A stretch of DNA of 43,762 bases from a virus. The translations under genes and the position numbers were made by a program. The stretch's first letter is position 1. Each line of letters starts with the position of its first letter. This document shows, in pieces, positions 1-43,762 of this stretch. Below the pieces are notes generated by a model, which was not told where the DNA came from, ran no database searches, and saw nothing but the letters and a program-made list of their open reading frames with translations. Where the stretch lies: positions 1 through 43,762 of the IMG/VR virus record IMGVR_UViG_3300031198_000003. One strand, given 5' to 3'.

Positions 1-44
1 CCTCCCCCCTCCCTTTAAATCCTCCTACACCCACAACGATAAGA

Positions 45-284
45 CTATGCGTCTACTGCGACCTTGCGGTAGATGCCGAGAACATTCTCGGTTACAATCT
101 CATCAATCGCTTCTTCAATAGCAAGACTCTGATCGGCTTCAGACAAATCATCTGAAGTGTTGACGATCCTTGCCAGGAAGCTAGGTGTGTTGTAGCCAGC
201 GGCCCTATCAAACTGATACCACTCATCAAACTGAGTGAAAGGATTGAATGGGTTGTCCACTGTTGTTAGCATGTGTTCTGCCAT
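45..284 (-). CDS. small conserved phage protein, function unknown
   Basis: This is a 79-residue acidic soluble protein with no membrane segment. It has an aromatic N-terminal part (NPFNPFTQFDEWYQFD) and a helical C-terminal half rich in Glu, Asp and Ile. The ATG start is well supported by an AAGGAGG site six bases upstream. It lies just downstream of the putative RNA polymerase gene with a 9-base gap, so it is probably co-transcribed and co-translated with it. From memory, similar short proteins occur in other Gram-positive phages, but I cannot assign a function. A partner or regulator of the neighbouring polymerase is a guess from position only. After its stop codon only about 44 pyrimidine-rich plus-strand bases remain in the window. 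Confidence 0.8.
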   Translation of the reverse strand: MAEHMLTTVDNPFNPFTQFDEWYQFDRAAGYNTPSFLARIVNTSDDLSEADQSLAIEEAIDEIVTENVLGIYRKVAVDA

Positions 285-293
285 GTGTCCTCC

Positions 294-2963
294 TTACTCA
301 GCTATGCTGGTCTTCAGAGTGGTCAGTGATACACCAAGGGCCTCAGCTACTTCTGCCTGGGTGTAGCCTGATCTAAGCATGGCTTCTGCTCTGTTCTTCT
401 TAGCAGAAGTCATAGTCAACCGAGTCTTTGGTGTTGCAAGATGCTTAACTACGTCAAGATCTGAGTTGTTCAGAATCTGACTGAGTTTGTTACTACTGAT
501 TGCCCCTGCCTGGATGGCTGCCCACTCGGCACTTGTAATCTCGATGCGTTGTTTAGAGGCGCCGGTTCTGATGCGGGCCTCGGTCAATGCCAAACCTTTG
601 ATCTTCTTAAGTTCAGAAGCTTCCATGTTAGGGTTGGCTTGCCGCTTTTGGGAGACTATGGCGTTTGCTACGAGCTGGGCGTTTCTTTCTAAGGGTGCGT
701 TTCTAAGGGCGAGGTTCAACTTGGCGTTGAGGGAGGCCACTTCATTTGAGTAGGCGGTCTTTGCAGAAGGTGACCATGTGGCGTCCTTTGTGTTGACCAT
801 GGTCTTACGTGCTTCATTGGCCAGGTTCTTCAACTTGTTAGAGTGATCAGCGTACACCTTCTCTATGGGGGTACCAGAAGAGAGGGTGCCTGCATCATCA
901 GTCTCAGCTAGCTTAGTAGACCTGACTGTCTTAAAGACTGTCTTCCCATTAGCATCAACAAAGCTTTCGCCTGTGTTGACAAAGACTTTCTTTCCAGTAA
1001 GGGGGTCAATCGCTCCACCTTCTCGAGCAGACCGAGCCTTCCTATCTAGAACGTCAGTCCTTGAAGTGGCCCTAGAGATCAGAGTCTTAGCTCCACCTTG
1101 CTTCCTACCTTGGTACTTCTCCATCAACTGAGAGATGCCATTGTCGACGGCCGACTGCTTGTAGTTCAGGTTGTGCTTCTCTGCATCGATGACAACCATG
1201 GAGTGCCGAACTGCTCGAGCAAGCTCGGCTGCGTTAGCTCCTTGAATCGTCATGTCTGTGATGAGATTAGAAACCAACCCCATCTGAGTACCCTTGGTAC
1301 GAGCACTCATCTTAGGCATTCCGTCGTAAGCGGGATAGCTAGCTTTGGGATCGAATCCCTTCAGACCAGCCAGAGCAGGAGCAGTCTTTACCTGTCCTTT
1401 ATCGTTCGGGATGACAAGAACTGTGTCGCCGTCGAAGTCGGCTCCGGACAGACGCTCTGCTACCTTGCTGTGGATACCGACGGCATCCTTGGCATTACCC
1501 AGAATCTTACGTGCTTCTGGATGACGATTGTTCACTGTGAGTTCAGGGATCTCGAAGATGCCACCATGAGGATAGCGAACTAGTGCTACTCGTTCGCCGT
1601 TCTTGTAGTTGGGAGCATAGATCTCAGTATCCTTCATCGAGTTGATGGGGAGGATCACATGAGACATCTGTCGAGGGAGTGCAGCTGCCTTCAAGTGCAC
1701 AGCTGAGGAGTCAGCACTATCGGCGAATCCCTCGAGTAGCTTCTTCTTGACCGTCGGATTGGTCAAGGCCATGATCTCGTCTAGCTCTGCCTTCTTACGT
1801 TCAAACGTCATGTTCAACTGAGTCTTAGCAAGATTGTGATTCTGCTTAGACAGAAACTGAGAAGAAAGGTTTCGGGACCATGTGTCCCAGTCTCCTTCTT
1901 CGTTAACCACGTTCATGACTGAGGTAAGTTTAGTAACGTGTCCCTTTTCGTTACGCTCACCCAGCTGACGAACGACCGCTCCGAAGGGACTGTCTGGATC
2001 ATCAGTCATCTTCTTCATGGCATCTAGCTTGTTGCCTGTGTTGCTCTTGTTTGTGTTGAACATGAGATCCACCCCTACAGGCAGATCATCTTTGTACATC
2101 GCCATACCCTTGAGATAGTGCGTACCGTCAACAGCGATACGAACCTGAGCATAGCGTGCACCACCAAGAGATAGATCACCCTTACCTGGTCGCACATAGA
2201 TCACGCCGTCAGCATCGGCGCCACCTTGCTCAGCGTATCGAACTGCAACACGCTTAGAGGCGATGGACAAAGGTGGAAGAATTCCAGACCAGGATCGACC
2301 ACCATCGTCGGAGTAACCAGAGATCTGGCGGATCTTGTCTTTGTTGGATGCGATGTCTCGATACGTAGTACCAGGAGGGGCAAGAACCTTGACCAGAGTC
2401 TTGTTGTTGGTGCCCAGTTGATCTACCTGGATCGTGTGGACTGCGTACCCTTGTTCACGTAGAAGCGCGACCGCCACCGCAAGCTTCGTACTACTGATAC
2501 CGATGTGGTGTTCCACTCCAGTACCGATGTCGATGAAGCCCTTCTCCGCCACCTGATCTTTGAGCATGTTCGACGTAGTCGTAAGAACGTCAGCTTTGTC
2601 CTTTTGGCCCGGAGCAAGGAGAGCTCGAACCGAAGATTCATTGATGCCCATACGTTGACCGATGGCCAGATTCGAATAGCCCTTGTCCTTGAGACGTTGG
2701 GCCATAGCGATGTCGGCTTGCTTCTGCTCATTCTTGGCGATGGACTTGGCAGCCCGAAGCTGAGTAGTTGTGAACGGATGTTCTGGAGTGCTGAAAGCTT
2801 TGCAGATCTCAGCTTCACTCATTCCCTGCTTCCGAAGGTTCTCGACAGTGTCAAGGAATGTCTTGTTGCGCTCAGCCTGAGTCTCGCCTGAACCCCATGG
2901 ATAACGCCCCGACTTCCGGAGAATCCCATAGTGAGCAAGATAGACAGACTCATCAATGATCAC
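294..2963 (-). CDS. putative single-chain double-psi beta-barrel (YonO/QDE-1/crAss-type) RNA polymerase
   Basis: This 889-residue protein carries DFDGD at residues 509-513 in the context SGADFDGDTVLVI. That is the metal-binding signature of the second double-psi barrel in multisubunit beta' and in single-chain relatives (YonO, QDE-1-like RdRPs, crAss-like phage virion polymerases). About 80 residues later come a G-x-VSN-ITD stretch and IDAEKH (592-597), resembling the AVDxPK region of those enzymes. Residues 95-117 and 863-888 look like helix-turn-helix segments. The N-terminus has HYGILRKSGRYPWGSG (11-26), recalling the HFGxKGMRWG tag of two small structural-region proteins here. The start is GTG with GGAGG upstream; GTGA overlaps the stop of the preceding nuclease gene. 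RNA polymerase activity is inferred from the motif. A non-catalytic barrel or an RNA-dependent enzyme is possible. Confidence 0.7.
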   Translation of the reverse strand: MIIDESVYLAHYGILRKSGRYPWGSGETQAERNKTFLDTVENLRKQGMSEAEICKAFSTPEHPFTTTQLRAAKSIAKNEQKQADIAMAQRLKDKGYSNLAIGQRMGINESSVRALLAPGQKDKADVLTTTSNMLKDQVAEKGFIDIGTGVEHHIGISSTKLAVAVALLREQGYAVHTIQVDQLGTNNKTLVKVLAPPGTTYRDIASNKDKIRQISGYSDDGGRSWSGILPPLSIASKRVAVRYAEQGGADADGVIYVRPGKGDLSLGGARYAQVRIAVDGTHYLKGMAMYKDDLPVGVDLMFNTNKSNTGNKLDAMKKMTDDPDSPFGAVVRQLGERNEKGHVTKLTSVMNVVNEEGDWDTWSRNLSSQFLSKQNHNLAKTQLNMTFERKKAELDEIMALTNPTVKKKLLEGFADSADSSAVHLKAAALPRQMSHVILPINSMKDTEIYAPNYKNGERVALVRYPHGGIFEIPELTVNNRHPEARKILGNAKDAVGIHSKVAERLSGADFDGDTVLVIPNDKGQVKTAPALAGLKGFDPKASYPAYDGMPKMSARTKGTQMGLVSNLITDMTIQGANAAELARAVRHSMVVIDAEKHNLNYKQSAVDNGISQLMEKYQGRKQGGAKTLISRATSRTDVLDRKARSAREGGAIDPLTGKKVFVNTGESFVDANGKTVFKTVRSTKLAETDDAGTLSSGTPIEKVYADHSNKLKNLANEARKTMVNTKDATWSPSAKTAYSNEVASLNAKLNLALRNAPLERNAQLVANAIVSQKRQANPNMEASELKKIKGLALTEARIRTGASKQRIEITSAEWAAIQAGAISSNKLSQILNNSDLDVVKHLATPKTRLTMTSAKKNRAEAMLRSGYTQAEVAEALGVSLTTLKTSIAE

Positions 2964-3541
2964 AGGGCCTCCATCCTTAGTGCGTTGATCCGCTTGTCGA
3001 GGGTGATGATCTTGTCCATGATGTGGAAGATGTCGTCGACGTCAGGGATGAGAACCTGGACCTTGTCGCCTTGGTAGATCCTGAGTTCGATCTCGATGTC
3101 CATAGGACGGAAGCGGTACTCGAGACAGAACAAAGCAGCATAGATCTTGAGCTGCTCCATGGAGGGGCGAGACACGCCGTTTTTCAGATCATGGATGCGA
3201 AGCTTGTTCCTCTTGAATCCACAGGTATCCGCAGTCCCGAAGCAGTTGTCCGAATAGTACAGGATCTGCTCCGACGTCATCCGATACCCGATTGCATCGT
3301 TGACGTAGAGGTTCAGAGTCTTCTCGATCTCGGGAAGCTTAACACCAAGACGGATCAGCTGATGTGCCAGAGCGTGGAGCTCTGTGCCGCGCTGCGCAGC
3401 CACACTAGCGAAGAAGACACGCTGCATCTTGTCTTCGTCGTAGTTCACCCAGTGGTAGTTACTCGGGCTGAGCAAAGCGTGTTTGTTCGCTACCTGCTGA
3501 GGCGAATACTTGTTGAAGTCCACTAAAAACTTCTTCCTCAT
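2960..3541 (-). CDS. RecB/Cas4-like PD-(D/E)XK nuclease
   Basis: This 193-residue protein has the ordered motifs of the RecB/Cas4 exonuclease fold: RGTELHALAH (51-60), GTAD with Asp105, DLK at 118-120, and QxxxY at 130-134. It probably trims or recombines DNA ends during replication; I see no cysteine cluster for the Fe-S site of Cas4. The ATG start at 3541 lies 83 bases inside the preceding nuclease gene. A GTG at 3523, seven codons in, has a better-placed GAGGAAG site and is an alternative start. Its stop overlaps the GTG of the RNA polymerase gene, so the two are translationally coupled. Fold assignment is fairly sure; substrate is not known. Confidence 0.7.
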   Translation of the reverse strand: MRKKFLVDFNKYSPQQVANKHALLSPSNYHWVNYDEDKMQRVFFASVAAQRGTELHALAHQLIRLGVKLPEIEKTLNLYVNDAIGYRMTSEQILYYSDNCFGTADTCGFKRNKLRIHDLKNGVSRPSMEQLKIYAALFCLEYRFRPMDIEIELRIYQGDKVQVLIPDVDDIFHIMDKIITLDKRINALRMEAL

Positions 3542-3785
3542 TTGAAGGGTAGATGAAGGCCGCGAAGGACATCACGTTGAGCAGGTTGACATAGTGCCGT
3601 TGATTCGGCTGCTCTGTCGCGTCCTTCGAGATCTTCACTTCAAGCATTGCCCACTTGTCCCTGAAGAGGATCAACAGATCTGGCACTCCCTGCATGTAGC
3701 TCGAGTCATTCTTCAGAATGAAACAGCCAGGGAACTCACGCCGAGCTCTCACGATCAAATGAGATTGGTATGTGCTTTCTCGCAT
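3459..3785 (-). CDS. VRR-NUC-like nuclease
   Basis: This 108-residue protein has a compact PD-(D/E)XK core: GVPDLLIL with Pro35-Asp36, then LEVK with Glu49 and Lys51, and an alpha-helix containing Q-P-N-Q. That layout matches stand-alone VRR-NUC domain proteins of phages, a family of structure-specific or Holliday-junction-type nucleases. The start was set at ATG 3785 because GGAAGGAGG lies just upstream; a TTG five codons earlier would sit inside the ribosome site. The 3' end overlaps the next nuclease gene by 83 bases in another frame. It is likely used in recombination-dependent replication or in clearing branched DNA before packaging (inference). Confidence 0.7.
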   Translation of the reverse strand: MRESTYQSHLIVRARREFPGCFILKNDSSYMQGVPDLLILFRDKWAMLEVKISKDATEQPNQRHYVNLLNVMSFAAFIYPSNEEEVFSGLQQVFASAGSEQTRFAQPE

Positions 3786-3810
3786 CGATCCTCCTTCCAA
3801 AACTGAGAGG

Positions 3811-3860
3811 CGTATTCTACTCCTTCTATTATAACCTGCGAATAGAAAGCGAGGTATTAC
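3811..3860 (-). promoter_or_regulatory. candidate promoter before nuclease-RNA polymerase operon
   Basis: On the minus strand a perfect TATAAT (3828-3833) sits about 40 bases upstream of the VRR-NUC start, in the only gap between the HNH gene and this operon. TTCGCA is also present but only two bases before the -10, unlike the repeated promoters elsewhere in this genome, where it is about 14 bases away. No clear -35 is visible. It would drive the two nucleases, the RNA polymerase and the small terminal gene. Confidence 0.4.
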
Positions 3861-3863
3861 TCT

Positions 3864-4361
3864 TTATCGTAACAAACGGAACAGTTGTCCGTTTGGGAAG
3901 ACTCCTCTCTGGTTCACAAGATCTTGGACGATGTCTCGCTCGAGTAATCCATACCTACGGATGACTGGGCGAGAACCTTCAAAGATCTCTCCAGTGTCGA
4001 TCTCCTCGAGGGGATCATCGATAAGATACCTATTGTGGTCGAACTGGCGATGGTAAGAGAGAGCGAACCACCTAGGACGCCACATCAGGTTCTTGACGAA
4101 GATGTGATCACGATTTCCGTTGAGATGGATGGGGGTGTTAAAGATTTCGGTAAAACCGGGGAGAAAGAAATGCGCTACCAATCGGTTGACTTGGAGAGTG
4201 ACCCGTTCTCTTTGATCCGTGATCAGTGACACCTTTAGGAAACCTTGTTGGTTCTTAGAGAGGCTCATCATTCGATCAGTGTCTTTGTTGTAGACCCGAC
4301 CGAAACTGCTGACTGAGTACGCCGAACAGCGATGCATTGCTAAATCATGCCATTGCTCCAT
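3864..4361 (-). CDS. HNH endonuclease with NUMOD4-like N-terminus
   Basis: This 165-residue protein begins with a W-x8-YSVSSFGRVYN segment typical of NUMOD4, the DNA-binding module of homing-type HNH enzymes. It then has a basic beta-strand region and an HLNGNRDHIFVKNLMW core that matches the HNH pattern H-x-N-x(8)-NL-x-W. The ATG has an AGAGGTG site upstream. It is flanked on both sides by non-coding DNA, which fits a mobile intron-less homing endonuclease. It stands alone between the replication cluster and the nuclease-polymerase operon. The family call is fairly sure. Whether it is a selfish element or works in packaging or host DNA cutting cannot be told from sequence. Confidence 0.7.
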   Translation of the reverse strand: MEQWHDLAMHRCSAYSVSSFGRVYNKDTDRMMSLSKNQQGFLKVSLITDQRERVTLQVNRLVAHFFLPGFTEIFNTPIHLNGNRDHIFVKNLMWRPRWFALSYHRQFDHNRYLIDDPLEEIDTGEIFEGSRPVIRRYGLLERDIVQDLVNQRGVFPNGQLFRLLR

Positions 4362-4375
4362 GAATCACCTCTTGT

Positions 4376-4690
4376 CATGAATCTGCCAAAAACCAAAAAT
4401 TTTGCTAAAAACTTTTCTAGATTAACAGAGTTAATACTCATAATAAGAGTATTAACTTTGATTACTAGGGATAGTTTTAGCGTTAGATTTGGCAGATTTG
4501 GCAGATTGGGTCCATCAAATGTCCGTTTTGTACACTTCGTCCCAAATCAGTTTCTACAAGGCCATGTCCCTAATGTCCGATTTATACCACCTTGCCCCGA
4601 TTGGTCACAGGTATGTCCTATTTTGATCCTATTTGTCCCACTCTCGCCCCGAATAGTACCTATTTATCCCTATTTGTCCTGAAATGACCC
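4376..4690. other. AT-rich intergenic region with palindrome and iteron-like repeats; candidate replication origin
   Basis: This is the largest non-coding gap in the left half. It holds a perfect 11-base inverted repeat (4429-4439 and 4447-4457, loop ATAATAA). It also has TTTGGCAGA twice in tandem near 4488-4506 with an inverted copy at 4382-4390. A series of (A/T)TGTCC-type repeats falls near 4519, 4564, 4573, 4614, 4633, 4662 and 4673, the last two being TATTTATCCC and TATTTGTCCT in tandem. Iterons, AT-rich DNA and a palindrome next to a helicase gene suggest an origin or regulator-binding region. The last repeats overlap the 3' end of the helicase gene. Confidence 0.4.
4429..4457. repeat. 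perfect 11-bp palindrome in candidate origin
   Basis: The arms AGTTAATACTC and GAGTATTAACT are exact reverse complements separated by ATAATAA. No U-run follows directly on either strand, so it reads better as an operator or origin hairpin than as a terminator. Confidence 0.7.
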
Positions 4691-5832
4691 TCGTTAAAGC
4701 TCCTTTTGTTCTTCAGGCATCTCGAGATAGCTTGGTCAATCATCGAATCTGACTTCAAAACATAGTAGTGAAGATCGGTGTACAAAGTGTTCAACCGGTC
4801 GATCCGTCCGAAGGCTTGGTGCCAGTTCTTGTACGAGTACGGCAAACTATAGAACAATGTGGTGTCAGTCTCCACACAGTTCCACCCTTCGGCGCCGGCC
4901 TGGTACTGCACAAGGTAGATCCACTTCTCACAAATAGGGATTGGCTGATGATTATGGCCATTCCATTCCGCAAAAGAAGCAAGATTCCCCAGCGATCGGA
5001 GCAATTCCAGCTCGTAGTCGAAGTTGTAGAAAACAATTATACGGTTGTGTTCCGCCATAAGAGTTTTCACAACATGCAACCTCGACGCATCCGAGTTCAC
5101 AGTTTTTCGCATCACCGAGAACAATTCGGCCACATCTCGGAGAGGCCGATTCTCGTAGACATTCCATCGTTCTTTCACCACCTTCTCAAAGAGCTCTTTG
5201 TCGTAGTCCACCGCTACATCATGTACATGCCGTACTGTGTGCGATTGATACGGCATCTCCACCAATAGCTGATTCCGCAGTCTTACAAGTCTTCCGACGT
5301 TGACGTATCGATCGACTTTGGGGAATTTGGCGAAGGTATTGTATACGACATGTTCCCGCTTGAATTCCGTGCGGTTCTTGTAGAATCCGTTGGCCACGAA
5401 TACAGGAATGTAATCCAACCAGGTGTCTCCGGGGGTAGCGGAGAGTAGGATCCACCGGTTGGTCTTAGCGATCCGAATGAATACCGAACTCCATTCCCCA
5501 CTGCCAACCAACCTTTGTTCGTCAAAGATGAAGAAGGCACCTTGAATGTCCCGATACTTTCCGATGTTGTTCCAGGAGTCCACGGTGAGGGCGCCGGCGA
5601 CCGTGGCATCGAGATGCTTCCCAATCCCGAATTTTGCAAACTCCTTCTCCCAATCGAGAGAATCGCGTTTCTTCGCAGTTGTGATGACATATACATCAGC
5701 GTCTGCTTCCTTCTTCATGTAGTACGCAGCTGCAGTTAGAGACTTCCCCGTCCCTACACCACCCCACAAGATCTTGCCATTGTCGAGATCTTCAATGGCT
5801 TGTTTCTGGTGGGGGTACAATTCAACTACCAC
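4660..5832 (-). CDS. SF2 DEAD/SNF2-like DNA helicase
   Basis: This 390-residue protein has all main superfamily 2 helicase motifs: a Q-motif-like YPHQKQAI, Walker A GGVGTGKS (24-31), Walker B DEQR (104-107), SATP (131-134), [10 protein letters not shown] as motif V and [10 protein letters not shown] as motif VI. Phage members of this group unwind or remodel branched DNA in replication and recombination. GTG at 5832 was chosen as start because GGGAGG lies just upstream. The spacing is only three bases, and a TTG four codons later is an alternative. The last codons run into the repeat region of the candidate origin. A strong terminator lies upstream of it, so it probably needs its own promoter or read-through. 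Confidence 0.85.
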
Positions 5833-5849
5833 GCGCCTCCCTTCAAGTA

Positions 5850-5876
5850 AAAACAAGACGCCGTGTTAAGGCGCCC
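5850..5876 (-). terminator. rho-independent terminator after the 81-aa gene
   Basis: Minus-strand hairpin GGCGCC-TTAACAC-GGCGTC (one G-U pair) followed by TTGTTTTT, just before the helicase start. Confidence 0.65.
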
Positions 5877-5886
5877 TGCTTTAGAG

Positions 5887-6132
5887 TTAGATCGTTCGGA
5901 AGTCATCTCCAATTTCATCTGCGTACGTCTCGTACACGTCCTCGAGGTGGTGCTTGGTCATCACGCGATAGCGCTGCATCATGGTGGTGTCCGCGACGAA
6001 GTAGAAGTCGATGACGGCCTGTTCGGCCAACACGAGCTCTTCTTCGATCCACGGCTTGTCCACCACTGCAGGATATGCAGTGACGATCTTCGGCAGGTTC
6101 TCTCGAGTGAACTTGATCGCACGAATGGTCAT
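5887..6132 (-). CDS. hypothetical phage protein (81 aa)
   Basis: This is a small soluble acidic protein with no recognised domain and no membrane segment. It starts MTIRAIKFTRENLPKIV, reminiscent of small phage proteins that begin with a short beta-strand and a 'PKIV' helix. The ATG at 6132 was chosen over upstream codons because GAAAGGA lies seven bases before it. The gene has its own copy of the repeated promoter-leader upstream and a terminator right after its stop, so it appears to be a single-gene transcription unit. Function unknown. Confidence 0.75.
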   Translation of the reverse strand: MTIRAIKFTRENLPKIVTAYPAVVDKPWIEEELVLAEQAVIDFYFVADTTMMQRYRVMTKHHLEDVYETYADEIGDDFRTI

Positions 6133-6140
6133 GGCGGTGT

Positions 6141-6184
6141 CCTTTCGTAAGGGGTCTCTATTATAGGCCATGTTTCTCGCGCGA
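6141..6184 (-). promoter_or_regulatory. repeated promoter-leader module, copy 1
   Basis: Minus strand: TCGCGC, about 13 bases, TATAAT (6160-6165), then AGAGACCCCTTACGAAAGGA, which contains the ribosome site of the 81-aa gene. It matches the module found at seven places between 16.6 and 20.7 kb. Confidence 0.6.
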
Positions 6185-6194
6185 GTAAAAACAT

Positions 6195-6233
6195 AAGAGA
6201 GGTAGGAGCCCCGGATGGACCCCTACCTCTCTT
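6195..6233 (-). terminator. strong rho-independent terminator
   Basis: A perfect 12-bp stem AAGAGAGGTAGG / CCTACCTCTCTT with a 15-base loop is followed on the minus strand by ATGTTTTTAC. It closes the operon that ends with the lipoprotein gene and lies just upstream of promoter copy 1. Confidence 0.85.
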
Positions 6234-6267
6234 GGAACGGTGGCTCTCGCCGGCCGAGCTCATTCAG

Positions 6268-6297
6268 TTACACCTGTGTTGACGGCTGTCTGTCCAT
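6268..6297 (-). other. possible mini-ORF (9 codons) with a strong ribosome site
   Basis: GGGAGGTGATCTC is followed by ATG and a nine-codon frame ending in TAA, between the lipoprotein stop and the terminator. The ribosome site is too good to ignore, but the peptide is tiny. It may be a decayed gene or chance. Confidence 0.25.
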
Positions 6298-6311
6298 GAG
6301 ATCACCTCCCT

Positions 6312-6794
6312 TCATCGAGCCGTGTTGAAGCTGGTCTTGATCTTCCAGGAGCCGGAGATGTACAGCGTCTTTCGGTTGGCTGGCCCATCTGAGATGTACA
6401 ACATCCCTTGCTGGGAACCGGTCTTTGAAGGTTTGAACGAGATGTCCAGCACTACCTTGTGGCCGCTGTCGTAACCCACAACATAATGAACCTTCGTGTT
6501 CGCCGACGGCTCGTTGTGTTCTCCGTACTCGCCTGTCGTTTTGTCTCGAGCCCCGGTAAAGAGCTCAATCGGCTGGAAACCATCCTCGACGCAGCCGTAG
6601 ATAGTGACGTAGCGCTTCTGGTCGAGATTCGGCTTGTCCGGAGGGACCTCATTGGGGTCGCACTGCTTGGGCTTACCAGCTGTGGTTTTGGCGGGGGCAG
6701 GAAACGGATCGCCCTTGGATGGACCCTCCGGTTCACAAGCCAACCCCGTCAGAAGCGCGAATACTGCCAGGACGATGATGATTGTCTGTCGCAT
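6312..6794 (-). CDS. putative secreted lipoprotein
   Basis: This 160-residue protein starts MRQTIIIVLAVFALLTGLAC: a positively charged N-terminus, a hydrophobic core and a Cys at residue 20 in a lipobox-like setting (GLAC, not a perfect L-x-G-C). A Pro/Lys-rich linker follows, then a beta-rich domain with paired cysteines (QCDPNE, YGCVE). It probably sits on the outer face of the host membrane. Such phage lipoproteins often block superinfection, which is an inference here. The ATG overlaps the stop of the 24-residue gene before it (TGATG), so translation is coupled. It is the last gene of its operon, before the terminator at 6195-6233. Confidence 0.65.
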   Translation of the reverse strand: MRQTIIIVLAVFALLTGLACEPEGPSKGDPFPAPAKTTAGKPKQCDPNEVPPDKPNLDQKRYVTIYGCVEDGFQPIELFTGARDKTTGEYGEHNEPSANTKVHYVVGYDSGHKVVLDISFKPSKTGSQQGMLYISDGPANRKTLYISGSWKIKTSFNTAR

Positions 6795-6868
6795 CAGTGG
6801 TTCGCCCACGACCAGGCGACGACGAACGCGACAGCCACGACGAAGAGGAACCACCCGACGCCGCGCAT
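6794..6868 (-). CDS. 24-residue single-pass membrane peptide
   Basis: The peptide MRGVGWFLFVVAVAFVVAWSWANH is almost entirely one hydrophobic segment flanked by Arg and a polar tail. Its start overlaps the stop of the 164-aa gene and its stop overlaps the start of the lipoprotein gene, both as TGATG. That double coupling is the main reason to call it a real gene. It could be a small lysis or exclusion helper for the lipoprotein; there is no direct evidence. Confidence 0.55.
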   Translation of the reverse strand: MRGVGWFLFVVAVAFVVAWSWANH

Positions 6869-7362
6869 CAGGCCCGCATCTCGGTGGCACTCGGAGGGAA
6901 ATCCCGCATGTCGGTACCACCCGCAGGGAAGCTCTCGCCATCCTGAACCGGCCGGTTCGCGTCGATGTCCCACTCGACCTTCCGGATCTCCAGGTCCCAC
7001 TCGATCTTCCGGATCTCCAGACCTTGCTCCGGCGTCGGCATGGTGTGCTTCTTGACGAACCATGCCATGTCTCGTGGAGCGTCGATCTTCCGCTTGCTGC
7101 CGTCGTCGTAGATCGCGATGAACGAGACCGCGTTGGGGAGGATCTGCAGCTCCGAGACGTACGACCACCGGTTCCACTTGAGCGCGGCGCTCATCTTCCG
7201 AGAATCCATAGGCGTCGCCATGTCCTCGCGAAAGTCGGAGGACTCGATCAAGACCTCCATGCCGTTCCGCAGCTTTGTCCCATCGAACAGGAGATCCTCG
7301 TCGACGGCGTCCATGACGTAGTACTTTTCGACGAACAGGGCGTCCCAGTACTCTTCGGGCAT
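6868..7362 (-). CDS. hypothetical protein with internal tandem repeat (164 aa)
   Basis: This is an acidic soluble protein of unknown function. Near residues 116-134 it contains LEIRKIEWD followed directly by LEIRKVEWD, a nine-codon duplication visible in the DNA at about 6970-7020. The stop overlaps the start of the 24-residue membrane peptide (TGATG), placing it first in a three-gene coupled unit that ends with a lipoprotein. Two hairpins lie between it and the preceding gene, so it is probably expressed by read-through or from an unrecognised promoter. I do not recognise a family. Confidence 0.7.
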   Translation of the reverse strand: MPEEYWDALFVEKYYVMDAVDEDLLFDGTKLRNGMEVLIESSDFREDMATPMDSRKMSAALKWNRWSYVSELQILPNAVSFIAIYDDGSKRKIDAPRDMAWFVKKHTMPTPEQGLEIRKIEWDLEIRKVEWDIDANRPVQDGESFPAGGTDMRDFPPSATEMRA

Positions 7363-7384
7363 TTGCTTCTCCCTACTCGAATTT

Positions 7385-7430
7385 TAGAGGTCCGACACCT
7401 CTAGGAAAGAACAGGTCCCCGCAACCCTGT
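7385..7430 (-). terminator. two adjacent hairpins, terminator-like
   Basis: Minus strand: first ACAGG...CCTGT, then TAGAGGT-GTCGG-ACCTCTA followed by AAATT. The U-run is weak, so this may be an attenuator or RNA processing site between the 114-aa and 164-aa genes. Confidence 0.45.
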
Positions 7431-7451
7431 CCTAACCTACAAATGTTGGAA

Positions 7452-7796
7452 CTAGACGAAGCGATCGGGGCACCAGGCCGGAACCAGGTTCTCATCCTCA
7501 TACACGACCACCGAAACCGGCTCGAAGCTCTCGAGGAACGCCTTCTCCGTGTAGATCTTGTAGCTGGTGCCGACCTGCAGGAGGTAGTCGCCCACGAAGG
7601 CCTTGGTCTGGCGGTCGTTCAACGCCCGGATGACCTGGACGCGAATGAAGCGCGCGCCCTTCTTGTTCGGGTTCTTCGACGGGTTGTGCTGAACCTCGCC
7701 GCCGCACCACTTGACGACCTCGTCGAAGTTGTTGTCGGTGATCTTGACGACGTCGACAGGGAAGGGCTTACGAACGAACTTCTGGATCTCCAGCAT
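7452..7796 (-). CDS. small phage protein, paralogue of the 92-aa gene at 9036
   Basis: This 114-residue protein follows a pattern common in short phage proteins: FVRKPFPVDVVKIT, then a VVKWCGG core, then GDYLLQ and a C-terminal Phe-rich strand. The 92-aa protein at 9036-9314 has the same plan (YRLIPVSIEAAQL, WSGG, GDYVVRS, EFERKYE), so the two are probably paralogues that flank the SSB candidate. The ATG follows the stop of the preceding gene directly (TAGATG) with AGAGAGG upstream. Function unknown. Confidence 0.75.
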   Translation of the reverse strand: MLEIQKFVRKPFPVDVVKITDNNFDEVVKWCGGEVQHNPSKNPNKKGARFIRVQVIRALNDRQTKAFVGDYLLQVGTSYKIYTEKAFLESFEPVSVVVYEDENLVPAWCPDRFV

Positions 7797-8129
7797 CTAA
7801 TGCCTCTCTCGGAACAGAATGCCCTTGTTCTGCATGTCGTTGATCGCGTCGAGCGCCTCGGTCTCGGTCATGCCGTGCTGCATGAGGCATACCCGGACCT
7901 TGAGAAGGGTGTTATCGTCCGAGAAGAACTGGTCCTTGTCGTCACCCATGGCCAACAAGGGCGTCACAACAGCGTTATCACTGAGCTGATCCGGCTCGTA
8001 CTGGGTCAACGACAGAGTAGCTGACTGGTTTTCTCGAACCACCGCTCGGAACCCCTCGATCATCTCTTCGAACAGCGAAGTGGTGATGGCCTCCGATATC
8101 GCCGTGAGAGAGAAGATGTACTCAGTCAC
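7797..8129 (-). CDS. hypothetical protein (110 aa)
   Basis: This is a soluble, acidic, mostly helical protein with no recognised domain. The GTG start at 8129 was chosen because AAGGAGT lies five bases before it and it overlaps the end of the SSB-like gene by eight bases; the longer frame would run deep inside that gene. The N-terminus (VTEYIFSLTAISEAITTSLFEEM) is amphipathic. It lies in the tightly packed replication operon, but its role is unknown. Confidence 0.65.
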   Translation of the reverse strand: MTEYIFSLTAISEAITTSLFEEMIEGFRAVVRENQSATLSLTQYEPDQLSDNAVVTPLLAMGDDKDQFFSDDNTLLKVRVCLMQHGMTETEALDAINDMQNKGILFRERH

Positions 8130-8652
8130 TCCATACTCCTTCGATGGTTCGAGAGTCCTGTTCCGGACCCGCTTCCAGTTCCGGCCGACTGGGTGCTGCG
8201 CCGATCTCGGGAACATCGGCGTACTTCAGCTCGAGGAAGTCCTCCTCGACCGTGAGGAACATCGACTGCAGATACGCCTTGACGCCTGACTTTCCGCCGA
8301 CCGCCCAAGTGTAGGGCCGGATGATCAGGTCGACCTTCTTGATGTCGACGAAGTCGAAAAGCTCGAGCTCCGACTCGGTCAGATGGGTACGACCCTTGGA
8401 AGTGATCATGACCAGCTTCGGCGGGCGAAACTTGAAGCCCACCGAGACCTGGACGTAAGGTTTCTCTGGATCGCCCTCCTCTCGAGACCGGAGGGCCTTG
8501 ATGTTCCAGCCGTCGCGGAGCATGTCCTCAGCGGCGCCCTCGTCGAGGAGAACGCAGAAGTTTCGGTCACCTTCTGCATTGTACTTCCCCTCCTTGCCGG
8601 CGAAGTTCCTGAAGACCAGCTGAGCGTCTTCGATGATGAGCGAACCGCTCAT
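8122..8652 (-). CDS. putative single-stranded DNA-binding protein
   Basis: This 176-residue protein has alternating beta-strands and an acidic C-terminal tail (PELEAGPEQDSRTIEGVWSD), as in many SSBs. The central part (IIEDAQLVFRNFAG, DRNFCVLLD, GWNIKALR, YVQVSVGF, VDLIIRPYTW, GKSGVKAYLQSMF) matches, from memory, a widespread phage family found beside DNA polymerase genes and thought to be an OB-fold SSB. The ATG at 8652 has AAGGAG upstream and overlaps the stop of the 76-aa gene. Family resemblance is good; the ssDNA-binding role is inferred. Confidence 0.55.
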   Translation of the reverse strand: MSGSLIIEDAQLVFRNFAGKEGKYNAEGDRNFCVLLDEGAAEDMLRDGWNIKALRSREEGDPEKPYVQVSVGFKFRPPKLVMITSKGRTHLTESELELFDFVDIKKVDLIIRPYTWAVGGKSGVKAYLQSMFLTVEEDFLELKYADVPEIGAAPSRPELEAGPEQDSRTIEGVWSD

Positions 8653-8879
8653 TTCGTCTCCTTGATCACGCAAGCTTCGGTGTGAGCCAGAGGCTCTCTG
8701 CTTCCGAGATCAATCGGTCCAAGAGACAGAGAGCCTTCAGCCTCCGAGAAACCCAATCGATCAGCCATCTCGTGACTGGTGAAATGGGCTTCCACGGATC
8801 CATTCGATTTTACGATTGCGTTACCGACAATGACGCGTTCGCCATCGACGTACACAACCAGAGGAACGATCTTGTTCAT
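8649..8879 (-). CDS. hypothetical protein (76 aa)
   Basis: This is a small beta-rich soluble protein (IVPLVVYVDGERVIVGNAIV) with no known domain. The ATG at 8879 follows an AAGGG site; the stop overlaps the ATG of the SSB-like gene (ATGA). It is part of the compact replication operon. Function unknown. Confidence 0.65.
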   Translation of the reverse strand: MNKIVPLVVYVDGERVIVGNAIVKSNGSVEAHFTSHEMADRLGFSEAEGSLSLGPIDLGSREPLAHTEACVIKETK

Positions 8880-8880
8880 C

Positions 8881-9036
8881 TTAGCCCTTCTTGGGTTTGA
8901 TTCCCTTGGTGCAGGGCTGAAGGAGATTGTCCATGTGGTGGCACTGGCATGCTCCACAAGTCCAACACCCCCAAGGAACGTCTGAAAAGCTTCGCATGCT
9001 GTGACTCTCGTGAATCCGAGGATCCTTCTCAGCCAT
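8881..9036 (-). CDS. small cysteine-rich, zinc-finger-like protein (51 aa)
   Basis: The sequence WGCWTCGACQCHHMDNLLQPC contains two CxxC-type steps plus His-His and a further Cys, enough for one or two zinc sites. The C-terminus is Lys-rich. The ATG overlaps the stop of the 92-aa gene (TGATG). Such tiny metal-binding proteins in phage replication operons are often DNA-binding accessory factors, but this is only suggestive. Confidence 0.6.
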   Translation of the reverse strand: MAEKDPRIHESHSMRSFSDVPWGCWTCGACQCHHMDNLLQPCTKGIKPKKG

Positions 9037-9314
9037 CAGATGATCTCGTACTTGCGCTCGAACTCCCGGGCCCGCATGACGTCGAACTCGCCGGACAGGG
9101 ATCGAACTACGTAGTCGCCCTCGCTGGCTCGCTTGACGCCTTCGAGAGTAGGAATGTTCATGGCCACGAATCGCTTCGTCGAGTTGACGGGATCGATCTC
9201 CTCGACAATCCTTCCTCCGGACCATACCGAAATGCGCTCCGCAGTATCGACCGAAAGCTGAGCGGCTTCGATCGAGACCGGGATCAACCGGTACCTCTGG
9301 GGAAGTGTGGTCAT
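9036..9314 (-). CDS. small phage protein, paralogue of the 114-aa gene at 7452
   Basis: This 92-residue protein starts MTTLPQRYRLIPVSIEAAQL and continues with W-SGG, EGDYVVRS and a C-terminal EFERKYEII. That plan is shared with the 114-aa protein and with many short phage proteins of unknown function. The ATG at 9314 overlaps the stop of the preceding gene (ATGA), giving coupled translation. Confidence 0.7.
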   Translation of the reverse strand: MTTLPQRYRLIPVSIEAAQLSVDTAERISVWSGGRIVEEIDPVNSTKRFVAMNIPTLEGVKRASEGDYVVRSLSGEFDVMRAREFERKYEII

Positions 9315-9616
9315 TTCAGCGGCCAGTCTCCGTCGCGCACGCACTGGTTGCCGACCTTCAGGTAGGCGTCGATGTACGCCTCCTTCTTGTCACCGTTGTA
9401 CGTGACCTCGTAGTACATCTTGTCGGGCAGGGTGGTGCTAACCAGCGCCTTCCAGTTCTGCAGCGTCTTGCTGAACCAGACGACGTAGGTCATGAATTCG
9501 ACCTTCTCGTCAGTCTTGTCCAGGTGCTCGAGAACGTACGCCGTCACGAGATCCCGCGCCCGCTGCAAGCGGATCATCGCGTCGTCTTCCTGGGCAGCGT
9601 TGAACGTTCGGTCCAT
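9311..9616 (-). CDS. DUF6275-like phage protein
   Basis: This 101-residue protein contains VVWFSKTLQNWKALVSTTLPDKMYYEVTYNGDKKEAYID, split here by words rather than gaps, which I recall as the core of DUF6275, a short family common in Gram-positive phages. The ATG has a clear AAGGAGGA site. It is the gene directly downstream of the replication fusion protein, nine bases away, and so is probably made with it. No biochemical function is known to me. Confidence 0.65.
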   Translation of the reverse strand: MDRTFNAAQEDDAMIRLQRARDLVTAYVLEHLDKTDEKVEFMTYVVWFSKTLQNWKALVSTTLPDKMYYEVTYNGDKKEAYIDAYLKVGNQCVRDGDWPLK

Positions 9617-9625
9617 GGGTCCTCC

Positions 9626-12600
9626 TTAGTTGATGAACTCCTCGAAGTTACCGAACTTCTCGATGGTCTTGATCGCGGTGTCGGCCAGATCCTCGAAGTA
9701 CCTCATGTCGATCGCTTCCGTGGGATAAGCCTCGATGATATTCGCCTCAGCCCACAGATAGCCCTTAGTTCCGGCGACTGCGTAAGACTTTCCGTCCTTG
9801 ACGCGCCAGAGCGTTCCCCCTCCGAAACCCTCTTTCACGGGGACGAATCGTCCGGTGCGGCCGATGAAGCTCATCGACTCCCAATCGGTTTTGTCCTTCG
9901 AGTGCACGAAGTCCAAGTACATAGCCCCCTGAGTGACCTGCTTGGTCTCACACATGTCCTCGAACTCGATAGGGGCCTGACGATTGAGGAGCTTCTTGAA
10001 GACGTACGGATGCTGGAACTGAGCTCCCACCGCAACCCAATGCGGGGTCAAACAGTCCTCTTCCTTGGCGATGTACACCGCGTCGTTGACAAGGCAGAAC
10101 TTGTCGTACGTAGCCTCGTGCTCGAACGTGTACCCGTACTTCTCGCCGAACTGATTGACTTCCTCGATGATCTCTGGCGTTGCGTCAGGAATCTTCACCG
10201 AGTCAGTCTTGATATGGGCGACCGTGAACCCACGCTCCTGCAGGAAATGCTTCAAATCGATCATGAACAAAGCACCACGCTTGGCGACGATGTTGTCCAC
10301 GTTACGGACGTCTCTGAAGGCGTTGTCGAACTTCGCCGAGGTCAATCCGTAAACGATGTTGATGACGATCTTGAGAGCATCCGAAAGGCCGCGAAGGTCA
10401 CTCTCAGTACCGCCAAGATACTTAGCGAGTTTACCTCCAAGGAGATCTTTTGCCTCGTCGTAATGCTTGCCCTTAATTGCCAGGCGGGCAAGTACAAGTT
10501 CTTCGAAGGCTCGAGTGTATGGACCAAAGAGGTCGAGTTGGCGTATACTGGTCGGATGCATAGACGCCACGTCCAGAAGCGCCACATTTGAATACATCCC
10601 CGGTTCAGCGTATACGTATCCGCCTTCGCCGGTTGTCTCGCCTCGATACGTGCTGACACCACGCTCATATACGTACCCCGGGAATTCTTTGCTGAGATCG
10701 GTGTACACGAAGTCTCGCTGGGGATTTTTGTCTCCAGCGAAGATGATCTTGGCAGTGTGCTTCTGGGTCGTGTCGTTGACTGTAAGCCCGCTCAGTTCGG
10801 CGAGAATCTGTCGAGCAACGAAGTCCTGCTTCCGAGCCTCGAACGTGGCTTCGGTGGCGAGAACATCATTGACACAGTACTCCTCGACCTTTTTCCAGAG
10901 CTTCTTGTCAACCGGCTGGTCCCATGGCAGATCGAGCTCGACGTGGGGGATGCCCAACTCGATTTGGAATTTCTTCAGCCCCTGTTTCTTCGAGCTGAAG
11001 TCGTAGATGTCCGTGTAGGAAAGGTTGTAAGCCTCACCAAACATAGACCCTACGTTGCCCTCGATGATCTTCTGCGAAAGCCGGTAGAGCTTCTCGTTGT
11101 CGTAACCGAGATACGCCGCGTACATGATGTGGTTATCATAGCGACGGTTATTGAAGCCAATCAGCTTGAGCTTGAACAAGCCCTCGACTTCTTGTGCGCT
11201 GGGGTTGATCATGCGCACAACGGTTGGACTGCCTTGGTACTTCCAGCAGATGACGAAGAGGTTGGGGTAAACCTCGATGTCGAAGAAGACCAGCGGGTCA
11301 TCCTTGGTTGGAGTCGTGTCGTTCGGATCCTTCTGGCCATATGGGAACGGCTCGAGCCCGGCCATGCAGATCTCGTCTGACTTCCACCGCATCTTCTGCA
11401 CAACCTTGAGGGCCTGCAAAGGCTGATTCGAACTGTTGTTGGCAAACGCCACGATTCGCGATCGCAGATCCGTGACGTCGTAGTTCATCCCCGAGAGATA
11501 TGCATCCTCGAGGATCTTGTAGATGAAGTCGATCGAGGGCTTGGTCCCCGGATGGATCTCCTTGCGAAGGTTTCTAGCGATGAGTTCCCGGAGCCCCCTC
11601 TCGCTCTGGATCGTCGACGCTTCGAGCACCTTCTTCTCCTTGATCGGGAGTCCGCTGTTGATTGTTGCTATCGGTACGTTATTACATCTAGTGAGGCACC
11701 GACGGAGCGAGCTGTCTCCAGCGAAGACTTTGACTTCGATTCCGTCAGAGTAATTCGGATGAAGTTCGGATGGATCTCCGGCGTAAATGTAATGGAGATG
11801 GACTCCAGCGCCGCTTTTGCTAAGCTCGGCATAAGTGGCTGGCCACTCACTAGCCGCTCCCAGATTTCGTTCAAGAGATTTTCCACCGGTGTCGTCCTTG
11901 AGATCGAAATCGATTACGATGTGGTTGTCGGGGAGTTTTACGTAGTGAAGCGTCGATGTGTCGACCTCAGCTAGAGTTGACTTAACGTTAGACCAACGTT
12001 GACTGGGTGTCCCATCATCCTTTGCTCCCTGAGCTGGCTGCTCAGCGTACTCCAGATCAAATATCGACGTGGTTTCGTCCATGACCAACGAGAACGCTTG
12101 TGCGCTGTCATCGATCGGAGACTTAAACGGATGTGCCGTAAAACCGGAGTAGTAGCTCCTGGCAATAACTCCGTCCACTGTAGTTCGGTCATGAAATTCT
12201 TTGAAGTAATTCCGCAGTTCTTCTCTGACCTTGTACTGTGGTAGCGGCCGCTCAATGCCTGTGTCACTGCAGTACTCCTTGTACAGTGCGTAAGCCTGCT
12301 TGAGGGTCGTGCCATCTTGCGTCTTGAACACATCGTAGTTCGACTCTATGAAGTTGAAGAAGATATCCGTCTGCAGCATCATCTCGAGGGGTCGATATGT
12401 GTTGTAGAAGTTCTTCCCCATCTGTCGATAGATCTCGAGGCAGTGGTGTGCAATCGCACCCAGCTCGAAATCTATCTTCGCCATCAACGTGTGATAGTGA
12501 TTCGGAGCCAACTTGACGCCAGTCGGATGGACGTCGATCAGACGCCTGATGATGCCCGACTTGGCGTCTGAGATCTTCACTGGCTGGTTGGTACCCATCA

Positions 12601-13402
12601 ACAAGAGCGCATTGGCTTTGCTCGTGTAGCTGGGCTTGTACTTCTCGTTGAACGTCATCTCTTCGTGAGAGATGAGTGAGTTCAACTTGGTGTTGTCCTC
12701 GATCTTGGACAAATCCCCATCATGTTGGATCGCAACCAGGGGATTGGATTTGAACACTTCAGTTGCAAAAGAGTTCCCGTTCGAGGCCAGTGCCTTCGCT
12801 TCGAACGTTGTCGTATACCCGTCGAACAGTTTCTGGATGATGTTCAGGACAGTTGACTTGCCCGTACCGGCAGGACCGTAGAGGACAAGAAACTTCTGGA
12901 TCTTCTTGGAATCTCCAGAAATGACTGCACCAATAGCCCATTCGATCTTCGCCCTTTCTTCCGGAGCATAGAGAGTCCCGACGAGTTCGTCCCAGGCGCT
13001 GATATCTCCGGAGGATAGGTTATATGGAAGCCGCCGGCTGACGTAGTCCGTCTTCTTGACATTCGTATTTGCGAACGTCAAGGTCTCGTCCAGCTGATGA
13101 CTGTTATCGCTGATTTGACCAATGAACTTACGGAACTGGTTCCAGCCATTGGTGTTGAAGGAACGCATGTATTTCACGTTCGAGGTCAGGCCGCTTTTTT
13201 CAGCGTAATCACGAAGTTCATGGTCCACGAGACGCTGTACATCGTACTCGTCCCTGGACCACAAACCTTGTGATTCATCCCAAATTGCGTAGAATGCCCG
13301 ACCCCGAACCATTAGATCCTTTGACCGACCAACAACGAAGTCGGGATACACCTCGAAGGATCCACCTTTGGCCTCTCGAGTGGAGACCTGGAAGAAATCC
13401 AT
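9626..13402 (-). CDS. SF3 helicase - AEP primase - family B DNA polymerase fusion
   Basis: This 1258-residue protein appears to be a whole replisome core in one chain. The N-terminal third has an SF3/D5-type helicase: Walker A GPAGTGKS (176-183), QHDGDLS, and a GTNQPVKISDAKSGIIRRL sensor/Arg region. Near 494-501 IDFDLKD and near 528-538 SKSGAGVHLHY match motifs I and II of archaeo-eukaryotic primases, followed by an IEVKVF strand. From about residue 700 comes a family B polymerase: exonuclease DIE (Asp708, Glu710), motif A LLDVASMHPTS (Asp944), motif B KIVINIVYG and motif C IKTDSV (Asp1067). In motif C the first Asp of the usual DTD is Lys. The ATG has AAAGGAGGG upstream. Domain calls are strong except the primase, which is moderate. 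Confidence 0.85.
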   Translation of the reverse strand: MDFFQVSTREAKGGSFEVYPDFVVGRSKDLMVRGRAFYAIWDESQGLWSRDEYDVQRLVDHELRDYAEKSGLTSNVKYMRSFNTNGWNQFRKFIGQISDNSHQLDETLTFANTNVKKTDYVSRRLPYNLSSGDISAWDELVGTLYAPEERAKIEWAIGAVISGDSKKIQKFLVLYGPAGTGKSTVLNIIQKLFDGYTTTFEAKALASNGNSFATEVFKSNPLVAIQHDGDLSKIEDNTKLNSLISHEEMTFNEKYKPSYTSKANALLLMGTNQPVKISDAKSGIIRRLIDVHPTGVKLAPNHYHTLMAKIDFELGAIAHHCLEIYRQMGKNFYNTYRPLEMMLQTDIFFNFIESNYDVFKTQDGTTLKQAYALYKEYCSDTGIERPLPQYKVREELRNYFKEFHDRTTVDGVIARSYYSGFTAHPFKSPIDDSAQAFSLVMDETTSIFDLEYAEQPAQGAKDDGTPSQRWSNVKSTLAEVDTSTLHYVKLPDNHIVIDFDLKDDTGGKSLERNLGAASEWPATYAELSKSGAGVHLHYIYAGDPSELHPNYSDGIEVKVFAGDSSLRRCLTRCNNVPIATINSGLPIKEKKVLEASTIQSERGLRELIARNLRKEIHPGTKPSIDFIYKILEDAYLSGMNYDVTDLRSRIVAFANNSSNQPLQALKVVQKMRWKSDEICMAGLEPFPYGQKDPNDTTPTKDDPLVFFDIEVYPNLFVICWKYQGSPTVVRMINPSAQEVEGLFKLKLIGFNNRRYDNHIMYAAYLGYDNEKLYRLSQKIIEGNVGSMFGEAYNLSYTDIYDFSSKKQGLKKFQIELGIPHVELDLPWDQPVDKKLWKKVEEYCVNDVLATEATFEARKQDFVARQILAELSGLTVNDTTQKHTAKIIFAGDKNPQRDFVYTDLSKEFPGYVYERGVSTYRGETTGEGGYVYAEPGMYSNVALLDVASMHPTSIRQLDLFGPYTRAFEELVLARLAIKGKHYDEAKDLLGGKLAKYLGGTESDLRGLSDALKIVINIVYGLTSAKFDNAFRDVRNVDNIVAKRGALFMIDLKHFLQERGFTVAHIKTDSVKIPDATPEIIEEVNQFGEKYGYTFEHEATYDKFCLVNDAVYIAKEEDCLTPHWVAVGAQFQHPYVFKKLLNRQAPIEFEDMCETKQVTQGAMYLDFVHSKDKTDWESMSFIGRTGRFVPVKEGFGGGTLWRVKDGKSYAVAGTKGYLWAEANIIEAYPTEAIDMRYFEDLADTAIKTIEKFGNFEEFIN

Positions 13403-13418
13403 CTACCCTCCTTTCTTG

Positions 13419-13949
13419 CTAGTAGTCGCGTTCCAGGAGGTATGCGCTCAGTTGGTACCAGATCTCGACTTGTCGTTGATCTTTTTGAGGGTCCTTGAGC
13501 GGGAACAGGCCTCCTGTTCCATCGGGCGAATAGGTCCGCCAGATAACCTGATCTAGGCAGTCATCAACTCTTTTTTTGGGAAGTGGCTTGTTGTCGGTGC
13601 ATCGGTTCAAGCCGAGGTTCCTGATGAGCTGCCAAAACCAGGTCTGTGGTCGACCTTCCGCTTCGAAGGCCAGACGTCGAGATACACCGATCAGCATCTC
13701 GAGCATCGAGCACCCGAACATCGCCCAATCTTTCCCGCCAACATGGATGTTCATGTTGTCGAAGAATTCGATTCTTAGGTCTCGGCCATCCTCTGCTCGG
13801 TTATCATCATTGGGCACCACCCAGATGAACTCTTTTTTGTAGAGCGCACGTAGCAGATCCCAGTACGTCTTTGATGGGTTTGTTTCTTCAACCGAACTGA
13901 CCTGACCGTAGAGCCACGTGAAATATGTCTCATCAAGTGGCTCAGTCAT
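13419..13949 (-). CDS. conserved phage protein near replication genes (176 aa)
   Basis: This soluble protein is rich in Trp and Tyr, with the landmarks YFTWLYGQV, ENRAEDG-like NRAEDGRDL, a helical SMLEMLIGVSRRL, TWFWQLIRNLGL, GTGGLFPL and VEIWYQL. From memory, these landmarks recur in a widespread phage family of unknown function. Its ATG overlaps the stop of the upstream membrane protein gene (TGATG), and the fusion polymerase gene follows 16 bases later. A replication accessory role is possible from position only. Confidence 0.7.
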   Translation of the reverse strand: MTEPLDETYFTWLYGQVSSVEETNPSKTYWDLLRALYKKEFIWVVPNDDNRAEDGRDLRIEFFDNMNIHVGGKDWAMFGCSMLEMLIGVSRRLAFEAEGRPQTWFWQLIRNLGLNRCTDNKPLPKKRVDDCLDQVIWRTYSPDGTGGLFPLKDPQKDQRQVEIWYQLSAYLLERDY

Positions 13950-14620
13950 CAGAGTCCCGCGACTTCCTTGGCGTACTCTCCGGTGCTCTGGAGGATCTCG
14001 AAGTCACGCTCGAGAACATCGTTCCGAACGTATACGACGTTCTTGTCCCCCGAACGATAACCGAATCGGAGGCAATTCAATCCGACCGTCCTGTCGACGT
14101 TCTCGACGACCATGTCCTGTTGGTCCGCGAGAACTTCGTCGCCGGCGTAGTACGTCAGAGTGTCCTGTGTGTACTCCGGCTCGTTCTGCAGGAACTCTTC
14201 CTTGCTGATGATGTACGGAGCCTCTTCGGTCCGGTTTCGTACTTCGGACTCCACGTCGACGTCTTGATCCGCTTGCTGGAAGACGTTCGCGATGACCTCC
14301 TCCACAGAGGGCTTGTTCACCACGCCAGGGTGGTACTTGTTCACGCCCTGGTAGCTCCGCAAGGCCTCGACGGCTTCGTCTATGATCGGCGCAGGAGCGA
14401 AAACGCCGATCAACTTCTCAGCTGCTGCAGCCGGCGTCTCGAACTCGCCCTTTTTGTGTAGGGCGCTGTAGAAGGTCTTGGCCTCGGCGATCTCTCGCTT
14501 CGTCATCTCCTCGTACCGCTTCTCGAGCTTCTTCTGCGCGAAGAAATAGCCCGCGGCAGCACCAGCAGCCAACGACACAACGGAAGACACGCCGACGACC
14601 ACAGCTGGACGGTTCATCAT
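13949..14620 (-). CDS. membrane-anchored phage protein (223 aa)
   Basis: An N-terminal transmembrane segment (about residues 7-28, with Gly/Ala-rich small-residue packing) is followed by a charged coiled-coil stretch (QKKLEKRYEEMTKREIAEAK) and a soluble acidic domain. A single-pass protein with its bulk in the cytoplasm is likely. ATGA overlap joins it to the DUF6353-like gene before it. With that gene and its neighbours it forms a membrane protein set beside the replication genes. Function unknown. Confidence 0.7.
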   Translation of the reverse strand: MMNRPAVVVGVSSVVSLAAGAAAGYFFAQKKLEKRYEEMTKREIAEAKTFYSALHKKGEFETPAAAAEKLIGVFAPAPIIDEAVEALRSYQGVNKYHPGVVNKPSVEEVIANVFQQADQDVDVESEVRNRTEEAPYIISKEEFLQNEPEYTQDTLTYYAGDEVLADQQDMVVENVDRTVGLNCLRFGYRSGDKNVVYVRNDVLERDFEILQSTGEYAKEVAGL

Positions 14621-15513
14621 TTTCCGATCTTGTCGTAGATGACGCCGTCCACGTTGAAGTCGAGCCGGATGGCCGCCTCCTGGCCGTTGACGAAGGCCCG
14701 GGACCGCTCGCGATTCGCGTTGAAGATCCCGAAGTCGACGAAGTTGTCTCCTTCCTTGCTGATGACCCAGCCGACGACCTGGCCGGCCTGCGTCCGCTCG
14801 ATCCCCAGCTGGTCGTAGACCTCGTTCAGGAACAGGTGGCCCTTGGAGCGCAACTTGTCGTTCGCGTAGTTCTGCTGCGCCCGCAGGAAGAGCATGTTGT
14901 ACTCTGGTTCGCGCTGGAAGTCCGGGCAGAGCTCGTCGAAGAACTTGGAGTAGACCGAGTAGCTGTTCGGGTCCAGTTCCTTGATCATCTTGGCAACCGG
15001 ACCCTCCTTGGTCTCCTCGAGGACCTCGCGCTCGACGGTGCCATAGCGGAACTCACGGTCCTTGTCCTCGCCGTACTCTCCGATGACACGCCGGCGGTAC
15101 TCGTTCCAGCCCTTCTCGAGGGCCGCGTAGGCCGCTGTAACGCCCGCCAGGCGACGATTGAGGACGACGTGGGATCCGGTGAGGGCCGCGATCGATGCGA
15201 CACCCACGAGGAATGCAGGGCCGTACAGGCGAGAGATGTTGACGACGGCCTTGGTGTAGATCAGGATCTTGTCCTTCTTGCGGTCGTCCTCGCTGTAGCC
15301 CTTCAGCTGCGCCGACTCGATGGTCAGCACGTCCTTCTCGACGCCCTCGAGGACCGCCTCGAGCTTGAGTGTCGCCTTGCTGGCCAAGACCACGGTCGTG
15401 ACGACACCGATCACGCCGGCGCCGAACAGCAGGACGGGGGAGTGCTTCTGAGCGATGAGTAGCTGACGACCCATCTTGCTTGTGATGACGTTACCGATTG
15501 CTTTCAGATTCAT
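14617..15513 (-). CDS. DUF6353-like two-pass membrane protein
   Basis: This 298-residue protein has two hydrophobic segments (about 27-45 and 90-110) joined by a charged helical hairpin, and a soluble C-terminal domain. The features KHSPVLLFGAGVIGVVTTVVLASKAT, a basic KDKILIYTKAV stretch, YGPAFLVGVASIAALTGSH and DPNSYSVYSKFFDE match what I recall of DUF6353, a phage membrane family. A paralogue with similar topology is at 17905-18663. The start overlaps the stop of the 45-aa gene (TGATG). Role unknown; a membrane scaffold for replication or assembly is speculative. Confidence 0.65.
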   Translation of the reverse strand: MNLKAIGNVITSKMGRQLLIAQKHSPVLLFGAGVIGVVTTVVLASKATLKLEAVLEGVEKDVLTIESAQLKGYSEDDRKKDKILIYTKAVVNISRLYGPAFLVGVASIAALTGSHVVLNRRLAGVTAAYAALEKGWNEYRRRVIGEYGEDKDREFRYGTVEREVLEETKEGPVAKMIKELDPNSYSVYSKFFDELCPDFQREPEYNMLFLRAQQNYANDKLRSKGHLFLNEVYDQLGIERTQAGQVVGWVISKEGDNFVDFGIFNANRERSRAFVNGQEAAIRLDFNVDGVIYDKIGK

Positions 15514-15650
15514 CAGAGTTTACCTTCCTCGCGAAACTTCATGACGATGGCCAGGAGTTGTTTAGGTGGCATCTTATCGACTTTCTTCCGCCACGCCTTC
15601 GTCGGGAATATCGTCTTGACGAGCTCCCGTAGTGCTTGTTCGTTGAGCAT
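15513..15650 (-). CDS. small basic phage protein (45 aa)
   Basis: A short helical protein, MLNEQALRELVKTIFPTKAW with a Lys-rich centre and the tail KQLLAIVMKFREEGKL. The ATG lies one base after the stop of the upstream gene, and its own stop overlaps the DUF6353-like start, so it sits inside a coupled chain. No known function. Confidence 0.6.
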   Translation of the reverse strand: MLNEQALRELVKTIFPTKAWRKKVDKMPPKQLLAIVMKFREEGKL

Positions 15651-15651
15651 C

Positions 15652-16293
15652 TCAGTCCAGCTGTTCGGGCTTGGGCAAGTCGAGCAAATATCCGTTACGA
15701 GTCCGAACAACGCCGGCGCCGCGGACATCCGTCCAGCCGTACTTCTCATCGGTGAAGTTTCCGGAAACTCCGACGAGTTCATACAGGTCCGAGACGGTCG
15801 CTTGCTCGTACCGAGCGATGATGTCGAAGAGTCGACTGATGACCTCTTCGGCTTCCACTCGAGTGGCGAGAATGATCTCGTCAAAGTCATGTGAAGCCCT
15901 GGCGCGCCGGCTCACATTTCTAGGTTCTTCTCGCTGTCGCTGTTGGTTGTTCGGGGCGAAGCGGTTGTAGCTGACGTAGCCACTGTGACCACCCGGACGC
16001 ATGCCCGTTCGACGGCTTGTCGAGCGAGCCTCACCGAATATCATTCGTTCGATGCCCTGGCTGACGGCGTCGGCGATCATGTCTTTCGCAGCCGGCAAGA
16101 GAACATCGATCATCACGTAGTTCAGGACGCCTTTTGTATCCCCACCGAAGAAGGTCTCGGCAAATCGCTTACCGAGAGGCTTCTTTCGAGTCATCACCAC
16201 ACCAGTAGTAACTTTCTCGATTTTTTTCGTGGTGTCGGTGTTCTCCTCAGGAGCCGCTTTCGCCTTGTGACTATTGGTCGGGAATTCTTCCAC
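15652..16293 (-). CDS. conserved phage protein with basic linker (213 aa)
   Basis: The N-terminus is charged and disordered, followed by LGKRFAETFFGGDTKGVLNYVMIDVLLPAAKDMIADAV, an amphipathic helix, a long Arg/Ser/Gly-rich linker (about 90-130) and a folded C-terminal domain (ATRVEAEEVISRLFDII ... GNFTDEKYGWTDVRGAGV). The C-terminal part resembles a widespread Gram-positive phage family that I know only as hypothetical. The basic linker could bind nucleic acid or membrane. The start is GTG with a weak ribosome site; it is the first gene after a terminator, so its promoter is unclear. Confidence 0.65.
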   Translation of the reverse strand: MEEFPTNSHKAKAAPEENTDTTKKIEKVTTGVVMTRKKPLGKRFAETFFGGDTKGVLNYVMIDVLLPAAKDMIADAVSQGIERMIFGEARSTSRRTGMRPGGHSGYVSYNRFAPNNQQRQREEPRNVSRRARASHDFDEIILATRVEAEEVISRLFDIIARYEQATVSDLYELVGVSGNFTDEKYGWTDVRGAGVVRTRNGYLLDLPKPEQLD

Positions 16294-16313
16294 ATTTGCC
16301 TCGCGATCCAGGG

Positions 16314-16343
16314 AGAAAAACTAAAAGGCCTTGTTACGGGCCT
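16314..16343 (-). terminator. rho-independent terminator after the 82-aa gene
   Basis: Minus strand: AGGCCC-GTAACAA-GGCCT followed by TTTAGTTTTT, fifteen bases downstream of the gene's stop. Confidence 0.75.
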
Positions 16344-16357
16344 AGTAGTTTGAGTTG

Positions 16358-16606
16358 TTACTTCTGGAGTTTTTTCGTGACATTCTCGGTCCACCAGGTA
16401 GCGACGGCTTCGACCTTCGCGTCCGTGTACTTCTTCGATGCCTCAGCGACGAGAGCGCCCATCACGTAGCCGCCCGCGGTCATCGACACGAGGTCGATGG
16501 TGTTCCGGGGGGTAGCGTTGTTCTGGATGATCTGGCTGACGATCTTGGAAGTACCGGCGCAAACGACGAAACTGACGACGCCTTTGGCGATATCAAGCTT
16601 GTTCAT
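16358..16606 (-). CDS. small membrane protein (82 aa)
   Basis: Two hydrophobic segments (about 6-23 and 38-55) separated by a polar loop, then a charged amphipathic tail ending in KKLQK. ATG 16606 was chosen because GAAAGGA precedes it by nine bases within the repeated promoter-leader module. It has its own promoter and terminator and so is an independent unit in the membrane protein island. Function unknown. Confidence 0.7.
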   Translation of the reverse strand: MNKLDIAKGVVSFVVCAGTSKIVSQIIQNNATPRNTIDLVSMTAGGYVMGALVAEASKKYTDAKVEAVATWWTENVTKKLQK

Positions 16607-16615
16607 GATTAGGGG

Positions 16616-16660
16616 TCCTTTCGGTAGGGGTCTCATTATGAGGCGTGTTTTTTTCGCGAG
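16616..16660 (-). promoter_or_regulatory. repeated promoter-leader module, copy 2
   Basis: Minus strand: TCGCGA, 13 bases, CATAAT, then GAGACCCCTACCGAAAGGA leading into the 82-aa membrane protein. Confidence 0.65.
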
Positions 16661-16706
16661 AAATGGGCGCATGTTCGGTTGTTCAGGTCATCGGCTGTCG
16701 TGAATA

Positions 16707-16757
16707 AGTCAGCGTCCGGGAAAGAGCCTCGACCCCTCAGAAGGACTCTCGCTGACT
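16707..16757 (-). other. long hairpin in leader region, possible structured RNA
   Basis: AGTCAGCG and CGCTGACT pair across 35 bases, and an inner AGAGTCC / GGCTCT stem extends the fold. It lies between the 47-aa gene and promoter copy 2. It may be the terminator of the upstream unit, but a U-run is lacking. Confidence 0.4.
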
Positions 16758-16787
16758 CCCATGTCTCACTTTGTGCAGGTGTAAAGT

Positions 16788-16931
16788 TTAGCGGTAGGAG
16801 CGGTTGGAGGTGTTGTTGGCCGTGCGGATGACCACCCAGATCAGCCATAGGCCGCCGGTGAGGATGGTGAGGATGAAGTCGAGCAGCAGGCTTCCGAAGC
16901 CATACTGCTTCTGACGACGTCGACGGGACAT
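16788..16931 (-). CDS. 47-residue membrane protein
   Basis: A basic N-terminus (MSRRRRQKQYGFG) is followed by one strong hydrophobic segment, SLLLDFILTILTGGLWLIWVVI, and a polar tail. This RRRR...LTGGLWLIW layout recurs, from memory, in small phage membrane proteins. GAAAGGA lies seven bases before the ATG. The Arg cluster indicates an N-in orientation. Function unknown. Confidence 0.7.
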   Translation of the reverse strand: MSRRRRQKQYGFGSLLLDFILTILTGGLWLIWVVIRTANNTSNRSYR

Positions 16932-16970
16932 GGCTGATCCTTTCGTTGTTTCGGACGTGGGACGGGGTGT

Positions 16971-17558
16971 TTAGCCGTTCTTGTAACGGAGTCGGCGGAA
17001 CTGTTCGGTAGGCATGTCGAGGAGCTCAGCTCGGCTGTAGTCCTCGACGTACTTGACCTCGGAGGGCTCCGTGACCATCTCCTCGAAGCGCGCCTTGATC
17101 CCCAGTGGATCCTCTTCCATCGAGGCCTTACCGAGGGGCTTGAGGTTGAAGACCGGCGCGGCCTCCTTGGGCAGCTCGACCATCACCGTCTTGTTCTCGA
17201 CGAGTGCGGCCGGCAGGATGCCCTTGACGAACTCGACCATCTTGTCGGCCTGGAAGAGCTCGAGGAACAACTCCACGTAGGCCTCGGACTGAGCGAAGGC
17301 ATTGCGGATCTCGTCCGACTTGACGAAGCGCCGACCGTCCTCGTGACGTTGACCGACCGCCATGAGGAGGATGTCCTCGTAGGCCTTCAGGATCGCTGAC
17401 CGGTCATCGGCCGCGATGATGATCTTGAGGTACTCCTCGAGACCGTGCTTGTGGGTCAGCTCCATCCGGGCGAGCTCGGCCTTGTTGATGTTGAAGTAGA
17501 ACGTCTCCGTGAGCTCGTTTCCGTCGAGATCATGGAACGTGATGTCCTTTTTGAGCAT
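16971..17558 (-). CDS. conserved phage protein, tail-assembly-chaperone-like
   Basis: This 195-residue soluble protein starts MLKKDITFHDLDGNELTETFYFNINKAELARME, a beta-hairpin then helix pattern that I associate with a phage family often found beside tail genes. Its helical middle (SDEIRNAFAQSEAYVELFLELF) fits that family. Here, however, it is in the membrane protein island, about 7 kb from the tape measure. GAAAGG is six bases before the ATG. A chaperone role is weakly supported by context, so the assignment is tentative. Confidence 0.5.
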   Translation of the reverse strand: MLKKDITFHDLDGNELTETFYFNINKAELARMELTHKHGLEEYLKIIIAADDRSAILKAYEDILLMAVGQRHEDGRRFVKSDEIRNAFAQSEAYVELFLELFQADKMVEFVKGILPAALVENKTVMVELPKEAAPVFNLKPLGKASMEEDPLGIKARFEEMVTEPSEVKYVEDYSRAELLDMPTEQFRRLRYKNG

Positions 17559-17585
17559 TTTGTACCTTTCGGGGGAGAAGCTAAA

Positions 17586-17616
17586 AGGAGAAGCTCTGTG
17601 TGGTTAACAGAGCTTC
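17586..17616 (-). terminator. rho-independent terminator after the 72-aa gene
   Basis: Minus strand: AAGCTCTGT-TAACCAC-ACAGAGCTT followed by CTCCTTTTAG. No promoter module is seen between it and the 195-aa gene, so it may only attenuate. Confidence 0.75.
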
Positions 17617-17630
17617 AGCCTTAGAGGTCT

Positions 17631-17849
17631 TTAAGCGTTTTTGCGGTTGCTACCAGGAACGTAGGCAACGGTCTCGGGCTCCACCGTGGTCTCGACGGCC
17701 GGCTCGGAACGCGACTTCCTCCACTTGATGACCGCGACGACGGATCCGACGACGACAATGCCGGCGGCGAATCCAATCACGGTGTACTTGTTGACGGGTG
17801 CGTTCGAGGAGGCGTCGGTGACGGCGATCTCGAGTTCGTTGGTTTCCAT
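17631..17849 (-). CDS. small single-pass membrane protein (72 aa)
   Basis: An acidic N-terminal 20 residues precede a hydrophobic segment (TVIGFAAGIVVVGSVVAVI, about 23-41) and a KWRKSRS stop-transfer sequence, so the N-terminus is probably outside and the C-terminus inside. A Glu/Val-rich tail follows. The ATG follows GAAAGGA of promoter-leader copy 3. Function unknown. Confidence 0.7.
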   Translation of the reverse strand: METNELEIAVTDASSNAPVNKYTVIGFAAGIVVVGSVVAVIKWRKSRSEPAVETTVEPETVAYVPGSNRKNA

Positions 17850-17859
17850 TTTGGTGGTC

Positions 17860-17904
17860 CTTTCATTTAAAGGGGTCTCATTATGAGCTGTGTAGATCTT
17901 GCGA
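17860..17904 (-). promoter_or_regulatory. repeated promoter-leader module, copy 3
   Basis: Minus strand: ATCGCA, 14 bases, CATAAT, GAGACCCC, then an altered leader (TTTAAATGAAAGGA) before the 72-aa gene. Confidence 0.65.
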
Positions 17905-18663
17905 TCAGCTCAAGCGATTGTAGTCCCGAACTGGTGCCACCGCAAACGTGATCGTCATGCAGGGTCGACCGTTCTCGGCCATCGTCGCCGAGAACTTCAG
18001 ATCGAGCTGTTTGTCAACGTTCCAACCGACCTCATCTGAGACACCCGTCTTGGTGAGGCCGATCAGATAGTAGAAGTCACTCAACGATGCGTACATATCG
18101 TTGAGGACCATGCCGTTGATGTCGTTCTGAGCCTTCCGGATCGTTTCCATGTCGCTGTGGAAATATCGTCCGGAGTACATGTCGTGGCAGAGAACATCCC
18201 CGCCGCCCATTATGACCACTTCTCGAGACGGGGGGTTGTTCGTCACCCGGTCCTGAGCGATCTCGTCGCGGACGGCTTGTTCCTTGCGTTCGCCGATCTT
18301 CTCGACGACCTTTGCCTTGTACTCATCGAAGGCCTTCTCGGAAATGGCGACCATCGCAGCCATGGCGGCAGCTCGACGGGTCCCAATCCTATTGGCCATG
18401 ATGATACAGGCGATCGTGGTACATCCCATAGCGGCAGCTGGGACGTAGAGCTTCCAGGTGGAGCGCACGACCTCTTTGGTCGTCATTTCTCGACCTAGAC
18501 GATCTTGCTCCTCGTAGAAGATCTTGTAGGAGGCCTGGAAGGAAGCTTTGCTGGCCAGATATGCTGTGGCAATCGTTCCGGTGACTCCGATGGCGGTCAG
18601 AATCGCAGGAGAATTGTCTGCAGCAAATTTGGTTACTCGTGCGACGAGTCCGCTAAAGTTCAC
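17905..18663 (-). CDS. DUF6353-like two-pass membrane protein, paralogue
   Basis: This 252-residue protein has the topology of the 298-aa protein at 14617: hydrophobic segment near 18-36 (SPAILTAIGVTGTIATAYLASKA), a charged hairpin, a second segment near 70-92 (YVPAAAMGCTTIACIIMANRI), then a soluble domain with DEYKAKVVEKIGE and a tyrosine-rich end. The shared 'ASKAs' and helical pattern make a paralogue likely. The start is GTG with GAAGGG upstream; it overlaps the preceding 90-aa gene by 11 bases. Confidence 0.65.
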   Translation of the reverse strand: MNFSGLVARVTKFAADNSPAILTAIGVTGTIATAYLASKASFQASYKIFYEEQDRLGREMTTKEVVRSTWKLYVPAAAMGCTTIACIIMANRIGTRRAAAMAAMVAISEKAFDEYKAKVVEKIGERKEQAVRDEIAQDRVTNNPPSREVVIMGGGDVLCHDMYSGRYFHSDMETIRKAQNDINGMVLNDMYASLSDFYYLIGLTKTGVSDEVGWNVDKQLDLKFSATMAENGRPCMTITFAVAPVRDYNRLS

Positions 18664-18925
18664 CGATTTCCCTTCGAAGCTTAGCGAGGAACTGTTCGTT
18701 CCCCTTGATCTGTTCTAACCGCCGGTGGACTCGCTTTCTCACGGTTTGGTTGGCGAGCTCTCTTTTGAGCATCTCCACTCGAGCCTTGTGGATCCTCCGT
18801 ACCCGACGCCAGTATCGAATTTCGATGATGACGACATAAAGCGTGAAGAGGATCAACACAGCGAGCATGAAGACGCCGAGTGCAATTCCGACGGCCATGA
18901 GTGCTACGAAGATGAGTTCGCCCAT
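18653..18925 (-). CDS. single-pass membrane protein with basic coiled tail (90 aa)
   Basis: Residues 1-35 form one long hydrophobic span, followed by IRYWRRVRRIHKARVEMLKRE and a highly charged helical tail. The positive charge after the membrane span puts the tail in the cytoplasm. ATG 18925 overlaps the stop of the 91-aa neighbour (TGATG) and has GGAG upstream. Function unknown. Confidence 0.7.
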   Translation of the reverse strand: MGELIFVALMAVGIALGVFMLAVLILFTLYVVIIEIRYWRRVRRIHKARVEMLKRELANQTVRKRVHRRLEQIKGNEQFLAKLRREIGEL

Positions 18926-19191
18926 CACATGCTCCAAAGAGGTTTGGCTCGAGAGACGATCATGACGGACTGACCTTGGCTCTTCTTTCGTTCGCGGTAG
19001 GCCTCGACAAGATACACCATGTAGGTGTCGTCGTCGCTCCGCCGGCGTCGGTGATGATTTCGCTCCTTTTCTCTCTGCTCCTCGAGAACCTCCATGATGA
19101 TCGCTGGCGCGACCCAGAAGAAGAGAGCGACGATCAAGCAGAACACGAGCACCTTGAAGAGCAGAACAACGAAGTTGAGGAACTCAAGCAT
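18925..19191 (-). CDS. single-pass membrane protein with basic tail (88 aa)
   Basis: The N-terminal span (FLNFVVLLFKVLVFCLIVALFFWVAPAIIM, two short hydrophobic runs around a Lys) is followed by a very basic RNHHRRRRS patch and a polar tail. The ATG at 19191 sits eight bases after GAAAGG. Coupled to the next gene by TGATG. The His/Arg patch could contact nucleic acid or phospholipid. Function unknown. Confidence 0.65.
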   Translation of the reverse strand: MLEFLNFVVLLFKVLVFCLIVALFFWVAPAIIMEVLEEQREKERNHHRRRRSDDDTYMVYLVEAYRERKKSQGQSVMIVSRAKPLWSM

Positions 19192-19220
19192 GACACGCAC
19201 CTTTCGATCGAGAGGAGCAA

Positions 19221-19250
19221 AAATGAAAACCTAAAACCCTTGTGGGGTCT
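19221..19250 (-). terminator. rho-independent terminator after the 40-aa gene
   Basis: Minus strand: ACCC-CACAA-GGGT followed by TTTAGGTTTTC. It is similar in sequence to the terminator near 19557. Confidence 0.65.
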
Positions 19251-19273
19251 TCGGTTTGATGATCTAGTAGGGA

Positions 19274-19396
19274 TCAGGCTTCGATGATGTCAACAATCTT
19301 CTTGGCGATCAGCTGCGTTGCGACCACGACCGCGATGTTGGCGGTGATGATGGCAGCGAGCTTGACGGCCGGCTTGTTGGCAAGGTTCTTCAGCAT
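19274..19396 (-). CDS. 40-residue membrane peptide
   Basis: MLKNLANKPAVKLAAIITAN, then IAVVVATQLIAKKIVDIIEA: one hydrophobic segment between two Lys clusters. AAGGAG is six bases before the ATG. It has promoter module copy 4 upstream and a terminator downstream, which supports a real independent gene despite its size. Function unknown. Confidence 0.65.
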   Translation of the reverse strand: MLKNLANKPAVKLAAIITANIAVVVATQLIAKKIVDIIEA

Positions 19397-19410
19397 GGCT
19401 TCTCCTTGGT

Positions 19411-19445
19411 AGGGGTCTCATTAAGAGCCATGTAAATTCTGCGAC
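19411..19445 (-). promoter_or_regulatory. repeated promoter-leader module, copy 4
   Basis: Minus strand: GTCGCA, 14 bases, CTTAAT, GAGACCCCTACC, then AAGGAG of the 40-aa gene. The -10 is weaker than in other copies. Confidence 0.6.
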
Positions 19446-19486
19446 AAAAATAAGAGTAGTTGCCTCGATGCAACTAATGTTTCCAA
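19446..19486 (-). ncRNA. candidate short RNA between orphan promoter and terminator
   Basis: Promoter copy 5 has no gene after it. A start about seven bases past its -10 would give roughly 40 bases, ending in the hairpin TAGTTGC-ATCGAG-GCAACTA (19457-19476) and CTCTTATTTTTG. No ORF fits. It may instead be a remnant left by duplication of promoter-gene cassettes. Confidence 0.35.
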
Positions 19487-19487
19487 T

Positions 19488-19518
19488 CTCTCATTATAAG
19501 CCGTGTGATTTCTGCGAA
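19488..19518 (-). promoter_or_regulatory. repeated promoter module, copy 5 (orphan)
   Basis: Minus strand: TTCGCA, 14 bases, TATAAT, GAGA. The CCCCTACGAAAGGA leader of the other copies is missing, consistent with no protein being translated from it. Confidence 0.65.
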
Positions 19519-19544
19519 TTTTCCACCCGGGGATTTTTTCAGAA

Positions 19545-19572
19545 CGAAAACCTAAAACCCTTGTAAGGGCCT
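19545..19572 (-). terminator. rho-independent terminator after the 75-aa gene
   Basis: Minus strand: GCCCTTACAAGGGTTTTAGGTTTTC, a short stem with two U-runs. Confidence 0.65.
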
Positions 19573-19584
19573 AGGCTTTGATTT

Positions 19585-19812
19585 CTACTTGTTACTTGCT
19601 TCTGCAGCGGAAACGATGATTCGGGCAACGGCTGAAAAGGCGGCCACAGCGACGAAGGTCACTCCGAGAACGATTGCGGTGTGCTTCACAAAGTCCTTAG
19701 CGATTTCATTCATTCGCTCGGGATCCATGTAAGCAGGCATCTCGTGTTCGGTGGTGTTTTTGGCGGGGTCGGCTTCAACCATTTTGATTTGAATCGCACG
19801 CTTCTTGAACAT
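19585..19812 (-). CDS. small membrane protein (75 aa)
   Basis: A basic start (MFKKRAIQIK), an acidic middle and one C-terminal hydrophobic segment (TAIVLGVTFVAVAAFSAVARIIV, about 45-67). It is probably a tail-anchored cytoplasmic protein. ATG six bases after GAAAGGA of promoter copy 6; its own terminator follows. Function unknown. Confidence 0.7.
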   Translation of the reverse strand: MFKKRAIQIKMVEADPAKNTTEHEMPAYMDPERMNEIAKDFVKHTAIVLGVTFVAVAAFSAVARIIVSAAEASNK

Positions 19813-19817
19813 AGTAA

Positions 19818-19863
19818 GTCCTTTCGTAGGGGTCTCATTATAAGACGAGTAAACCCTGCGAAA
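19818..19863 (-). promoter_or_regulatory. repeated promoter-leader module, copy 6
   Basis: Minus strand: TTCGCA, 14 bases, TATAAT (19837-19842), GAGACCCCTACGAAAGGA: a full-length consensus copy. Confidence 0.7.
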
Positions 19864-19886
19864 GCAAAAGCCCTTGTGGAGGGCTC
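19860..19886 (-). terminator. rho-independent terminator after the 65-aa gene
   Basis: Minus strand: AGCCCT-CCACA-AGGGCT followed by TTTGCTTT. It abuts promoter copy 6. Confidence 0.75.
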
Positions 19887-19896
19887 TGCTCTGAGA

Positions 19897-20094
19897 TCAA
19901 TCTTTGGGAATAAGTAGGGCTCCATCTCGGTGGAAGAACTCTAGCATCATGTCGCCTTGCGGGGTCCAGTGTGCTTCTTTCAGAATATAAGTGGTCTTCG
20001 TGTAGTAAACTACAGTCACAACAACTCCAATTCCTAGGCCAACAACTGCTCCTAGAGCAACATTTTTAGCGTTCTTCCAATTGATGTTTTTCAT
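19897..20094 (-). CDS. small membrane protein (65 aa)
   Basis: One hydrophobic segment (NVALGAVVGLGIGVVVTVVYY, about 10-31) after a Lys/Asn-rich start; the remaining half is soluble and beta-rich. GAAAGGA is nine bases before ATG 20094. An independent unit between promoter copy 7 and its terminator. Function unknown. Confidence 0.7.
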   Translation of the reverse strand: MKNINWKNAKNVALGAVVGLGIGVVVTVVYYTKTTYILKEAHWTPQGDMMLEFFHRDGALLIPKD

Positions 20095-20101
20095 AATTAG
20101 G

Positions 20102-20146
20102 TCCTTTCGTAGGGGTCTCATTAAGAGCCATGTAAATTCTGCGAAG
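20102..20146 (-). promoter_or_regulatory. repeated promoter-leader module, copy 7
   Basis: Minus strand: TTCGCA, 14 bases, CTTAAT, GAGACCCCTACGAAAGGA. It is almost identical to copy 4 in the spacer (GAATTTACATGGCT), showing recent duplication. Confidence 0.65.
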
Positions 20147-20149
20147 GGC

Positions 20150-20182
20150 CAAAAAATAGAAGACGTGTAATTGCTACACGCC
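20150..20182 (-). terminator. rho-independent terminator after the 130-aa gene
   Basis: Minus strand: CGTGTA-GCAAT-TACACG followed by TCTTCTATTTTTT. Confidence 0.8.
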
Positions 20183-20214
20183 TCCTACTTCGATTTCCTG
20201 GATCGGTTCAGTGC

Positions 20215-20607
20215 TTACTTGGACTTCAGTATGAAGCCGAGGGCTTTTGAGGTTACAACGTTTGCACGTTCGTAGCCGATGATCAACAGGATTCCGACGA
20301 TGTTCGCGGCGACGATCGCCAGCGTGTCGGGGCTCACACGACGGGATTTCTCAAATTCCTTCACCTTGAGTTCGTGCTCGTAGGCTTTGTGCATCGTTTC
20401 GGCATTGGATGCCAATTGGACGCGGTCTTCCTCGAGCTTCTTCAAGTAGAAGTCGTTTTCGATCTCCTGCATCTTGTAGAGCTTGACTAGCTGATCGACC
20501 ATTTTCTTGTACTCGTCGGAATCACTGCGCTCACCGGCCATTTCGGACAATACTCCGTTGATGGCCTCTTCAAGTCCCGACAATTCTGAGGGGTCATTGG
20601 TTCGCAT
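20215..20607 (-). CDS. coiled-coil protein with C-terminal membrane anchor (130 aa)
   Basis: An acidic helical N-terminus (LEEAINGVLSEMAGERSDSDEY) and a long charged coiled coil lead to RRVSPDTLAIVAANIVGILLIIGYERANVVTSKALGF, where the hydrophobic part is about 100-117. From memory this C-terminal pattern is common in phage membrane proteins near tail or lysis genes. GAAAGGA lies six bases before the ATG, inside promoter copy 8. Function unknown. Confidence 0.75.
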   Translation of the reverse strand: MRTNDPSELSGLEEAINGVLSEMAGERSDSDEYKKMVDQLVKLYKMQEIENDFYLKKLEEDRVQLASNAETMHKAYEHELKVKEFEKSRRVSPDTLAIVAANIVGILLIIGYERANVVTSKALGFILKSK

Positions 20608-20613
20608 GTGATT

Positions 20614-20656
20614 CCTTTCGTAGGGGTCTCATTATACGACGTGTATAATGCGCGAC
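20614..20656 (-). promoter_or_regulatory. repeated promoter-leader module, copy 8
   Basis: Minus strand: GTCGCG, 14 bases, TATAAT (20631-20636), GAGACCCCTACGAAAGGA. It is the first copy met after the holin genes in the direction of transcription. Confidence 0.7.
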
Positions 20657-20664
20657 CTGTCCTA

Positions 20665-21027
20665 CTAGGGAATTCGAGGGGTAATCTTGAAGTTGGCTTC
20701 CTTTTTCTGGTCGAGGCTGTCAACGTCGGAGTTGAGGATCAAGGAGAACATCTTCTTCCCGCCCTCGTCGTCAACCTCAATGACTCCGTCGTACTGAGCT
20801 CCACTGTTCTGATACCACTTGGTACTGAGGCTCAGCAGAACCCCCAAAAATGCATCGAGAACAGTGATCGTCCCGACGATTTCAGTGGCGTGTGGGAGAT
20901 GCCAGATCTGACTCAGCGAGAAGTACGCTGAAGCAGCCGCTGGTAAGAAGATCTGGGCGATGAATTTCATCAGGTTGTACGACCGATCCGTCAGGAACGG
21001 CAATTTCGGCGCCTCGGGGATAGTCAT
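20665..21027 (-). CDS. holin (r1t/Dp-1 type)
   Basis: This 120-residue protein has two hydrophobic helices: LMKFIAQIFLPAAASAYFSLS (about 19-39) and ATEIVGTITVLDAFLGVLLSLS (about 47-68), followed by a polar tail. The 'LP ... AAASAYFSLSQIW-LP ... VGTI--LDAFLGVLL' pattern fits small phage holins of the r1t/Dp-1 group. These collect in the host membrane and open it for the endolysin. TAATG overlap with the preceding membrane gene suggests paired translation. The endolysin gene is about 20 kb upstream, not adjacent. Confidence 0.75.
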   Translation of the reverse strand: MTIPEAPKLPFLTDRSYNLMKFIAQIFLPAAASAYFSLSQIWHLPHATEIVGTITVLDAFLGVLLSLSTKWYQNSGAQYDGVIEVDDEGGKKMFSLILNSDVDSLDQKKEANFKITPRIP

Positions 21028-21377
21028 TACGCCACTCCTTGATTTCTTTGAATTGGGACGATCTCGGCGTATCTCCCGTGGGACCGCAGGGGGAGCTGAG
21101 ACACATCCGCCATGACACGCTCAGCTACTCCGTTACCACCGATAGCCTTGTAGGGCTCAAACAAGTACTTTCGGTAGTCTTCGTACTCGTCTTTTGAGAT
21201 CCATCCCCGTTCGATGTAGCTCAGGCCTAGACTCACGATCTTGTCGTAAGCCAGGCCCATCAAGAGAGTAGAAGTAGCACCCTTTTGATTGTCGCGCTTC
21301 TGGATATAAGCCCAGAACCCAGAAGACGCGACAATCGAAGCAGCCGCTGTTAAGATTAACGGCACCCATTGCTCCAT
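21027..21377 (-). CDS. second lysis-type membrane protein (holin/antiholin candidate)
   Basis: One N-terminal hydrophobic segment (PLILTAAASIVASSGFWAYI, about 6-25) and a soluble part with the landmarks LLMGLAYDKIVSLGLSYIERGWISKDEYEDY and GGNGVAERVM. I recall this layout from phage proteins encoded next to holins. The ATG at 21377 follows AAGGAGG; the stop overlaps the holin start. A holin modulator is likely from position, but not shown. Confidence 0.6.
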   Translation of the reverse strand: MEQWVPLILTAAASIVASSGFWAYIQKRDNQKGATSTLLMGLAYDKIVSLGLSYIERGWISKDEYEDYRKYLFEPYKAIGGNGVAERVMADVSQLPLRSHGRYAEIVPIQRNQGVA

Positions 21378-21398
21378 CAATTTCCTCCTTGAGGTCTG

Positions 21399-22376
21399 TT
21401 ACGTTGTTTCTTTCCAAACGCCTGCCACGCGACCCCAAGGACGAGCAACTTTCCAGACGCCGCCCACTCTAACATACGGGATGGCGTCTTTCCACACTCC
21501 ACTAACTTTTACTCGAGCACCGGCAATGGTTTTTGCTGCCGTTGCTGTTGACCAGGGGCTGAAACCAACAGAGTTCTGAACCCTTCCGAAGAAGTAATAC
21601 ACCTTACCTGGAAGCAGACCAGATATGATCTGCGACAAGGGTCCGGTATGCGTACTCGTAGGGGTCGTAGAACTGAGGCCCCAACCCAATTGGTACGCGG
21701 TGATTGTAGCGCCGCCATCGCCGTTTACTGTGATGGTAGCGATTGCGCTAACTTGATCGATGTAGGAAACGACTGGTGCTGATGGTGCATCAGGAACCCG
21801 AAGTGTTGTTGCTGAACTTCGCACACTCCAAGGACCAAATCCTTGAGCGTTTTGACCTCGAGCCCAGAAGTAATACGTTGCGCCCGGAGTAAGTCCTGAA
21901 ATATGCGTGGAGAAGGTGTTGATGTACGCGGTAGGCCCGTCAGGCTCTGTTCCGTACCCTATCTGCCAAATATATATACCCGAGCCACCATCTCCGTTAC
22001 CAGAGAAAACAGCATCCATACCGGTAGATGAGATGTTGGACAGAACTACTGCGTTCGGAGCCGGCGGAACAGTTGCTCGCTGAATGAATACGGTGTGCGA
22101 CGATGGTCCGCCAAAGCCGCTGGTCCCAGTATTCCCCAGGTTGAACGTGACGTTCTGGTTAGTGCCTACGTACCAAACGCCAAGCCTGCGCCAACCTGCG
22201 CCGGCGGGATAACTGTAGGATCCACTAACGCCTGTGCCATTTACTGTTCCGCTCCATGGAATATGATCACTCCACGTACTGCTATTGTTCGAGTTGATCC
22301 AGAACTCGACGTTTCCGCCGGTGTCCCGAATCATCATTGAACCAGAACTACCTGTGCCCCAAATGTAGTCAGTCAC
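21399..22376 (-). CDS. minor tail / receptor-binding protein with two FN3 domains
   Basis: This 325-residue protein begins with a beta-rich domain, then has two fibronectin type III domains (about 105-195 and 195-285) with ISGLTPGATYYFWARGQNAQGFGPWS and the parallel SGLLPGKVYYFFGRVQNSVGFSPWS. The C-terminus holds three short repeats ending in GVWK (VSGVWK, VGGVWK, VAGVWK). FN3 domains in phage tails bind cell-surface sugars. It follows the hub and the small 79-aa protein, at the tip end of the tail operon. The start is GTG with TAGGAG upstream. Confidence 0.75.
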   Translation of the reverse strand: MTDYIWGTGSSGSMMIRDTGGNVEFWINSNNSSTWSDHIPWSGTVNGTGVSGSYSYPAGAGWRRLGVWYVGTNQNVTFNLGNTGTSGFGGPSSHTVFIQRATVPPAPNAVVLSNISSTGMDAVFSGNGDGGSGIYIWQIGYGTEPDGPTAYINTFSTHISGLTPGATYYFWARGQNAQGFGPWSVRSSATTLRVPDAPSAPVVSYIDQVSAIATITVNGDGGATITAYQLGWGLSSTTPTSTHTGPLSQIISGLLPGKVYYFFGRVQNSVGFSPWSTATAAKTIAGARVKVSGVWKDAIPYVRVGGVWKVARPWGRVAGVWKETT

Positions 22377-22384
22377 AGAAGCTC

Positions 22385-22624
22385 CTACGGCAGGATCTTG
22401 AAGTAGATATCTCCGTCGTTACCGCCGGTAGGATCCGCTGTTCCTGACGTGATTCCTGCCGCCGTCCGATATGCGGCCTTTCCGACGGGGATGAGACCCT
22501 TGGTCTGAGCGACCTCATCTCGAGTACGGTTGATCTCTCGAGCACCCAAACGAACGCGACCTTCAGTTCCTGTGTCAGGAACTAGCGGGAAGCCCGCCGC
22601 AAGGGCATCGTCTCCGATAGCCAT
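22385..22624 (-). CDS. small tail-tip protein (79 aa)
   Basis: A short soluble protein with a central Arg-rich helix (GREVRLG-like GRVRLGAREINRTRDEVAQ) and a C-terminal GGNDGDIYFKILP. The ending with a 'GDIYFKI' strand is typical of phage fibre or tail-tip subunits. The ATG follows AAGGAGG. It sits between the hub and the FN3 protein, eight bases from the latter. Its role as a linker is inferred from position. Confidence 0.6.
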   Translation of the reverse strand: MAIGDDALAAGFPLVPDTGTEGRVRLGAREINRTRDEVAQTKGLIPVGKAAYRTAAGITSGTADPTGGNDGDIYFKILP

Positions 22625-22639
22625 GGTAGTCCTCCTTCG

Positions 22640-23827
22640 CTAAGGTTGGTCCGCCCAGTGTTCCGTGTCGGGAACTTCAGCCCACACCTGATTGTAATCC
22701 CAAGCGATCCAGGATCCAGGCGTGATGAAGGTATTCAACGACAACGTTGGATAGGATCTCTCGCCTTCGTTGTCGGAGACAAATATCTGCTCCGTGACTT
22801 GCATGTTGTCCGTGGTTCCGGAATCGTTTCGCTTCTCGACAAGATCTCCGAGGTTGTAATCAATTCCGTATTTGTACGAGATGTTGTGACCGATCTCACC
22901 ATCGAAAGCGGACAGCTGACGATTTTTGGAAAGCTCTTCCAATCCTCGCTGAGTCAACTTTGCCAGGATCACAGGCGCAGACTCTGGCGGATCTTGAACC
23001 GCGATGTCGTCGGCCTTTACCATCAAAACTCGTCGCTCGAGACCCTCGACCAGAACTGGATCGATTCCGTCCGGATACACCACAGCAGTTCCTGCAGGAG
23101 AGAATACGTAGGCCACGTTCTTGTACATGGCGTTCGTGGACAGTTCCATCGTGTTCTGCAGGTTGTCCAAACTTGGGCTGAAGACAACCGCTGGGAGGTC
23201 ATTTTGTCCGGTCGTCCTATCGCTTCCCATATAGAAGTCGAAATATAGCTCGGACGTGTCGAAGTTCCGGATGAATCGAAAACCGATCTCGTAGATGTCG
23301 CAGATGTTTTTGACGGCCTCGTAGACCGTCATAACTTCTAGCTCGACCGTGATGCTATCAGCCGGTTCGCCGATCGTATCTTCGGGGAATATACTCGATT
23401 CGATGACACTGGGGATGATGTCTCGAACACTAAGTTGTCCCAGGATGCAGATATCGTGGAAGATCTTTCGGACGATTGTTGTTGGCGTACCCGTAAGTAG
23501 CCACTTCGGCTCGGCTGTCAGATCCGCCAAGGTATCTTTCGCTACACGATTCTCGAGGATGGCCTCGAATGAACGGCCGCTGATCGTGAGAAGCTTCCGA
23601 CCTTCGGCGTCCGTTTTGTCCTGAACTGTCTCGACTGTCATCATTCTGTACGAGTTATTCATCGCCAGAGTTGTTCCGACCGTCAAGCGAGTTCGATTCT
23701 CATTAGTGGATAAGAGAATCATTTCAAAGTCACCAATATCCTTGAACCGCTCGGTCCAGATGAACGACTCAAAGGTATCGATGACTGCTACACGACGACG
23801 AAGGTTGTCGAGAATATAGGCTTCCAC
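22640..23827 (-). CDS. tail hub protein, Gp37-like (ReqiPepy6 type)
   Basis: This 395-residue protein matches, from memory, the siphovirus ReqiPepy6 Gp37-like family: VIDTFESFIWTERFKDIGDFEM at the N-terminus, a central LLTISGRSFEAILENRV segment, a VYEAVKNICD helix and a C-terminal GDLVEKRN then VTEQIFVSDNEGERSYPTLSL. Such proteins close the tail tube and anchor fibres, the role of Tal/hub in other siphophages. It follows the distal tail gene with a GTAG overlap and precedes fibre genes, as expected. Confidence 0.8.
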   Translation of the reverse strand: MEAYILDNLRRRVAVIDTFESFIWTERFKDIGDFEMILLSTNENRTRLTVGTTLAMNNSYRMMTVETVQDKTDAEGRKLLTISGRSFEAILENRVAKDTLADLTAEPKWLLTGTPTTIVRKIFHDICILGQLSVRDIIPSVIESSIFPEDTIGEPADSITVELEVMTVYEAVKNICDIYEIGFRFIRNFDTSELYFDFYMGSDRTTGQNDLPAVVFSPSLDNLQNTMELSTNAMYKNVAYVFSPAGTAVVYPDGIDPVLVEGLERRVLMVKADDIAVQDPPESAPVILAKLTQRGLEELSKNRQLSAFDGEIGHNISYKYGIDYNLGDLVEKRNDSGTTDNMQVTEQIFVSDNEGERSYPTLSLNTFITPGSWIAWDYNQVWAEVPDTEHWADQP

Positions 23828-24651
23828 TACAACCCTCCGTACTTGTCTGTGTAGGAGATGGTGTACGGGATCGCAGCTCCTACCGCATACACACGAATAT
23901 AGTTGTTTCCCTCGTCTAGCTGAAGCCAGTTTGACTGGGGCGAGATTCCGTACAGAACCGAACTGACGGTTCCGAATCGGTTCAGACTAGCCCCCTTGCT
24001 CCCGACGACAGTGCCAATGGTGAGCACATCGCCGTTAGCAAGGGGAGCTGCGAAATCCATGATTCGAAGGGTGCCGTCTGGAGCCCTGTGGTAGATCGTG
24101 AACGCCGTCAGAGTTCGGTTCACATTCAGTGTGAACGTGATACCAGTCTCCACAGTGCCCAGATAGTTAATCAGGGTCTCCGTGGTTCCGGACGTTGAGT
24201 TTCCCGCCATCACAATAGGCACTCGATTGTAGAAGTCGGGGTTGGGGCAGATGATGGTCACATCCACCCCAGGTTCTTTGGTGAAGATCGAAGGTTCGCA
24301 AGTCTTCACCACCCCTTGAATATCCACTTCGAGGCCGGCCGAGTCGTAGAATCGTAGACCGATCCAGCGTTTCGGCATGAAGAACTTGTATGCCCTCTGT
24401 CGAAGATCGTGGACCGTGTTCGTGATGTAGTCAGACTCGAACTCGAGCGAGATTGTGATCTCTCGATCCTCACGGCTGGCCGAGTGATATTGCGTCCCGT
24501 CCATCTGTGCAAAACTTGAGGTCACGATCGTCGCATTGACCGGCCCAAGTCCTCCTACATCAGTGAGCACGAATCCGTCGGATACGTCTTCCAACGGGAG
24601 AGAGAGCAAAGTGCCCTGTGCCGTTCGAACTTCGACCTTCGTGAGCGTCAC
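23827..24651 (-). CDS. distal tail protein (Dit)
   Basis: This 274-residue protein lies directly after the tape measure (GTGA overlap), where Dit is normally found. Its N-terminal ring domain shows SSFAQMDGTQYHSASREDREITISLEF and a helix LRQRAYKFFMPKRWIGLRFYD, followed by CPNPDFYN at the domain junction, a hallmark of siphovirus Dit proteins. The C-terminal half is a beta-sandwich. It forms the ring between tube and hub. Confidence 0.8.
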   Translation of the reverse strand: MTLTKVEVRTAQGTLLSLPLEDVSDGFVLTDVGGLGPVNATIVTSSFAQMDGTQYHSASREDREITISLEFESDYITNTVHDLRQRAYKFFMPKRWIGLRFYDSAGLEVDIQGVVKTCEPSIFTKEPGVDVTIICPNPDFYNRVPIVMAGNSTSGTTETLINYLGTVETGITFTLNVNRTLTAFTIYHRAPDGTLRIMDFAAPLANGDVLTIGTVVGSKGASLNRFGTVSSVLYGISPQSNWLQLDEGNNYIRVYAVGAAIPYTISYTDKYGGL

Positions 24652-27600
24652 GGAGCCACCGCCTTCTTCGCCCTAGAGAGCTGGTTGTTGGTGTTTCGGT
24701 AGATCTCCGCCGAAGTCAATGCTTTCGGCGAGGTGTTGTATTGGTTGAACGTGAAGCTCTCGCTGTGACCCCCGGACGTAGGATCTGTGCCATCATTGGC
24801 GTTTGCCTGGAACTGTCCGGAGATATTGTGAGCAGTGGTGACCGTGTCCTTGATGATGAGCGGCGTAGCTCCAAGGATGGTTCCGATCTCACCAGCGTTC
24901 TTCTTAATATCCGTCAGATCCAACACCGGCCTGATAACGGGATCCAGGTTGATGTCATCGGTGACGATATTTGCCATGTTCGAGAGCGAGTCCTTCAGAG
25001 TGGACAATGCCTGTGCTCCGACATCTTCAGTTGCTCGAGTAACGAGATGGCTGAATTTGTTAATGCCCAACGCAAAGCCTTCATCCGTACCCATGCCGAT
25101 CTTTTCGAATTCCTTGGATGGCGAGTTGATTCCAAGGAAATCCTTTGCCGCATCCAACGCTTTCTTGGCTGCATCTCTGGCCGCTGATGCGATCCTGCCT
25201 TGGCCGGAGAATATACCCTTCACCATACCCTCAACGATGGCTGACGCTAGGTTCCAGCCCGCGTCATTCATTCGAGATGAATTACTGCGAATTGCATCTG
25301 CCATGCTGTTGATGAAGGTTATGATCAGGTTCACACCGGACTGAGTGATCCGAGGAAGACCTTTCGCAATCCCGTCAAGATATGCGGCGATGATCTCGAG
25401 CGCAATGGTCACGACTCGAGTGATGTTGTTCTTGATGCCCGTCAGGAACCCGATGAGAATCTTGTAGCCGGCTTCTACCATTTGAGGCGTTGCATCCGCC
25501 ATCTTTGTGAGAAGCATCTCGAGAAGCTTCAGCATCGTGGCGATGACCTTAGGCGCCGTCTTGTCGATGGCGTCCATGATTGCCAAGATAACTGTAGTCA
25601 TCGCAGCCGCCATCGCAGGGCCGGCTGTGGCTATGACGCCCGCAAAGGCGACAAGACCCAGTCCGATCTGAGTCATAACCATGGGGATCAGTCCAGCCAA
25701 GGCAGCAACCATGCCTACCAAAGCAGCTGTACCCGCTACTCCTGCGATACTCAGCGCAGTGAGAGCCGCTGAGAACGCCAAGAGTCCAACACCTGCAGCA
25801 AGCATGCCGATACCCAGAAGAGTTACAGCGATGCCCAACCCGATCAGTGTCGGCACGACTGGTGTGAGAATCAATCCGGCCAGACCAAGCACCACGAATA
25901 CGCCGGCAAGCATTAGGAGACCCTTTCCAATCTCCTCCCAAGACATTTGGCCGAACGTAAGTAGAACAGGCGCAAGAATAGCCAGTGACGCAGCCACAAC
26001 CAGAAGTGCCGCTGCTCCAGGTAGTGCTGCCTCCATCAAAATCATGGAAGCAACGATGAGCGTCAAGGATCCAGCAAGGAGAACCAAACTCTTGGCGATC
26101 TGCTCCCAAGACATGGAAGCCATTTCCTTGAGTGCGTCTGCAATCATTCCGAGCGACGCTGCTACCACCAGGACCGCTGCTGCACTTAGCAACGAGGACG
26201 GTGGAATAAGAATGAGCGCGGCACTGATGAGTACTAGAGCACCTGCCATGGTTGTCAAACCACGAGCGATTTCCATCCAGCTTAGATCGGCCATATCAGC
26301 GACAGCATCACTGATCAAACCCAGAGCGAAGGCAACGATGGCAACACCGGCCGCCGAGAGAGGTGCCGTTGGAGGGATCAAATTTAGCGCTGCCCCTACT
26401 AGCGCCAAACCACCGGCAAGACCAGTGAGACCTCGAGCGATTTCGACCCATGAAAGTTCTGAGAAATCCTTCACGGCACTGGCAAGGATTTTGATCCCCG
26501 CTGCCAGAAGAACAATACCCAGACCAGACAACAGGCCTGCCTTGTCTGCCGCGGCAAATTTGGTGAACAAGGTGAGACCGGCTAGAAGAGCTCCTACTCC
26601 GATCAAACCTTTAGCCAGATCTTCCCAACTCAGACTGGAAAGGTCAGTCACCGAGCTCACAAGGAGCTTGATGGCCGAGGCCAGAACGATCATACCGAGA
26701 CCCGTAGAGATGAGACCCGCGGGATTAGGCATGAATTTTGCAGTCAGCACCACGGCGGCTAGAAGAACAGAAACGCCAGTCAAGCCTTTGGCGAGACCGT
26801 TCCAGTCAAGATCAGCAAGCTTCTTGACGGCTGACGCGAGGATATCGATTGCGACGGAGAGCAGAATCAGACCTGCACCCATCGCTAGAAGTTCAGCAAT
26901 GTCACTGACTCCCATGAACTTCTCGAATATGGCCATCGCCGTGAACAGCTGGGTAAACATGACCGTGATCGCAGTCAGAGCTCGAGTGAGCCCTTCCGAG
27001 TCGATCTTGGACAGGGCCACCACGGATATAGCCAAGATCCCGACTGCTGCAGCAATCTCCAGAAGCGTTGCAGCACGCAGAGTGTTCTGCATCGCCTTGA
27101 GCGTTTCGTTCAGCTGGTCGAAAGAATCGGTGATACTATCGAACAGACCTCCGGCGCCAAGACCTCCACTGAACTTGCTAATCATGTTTCGAATGGCGAG
27201 AAGGACGGCCGCGAACGCTGTGGCATTGATGCCGGCGAACAAAGCAGTGAAGTTCACACCACCTAGAGAATCAGCAATCCACTTTCCGAGGTTGGCAAAG
27301 AAGTCTGCCATCTTCGATGCCATAGGCATGAAATTTTTCCACACGTTGGAAAGGATGTCTGGAATCTTGCTCCAAGCACCCACCAACGCAGAGCCAAGTT
27401 TTCCGAGAGGTTCGAACTTGGCGACTAGTCCGGTAACACCTTTCGCTGCATCGACTCCATTGAACTTGTCGAACAGCGAGCCGATCGCAGATGCGAACAT
27501 CCGGATGATCTTGATCGGTACCTCGAGAATATCGCCGATCTTTCCGAAGAACTTCTCGAGACCGTCGCCTTCTTTGATCGCCTTTCGCATGGCGACGAGG

Positions 27601-29066
27601 AAGTCCCCGATATTCGCAGTGATATTAAGGAAGCTACTACCTCCCTCAGATGCGACACCAAAGAGGCGGAAAAGTAGACTCACGCCTTCCTTTAGAATGT
27701 CCCATCCAATACCGAGGACCGCGAAGACGCCGGCGAAAGTCCGCTTCAACTTGTCAGCGACACCTGCGCTGAGTGTCAGACCCTTGACAAAGTCGTGGAT
27801 CGTAACGGTAAGGTCGAACAGTTGCTTGCCCGTGGTTGCGGGGAACATCTCACGGAAAGCATCTTTGATCGGCTTGATGACGGACACCAAGGCTCTGAAA
27901 GCAAAGGATATCGTCTCGATTAGTACTGTTCGACCGCCGAGCTCTTTCCAGTCGCCGATAACCTTGTTACGGGCATCGGCAGACGTAGATATGAAAGTAC
28001 CGAGAACGTTGTTGACGCTGGTGAATAGATCTCGGGCTTCGTCGAAGTCGCCGAAGATGAGCGCCCATGTTTCGGCCCATCCAGAACCTGCAGCTTCCTG
28101 CAGAGTATTGATGAGCTGCGACATGGTCTTGATTTTCGTAGCTGCGTCCTTGGCCGTCGCAGCCATTTTCAAGATGCCTTGGATCTGCATGTCGTTGTAG
28201 CCCATGGTCTTGAGTTGGGCTGCGTTCAGATCACCAGTGAACTTGCTGAGAGTCTCTGTCAGAATCTCGCCAGTTAGCCAGCCATCCTGCAACGTCATGC
28301 GGAAACTGCCAGCATCTTTTACCATCTTGTCGATGGCGACGCCGTGAATTCGAGCTGTCTCCATGAGCGAGTCTTGGAAGACCTTACCGCCCATACCTGC
28401 GTTAACGACCGAGTTCCAGTCCTCGAGCGTTACCTTGCCTGCAGATATCGCTTGGGACAACTGGTACATTGCTGTTGAAGCCTGTTGTGCACTCGAGCCG
28501 GAGACGGCTGCGAGGTTGGCAATACCCTTGATCGCTTGAGTTGCAACATCAAGCGTCACGCCGGCTGCGGTGAACGTGCCGATGTTTCGAGCCATCTCCG
28601 AGAAATTGAAGATGGTCTGATCAGAATATGTGTTCAGAATGCCCAGAGCATCCGTGACCTTGGACAGACCTGCTGCGCCAGTGAGACCGGTGTTCGCGAG
28701 AATCGTCTGAATGGAATTCAGATTCGTCTCGTATTCTGCCAAACCGCTCTTTACTGGATCGATGGTTAGAGACTTGACCAGTTGCCCACCGGTGACAAGT
28801 GCTTGATGAGCGATCGTAGTCAGAGCTGTGATTCCGATGATGGACATCGCCTTGAATTTATCTGCGATGCCTTGCACGCCGGACTCAAGGTGCGCAAGCG
28901 AAACGCTCTTGCTTGCTGCACCAAGATCAGTCAGACCCTTGGTGGCTCCCGTTAGAGCAAGGCCTTTGTTGAGAGCCTCGAGCGAACGAAGCGTTTGCTG
29001 GATACCTACTTCGAATGCCTTGTTATCAAAGGTTAGTTTGACAACTTTGTCTTCGATACTGCTCAT
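24648..29066 (-). CDS. tape measure protein
   Basis: This is the longest gene (1472 aa from ATG 29066, coupled by ATGA to the gp10-like gene). The N-terminal part is helical, with the LASIMQ-like and 'FSEMARNIGTFTAAGVTLDVA' segments common to tape measures. The middle is very hydrophobic with repeated units marked by LSW-x-E-(I/L)-A-(K/R)-GL, and the C-terminus has SPSKEFEKIGMGTDEGFALGI, a signature of phage tape measures. By the usual rule of about 0.15 nm per residue the tail should be near 220 nm. It also helps DNA cross the host membrane. Confidence 0.93.
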   Translation of the reverse strand: MSSIEDKVVKLTFDNKAFEVGIQQTLRSLEALNKGLALTGATKGLTDLGAASKSVSLAHLESGVQGIADKFKAMSIIGITALTTIAHQALVTGGQLVKSLTIDPVKSGLAEYETNLNSIQTILANTGLTGAAGLSKVTDALGILNTYSDQTIFNFSEMARNIGTFTAAGVTLDVATQAIKGIANLAAVSGSSAQQASTAMYQLSQAISAGKVTLEDWNSVVNAGMGGKVFQDSLMETARIHGVAIDKMVKDAGSFRMTLQDGWLTGEILTETLSKFTGDLNAAQLKTMGYNDMQIQGILKMAATAKDAATKIKTMSQLINTLQEAAGSGWAETWALIFGDFDEARDLFTSVNNVLGTFISTSADARNKVIGDWKELGGRTVLIETISFAFRALVSVIKPIKDAFREMFPATTGKQLFDLTVTIHDFVKGLTLSAGVADKLKRTFAGVFAVLGIGWDILKEGVSLLFRLFGVASEGGSSFLNITANIGDFLVAMRKAIKEGDGLEKFFGKIGDILEVPIKIIRMFASAIGSLFDKFNGVDAAKGVTGLVAKFEPLGKLGSALVGAWSKIPDILSNVWKNFMPMASKMADFFANLGKWIADSLGGVNFTALFAGINATAFAAVLLAIRNMISKFSGGLGAGGLFDSITDSFDQLNETLKAMQNTLRAATLLEIAAAVGILAISVVALSKIDSEGLTRALTAITVMFTQLFTAMAIFEKFMGVSDIAELLAMGAGLILLSVAIDILASAVKKLADLDWNGLAKGLTGVSVLLAAVVLTAKFMPNPAGLISTGLGMIVLASAIKLLVSSVTDLSSLSWEDLAKGLIGVGALLAGLTLFTKFAAADKAGLLSGLGIVLLAAGIKILASAVKDFSELSWVEIARGLTGLAGGLALVGAALNLIPPTAPLSAAGVAIVAFALGLISDAVADMADLSWMEIARGLTTMAGALVLISAALILIPPSSLLSAAAVLVVAASLGMIADALKEMASMSWEQIAKSLVLLAGSLTLIVASMILMEAALPGAAALLVVAASLAILAPVLLTFGQMSWEEIGKGLLMLAGVFVVLGLAGLILTPVVPTLIGLGIAVTLLGIGMLAAGVGLLAFSAALTALSIAGVAGTAALVGMVAALAGLIPMVMTQIGLGLVAFAGVIATAGPAMAAAMTTVILAIMDAIDKTAPKVIATMLKLLEMLLTKMADATPQMVEAGYKILIGFLTGIKNNITRVVTIALEIIAAYLDGIAKGLPRITQSGVNLIITFINSMADAIRSNSSRMNDAGWNLASAIVEGMVKGIFSGQGRIASAARDAAKKALDAAKDFLGINSPSKEFEKIGMGTDEGFALGINKFSHLVTRATEDVGAQALSTLKDSLSNMANIVTDDINLDPVIRPVLDLTDIKKNAGEIGTILGATPLIIKDTVTTAHNISGQFQANANDGTDPTSGGHSESFTFNQYNTSPKALTSAEIYRNTNNQLSRAKKAVAP
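25925..26830 (-). repeat. tandem 56-60-residue hydrophobic repeats inside the tape measure
   Basis: Six units carry a marker such as LDWNGLAKGL, LSWEDLAKGL, LSWVEIARGL, LSWMEIARGL, MSWEQIAKSL and MSWEEIGKGL, about 168-178 bases apart. A degenerate seventh lies upstream of them in the protein. Each unit also has a hydrophobic stretch of 20 or more residues. Confidence 0.75.
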
Positions 29067-29440
29067 GCGGAAGTCACCGCCTTCCATACCTGATCGGCAA
29101 TCTGGTCAAATATCGGCCTGATTGCAGGGTTGATGAAGTCTCTGCCTTGTACGTACCCGCCGGTCCCCGTGGCGTACCCGAATTCCAGCATGATGACCAC
29201 TGGGAAACCATTTTCGATGTCGGAGTTGGTCCAAGTGATCGAACACGAACCGGATTTTTTCTCCACTGAAAAGCCCCAAGACTCCGCGGCCCTGCTGGAG
29301 TCTATCGGGGTAGCAGCGGACAAAGCGGCTACTCCTCGTGCGCCGTTCGCATTCAAGATGGACGAAATGTCAAGTTTCGACATCTTTCTCAAGAACGCTT
29401 CGGTTTTTGTGAAGGAACCGCTTACCGAAACGGAAATCAT
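29063..29440 (-). CDS. HK97 gp10-like tail completion/neck protein
   Basis: This 125-residue protein has GARGVAALSAATPIDSSRAAESWGF and a C-terminal MLEFGYATGTGGYVQGRDFINPAIRPIFD, the typical ending of HK97 gp10-like proteins, which close the tail end next to the head. GAAGGGG precedes the ATG; the stop overlaps the tape measure start. Its place next to the tape measure, rather than with the other joining genes, is slightly unusual. Confidence 0.7.
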   Translation of the reverse strand: MISVSVSGSFTKTEAFLRKMSKLDISSILNANGARGVAALSAATPIDSSRAAESWGFSVEKKSGSCSITWTNSDIENGFPVVIMLEFGYATGTGGYVQGRDFINPAIRPIFDQIADQVWKAVTSA

Positions 29441-29450
29441 ATCGGCCCCT

Positions 29451-30533
29451 TCATGTCTTGATGATATATCGCACGACGATGTAGGGCTGAAGGTTATTGT
29501 GCGATCCTCCTCCTCCAGTACTCTGGTTTACTGCTGTCGCGCTGGCCATCTGTTGAGCTCGGAATCCGTAGAAGGTACCGCTGTTCACCACGTACGCTGT
29601 TCCTGATGAACCGTCGGTCAAAGCGCCATTTCCTTGGAACGTATGTGCGTGTGCATTTTGTACATGCGTATGTGCTGGCATTTCGGCAGAAGTCAGCGTG
29701 TGCGTTTTTTCTCCGCCAGTTTCTCCAGTGGCATCGAATTCCGTTTGACCACTATCGAATCCAACCGGAACACGGCCCTTCATGTTTGGAACGTTAAAAG
29801 TCGTCGACCCATCGCCGGCGCCGTAAAGTGTACCCAGTACGGCGAACAATGAGGCGAATGTTGTTCTGTTTAGCGCAGCGCCATCACATATTTGCCATCC
29901 ACTGGGAATAGTGGAAACTGGCCACATTTTGATCTCGCCAGTCATACCCATGGTCGCCGGGTCGTTCGGAGAGGCTGCTTTGTACCAAAGGGTCCAGCCT
30001 TCGGGGGTATGGTACGTTCTTGTCCATACCTGAACGAGACCAGCAGATCCACCGGCAGTAGACACGAATGTCTGAAATGCCCGGTTTATACCATCGTGGT
30101 TAACCGTGACAATCGTACCGAATCCCGCGTTTAGAGACCAACCGGATCCGCTATACACGGCTGCGATAGATACGCCAGCTGGATACGATGAAGGACCGGC
30201 TGATTCCAGGGGCGGCGCGATGGTCTGTACTTTCGCTCCGGGCTGAGCTTCCAGCGCAGATACGCGAGCTAGAGACGACGCGAGGCTTGCCGGCGTAACA
30301 GCTCGAGAATTGTCCGTATGAGCAGCCGTCTCTGCTTCCGTGGCAAGTTCAGAAACGCCTCGGACCGTAGTAGTTGCATCGGGGACAGCGACGAGGGCAT
30401 ATCCGGCATCAATCTCATCTCCACCATGCGTAGTGAGGATCAAATGGCCTAGGCCATTAATCGTTCCACTCACTACGGAAGCGTCCTCGATCTCGAGCAT
30501 TCTTGGGGCGGTCAGCCCTGTAACTGTAGCCAC
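29451..30533 (-). CDS. tail fibre with tail-collar domain
   Basis: The 360-residue protein has a fibre repeat region (TTVRGVSELATEAETAAHTD, SRAVTPASLA) and then a phage tail-collar domain: IPSGWQICDGAALNRTTFASLFAVLG, GAGDGSTTFNVPNMKGRVPVG, TLTSAEMPAHTHVQNAHAHTF and a C-terminal NNLQPYIVVRYIIK. The His-rich stretch may bind metal, as in other collar-type fibres. Start GTG with GGGAAGG upstream. It probably contacts the host receptor. Its position between tail-tube paralogues and the tape measure gene is atypical. Confidence 0.85.
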   Translation of the reverse strand: MATVTGLTAPRMLEIEDASVVSGTINGLGHLILTTHGGDEIDAGYALVAVPDATTTVRGVSELATEAETAAHTDNSRAVTPASLASSLARVSALEAQPGAKVQTIAPPLESAGPSSYPAGVSIAAVYSGSGWSLNAGFGTIVTVNHDGINRAFQTFVSTAGGSAGLVQVWTRTYHTPEGWTLWYKAASPNDPATMGMTGEIKMWPVSTIPSGWQICDGAALNRTTFASLFAVLGTLYGAGDGSTTFNVPNMKGRVPVGFDSGQTEFDATGETGGEKTHTLTSAEMPAHTHVQNAHAHTFQGNGALTDGSSGTAYVVNSGTFYGFRAQQMASATAVNQSTGGGGSHNNLQPYIVVRYIIKT

Positions 30534-30545
30534 AAAGCGCCTTCC

Positions 30546-31265
30546 CTATAGAGAGCTAATGTCGTAGGAGACTGCATCAATATAGACTGCAGACGGCCAG
30601 GTGATCTGAAAAGTTGTTGCATCGATCATTTGAATCGCACTATCTGGACCAATCGCAGTCCAAGTGCCGTCCCCATGATCGATGATTCGAAGTATGGAGT
30701 TCGCTTCGAAGATATTGAAGATCTCCTCTGGCGTTGGCAGGCGCGCACTTTCGGCCGGCGTTCCATACAGAACATCTTCGAGATCGGAGAGAGTAGATGA
30801 ATATGCATCTGTCGTGTCGATGACAAGATGCGCACTCAGCTTTGCTTCCGGAATAACAATCGGTTTGGTGGTAAAATCCCAAATGAAGGGGTCTGTCTCC
30901 GATTGTTTTCTGGAAATTTCCCCCCGGGGAAAATCGACGTTGTAAATCAGATGAATCTTGTAGCCTCCGTTGTACCTGACTCGATAACTCAACCCAAACG
31001 ATTTACGTCTTGTCTGAGTAAGAATATCGCTGTGGAGACTATTTGGGTAGGTAAAAGCCTCGATAGATCCTGAGAAATCAGCTACCCGTCGACGAAGATG
31101 AGTTTTCACTCCATCGATATATCTACTGCTTACTTCTTCGTTGGCGCTATCCTCTTGCACGGAGATCAAACCATTCCAGGCTTCTCCAGGACCATCTTTC
31201 GGATAGAATACCCCGCGATCTAGTCCTTGCTCGTAAGCTCGAGCATCCCAGATCAACCTAGTAAT
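30546..31265 (-). CDS. tail-tube paralogue 2 with C-terminal extension; possible ATT start
   Basis: This protein (about 239 aa) aligns along its length with the major tail protein and with the 212-aa neighbour: LIWDARAYEQGLDRGVFYP, WNGLISVQE, YIDGVKTHL, RRKSFGLSYRVRYNGGYKIHLIYNV and a C-terminal LSDLEDVLYGT. A short extension after it (GDGTWTAIGPDSA..ITWPSAVYID) is unique in the set. No ATG fits. ATT at 31265, six bases after GGAGG, gives an N-terminus (I/M-TRLIWD) that matches the paralogues; the first standard codon is TTG 31256, poorly spaced. Confidence 0.7.
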   Translation of the reverse strand: MTRLIWDARAYEQGLDRGVFYPKDGPGEAWNGLISVQEDSANEEVSSRYIDGVKTHLRRRVADFSGSIEAFTYPNSLHSDILTQTRRKSFGLSYRVRYNGGYKIHLIYNVDFPRGEISRKQSETDPFIWDFTTKPIVIPEAKLSAHLVIDTTDAYSSTLSDLEDVLYGTPAESARLPTPEEIFNIFEANSILRIIDHGDGTWTAIGPDSAIQMIDATTFQITWPSAVYIDAVSYDISSL

Positions 31266-31275
31266 GACACACCTC

Positions 31276-31914
31276 CTAACTCGAGAATATGTCGATCAAT
31301 TCGTCTGGTGCGGGCAGCCTGGCTGATGTACTCGAGTTTCCGTAGACGATGTCCTCTAAGTCAGCGAGAATATCGCTATCGGTGTATCGAGAATCAATCA
31401 CTAGATGCGCCGTACGCCTGTATCCGGTGATCTCTGGCGCCAGTGTGGTGATGGACCAGCTGAGTGCAGCCGGATCCACCGTATCTTTGATCGTGTTGTT
31501 ATTTCGCTGTGAGGATCCAGCGAGGGCGTTGTACACCAGATGAATCTTGTATCCGTGCTCAGATCCTTGAAGGTCGTTACCAACTCTCGTTCGATACGAT
31601 AACCCAAAGGATTTCTTCGGCTGATGAGTCACGAACAGACCATTCTGAATGGCCTTGACCCCCTCGCAGACCCCGAAGGCTGAAGGACTGCTGTATGCTG
31701 CGACGGTTGCCTCAAACTCCTCGGCCGTGGAGAGGTTGAGGTACTTGATTCCATCGATGTAGTAGGGTTTCGGATCTCCTCCGGACGGAGACTCGGAAAC
31801 CGAGATCAAACCCGTCCAAGCGACACCAGGAGTGGCATCCACGTACAGAACGCCTCGATCAACGCCTGTTTCGTAGAACCTTTCGCCAATGGCGTCCCAG
31901 GTAAGTCTAGGCAC
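31276..31914 (-). CDS. tail-tube paralogue 1 (212 aa)
   Basis: It shares with the major tail protein the N-terminus (PRLTWDAIGERFYETGVDRGVLYV), AWTGLISVSESPSGG, YIDGIKYLNLSTAEEFEATVAAYS, KKSFGLSYRTRVGND, GYKIHLVYNA and LEDIVYG. It lacks the C-terminal extra domain of the main copy. Start is GTG four bases after AGGAGG. It may form a minor ring at the tube end, or a second tube form (inference). Confidence 0.8.
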   Translation of the reverse strand: MPRLTWDAIGERFYETGVDRGVLYVDATPGVAWTGLISVSESPSGGDPKPYYIDGIKYLNLSTAEEFEATVAAYSSPSAFGVCEGVKAIQNGLFVTHQPKKSFGLSYRTRVGNDLQGSEHGYKIHLVYNALAGSSQRNNNTIKDTVDPAALSWSITTLAPEITGYRRTAHLVIDSRYTDSDILADLEDIVYGNSSTSARLPAPDELIDIFSS

Positions 31915-31925
31915 TATCCCTCCTC

Positions 31926-32468
31926 TCAGCCTCGAGTGCCGTACTTTGCCCTTCTCTGATCATTCAGTTCGCGTTGCTTCCGGGCAATCTCTCCGGGACT
32001 CATCTTCTTCTGTGGAGCATTCTTCTGGTTACACACCTTGATGAGCGTCAGCAATCTATTCAAATGCCAACTCTGACACTCAAACGGGATGTTCAAAGCG
32101 ATCATCCAGTAGTAGATCAGTTCCGCTGTGATGATCTCTCGACTGCGGCGGTTGTTTTCTTTGTCGTTGAACCACGTGGCAGTCATCTTCGCACTGATGT
32201 AGGTATTGATCGCTGCATAGTGCTCAGGTTTGAACATCCCGTAAACCTCTGGAGAAACCTCCGAGGAGATTGTCATGGCCTTGATGTACCACAACATCTC
32301 CTCGGAGGTCTTTTCCGCGGAGCCAAGGAAGGGTTTTTCGAAATTTGACTCCCATTTTGACAGTGAAACTAGAGAATGCTCCAGAACCAGAGAGAATGAC
32401 TCCTGAGTTACGAATTCATTCTTTAGTTCGTCGAAACCCTCGACTGTAACCACAGTTAGGGTGAGCAT
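31926..32468 (-). CDS. tail assembly chaperone candidate (180 aa)
   Basis: A helical soluble protein right after the major tail gene. It has [72 protein letters not shown] and a C-terminal [15 protein letters not shown]. That WHLNRL-and-RR-tail pattern belongs, as I recall, to tail chaperones of Gram-positive phages. I see no slippery frameshift sequence joining it to another frame. ATG with AAGGAG upstream. A chaperone for the tape measure is likely. Confidence 0.65.
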
Positions 32469-32487
32469 TCTCTAATCTCCTTGTCTT

Positions 32488-33372
32488 TTACGCGAAGGTG
32501 ATCAGCCAGTCGTCGTCGGTGACCGCCGGGAACTTGTATCCGGTCGCTGGGTGAGCGGTGACGACGACATTCGCGGTGATCGGACCGTAGGCGCCGGCCG
32601 GAACGACCTCGCCATTGACCTTGTAGATGACGCCGGTGGTGCCCGGGATGGTGATGATGTCCGTGGACGAGTTGTACGTCGGGACGCCCGGGGTGACCTG
32701 GGTGATGGTGCCGGCGAAGAGCGCGATCACGTCGGCCGGGAGGGGCAGGGACGGATCGGTGCCGACCGTACCGTACAGAAGTTCCATCAGAGCGGTCAGG
32801 GCGTCGGCGTCGACCTTGGTGGAGTCGATCGTCAGGATGGCCGTCGGCTTGTAGTCGACCGAAGAGATCGTCCCGACGTTGACTGGCGTTGTGGTGATCT
32901 CCCACGAGAACGTGATGGCCTCGGGCGAGTCGTTGACCGTCCCGTAGGCACGCTCCGAGGGAGCCGCCTGGGCGCCGTAGACCAGGTGCAGCTTGAAGCC
33001 GAAGCTGGTGCCGTTGACGTCGTTGCCCATCAGGGTGCGGTAGCTCAGGCCGAACGACTTGCGGCCCTGCTGACCGATCGTGATGCCGACCTCGGGGGCC
33101 GCGGTGCCGTCGTACTGACCCCACTCCTCCGGGTAGGTGAAGGCCTCGAGCGTGGCACCGAAGTCCTCGGCACTGACCAGGTTCAGGTACTTGATGTTGT
33201 CCGCGAACTGCGGGCTGGACTCCGCGCCGGACGGCGACTCGGTGACCGACACCAGACCGTTCCAGGCCACACCGTTGTCGTAGACGCCAGTGTTGTCGGG
33301 CATGTAGAGAACGCCGTGATCCACGCCGGTCTCGTAAACCCGCTCACCGGTCTGATCCCAAACCAGTTGCAT
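32488..33372 (-). CDS. major tail (tube) protein with C-terminal accessory domain
   Basis: This 294-residue protein carries the tail-tube core MQLVWDQTGERVYETGVDHG, WNGLVSVTESPSGAESS, YLNLVSAEDFGATLEAFTYPEEW, GRKSFGLSYRTLMGND, FKLHLVYGAQAAPSE and LMELLYGT. Its C-terminal 70 residues form a separate beta domain that matches the C-terminal domain of the major capsid protein. ATG 33372 was chosen as GAAAGG is well spaced. The core G+C looks higher than neighbouring minor genes, as expected for a highly expressed gene. It is the leading member of three paralogues. Confidence 0.85.
   Translation of the reverse strand: MQLVWDQTGERVYETGVDHGVLYMPDNTGVYDNGVAWNGLVSVTESPSGAESSPQFADNIKYLNLVSAEDFGATLEAFTYPEEWGQYDGTAAPEVGITIGQQGRKSFGLSYRTLMGNDVNGTSFGFKLHLVYGAQAAPSERAYGTVNDSPEAITFSWEITTTPVNVGTISSVDYKPTAILTIDSTKVDADALTALMELLYGTVGTDPSLPLPADVIALFAGTITQVTPGVPTYNSSTDIITIPGTTGVIYKVNGEVVPAGAYGPITANVVVTAHPATGYKFPAVTDDDWLITFA
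32491..32705 (-). other. C-terminal domain shared by major tail and major capsid proteins (tail copy)
   Basis: Landmarks: PGVPTYNSSTDIITIPGTTGVIYK, PAGAYGPI, VVVTAHPATGYKF, DDWLITF, parallel to the capsid copy at 34018-34250. It is a small beta-sandwich by pattern, probably surface exposed. Confidence 0.65.
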
Positions 33373-33383
33373 GTGGTTGCCTT

Positions 33384-33689
33384 TCAGAAAAATAGTTCGA
33401 ACACGTCGTGGTTGAGATTGTTTGCGGCGAAGTACCTGTTGTAGGTACACAACCGCATCGCGGCGACTCTGCCCAGAATATCCGTGTCCGGATTCCGGCT
33501 GATCAAGGTCACCTGGTATCGCTGGGTATAGCGATACGGGTCATTGCCAGCGAACTGAGTAACCGCGCTGTCTCGTCGGTAGACAATGCACGGATACTCC
33601 ATCTGCACACTCGCCGGAGGCTGGAAATATACTTGGTCTGTACCAAGAATCGTCTCGAGAAGAGTCTGGAGATCAAGCCTTGGGTCCAT
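33384..33689 (-). CDS. tail terminator-like protein (101 aa)
   Basis: A short alpha/beta protein located just before the major tail gene, where tail terminators lie. It has LQTLLETILGTDQVYFQPP, YPCIVYRRDSA, RYTQRYQVTLISRNPDTDI and a C-terminal helix, features of tail terminator/gpU-like proteins (YPxIVY, YxVTLI). ATG 33689 lies inside the end of the preceding gene (17-base overlap). Confidence 0.7.
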   Translation of the reverse strand: MDPRLDLQTLLETILGTDQVYFQPPASVQMEYPCIVYRRDSAVTQFAGNDPYRYTQRYQVTLISRNPDTDILGRVAAMRLCTYNRYFAANNLNHDVFELFF

Positions 33690-34002
33690 TGTATACACCA
33701 CCCAACCTCAAGAGCAGGCGGGGCCTCAAGGAAGCATCAACGTTCGACACCTTCCAATAAGTCCCCGCCCACTTGACGTACCGAATGGCAAAGAAATGTT
33801 CGTTGGCGTATGCGTCCGCGACGATACTGATGGAACTATTGACCGTGAGATCGTCATTTACAACTTCTTGACTCTCACGGATCCCTCGAGAATTTCGGAC
33901 TACATCGCCGTAGTATGAACGTTCGACGATGGTGTCTTCCCATACTCCAGGAGAAGTCTCAACAGAATCGCCGTAACCGACTACGTCATAGAACTTTGCC
34001 AT
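33673..34002 (-). CDS. head closure / head-tail joining protein (109 aa)
   Basis: A beta-rich protein with VETSPGVWEDTIVERSYYGDV, ISIVADAYANEHFFAIRYVKWAGTYWKVSNVD and RPRLLLRLGGVYNG. This last ending is typical of small head closure proteins of siphophages. It follows the capsid gene by 12 bases. The ribosome site is weak, so it may be coupled to capsid translation. Confidence 0.7.
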   Translation of the reverse strand: MAKFYDVVGYGDSVETSPGVWEDTIVERSYYGDVVRNSRGIRESQEVVNDDLTVNSSISIVADAYANEHFFAIRYVKWAGTYWKVSNVDASLRPRLLLRLGGVYNGPKA

Positions 34003-34014
34003 GACGGGCGTTGG

Positions 34015-35991
34015 TTACGCAGCGTCCCGCGTGAAGGTCCACTGGTCTTCGGCGTTGGTGCTGAAGTAGTAGCCGGACGCCGGGACGGCGATGACGTTGA
34101 TGCTGGCGCCGGCGGCCAGAGCCGTCTGCGCGCCCGCGGACAGCGTGGCGCTGGTGTCCTCGTTCTTGTAGACCACGCCGGTCTTGGTCGGGATGGTGAC
34201 CACGCCGGTGGAGGCGACGAAGGTCGGAACCGTCGGGGCCACCAGGACGTCAGTGGAGACGACCTTGCGGATGATGAGCGCCGACTTGATCTTGACCAGC
34301 GCGCCGGAGAGCCGGGTCTCCATGAGGTACTTGTACTGGTTGTAGTCGATGTCGAAGTCGTCGAACGTGTTGATCTCGCCGCCGCGGTCCGCGCCGATGT
34401 TGTAGTCGTCCAGGTTGACGATGATGCCGACGAGGTCGGGCTCGTCCTCCATCGGCTCGACGGCCACGATGTTGGCGACCATCAGCGCGGAGGCCAGTTC
34501 CTGCACGGTGTTGTAGTACCGACGCGCGTTGCTGTCCTTGGTCAGCAGCATCTCGACGATGACGGCTTCGGTGGTGTAGAGCGTCGGCGTGCCGGAGCCC
34601 TTGTACCAGCGACGGGCGCGCAGGACGGTCTCGATAACCTCCTGGTAGGTGGAGTTCGCGTCGTCGATGTTGACCCGGATGGTGGTCGCGTAGAGCTCGT
34701 GCTCGTTGGCGATCGAACGGATGCCGGCGCCGTCGGTTGCCGCGGCGGGGTCCCGGATCTTGTCCTCGTCGTCGACCGCACGACCGTCACCGATGAGGAT
34801 CGCGCGCGCGATCTCCTCATCGAGCATCATGCGCATCTCCATCTTCATCCAGGCGACGACGTCGAAGTCGACGATGTCGACGATGTCGTCTCGATCCAGC
34901 TTCTGCTTCTTGTAGATCGTGGTGGGGGTCGTGGTTCGCTTGGTGACGCCGAACCACTCTTCCTTCTTGTAGGAGCCCTTGATGTAGCCCTTGGCGCGCG
35001 CCGCGTCCTGGGTCAGGTCGGCCACGATTGACTTGACGCGGGAGAACGGGCTGTGGCGGGTACCGTTGAGCACGCCGGCGACCCACTCGGTCCGCCGCTT
35101 GTTGAACTCCGGCCGGTCCTGGAGAGTCTTCGCGTCCGGGAAGAGCACGTCGATGTCGGTGATGCCGTGCTTCACCGCGTAGGACTCGACGGCCGTCCGC
35201 AGAGTGTTGCCCGGCTTCTTCGCCTCGTCGAGGATCTCGGTCATGTCGGAGTGCGAGAGGGTCTGCTTTTCCACCTTGGTTTCGCCGCCCCGCTCGAAGA
35301 CGTTGTGCGTCGTCGTCATTTCGCTTCCTTCCTGGTGGGCAAGCTCGCCCTCGTTGTTCTTGTCGTCGGTCTTCGAGCCGTCCGAGTGTTGCGCGTCCAT
35401 CTTGCTGGCTTCGAGGGCCACACCGATCATGTAGTGAACGACGCTCTTCTGCTCGTCGCTGAAGGAGTCGTAGACGTCTCGAATCGTCTGCTCGGCGTGA
35501 GCGAACTCTTCGGGGTCGTCGGATACCTCGAGTTCGATGCCCGTGTGGATGATCGCGACATCTTCCGAAGTCGTGACGTCGTTCGGATCGTCGCTGTGTT
35601 GGATCTGAACGTAGTCGATGAGGGCTCCCGGGTTTGCGCCCGAGAGAACCAGACTGACTTCCCGAATCATGCCGTGAAGGACAGTCTTTGACTTCTCGAC
35701 CAGAGCGTTGGCCCAGATCGAAAGGTTCTTGATGTCCTTGTGGATGACGAGTGCGCGGGTCTGAACGCCCGAGGGGGTCTCGTTGAAGTAGCCGTAGGCG
35801 TAGACGCCGTCGGGTCGGGCTTCGAGAACCGCGTGGCCGAGAACGTTTTCCGGAGAGTTGTGTCCGTGCTGCCAGACGAGAGGAACCGTCACCTTGTCCT
35901 GGTGCTTGAAGGCTTCAGCCGTGATGGTCCTGCCGTCGGTGCACTTGAGACCAGCCTTCGTGGCGTAGCCGCTGAAATCAGCGCCTTCCAT
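34015..35991 (-). CDS. prohead protease - major capsid protein fusion
   Basis: Residues 1-150 form an HK97-type prohead protease (S78/U35 clan): VTVPLVWQHGHNSPENVLGHA carries the His, and REVSLVLSGANPG the Ser. A charged scaffold-like stretch follows (about 150-225), then an HK97-fold capsid protein (RAILIGDGR, IANEHELYATTIR, TLYTTEAVIVEMLL) and a C-terminal accessory beta domain. An ATG at codon 225 (35319) has AAGGAAG well placed, so a free 434-aa capsid protein may also be made. Protease, scaffold and capsid work together in prohead assembly. ATG start; GGGAG lies nine bases before it. Confidence 0.9.
   Translation of the reverse strand: MEGADFSGYATKAGLKCTDGRTITAEAFKHQDKVTVPLVWQHGHNSPENVLGHAVLEARPDGVYAYGYFNETPSGVQTRALVIHKDIKNLSIWANALVEKSKTVLHGMIREVSLVLSGANPGALIDYVQIQHSDDPNDVTTSEDVAIIHTGIELEVSDDPEEFAHAEQTIRDVYDSFSDEQKSVVHYMIGVALEASKMDAQHSDGSKTDDKNNEGELAHQEGSEMTTTHNVFERGGETKVEKQTLSHSDMTEILDEAKKPGNTLRTAVESYAVKHGITDIDVLFPDAKTLQDRPEFNKRRTEWVAGVLNGTRHSPFSRVKSIVADLTQDAARAKGYIKGSYKKEEWFGVTKRTTTPTTIYKKQKLDRDDIVDIVDFDVVAWMKMEMRMMLDEEIARAILIGDGRAVDDEDKIRDPAAATDGAGIRSIANEHELYATTIRVNIDDANSTYQEVIETVLRARRWYKGSGTPTLYTTEAVIVEMLLTKDSNARRYYNTVQELASALMVANIVAVEPMEDEPDLVGIIVNLDDYNIGADRGGEINTFDDFDIDYNQYKYLMETRLSGALVKIKSALIIRKVVSTDVLVAPTVPTFVASTGVVTIPTKTGVVYKNEDTSATLSAGAQTALAAGASINVIAVPASGYYFSTNAEDQWTFTRDAA
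34018..34250 (-). other. C-terminal accessory domain of the capsid protein
   Basis: Landmarks: APTVPTFVASTGVVTIPTKTGVVYK, LAAGASINVIAVPASGYYF, DQWTFT. It aligns with the domain at the end of the major tail protein and probably decorates the capsid surface. Confidence 0.65.
35319..35335 (-). promoter_or_regulatory. internal ribosome binding site for the capsid part
   Basis: Minus strand CCAGGAAGGAAGCGAAATG: an AAGGAAG site four bases before the in-frame ATG that opens MTTTHNVFERGG, at the scaffold-capsid junction. Confidence 0.55.
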
Positions 35992-36009
35992 TTTGACTGT
36001 CTCCCTTCC

Positions 36010-37281
36010 TCACTGAGGTTTGGATCCGGCCCCGACGGGGACGGCCGTTCGATTGTTGTCTGTTGTTCCTTGATCCGAAGCAGGAACTGGTTGTTGAGGT
36101 TCCGGTTGTGGCATGTTGCTGTTTCGAAGTTCATCAGCCTTCGGATCCTTCGAGGGCTTGACGCCGATAGCTGCTCGGATGTCATTGCCAGAGAAGATCT
36201 CGTTTCTGGTGAACTTATCAGCGATCTCAGCGATCTGTTCGAGCGGAACGAGCTTGAACGGATCCCGGAAGAACAGGATTGACTGACCCTGAGTACGAGC
36301 CGTCTTTGTCAAGAACGTACGCTTCATTGCTTCGGTGATCGCCGTCAGAATTGGTTCAACCGTCCGGTTGTAGTAGTTCAACATGGTTGCTTCGTTAGCA
36401 GTTCCGTTCATTACCTCTGCCGTGATGCCCAGTTGCCCATACAACATCTCGACCAGGTACTCGACCTGCTTGAGTAGGTTGTTCTCGGCCGGTCGGTTTA
36501 GCTGAGTGATCTTTTCGGTTCCATCAGTGTAGGCGATGCCATACTGACTTCCCTTGAGTTGGAATTCGACATCCTTACGTCGTTGTTCTGCCTGAGCTCG
36601 TCGAGTATCAGACTTAACAACATAAGGAAGTTGAATGATCAGATCCAGTTTCCCAGAACTGGACTGCTTATCGATGGCATCCAGCATGTTCAGCTTTGTG
36701 ATCAGCCGCTGCAGGGTGCTGTTTGGTTCGTTCATCACGGCGAAAAGAGGATTCTCGACAATGGCGACAAACTTCTTCTCGAGAGTGACCTCTTCGCGGC
36801 GCCCAATCTGTTCATTGTAAACATCAACACGAACATGTTTGGGATACCATTGCACGACATGGCCAACTCGTAGAGTTTTGATGTCGAAACCGCCGGAAGT
36901 TGCTGGATTGATCGTTGTATCCACGGGAACGATGGCAGCAACGCCTCGATCGAAGAGTGTCAGTACGATGTCTTGGCGGAATGCTCGAGCTGCCTGGTCG
37001 ATGTTTGCCTCGACCGTCAAGCATTCGTTCAAACCACTGACAATATCTTCGACGTATCGCTTATCGTCATCTACACGAGCGTGTCGAAGGTCTGCTGCCG
37101 CGATATCGATGCTCATGCGTGTGTAGATCGAGGATATGATCGATCGTTCGTTGGAGAGTACTAGCCTTACGCGATCGGGACGCGTACCGTAGCTAGCCCC
37201 GATATCTCGAGGATTCTGCCGGTTCTCCCAATTCAGGAAGGCGTTCCATGCGTGCTTGATTCGAGTGCTGATGGTCGTCAA
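36010..37281 (-). CDS. portal protein
   Basis: This 423-residue protein has the portal layout: early IKHAWNAFLNW, a helical SIISSIYTRMSIDIAAADLRHAR, a beta wing (RVGHVVQWYPKHVRVDVYNEQIGRRE), KLNMLDAIDKQSSSGKLDLII and the stem/crown helices LVEMLYGQLGITAEVMNGTANEATMLNYYNRTVEPILTAI. The tail is Pro/Gln-rich. The start appears to be TTG 37281 with GGGAGGTGAC upstream. It lies between terminase and capsid genes, as normal, and forms the DNA channel of the prohead. Confidence 0.85.
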   Translation of the reverse strand: MTTISTRIKHAWNAFLNWENRQNPRDIGASYGTRPDRVRLVLSNERSIISSIYTRMSIDIAAADLRHARVDDDKRYVEDIVSGLNECLTVEANIDQAARAFRQDIVLTLFDRGVAAIVPVDTTINPATSGGFDIKTLRVGHVVQWYPKHVRVDVYNEQIGRREEVTLEKKFVAIVENPLFAVMNEPNSTLQRLITKLNMLDAIDKQSSSGKLDLIIQLPYVVKSDTRRAQAEQRRKDVEFQLKGSQYGIAYTDGTEKITQLNRPAENNLLKQVEYLVEMLYGQLGITAEVMNGTANEATMLNYYNRTVEPILTAITEAMKRTFLTKTARTQGQSILFFRDPFKLVPLEQIAEIADKFTRNEIFSGNDIRAAIGVKPSKDPKADELRNSNMPQPEPQQPVPASDQGTTDNNRTAVPVGAGSKPQ

Positions 37282-37310
37282 GAGTCACCTCCCTTCTCCC
37301 GATAGATCGA

Positions 37311-37658
37311 TCATCGAGGCAGACCCTGCATGAACTTCCGACCGGCTTCTTCCTCTACCCGGTTGATAGACTGAGTCAGGGTCCGATTCAGCAACGCGTT
37401 CACAGCAGGATCACTACTTTGCGAGTGCTTAGGGATGTTGATGACATGCTTGGCCATCGCCGGCCCAACCACTCGCACATGAGCCTGATTGACCGCTCGA
37501 CTCACCAACTGATCTTCTCGAGATGCGGTTGGTGACGCTTGTTTCGGACCTCGAGGAGCAGTTTCCCCACTACTCTTCTTTCGAGAGCCCCAACGCATGC
37601 CCTTGATACCGAAATGCACCACGGCGTTTTCGATAGAGGGATTTTTCAAAGTCTTCAC
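37311..37658 (-). CDS. small structural-region protein with HFGIKGMRWG tag
   Basis: This 115-residue protein carries HFGIKGMRWGSRKK at residues 15-28, followed by a disordered Ser/Pro/Lys region and a helical C-terminus. The tag H-(F/H)-G-I-K-G-(M/Q)-(R/K)-W-G is widespread at the N-termini of phage proteins near terminase and portal genes. A second protein with it is at 39413, and the RNA polymerase has a related motif. The start is GTG, overlapping the terminase stop. It may be a virion-internal protein (inference). Confidence 0.7.
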   Translation of the reverse strand: MKTLKNPSIENAVVHFGIKGMRWGSRKKSSGETAPRGPKQASPTASREDQLVSRAVNQAHVRVVGPAMAKHVINIPKHSQSSDPAVNALLNRTLTQSINRVEEEAGRKFMQGLPR

Positions 37659-39397
37659 TCGAACGCCTCCTTATGAAGCTTGTAAGCAACGAAGGCGTCC
37701 ATCATGGCTGCCACGTTGTCGATCTTTTCGTCCTGGCGCTTTTTCAAAAGCTTTCTATTGCCATTTGTGTCTTCGAGTGTGATGGCGTTACCCATCGCAA
37801 AGGTCATGAGAGTCTGATCGAAGATGAGAAGACGTTGTTCGCTGAGGTGTTTGAGTTCGCCCAGCGGAACCGACTCTGTTCTCGCTCCCTGAATTACTTT
37901 TTCAATCCCAAAAGGCCCGTTCTCCTGTTCCCAGCGAGTCACGAACTCTTTAGCATTGTAGGGGTCGAAGCCTAGAGAACGAACATCGTATTTCTCCGAC
38001 TCAATAAAGGCATCCAAGTCATCATAGACTTCCATGATGTCAAGAATTGTTCCCTCAAGAACATGAAGACTGCCTTCTTTGATAAACTCCTCGTACTTGT
38101 GTCGCATAGCGCCAGGAAGTTTCATCAAGGTGAGCGAGGTGATATAACTTCTTGTTTTGATTCCGAACCCTCTTTTCAAAGGGAACAGAAATGTGAATGC
38201 ACAGAAGTCATCACCCTGAGAAAGGTCCGCACCAAGGGCGCAAGGCATCTCCCAGAAATTCCTACGACGGTGGGGAAGAGTCTCTTCGTAGGTGAAGAAG
38301 TAGGTGTAGCCTTCCATCGGAATGCCAAACCGTTTTGCTAGAATGTCATTCCGAGAGGCCGGTGCTTTCTCGGCACGTTCGACGTCAAGCTGGTATGTTT
38401 CGTACGTGACGGTCTTACCGATGTTCGGCTGCGCTTTAGGCCACATCGCAGGATTGGCAACTTCTTCCAACTCATCCAGTTTGTAGTGCCAGATCGAAAC
38501 ATGAGGCGCAAGATACTCACCTCTTAGGATGTCAGCGAGTTCCATTTTGATGGTATCGCCAGAACCGTTTCGAACCGTTCCTTCTGAGCTGACTGCGATG
38601 ATGAGATAGTCTTCTAGTTTGGAAGCACCCTGTTCGATTGCTCCGATGACATCTTCTCGAAGATCGCCAGACAACCATTCATCAACGGTTGCAACTTTAG
38701 TTCGAAGACCCTGAAGCTTTCCGATCGCCATTGGCCGAATCTCTAGTAGAGATCCAGTCAAAAAGTTCTCGATGCCCTTCTTTGTGGCTGCGAGTTTGAC
38801 TCGATTCGCTCTAGAACCAGTAGTGTTCTGGAGCGAACCATCCGTCAAGAACTTGAACAGAGGTCCTCGACTCCGGACAATGGATGTCCGAATCGGAGAC
38901 ATGACCTCTTCGGCTTGCTTCATTGTTGGAGCGGTCGTGATCTGGTGCGTTGTAGAAGTATCGACGTTCAAGAAGTAACTCTGGAGGCATGATTCATACA
39001 CCGACTTTGCTGCGCCTCGGGCGACGATGAGGAACTGCTTTGTCGTCAGCCGTTTCTTGATTGTCTTTGTTACGTAATGACCACCGTGGCTGTCTTCCGA
39101 TGGCTCATACACACTTCGTTGCACAAAGTAGTACCAACCAAAGATTTGCTCGGCCCACAACTTGAATGTCGGGAGCAAATGGAGATCGCTACCATCGGTC
39201 AGGGTCAATTCATTCTCGCAGTAGAGAACGAAACCCTCGACAGCCTGATCGTCGTACCAGATGTTCGGATTAGCGATGAGCGCATCGATGCGATTCATCT
39301 CCATAGCGATTTCCCGATTTACTGGAATCTCACCACGAACTACTGCCGCGCGAAACTGACCGTAGTAAACCGGAGTCGCTTTGTTCGATAACGTCAT
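37655..39397 (-). CDS. terL: terminase large subunit
   Basis: This 580-residue packaging motor has the ATPase motifs FLIVARGAAKS (Walker A-like) and KVATVDEWLSG (Walker B with catalytic acid), and nuclease-domain acids in CALGADLSQGDDFCAFT, VRSLGFDPYNAKEFV and DEKIDNVAAMMDAFVAY. It fits the Terminase_1 (HK97/P22-like siphovirus) group. It cuts concatemers and drives DNA into the prohead through the portal. ATG with GGAGGG upstream. The downstream tagged protein overlaps its end by four bases. Confidence 0.92.
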   Translation of the reverse strand: MTLSNKATPVYYGQFRAAVVRGEIPVNREIAMEMNRIDALIANPNIWYDDQAVEGFVLYCENELTLTDGSDLHLLPTFKLWAEQIFGWYYFVQRSVYEPSEDSHGGHYVTKTIKKRLTTKQFLIVARGAAKSVYESCLQSYFLNVDTSTTHQITTAPTMKQAEEVMSPIRTSIVRSRGPLFKFLTDGSLQNTTGSRANRVKLAATKKGIENFLTGSLLEIRPMAIGKLQGLRTKVATVDEWLSGDLREDVIGAIEQGASKLEDYLIIAVSSEGTVRNGSGDTIKMELADILRGEYLAPHVSIWHYKLDELEEVANPAMWPKAQPNIGKTVTYETYQLDVERAEKAPASRNDILAKRFGIPMEGYTYFFTYEETLPHRRRNFWEMPCALGADLSQGDDFCAFTFLFPLKRGFGIKTRSYITSLTLMKLPGAMRHKYEEFIKEGSLHVLEGTILDIMEVYDDLDAFIESEKYDVRSLGFDPYNAKEFVTRWEQENGPFGIEKVIQGARTESVPLGELKHLSEQRLLIFDQTLMTFAMGNAITLEDTNGNRKLLKKRQDEKIDNVAAMMDAFVAYKLHKEAFE

Positions 39398-39412
39398 CGC
39401 TAACCCTCCTTT

Positions 39413-39757
39413 CTACTTTTTTCTCAAACTGCCGACCATCATCTTTCCGGCAGGAGAATTCGCGAAGGCGACAGCCTGGTTCACAGTTCCGCCAAGATTC
39501 AAGATGTCCTGGACGATCTTGAGAGCTTTCGTCGTCTTCGACGGGTTCAGACGAGTGAATTGCTGTTCCAGATTCATCCGAGTGACAAGATCCTGCATCT
39601 CTTTGTTACTGAGAGACTTGGTGCCGCCGACTTTGACCTTGTTCTTGATCTCTGTGGTTCTCATCGCATCCGAAGATGCCGGAGGGGAAGCGGATCGAAC
39701 TCCCCATCTCATTCCTTTGACGCCGAAGTGACTGAGAGAGTCATCAACAGTTGTCAT
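39413..39757 (-). CDS. small structural-region protein with HFGVKGMRWGVR tag
   Basis: This 114-residue protein starts with SHFGVKGMRWGVRSASPPASS (tag at 10-21) and then has a helical body (SLSNKEMQDLVTRMNLEQQFTRL) and an Ala-rich C-terminus ending GSLRKK. It is the partner of the tagged protein at 37311, on the other side of terL. The C-terminal part (TKSLSNKEMQDLVTRMNLE) recurs in many phage proteins with this tag. GGGAGG precedes the ATG. Likely virion-associated; role unknown. Confidence 0.7.
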   Translation of the reverse strand: MTTVDDSLSHFGVKGMRWGVRSASPPASSDAMRTTEIKNKVKVGGTKSLSNKEMQDLVTRMNLEQQFTRLNPSKTTKALKIVQDILNLGGTVNQAVAFANSPAGKMMVGSLRKK

Positions 39758-39768
39758 GTGTCACCTCC

Positions 39769-40509
39769 CTACTTCTTTACTCCACCAATGATGGAATATG
39801 CAGTTGCCGATTTCTTCAATCCACTGACAACAGCGTAGAGACCCGACGTGGTCTTCTTTACTCCACCAATGACCGGGTATGTAACTGATGAAGGCGACGG
39901 GGGTTTCAATACACCAAGGAACATCTGGTAGTAATCGTTACCACTGCCGACCCAAGAAACAGTTCCCGTTGATCCTGCAGACAAACCAGCTTTGTAACCG
40001 CTGGCTGAGACTGCGTTCTGCTGAGGTTTCGTCCAGCCCGAGGGTACTGTCCATGTACGAGCCACCGATGCCCACGAAGAGACAAAGGATATACCCATAC
40101 CACCATCTACGGACGTAACCGACGTGTTGATCGTCGTTCCCGCGTTGTTAGCGGTTCGAAGGATCGTGCTGCCACTGACCCAAGGACTTCCTGCAGTAGC
40201 ACAACCGCGAATACCAAGCAACTGTGCAGCCCGATATGTAGTTCCAGTCCAGGTGAAGTTATACGACCCAGTATCGACGCCTGTAAGACGTTTCCAGAAG
40301 ATCGTAAGACCACCTTGAGTGGATGCGTTGGTAGTATCTACAGCGAGTTGTGTCCAGGTTCCATCAGGAGGTGTAATTGCAGCTGTGGATTCCTTGTAGA
40401 CGGCCACAACAGCAATATCGTCTGCTAACGCCGGTCCAGCGACAGCGATTGAAGCATTTGCTGCGTTTCCAGGATTCACCGGGTTTGAATCTAGGAAAGT
40501 GACGCTCAT
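39769..40509 (-). CDS. beta-rich fibre-type protein with GGVKK repeats
   Basis: This 246-residue Ser/Thr/Gly-rich protein ([62 protein letters not shown]) has the look of a galactose-binding or jelly-roll-like fibre domain. The C-terminus has three short repeats ending in GVKK or GLKK (VIGGVKK, VVSGLKK, IIGGVKK). Its start overlaps the collagen-like gene stop (ATGA). It is probably part of an external fibre with that neighbour. Confidence 0.65.
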
Positions 40510-41189
40510 GGCGTGTACTCAACCCAGAGCGCGCCCTCGAGAGCCGTCAACTCTGTAGGGTCAGTCGGAAGAGCTGTGCCGGCGGTGACGATCACGACTC
40601 GAGCGGAGTTCGGAGTTCCTGCGGGACCCTGAGCACCAGTGGCACCGGTCGCTCCAGTTGCGCCGGTAGCACCAGTAGCACCTTGTGCGCCTGTATCTCC
40701 AGGATCTCCTTTAGGGCCCTGGGCTCCGGTAGCACCCGCAGCACCAGTAGCACCAGTAGCACCTGCCGCCCCCGTAGCACCAGCCGCTCCGGTGGCTCCG
40801 GCATCTCCTTGGGGCCCTTGAATACCCTGAGGACCTTGAGCACCATCTGCGCCCGTTGACCCAGGTGCACCATCCGCACCTGCGGGTCCGGTATCGCCCG
40901 TATCACCTTTAGGACCAGTAGCACCGGTCGCTCCAGTTGCTCCTGTAGGGCCTTGAGGACCGGGAACTCCCTCGATAACCGCTTCTTCAATCGCTGCATC
41001 AACGATCGCTTGGATCAGAGCTTCGTCGGCAGCGAGATATGACAACGTAGTCCAGGACTTTACGCCGTCACCGATCTTCAGTTTTCCTGTATCGAGCTCG
41101 AATCCGGGTTCGCCGGCGGCCAAAACAGGATTGACGGTTGTCCAGTTGGCCGCCGAGTCCCTACGAAGCTTGAACTTGAAAAATGCCAT
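40506..41189 (-). CDS. collagen-like fibre protein
   Basis: The N-terminal 65 residues ([40 protein letters not shown]) match the attachment domain found at the start of many phage fibres. About 120 residues of uninterrupted Gly-X-Y follow, rich in GAT, GPQ and GDP triplets, which should form a triple helix. The C-terminal end ([33 protein letters not shown]) is a small cap. ATG 41189 follows AAGGAGGG. It likely forms a fibre on head or neck that binds the host. Confidence 0.85.
40612..40975 (-). repeat. Gly-X-Y triplet repeat region
   Basis: Continuous collagen-type triplets with runs of GAT; the DNA is repetitive (GCACC-GT-type units on the plus strand), so length may vary between isolates. 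Confidence 0.85.
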
Positions 41190-41198
41190 CAACCCTCC

Positions 41199-41603
41199 TT
41201 ATGCTGATCCGCCGTCGAGAACATCGTCGTCATCTTCGGGGTCGCCAGGATCCGGATCCACCCAGTTGGTCTCCTCTTTGTAAGCATTGAGACGCCACTC
41301 GAGTTCTTGCTTTTGCTTCTCGAAGGATGCAATCAGATATGACGTGCCCGGAGGGTCGAACAAGAGACGAACGCAGAGGGACACGTAGCTCTTGACCGAA
41401 TTCAATCGAGGATCGGTTCCGATGAAAGCGTCCCACGTGGCAGCAGCATCCTCGATTGAGAAACCCTGCTCGGGTCCGACACCAAGCTGATTGAGTGTCG
41501 AAAAGACACCGTTGATATACAGCACGATGTCAGGATCGAAAGCTTCGTACGCCTCGTCGAGACCGAGATTCTTCTTAGTGCTTGTGAGAATGCTGGTGCT
41601 CAC
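41199..41603 (-). CDS. head-tail connector-like phage protein (134 aa)
   Basis: A helical protein with STSILTSTKKNLGL, FDPDIVLYINGVFSTLNQLGVGPEQGFSI, DAAATWDAFIG, SVKSYVSLCVRLLFDPPGTSYLIASF and LEWRLNAYKEET. I know this family from other phages as a frequent neighbour of head genes, similar to gp6-type connectors. The tail is very acidic. GTG at 41603 was chosen for its spacing from AAGGAGG. It lies upstream of terminase, away from the other joining genes, so the connector role is uncertain. Confidence 0.55.
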   Translation of the reverse strand: MSTSILTSTKKNLGLDEAYEAFDPDIVLYINGVFSTLNQLGVGPEQGFSIEDAAATWDAFIGTDPRLNSVKSYVSLCVRLLFDPPGTSYLIASFEKQKQELEWRLNAYKEETNWVDPDPGDPEDDDDVLDGGSA

Positions 41604-41626
41604 GTGAGACACCTCCTTCGTTGGTG

Positions 41627-42427
41627 TTAGAAGCGACCCTCGTTGAGCCGGCGCTGCAAAGCCTTGACGACCTCAGACTTCGGCGTGGAAATTCGCTCAT
41701 CCACGGGACTTCCGAGGTACCGCTGCAGAGCTCCGGCGGTCTTGTAGCGCTTGCCGTCCTGTCGGATCCCGTCGCCGTCGACCACGATCCTTGAATCGAC
41801 GGTCGACTTGAGCCGGCGCTGAACCGCCTTGACCAGCTCGCTCGGCTTGGAGATCACGCCGTCGGGCTTGGTGCCCATGACTTCCTGCCACCGACGGATC
41901 GTCTTCGGACCGAGTTCTCCATCGACGACCAGCTGAGCCGGCCCGGGAGAAGGCCGTGGCGGAGGAGCACCAAGCTCCGTCAGGTGCCAGTTGGTGCCGG
42001 TGACTTCGTCGGCGTCCTGGGTGAAGTCGTTGTTCACATGCGCGTGCTTGGAGTGATCGTTACTGCCGTTGTACTCACGCGTCACGTAGCCGTCACGCTT
42101 GTGCCAGATCCGCTTGTTGTAGATGATGTAGCGAACCCACCACAGTTTGCCCTGTCGGGCGAGAGTGATCCAGTGCTGAATCACCAACTCCATGGTGGTA
42201 CCGGCGGGGTCTCGGAGGTCCGCGTCGAAATCACGCGCGCGGACCTCGTCCTTGGCGTCACCATCCCGATATTCGGGCGACCCAGTCTTGTCCGGGTTGT
42301 GGCTCGAGGCTCCGCCCTGATGCGCGACGTCTCCGATCGAACCATCGCTGGACTTGTCTCGATTCGGGAACCGAGCGTTGAGCTGATCACGACCTTCGTC
42401 GAGAGCGGGAACGACAACCCAAGTCAT
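41627..42427 (-). CDS. endolysin: M15-type peptidase with C-terminal wall-binding repeats
   Basis: Residues 1-150 have the metal-binding layout of phage M15-type peptidases: SSHNPD, VRARDFDADL and DHSKHAHV provide the His, Asp and His ligands. It would cut peptidoglycan stem peptides. The C-terminal half has two related repeats (SELVKAVQRRLKS, DGDGIRQDGKRYKTAGALQRYLG, SEVVKALQRRLNE), a cell-wall-binding module found in actinobacteriophage lysins. No signal peptide, so it depends on the holin, whose gene is 20 kb away. ATG overlaps the stop of the preceding gene (ATGA). Confidence 0.85.
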   Translation of the reverse strand: MTWVVVPALDEGRDQLNARFPNRDKSSDGSIGDVAHQGGASSHNPDKTGSPEYRDGDAKDEVRARDFDADLRDPAGTTMELVIQHWITLARQGKLWWVRYIIYNKRIWHKRDGYVTREYNGSNDHSKHAHVNNDFTQDADEVTGTNWHLTELGAPPPRPSPGPAQLVVDGELGPKTIRRWQEVMGTKPDGVISKPSELVKAVQRRLKSTVDSRIVVDGDGIRQDGKRYKTAGALQRYLGSPVDERISTPKSEVVKALQRRLNEGRF

Positions 42428-42594
42428 GACGGGTCCGCCTGCTTGATCCGCCAGGCCTCGTCGGCGTTGGGGTCAGTCCACGGGTCCGGAAGTTCCTTGC
42501 CGATGTGGTCTTCCGGGTTCTCGTCGAACGGGTGAGCATCGGTCGCCTCGAATTCAGGCTCGAGGAACTCCGGCTCCTTGATTTCTTCGCTCAC
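42424..42594 (-). CDS. small acidic protein (56 aa)
   Basis: A short, strongly acidic, Pro-rich and probably disordered protein (KEPEFLEPEFEATDAHPFDENPED). GTG 42594 follows AAGGAG by five bases; an earlier GTG lacks spacing. Its stop overlaps the endolysin start, so it may set the endolysin's translation level. Function unknown. Confidence 0.6.
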   Translation of the reverse strand: MSEEIKEPEFLEPEFEATDAHPFDENPEDHIGKELPDPWTDPNADEAWRIKQADPS

Positions 42595-42608
42595 TTCTTC
42601 TCCTTCGT

Positions 42609-43016
42609 TTACCACAACTTTGTGTCACCTGGTTTTCGATCAACGAGAGGCCGGGGAAGTAGTCGCTCGTCTCCGTAGTGAATAGCGTTGTGGGTCTTGT
42701 GAGTGACCGTGATCAGGAACTCAGGGTCAAGAATGCTGGGATCCCCTTCGACAATTTGATCACGAGTCACAGGATTCATGTGGTGAATATAGAGACCGCT
42801 ATGAATCTCGAATCCGTCCACACCCATGTCACAACCAAGATCTCTGGCAATAACATGGTGGCGAAGATTGCGCCATTCTCTTGATGTGTAGAACTGTTGG
42901 TTGATCCATCGATCAAACCCAAAGGTAGCTTCGCCTATCCTACCATTGAGTTCCAGATACTTGTACCGATCCTTGAAGGTTTCGAGTCTTCGCAGATCTG
43001 AGTACGACCTAATCAA
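42609..43016 (-). CDS. HNH endonuclease, packaging-associated type
   Basis: This 135-residue protein has FYTSREWRNLRHHVIARDLGCDMG, then YIHHMNPVTRDQIV and DPEFLITVTHKTHNAIHYGDE, an HNH ββα-metal core. Such enzymes, next to the terminase subunits, help cut DNA in cos or headful packaging of several phages. The TTG at 43016 (IRSYSDLRRLETF) was chosen because GAGGTGAC lies upstream and the length fits relatives as I recall them. It overlaps the end of the TerS-like gene by eight bases. Confidence 0.75.
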   Translation of the reverse strand: MIRSYSDLRRLETFKDRYKYLELNGRIGEATFGFDRWINQQFYTSREWRNLRHHVIARDLGCDMGVDGFEIHSGLYIHHMNPVTRDQIVEGDPSILDPEFLITVTHKTHNAIHYGDERLLPRPLVDRKPGDTKLW

Positions 43017-43353
43017 GGTAATCGTCACCTCGATTAGCTGGTTGATGGCCAGCGTAGAGACGCATAGCATCCAACGCCTTCGTGTAGAGCTCTTCGACTC
43101 GTTGCTGCGAAGCGATCTGTTCGGTCTTAGCTCTTGTCATCTCGTTCTCGAGAGCAAGTCGTTCTTGTTCGAGAGTCTCTCGAGATGAGCCAAGCTTCAG
43201 GTAGTGAGTAATAACCTGAGCCGATGCTGTTCCATTCGCTAGCTGCTGTTCGGCGAGATCTACGGCCAAAGAAACGAGTTGACGTTCTCGAGCTTCAGGA
43301 GTCGTGGCGGGACGACGCTTCTTTGGATCCGAAGTCTCTTTTGCTGGCGCCAC
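43009..43353 (-). CDS. terminase small subunit-like protein
   Basis: This 114-residue basic, helical protein (PATTPEARERQLVSLAVDLAEQQL, GTASAQVITHYLKLGSS, a coiled RETLEQERLALENEMTRAK, RVEELYTKALDAMRLYAG) resembles short proteins encoded beside HNH and terL genes and taken as small terminase-like DNA-binding subunits. It has no clear HTH by eye. GTG 43353 with AAAGGAGG. The terS role is inferred from shape and position. Confidence 0.55.
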   Translation of the reverse strand: MAPAKETSDPKKRRPATTPEARERQLVSLAVDLAEQQLANGTASAQVITHYLKLGSSRETLEQERLALENEMTRAKTEQIASQQRVEELYTKALDAMRLYAGHQPANRGDDYLD

Positions 43354-43387
43354 GGTGCCTCCTTTCACTCTAGACCGAGAAGAGCGC

Positions 43388-43681
43388 TCAGGGGGCGAGG
43401 ATACCGGCGGTGCGCAGCTTCGCGAGGAGGGCGTTCAGGACGGTACGGGTCGCGGCGTGGTCGACACGAAGGGCGTTGAACTCCGCCTCGGTCGGAGACT
43501 CGCCGCCGGTGATGGCAGGCTGAGTCAGAGCGGCCACATCGGCCTGAGCCGCGGCCTGGAGAGAGGCGACGTTCGGCGTGTTGTCAGCGTTGTAGAGGTA
43601 CAGCGGCTTCAGAGCACCAACGTAGTTCGCAGGAGGCGTGACGAGCTGATACGCCTCGACATCCGGGCTGGTACTGGACAT
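43388..43681 (-). CDS. head-fibre-like or minor structural protein (97 aa)
   Basis: An Ala/Thr-rich protein with QLVTPPANYVGALKPLYLYNADN, then ITGGESPTEAEFNALRVDHAATRTVLNALLAKLRTAGIL. The C-terminal 'SPTEAEFNAL...TRTVLNALLAKLR' heptad pattern is like trimer-forming segments of phage head-fibre proteins. ATG 43681 follows AAGGAG. High G+C and good ribosome site suggest high expression. Possibly a capsid-associated protein; not certain. Confidence 0.55.
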   Translation of the reverse strand: MSSTSPDVEAYQLVTPPANYVGALKPLYLYNADNTPNVASLQAAAQADVAALTQPAITGGESPTEAEFNALRVDHAATRTVLNALLAKLRTAGILAP

Positions 43682-43721
43682 TGTTGTACTCCTTCTGATT
43701 AGTTCCAACCGGCTTTCGATC

Positions 43722-43762
43722 GGAAAGTTTCAGGGAAAAATCCCTCCGGGGCTATTTTTAGG
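43722..43762 (-). terminator. possible terminator at right edge of window
   Basis: Minus strand: CCC-CGGA-GGG followed by ATTTTT, a short stem with a U-run at the very end of the window. It would end a transcript entering from outside or across the genome junction. Confidence 0.4.

Follow-up and report, generated by a model that had tools for sequence, protein, structure and literature searches.

YonO of Bacillus phage SPbeta is a proven DNA-dependent RNA polymerase that transcribes late genes, and its authors wrote that two points remained to be determined, the sequence of its promoter and whether it can locate a promoter alone (PMC5467207). In phage P23-45, phage enzymes serve the early genes from their own promoters and the host polymerase serves the late ones; gp64 of this phage is also DNA-dependent (PMC10770324). 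Another single-chain two-barrel phage polymerase, gp66 of the crAss-like phage phi14:2 (PDB 6VR4), is carried in the virion (PMC10770324).

We studied a relative of these enzymes in a viral stretch of 43,762 bases, which as a whole we call the window (IMG/VR virus record IMGVR_UViG_3300031198_000003). An earlier note had placed an open reading frame of 889 aa at 294 to 2963. Its length and coordinates held, and the strand was corrected to minus, with a GTG start; the plus strand over this interval is full of stops. Nearly all genes of the window are co-oriented on one strand. The first part runs from an endolysin through terminase, portal, a capsid-protease fusion, major tail proteins, tape measure, and tail proteins, and the second part consists of a small-gene block followed by a primase-polymerase, helicase, HNH, VRR-Nuc, exonuclease, the polymerase, and one small end gene. 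The description of the source as an actinobacterial siphovirus fits on both counts, given the terminase, tape measure, and tail genes and given that the nearest named relatives of the window, RosaAsantewaa and Scap1, are Streptomyces phages (Scapunavirus). The polymerase is 66% identical to its nearest Scapunavirus homologue, and a 93% identical relative is present in IMG/VR. Rfam and tRNA scans of the window yielded no matches. The polymerase operon and its surroundings comprise the following genes:

45 to 284, minus strand: small conserved gene downstream of the polymerase, the last before the genome end (synteny)
294 to 2963, minus strand: single-chain two-barrel RNA polymerase, 889 aa, phrog_4291 (profile match, model, fold matches)
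2960 to 3541, minus strand: RecB/Cas4-like exonuclease of the polymerase operon, overlapping the polymerase start (phrog_3953)
3459 to 3800, minus strand: VRR-Nuc-type endonuclease, first gene of the operon (phrog_93 and synteny)

The protein had been called a single-chain double-psi barrel RNA polymerase from its letters, with structure prediction and a fold search proposed as the check. We built an AlphaFold model from an alignment of 54 relatives, which was of moderate confidence (mean pLDDT 79, pTM 0.61). Strands in residues 239–355 and 433–519 form two beta-barrel regions joined by two long helices, and DFDGD sits in the second. Foldseek returned QDE-1 as the best solved match (E 3e-9). 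Structural alignment over residues 231–729 gave Z scores of 16.6 for RDR2, 16.2 for QDE-1, and 13.2 and 12.5 for the Thermus phage nvRNAPs of P23-45 and P74-26. On this model, the polymerase belongs to the two-barrel (double-psi beta-barrel) RNA polymerase superfamily, and the fold matches and the invariant DFDGD together back the original identification. PDB sequence searches with the protein and with its profile found only HTH or chance matches, so it is fold comparison that ties the protein to solved structures. The phi14:2 entry 6VR4 was not among the fold matches listed, from which no exclusion follows.

The motif DFDGD lies at residues 509–513 of the translated minus-strand frame, exactly where it had been reported, and the IDAEKH segment was found at residues 592–597. 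Because D509, F510, D511, G512, and D513 are invariant in the 54 aligned relatives, DFDGD is not a chance match. It stayed invariant in 65 sequences after homologues from Lactococcus, Faecalibacterium, Rhodococcus, Gordonia, Arthrobacter, and Microbacterium phages were added, as did R463-x-P465 (which aligns with YonO), K285, and K306; a bridge-helix-like segment is largely invariant. In hhalign comparisons, DFDGD falls on DYDGD of P23-45 gp64 (E 0.0026; 76 columns only, confined to the catalytic barrel of a fold common to both), and the catalytic barrel also aligns with cyanobacterial plasmid protein sequence (E 7.5e-10). D509, D511, and D513 are the predicted catalytic Mg2+-binding aspartates. 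From the N-terminus on, the features of the protein are:

2886 to 2939, minus strand: almost invariant N-terminal peptide L-x-H-Y-G-x-x-R-x-S-G-R-Y-P-W-G-S-G, residues 9–26 (alignment)
2613 to 2828, minus strand: N-terminal tandem HTH region, residues ~46–117, candidate DNA reader (model helices; phrog_3855 HTH, Pfam HTH)
1899 to 2273, minus strand: first barrel region, residues 231–355, DPBB-B-like, with K285 and K306 (model, invariance, structural alignment)
1404 to 1676, minus strand: second barrel region, residues 430–520, DPBB-A-like, with R463-x-P465 (model, hhalign)
1425 to 1439, minus strand: DFDGD, residues 509–513 (invariance)
1173 to 1304, minus strand: bridge-helix-like segment, residues 554–597, MGxVSNLITDMT ... 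HSMVVIDAEKH (two long model helices, invariants)
300 to 425, minus strand: C-terminal HTH, residues ~847–888 (Sigma70_r4_2 and HTH_23 above Pfam cut-offs)

At the place corresponding to the N-terminal HTH region, orf75 of Lactococcus phage 1706 gives Pfam HTH and Sigma70_r4_2 matches. The G-x-x-SN-x-IT of the bridge-helix-like segment is common to YonO.

The polymerase is a member of a known but uncharacterised family. The phrog_4291 profile matches it over its full length (residues 5–888, E = 0), and tblastn found homologues in 250 of 50,697 phage records, with hosts in Arthrobacter, Gordonia, Streptomyces, Lactococcus, Curtobacterium, Rhodococcus, Microbacterium, and Faecalibacterium. With that many records already holding a phrog_4291 protein, and with RefSeq already naming it a polymerase, the expectation that this locus would widen the known range of the fold fails. 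Relatives also occur in at least 153 stretches of bacterial or archaeal genome assemblies; the 80 among the matches listed are mostly from Firmicutes, chiefly Lachnospiraceae, Oscillospiraceae, and other Clostridia. An NCBIfam search with the polymerase gave no match. Existing labels include "RNA-dependent RNA polymerase" (RefSeq and PHROGs), "HTH protein" (SEA-PHAGES), tail fibre, and "structural protein". The protein family, found in hundreds of phages under such vague labels, is thus not new; the candidate promoter, the apparent autoregulation, the early-gene role, and the virion hint described below are.

Starting from repeats in its non-coding gaps, we found in the window an element, CGC-N7-ACA-N5-TATAAT-(R)AGA, that is also present with identical spacing in RosaAsantewaa, Scap1, Arthrobacter phage Arcadia, and phage 1706. 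We built a scan matrix only from the sites of Arcadia and 1706. Counting coding-strand and reverse-strand matches, this gave 10/0 in the window, 8/0 in RosaAsantewaa, 7/0 in Scap1, 16/0 in ReqiPepy6, 14/1 in Avazak, and 9/0 in Camille, against a shuffled-genome background of ~0.5–0.8 matches per genome. Faecalibacterium phage FP_oengus, the sixth of six further family phages, was weak at 3/1. SPbeta scored 1/0 and a 20-kb piece of P23-45 scored 0/0. Refinement over nine genomes yielded 87 sites, none of them on the reverse strand, with the consensus T-CGC-R-N-R-W-W-W-W-ACA-Y-R-N-C-C-TATARTGAGA. Conservation is highest at CGC, ACA, and the last T of the hexamer, and only the C of ACA is fully invariant. 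The sites mostly end 13–25 nt ahead of a start codon with a ribosome-binding site. When their positions were compared with gene tables, all refined sites in the annotated genomes lay outside the head-and-tail block. In the window, seven precede small genes (16.6–20.7 kb), one precedes the helicase operon, and a weaker one precedes the polymerase operon:

3822 to 3855, minus strand: candidate promoter ahead of the polymerase operon, weak variant TCGC-N6-TCGCAG-N2-TATAATAGAAGG, 12.4 bits (matrix scan)
6154 to 6187, minus strand: candidate promoter ahead of the helicase operon, 27.0 bits, exact CGC-N7-ACA-N5 core
16629 to 16662, minus strand: candidate promoter (matrix and pattern scan)
17874 to 17907, minus strand: candidate promoter (matrix and pattern scan)
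19414 to 19447, minus strand: candidate promoter (matrix and pattern scan)
19487 to 19520, minus strand: candidate promoter, then a terminator-like hairpin at 19457–19476 (matrix and pattern scan)
19831 to 19864, minus strand: candidate promoter (matrix scan)
20114 to 20147, minus strand: candidate promoter (matrix and pattern scan)
20625 to 20658, minus strand: candidate promoter, the first after the structural/lysis block (matrix and pattern scan)

The first round of scanning also gave a weak match inside the tail region (32465–32498, 7.6 bits), which is below the refined threshold.

The spacing, strand, and position of the motif and its co-occurrence with the polymerase gene are computational observations, as are the fold and the conserved catalytic residues. 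The exact pattern TCGC-N5-TTACA-N5-TATAAT-N-AGA occurred in at least 120 stretches among 2.9 million viral contigs, and the pattern with one base added before TATAAT did not occur in them at all. Among motif contigs of at least 25 kb, 31 of 43 encode the polymerase (one 79-residue match was discounted), as do all 24 of those of at least 40 kb. The 12 motif contigs without it may be fragments because all are shorter than 40 kb; the primase-polymerase of the lineage is full in five of them, nearly full in one, and a stub in one. In the other direction, of 22 polymerase-encoding genomes, 20 carried a relaxed form of the motif, confined to a single strand in each; the backward-read pattern occurred in none of the 22. 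None of 22 YonO prophages (76–218 kb) had the motif. Eighty diverged loci from genome assemblies, only 43–56% identical, behaved in the same way: the CGC-N7-ACA-N5-hexamer spacing was found 71 times on the coding strand and once on the reverse, the other spacings tested gave 0–3 each, and a scored site was present in 77 of the 80. Sites cluster about 0.95 kb upstream of the polymerase, ahead of the nuclease-exonuclease-polymerase operon, and a site precedes this operon in 62 of 70 genome (Firmicute/other) loci and in 49 of 74 IMG/VR loci.

We consider it quite likely that the protein is a single-chain DNA-dependent two-barrel RNA polymerase that starts at its own CGC-N7-ACA-N5-TATAAT-(R)AGA promoters, amplifies itself, and is perhaps virion-borne. 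The motif is probably a start signal read by the polymerase, judging by the HTH domains and catalytic barrels together. Transcription would start from promoters of this class, which mostly lie some 13–25 nt ahead of non-structural start codons, and the promoter before the enzyme's own operon would allow it to amplify itself. The structural genes, which do not carry the promoter, would probably be served by the host polymerase or by another route, and the first round of enzyme may enter with the virion. We infer a DNA template, autoregulation of the polymerase operon, and transcription of the early genes together with that operon. The weak variant that the window itself has before the polymerase operon, the sigma-70-like TATAAT hexamer of the actinophages, the 3/1 result for FP_oengus, and the moderate confidence of the model count against this explanation. 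A repressor operator was considered and is less likely, the motif being non-palindromic, strictly oriented, and at a near-fixed distance before start codons. Because the co-occurrence lies within one phage lineage, another lineage-specific factor could read the motif; the primase-polymerase, nucleases, and other genes common to this lineage co-occur with it just as well.

An operon that depends on its own product needs a first dose from somewhere. The enzyme could be absent from the virion, with the host polymerase making the first operon mRNA and the phage enzyme then taking over, as with P23-45 gp64, and we give this a little less than an even chance. The polymerase gene does lie in the replication block and not in the structural block, according to the gene table and synteny, and the virion label stems from a single deposit. 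However, the operon itself has a phage-type promoter, and that deposit, the original record of phage 1706 (EU081845), names the homologue orf75 "structural protein" among other proteins so named. The record marks predicted functions as "putative", and the plain label of orf75 therefore suggests detection in particles. The annotators of ReqiPepy6 repeated it. With the 1706 label as a hint, we regard virion carriage as a serious possibility. The N-terminal peptide, found in all homologues displayed, may also bear on this question. Residues H11–G26 show some of the strongest conservation in the family (11 of 16 columns invariant in 65 sequences) and yet have low predicted order (pLDDT ~34–55), as would be expected of a docking peptide; this is a candidate docking or virion-targeting motif. 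In the most far-reaching version, a lineage with hundreds of members among phages of Actinobacteria and Firmicutes would carry in the virion, and inject, a self-sufficient sigma-free polymerase, with terminal HTHs that read the fixed-spacing promoter, L-x-HYG-x2-R-x-SGRYPWGSG as the packaging tag, and transcription of all early genes and of its own operon independent of the host polymerase. We put this forward tentatively, at perhaps one chance in three.

By eye, the N-terminus of the polymerase looks similar to Pfam DUF7211, but it is not matched by the Pfam model, and we did not use the resemblance as evidence. DUF7211 comprises HxGxxGMxWG peptides, seen in two small terminase-adjacent proteins and in the 1706 structural protein orf7.

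The main rival to the polymerase as the reader of the motif is a phage activator acting with the host polymerase. The motif would then be a host sigma-70 promoter whose CGC and ACA bind the activator, and the two-barrel enzyme would act elsewhere, for example on late genes like YonO. The hexamer in actinophages is mostly TATAAT, as in sigma-70 promoters, and unless an enzyme is delivered along with the DNA, transcription has to be started by the host polymerase. Nevertheless, we judge this explanation unlikely. There is no -35 element at a spacer of 16–18 (the best TTGACA match averaged 2.47 of 6, versus 2.43 at random positions), and the conservation of CGC and ACA is among the highest in the motif. 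When the promoter-rich block was scanned for the sigma-70 pattern, one site turned up versus 3.3 expected on shuffles, so the TATAAT boxes do not count as canonical sigma-70 promoters. The Firmicute relatives preserve the CGC-N7-ACA-N5 frame but mostly have TTTTAT or TGTTAT as the hexamer, and position 2 is T in 42 of 62 sites of the Firmicute/other group; sigma-70 requires the -11 A, which TTTTAT and TGTTAT are missing. The same frame occurs in phages of hosts as distant as Streptomyces, Arthrobacter, Gordonia, Rhodococcus, Microbacterium, Lactococcus, and gut Clostridia, so that the signal tracks the phage lineage across bacterial phyla and not the host, and the hexamer varies with the polymerase clade. 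That no refined site lies in the structural half also speaks against a host promoter.

That the polymerase is instead an RNA-dependent RNA polymerase with RNA templates, used for instance to produce double-stranded RNA or to copy transcripts, seems very improbable. In its favour, QDE-1 and RDR2 are the best solved matches and there is a weak Pfam RdRP match (E 0.046, and 7e-5 in 1706 orf75). However, the PF05183 score of 12.8 bits is under the gathering cut-off of 23.8, and QDE-1 itself also copies DNA (entries 7y7r/s/t). The protein of this dsDNA phage has HTH DNA-binding domains at both ends and is associated with a DNA motif that resembles a promoter, and YonO (PMC5467207) and P23-45 gp64 (PMC10770324), its nearest phage relatives for which data exist, are DNA-dependent.

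If the polymerase does read the motif, a promoter candidate for a sister family of YonO makes a mode of use that has long been open testable. With spacing this strict, a simple in vitro assay could show how the enzyme finds its start site, perhaps without a sigma factor. The pair might serve as an orthogonal polymerase and promoter for Actinobacteria and gut Clostridia, and the assignment would correct the label (RNA-dependent RNA polymerase, HTH protein, structural protein, or tail fibre) on hundreds of records. A literature search, not aimed at the motif itself, found no description of the promoter.

Set beside the known systems, the polymerase is a sister of YonO, P23-45 gp64, and QDE-1 with HTH domains built into both ends. 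The other phrog_4291 proteins, from actinophages, Lactococcus 1706-like and P078-like phages, and Faecalibacterium phage FP_oengus, belong to the same family over their full length and come with the same motif and a mostly similar gene order (VRR-Nuc, exonuclease, polymerase, small last gene); the window does not differ from them in any essential respect and adds one more member. QDE-1 and RDR2, the eukaryotic RNA-silencing polymerases, are the nearest solved folds (Z ~16), but they are cellular and only ~10–14% identical, and we know of no promoter for either. The phi14:2 enzyme is much larger than the one described here. P23-45 gp64 and P74-26 gp62 (PDB 8F72, 8F5M) are likewise two-barrel single chains of long-tailed phages but have ~600 aa and a different, GC-rich promoter. 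YonO (phrog_8308) is a single chain of like size in which DxDGD, R-x-P-H, and G-x-x-SN-x-IT can be aligned. It differs in having DNDGD, in being alignable over only ~100–130 residues, and in that full-length matches of the two fall in different PHROGs; its phages do not carry the motif, unlike those of the polymerase. The phrog_8308 profile matches only residues 435–530 (E 5.8e-4) and hhalign only 439–570, and since only this catalytic-barrel stretch matches, the window polymerase is a relative of YonO and not a member of its family. The absence of the candidate promoter from the structural half of nine genomes would be unlike the late-gene role of YonO, unless the structural genes use a second promoter type, and the proposed timing is nearer to that of P23-45, where phage enzymes act on early genes, than to that of YonO.

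The candidate promoter (CGC-N7-ACA-N5-TATAAT-(R)AGA) occurs as a tandem pair with a hairpin between the copies:
19414-19520, minus strand, two tandem candidate promoters
19457-19476, terminator-like hairpin
Initiation at the first of the pair would give a very brief transcript, possibly a small RNA. An AT-rich gap of 218 bases (4442-4659), which separates the helicase gene from the HNH gene, contains many near-repeats of GGGACA/GGACAT. They may represent replication-origin iterons or the site of a regulator.

Several other features of the window involve repeated families or overlapping frames:
30546-31256, 31276-31914 and 32488-33450, minus strand, three adjacent genes of major tail protein family phrog_2645
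14617-15513 and 17905-18663, minus strand, two copies of phrog_2152, a family of unknown function
25681-28200, plus strand, open frame of 839 aa antisense to the tape measure gene
39413-39757 and 37311-37658, minus strand, small proteins, one on either side of the terminase gene, each with a Pfam DUF7211 peptide
The antisense frame is probably a by-product of tape measure codon composition. The DUF7211 peptides read HFGVKGMRWG and HFGIKGMRWG, and the peptide occurs twice in orf7 of Lactococcus phage 1706, which was deposited as a structural protein. The polymerase N-terminus resembles this peptide, a likeness judged only by eye.

Gp64 of phage P23-45 (L185:2291-4141) is an RNA polymerase with a solved structure (PDB 8F72), yet the RefSeq phage record still labels it 'head protein'. 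At polymerase operons of Firmicute relatives (L312-L391, loci from genome assemblies), the main promoter form is TTTTAT-GAAGAG, whereas actinophages have TATAAT-AGAAGG; the CGC-N7-ACA-N5 frame is common to both. Such variants on one frame form a natural series in which the co-evolution of polymerase and promoter can be studied.
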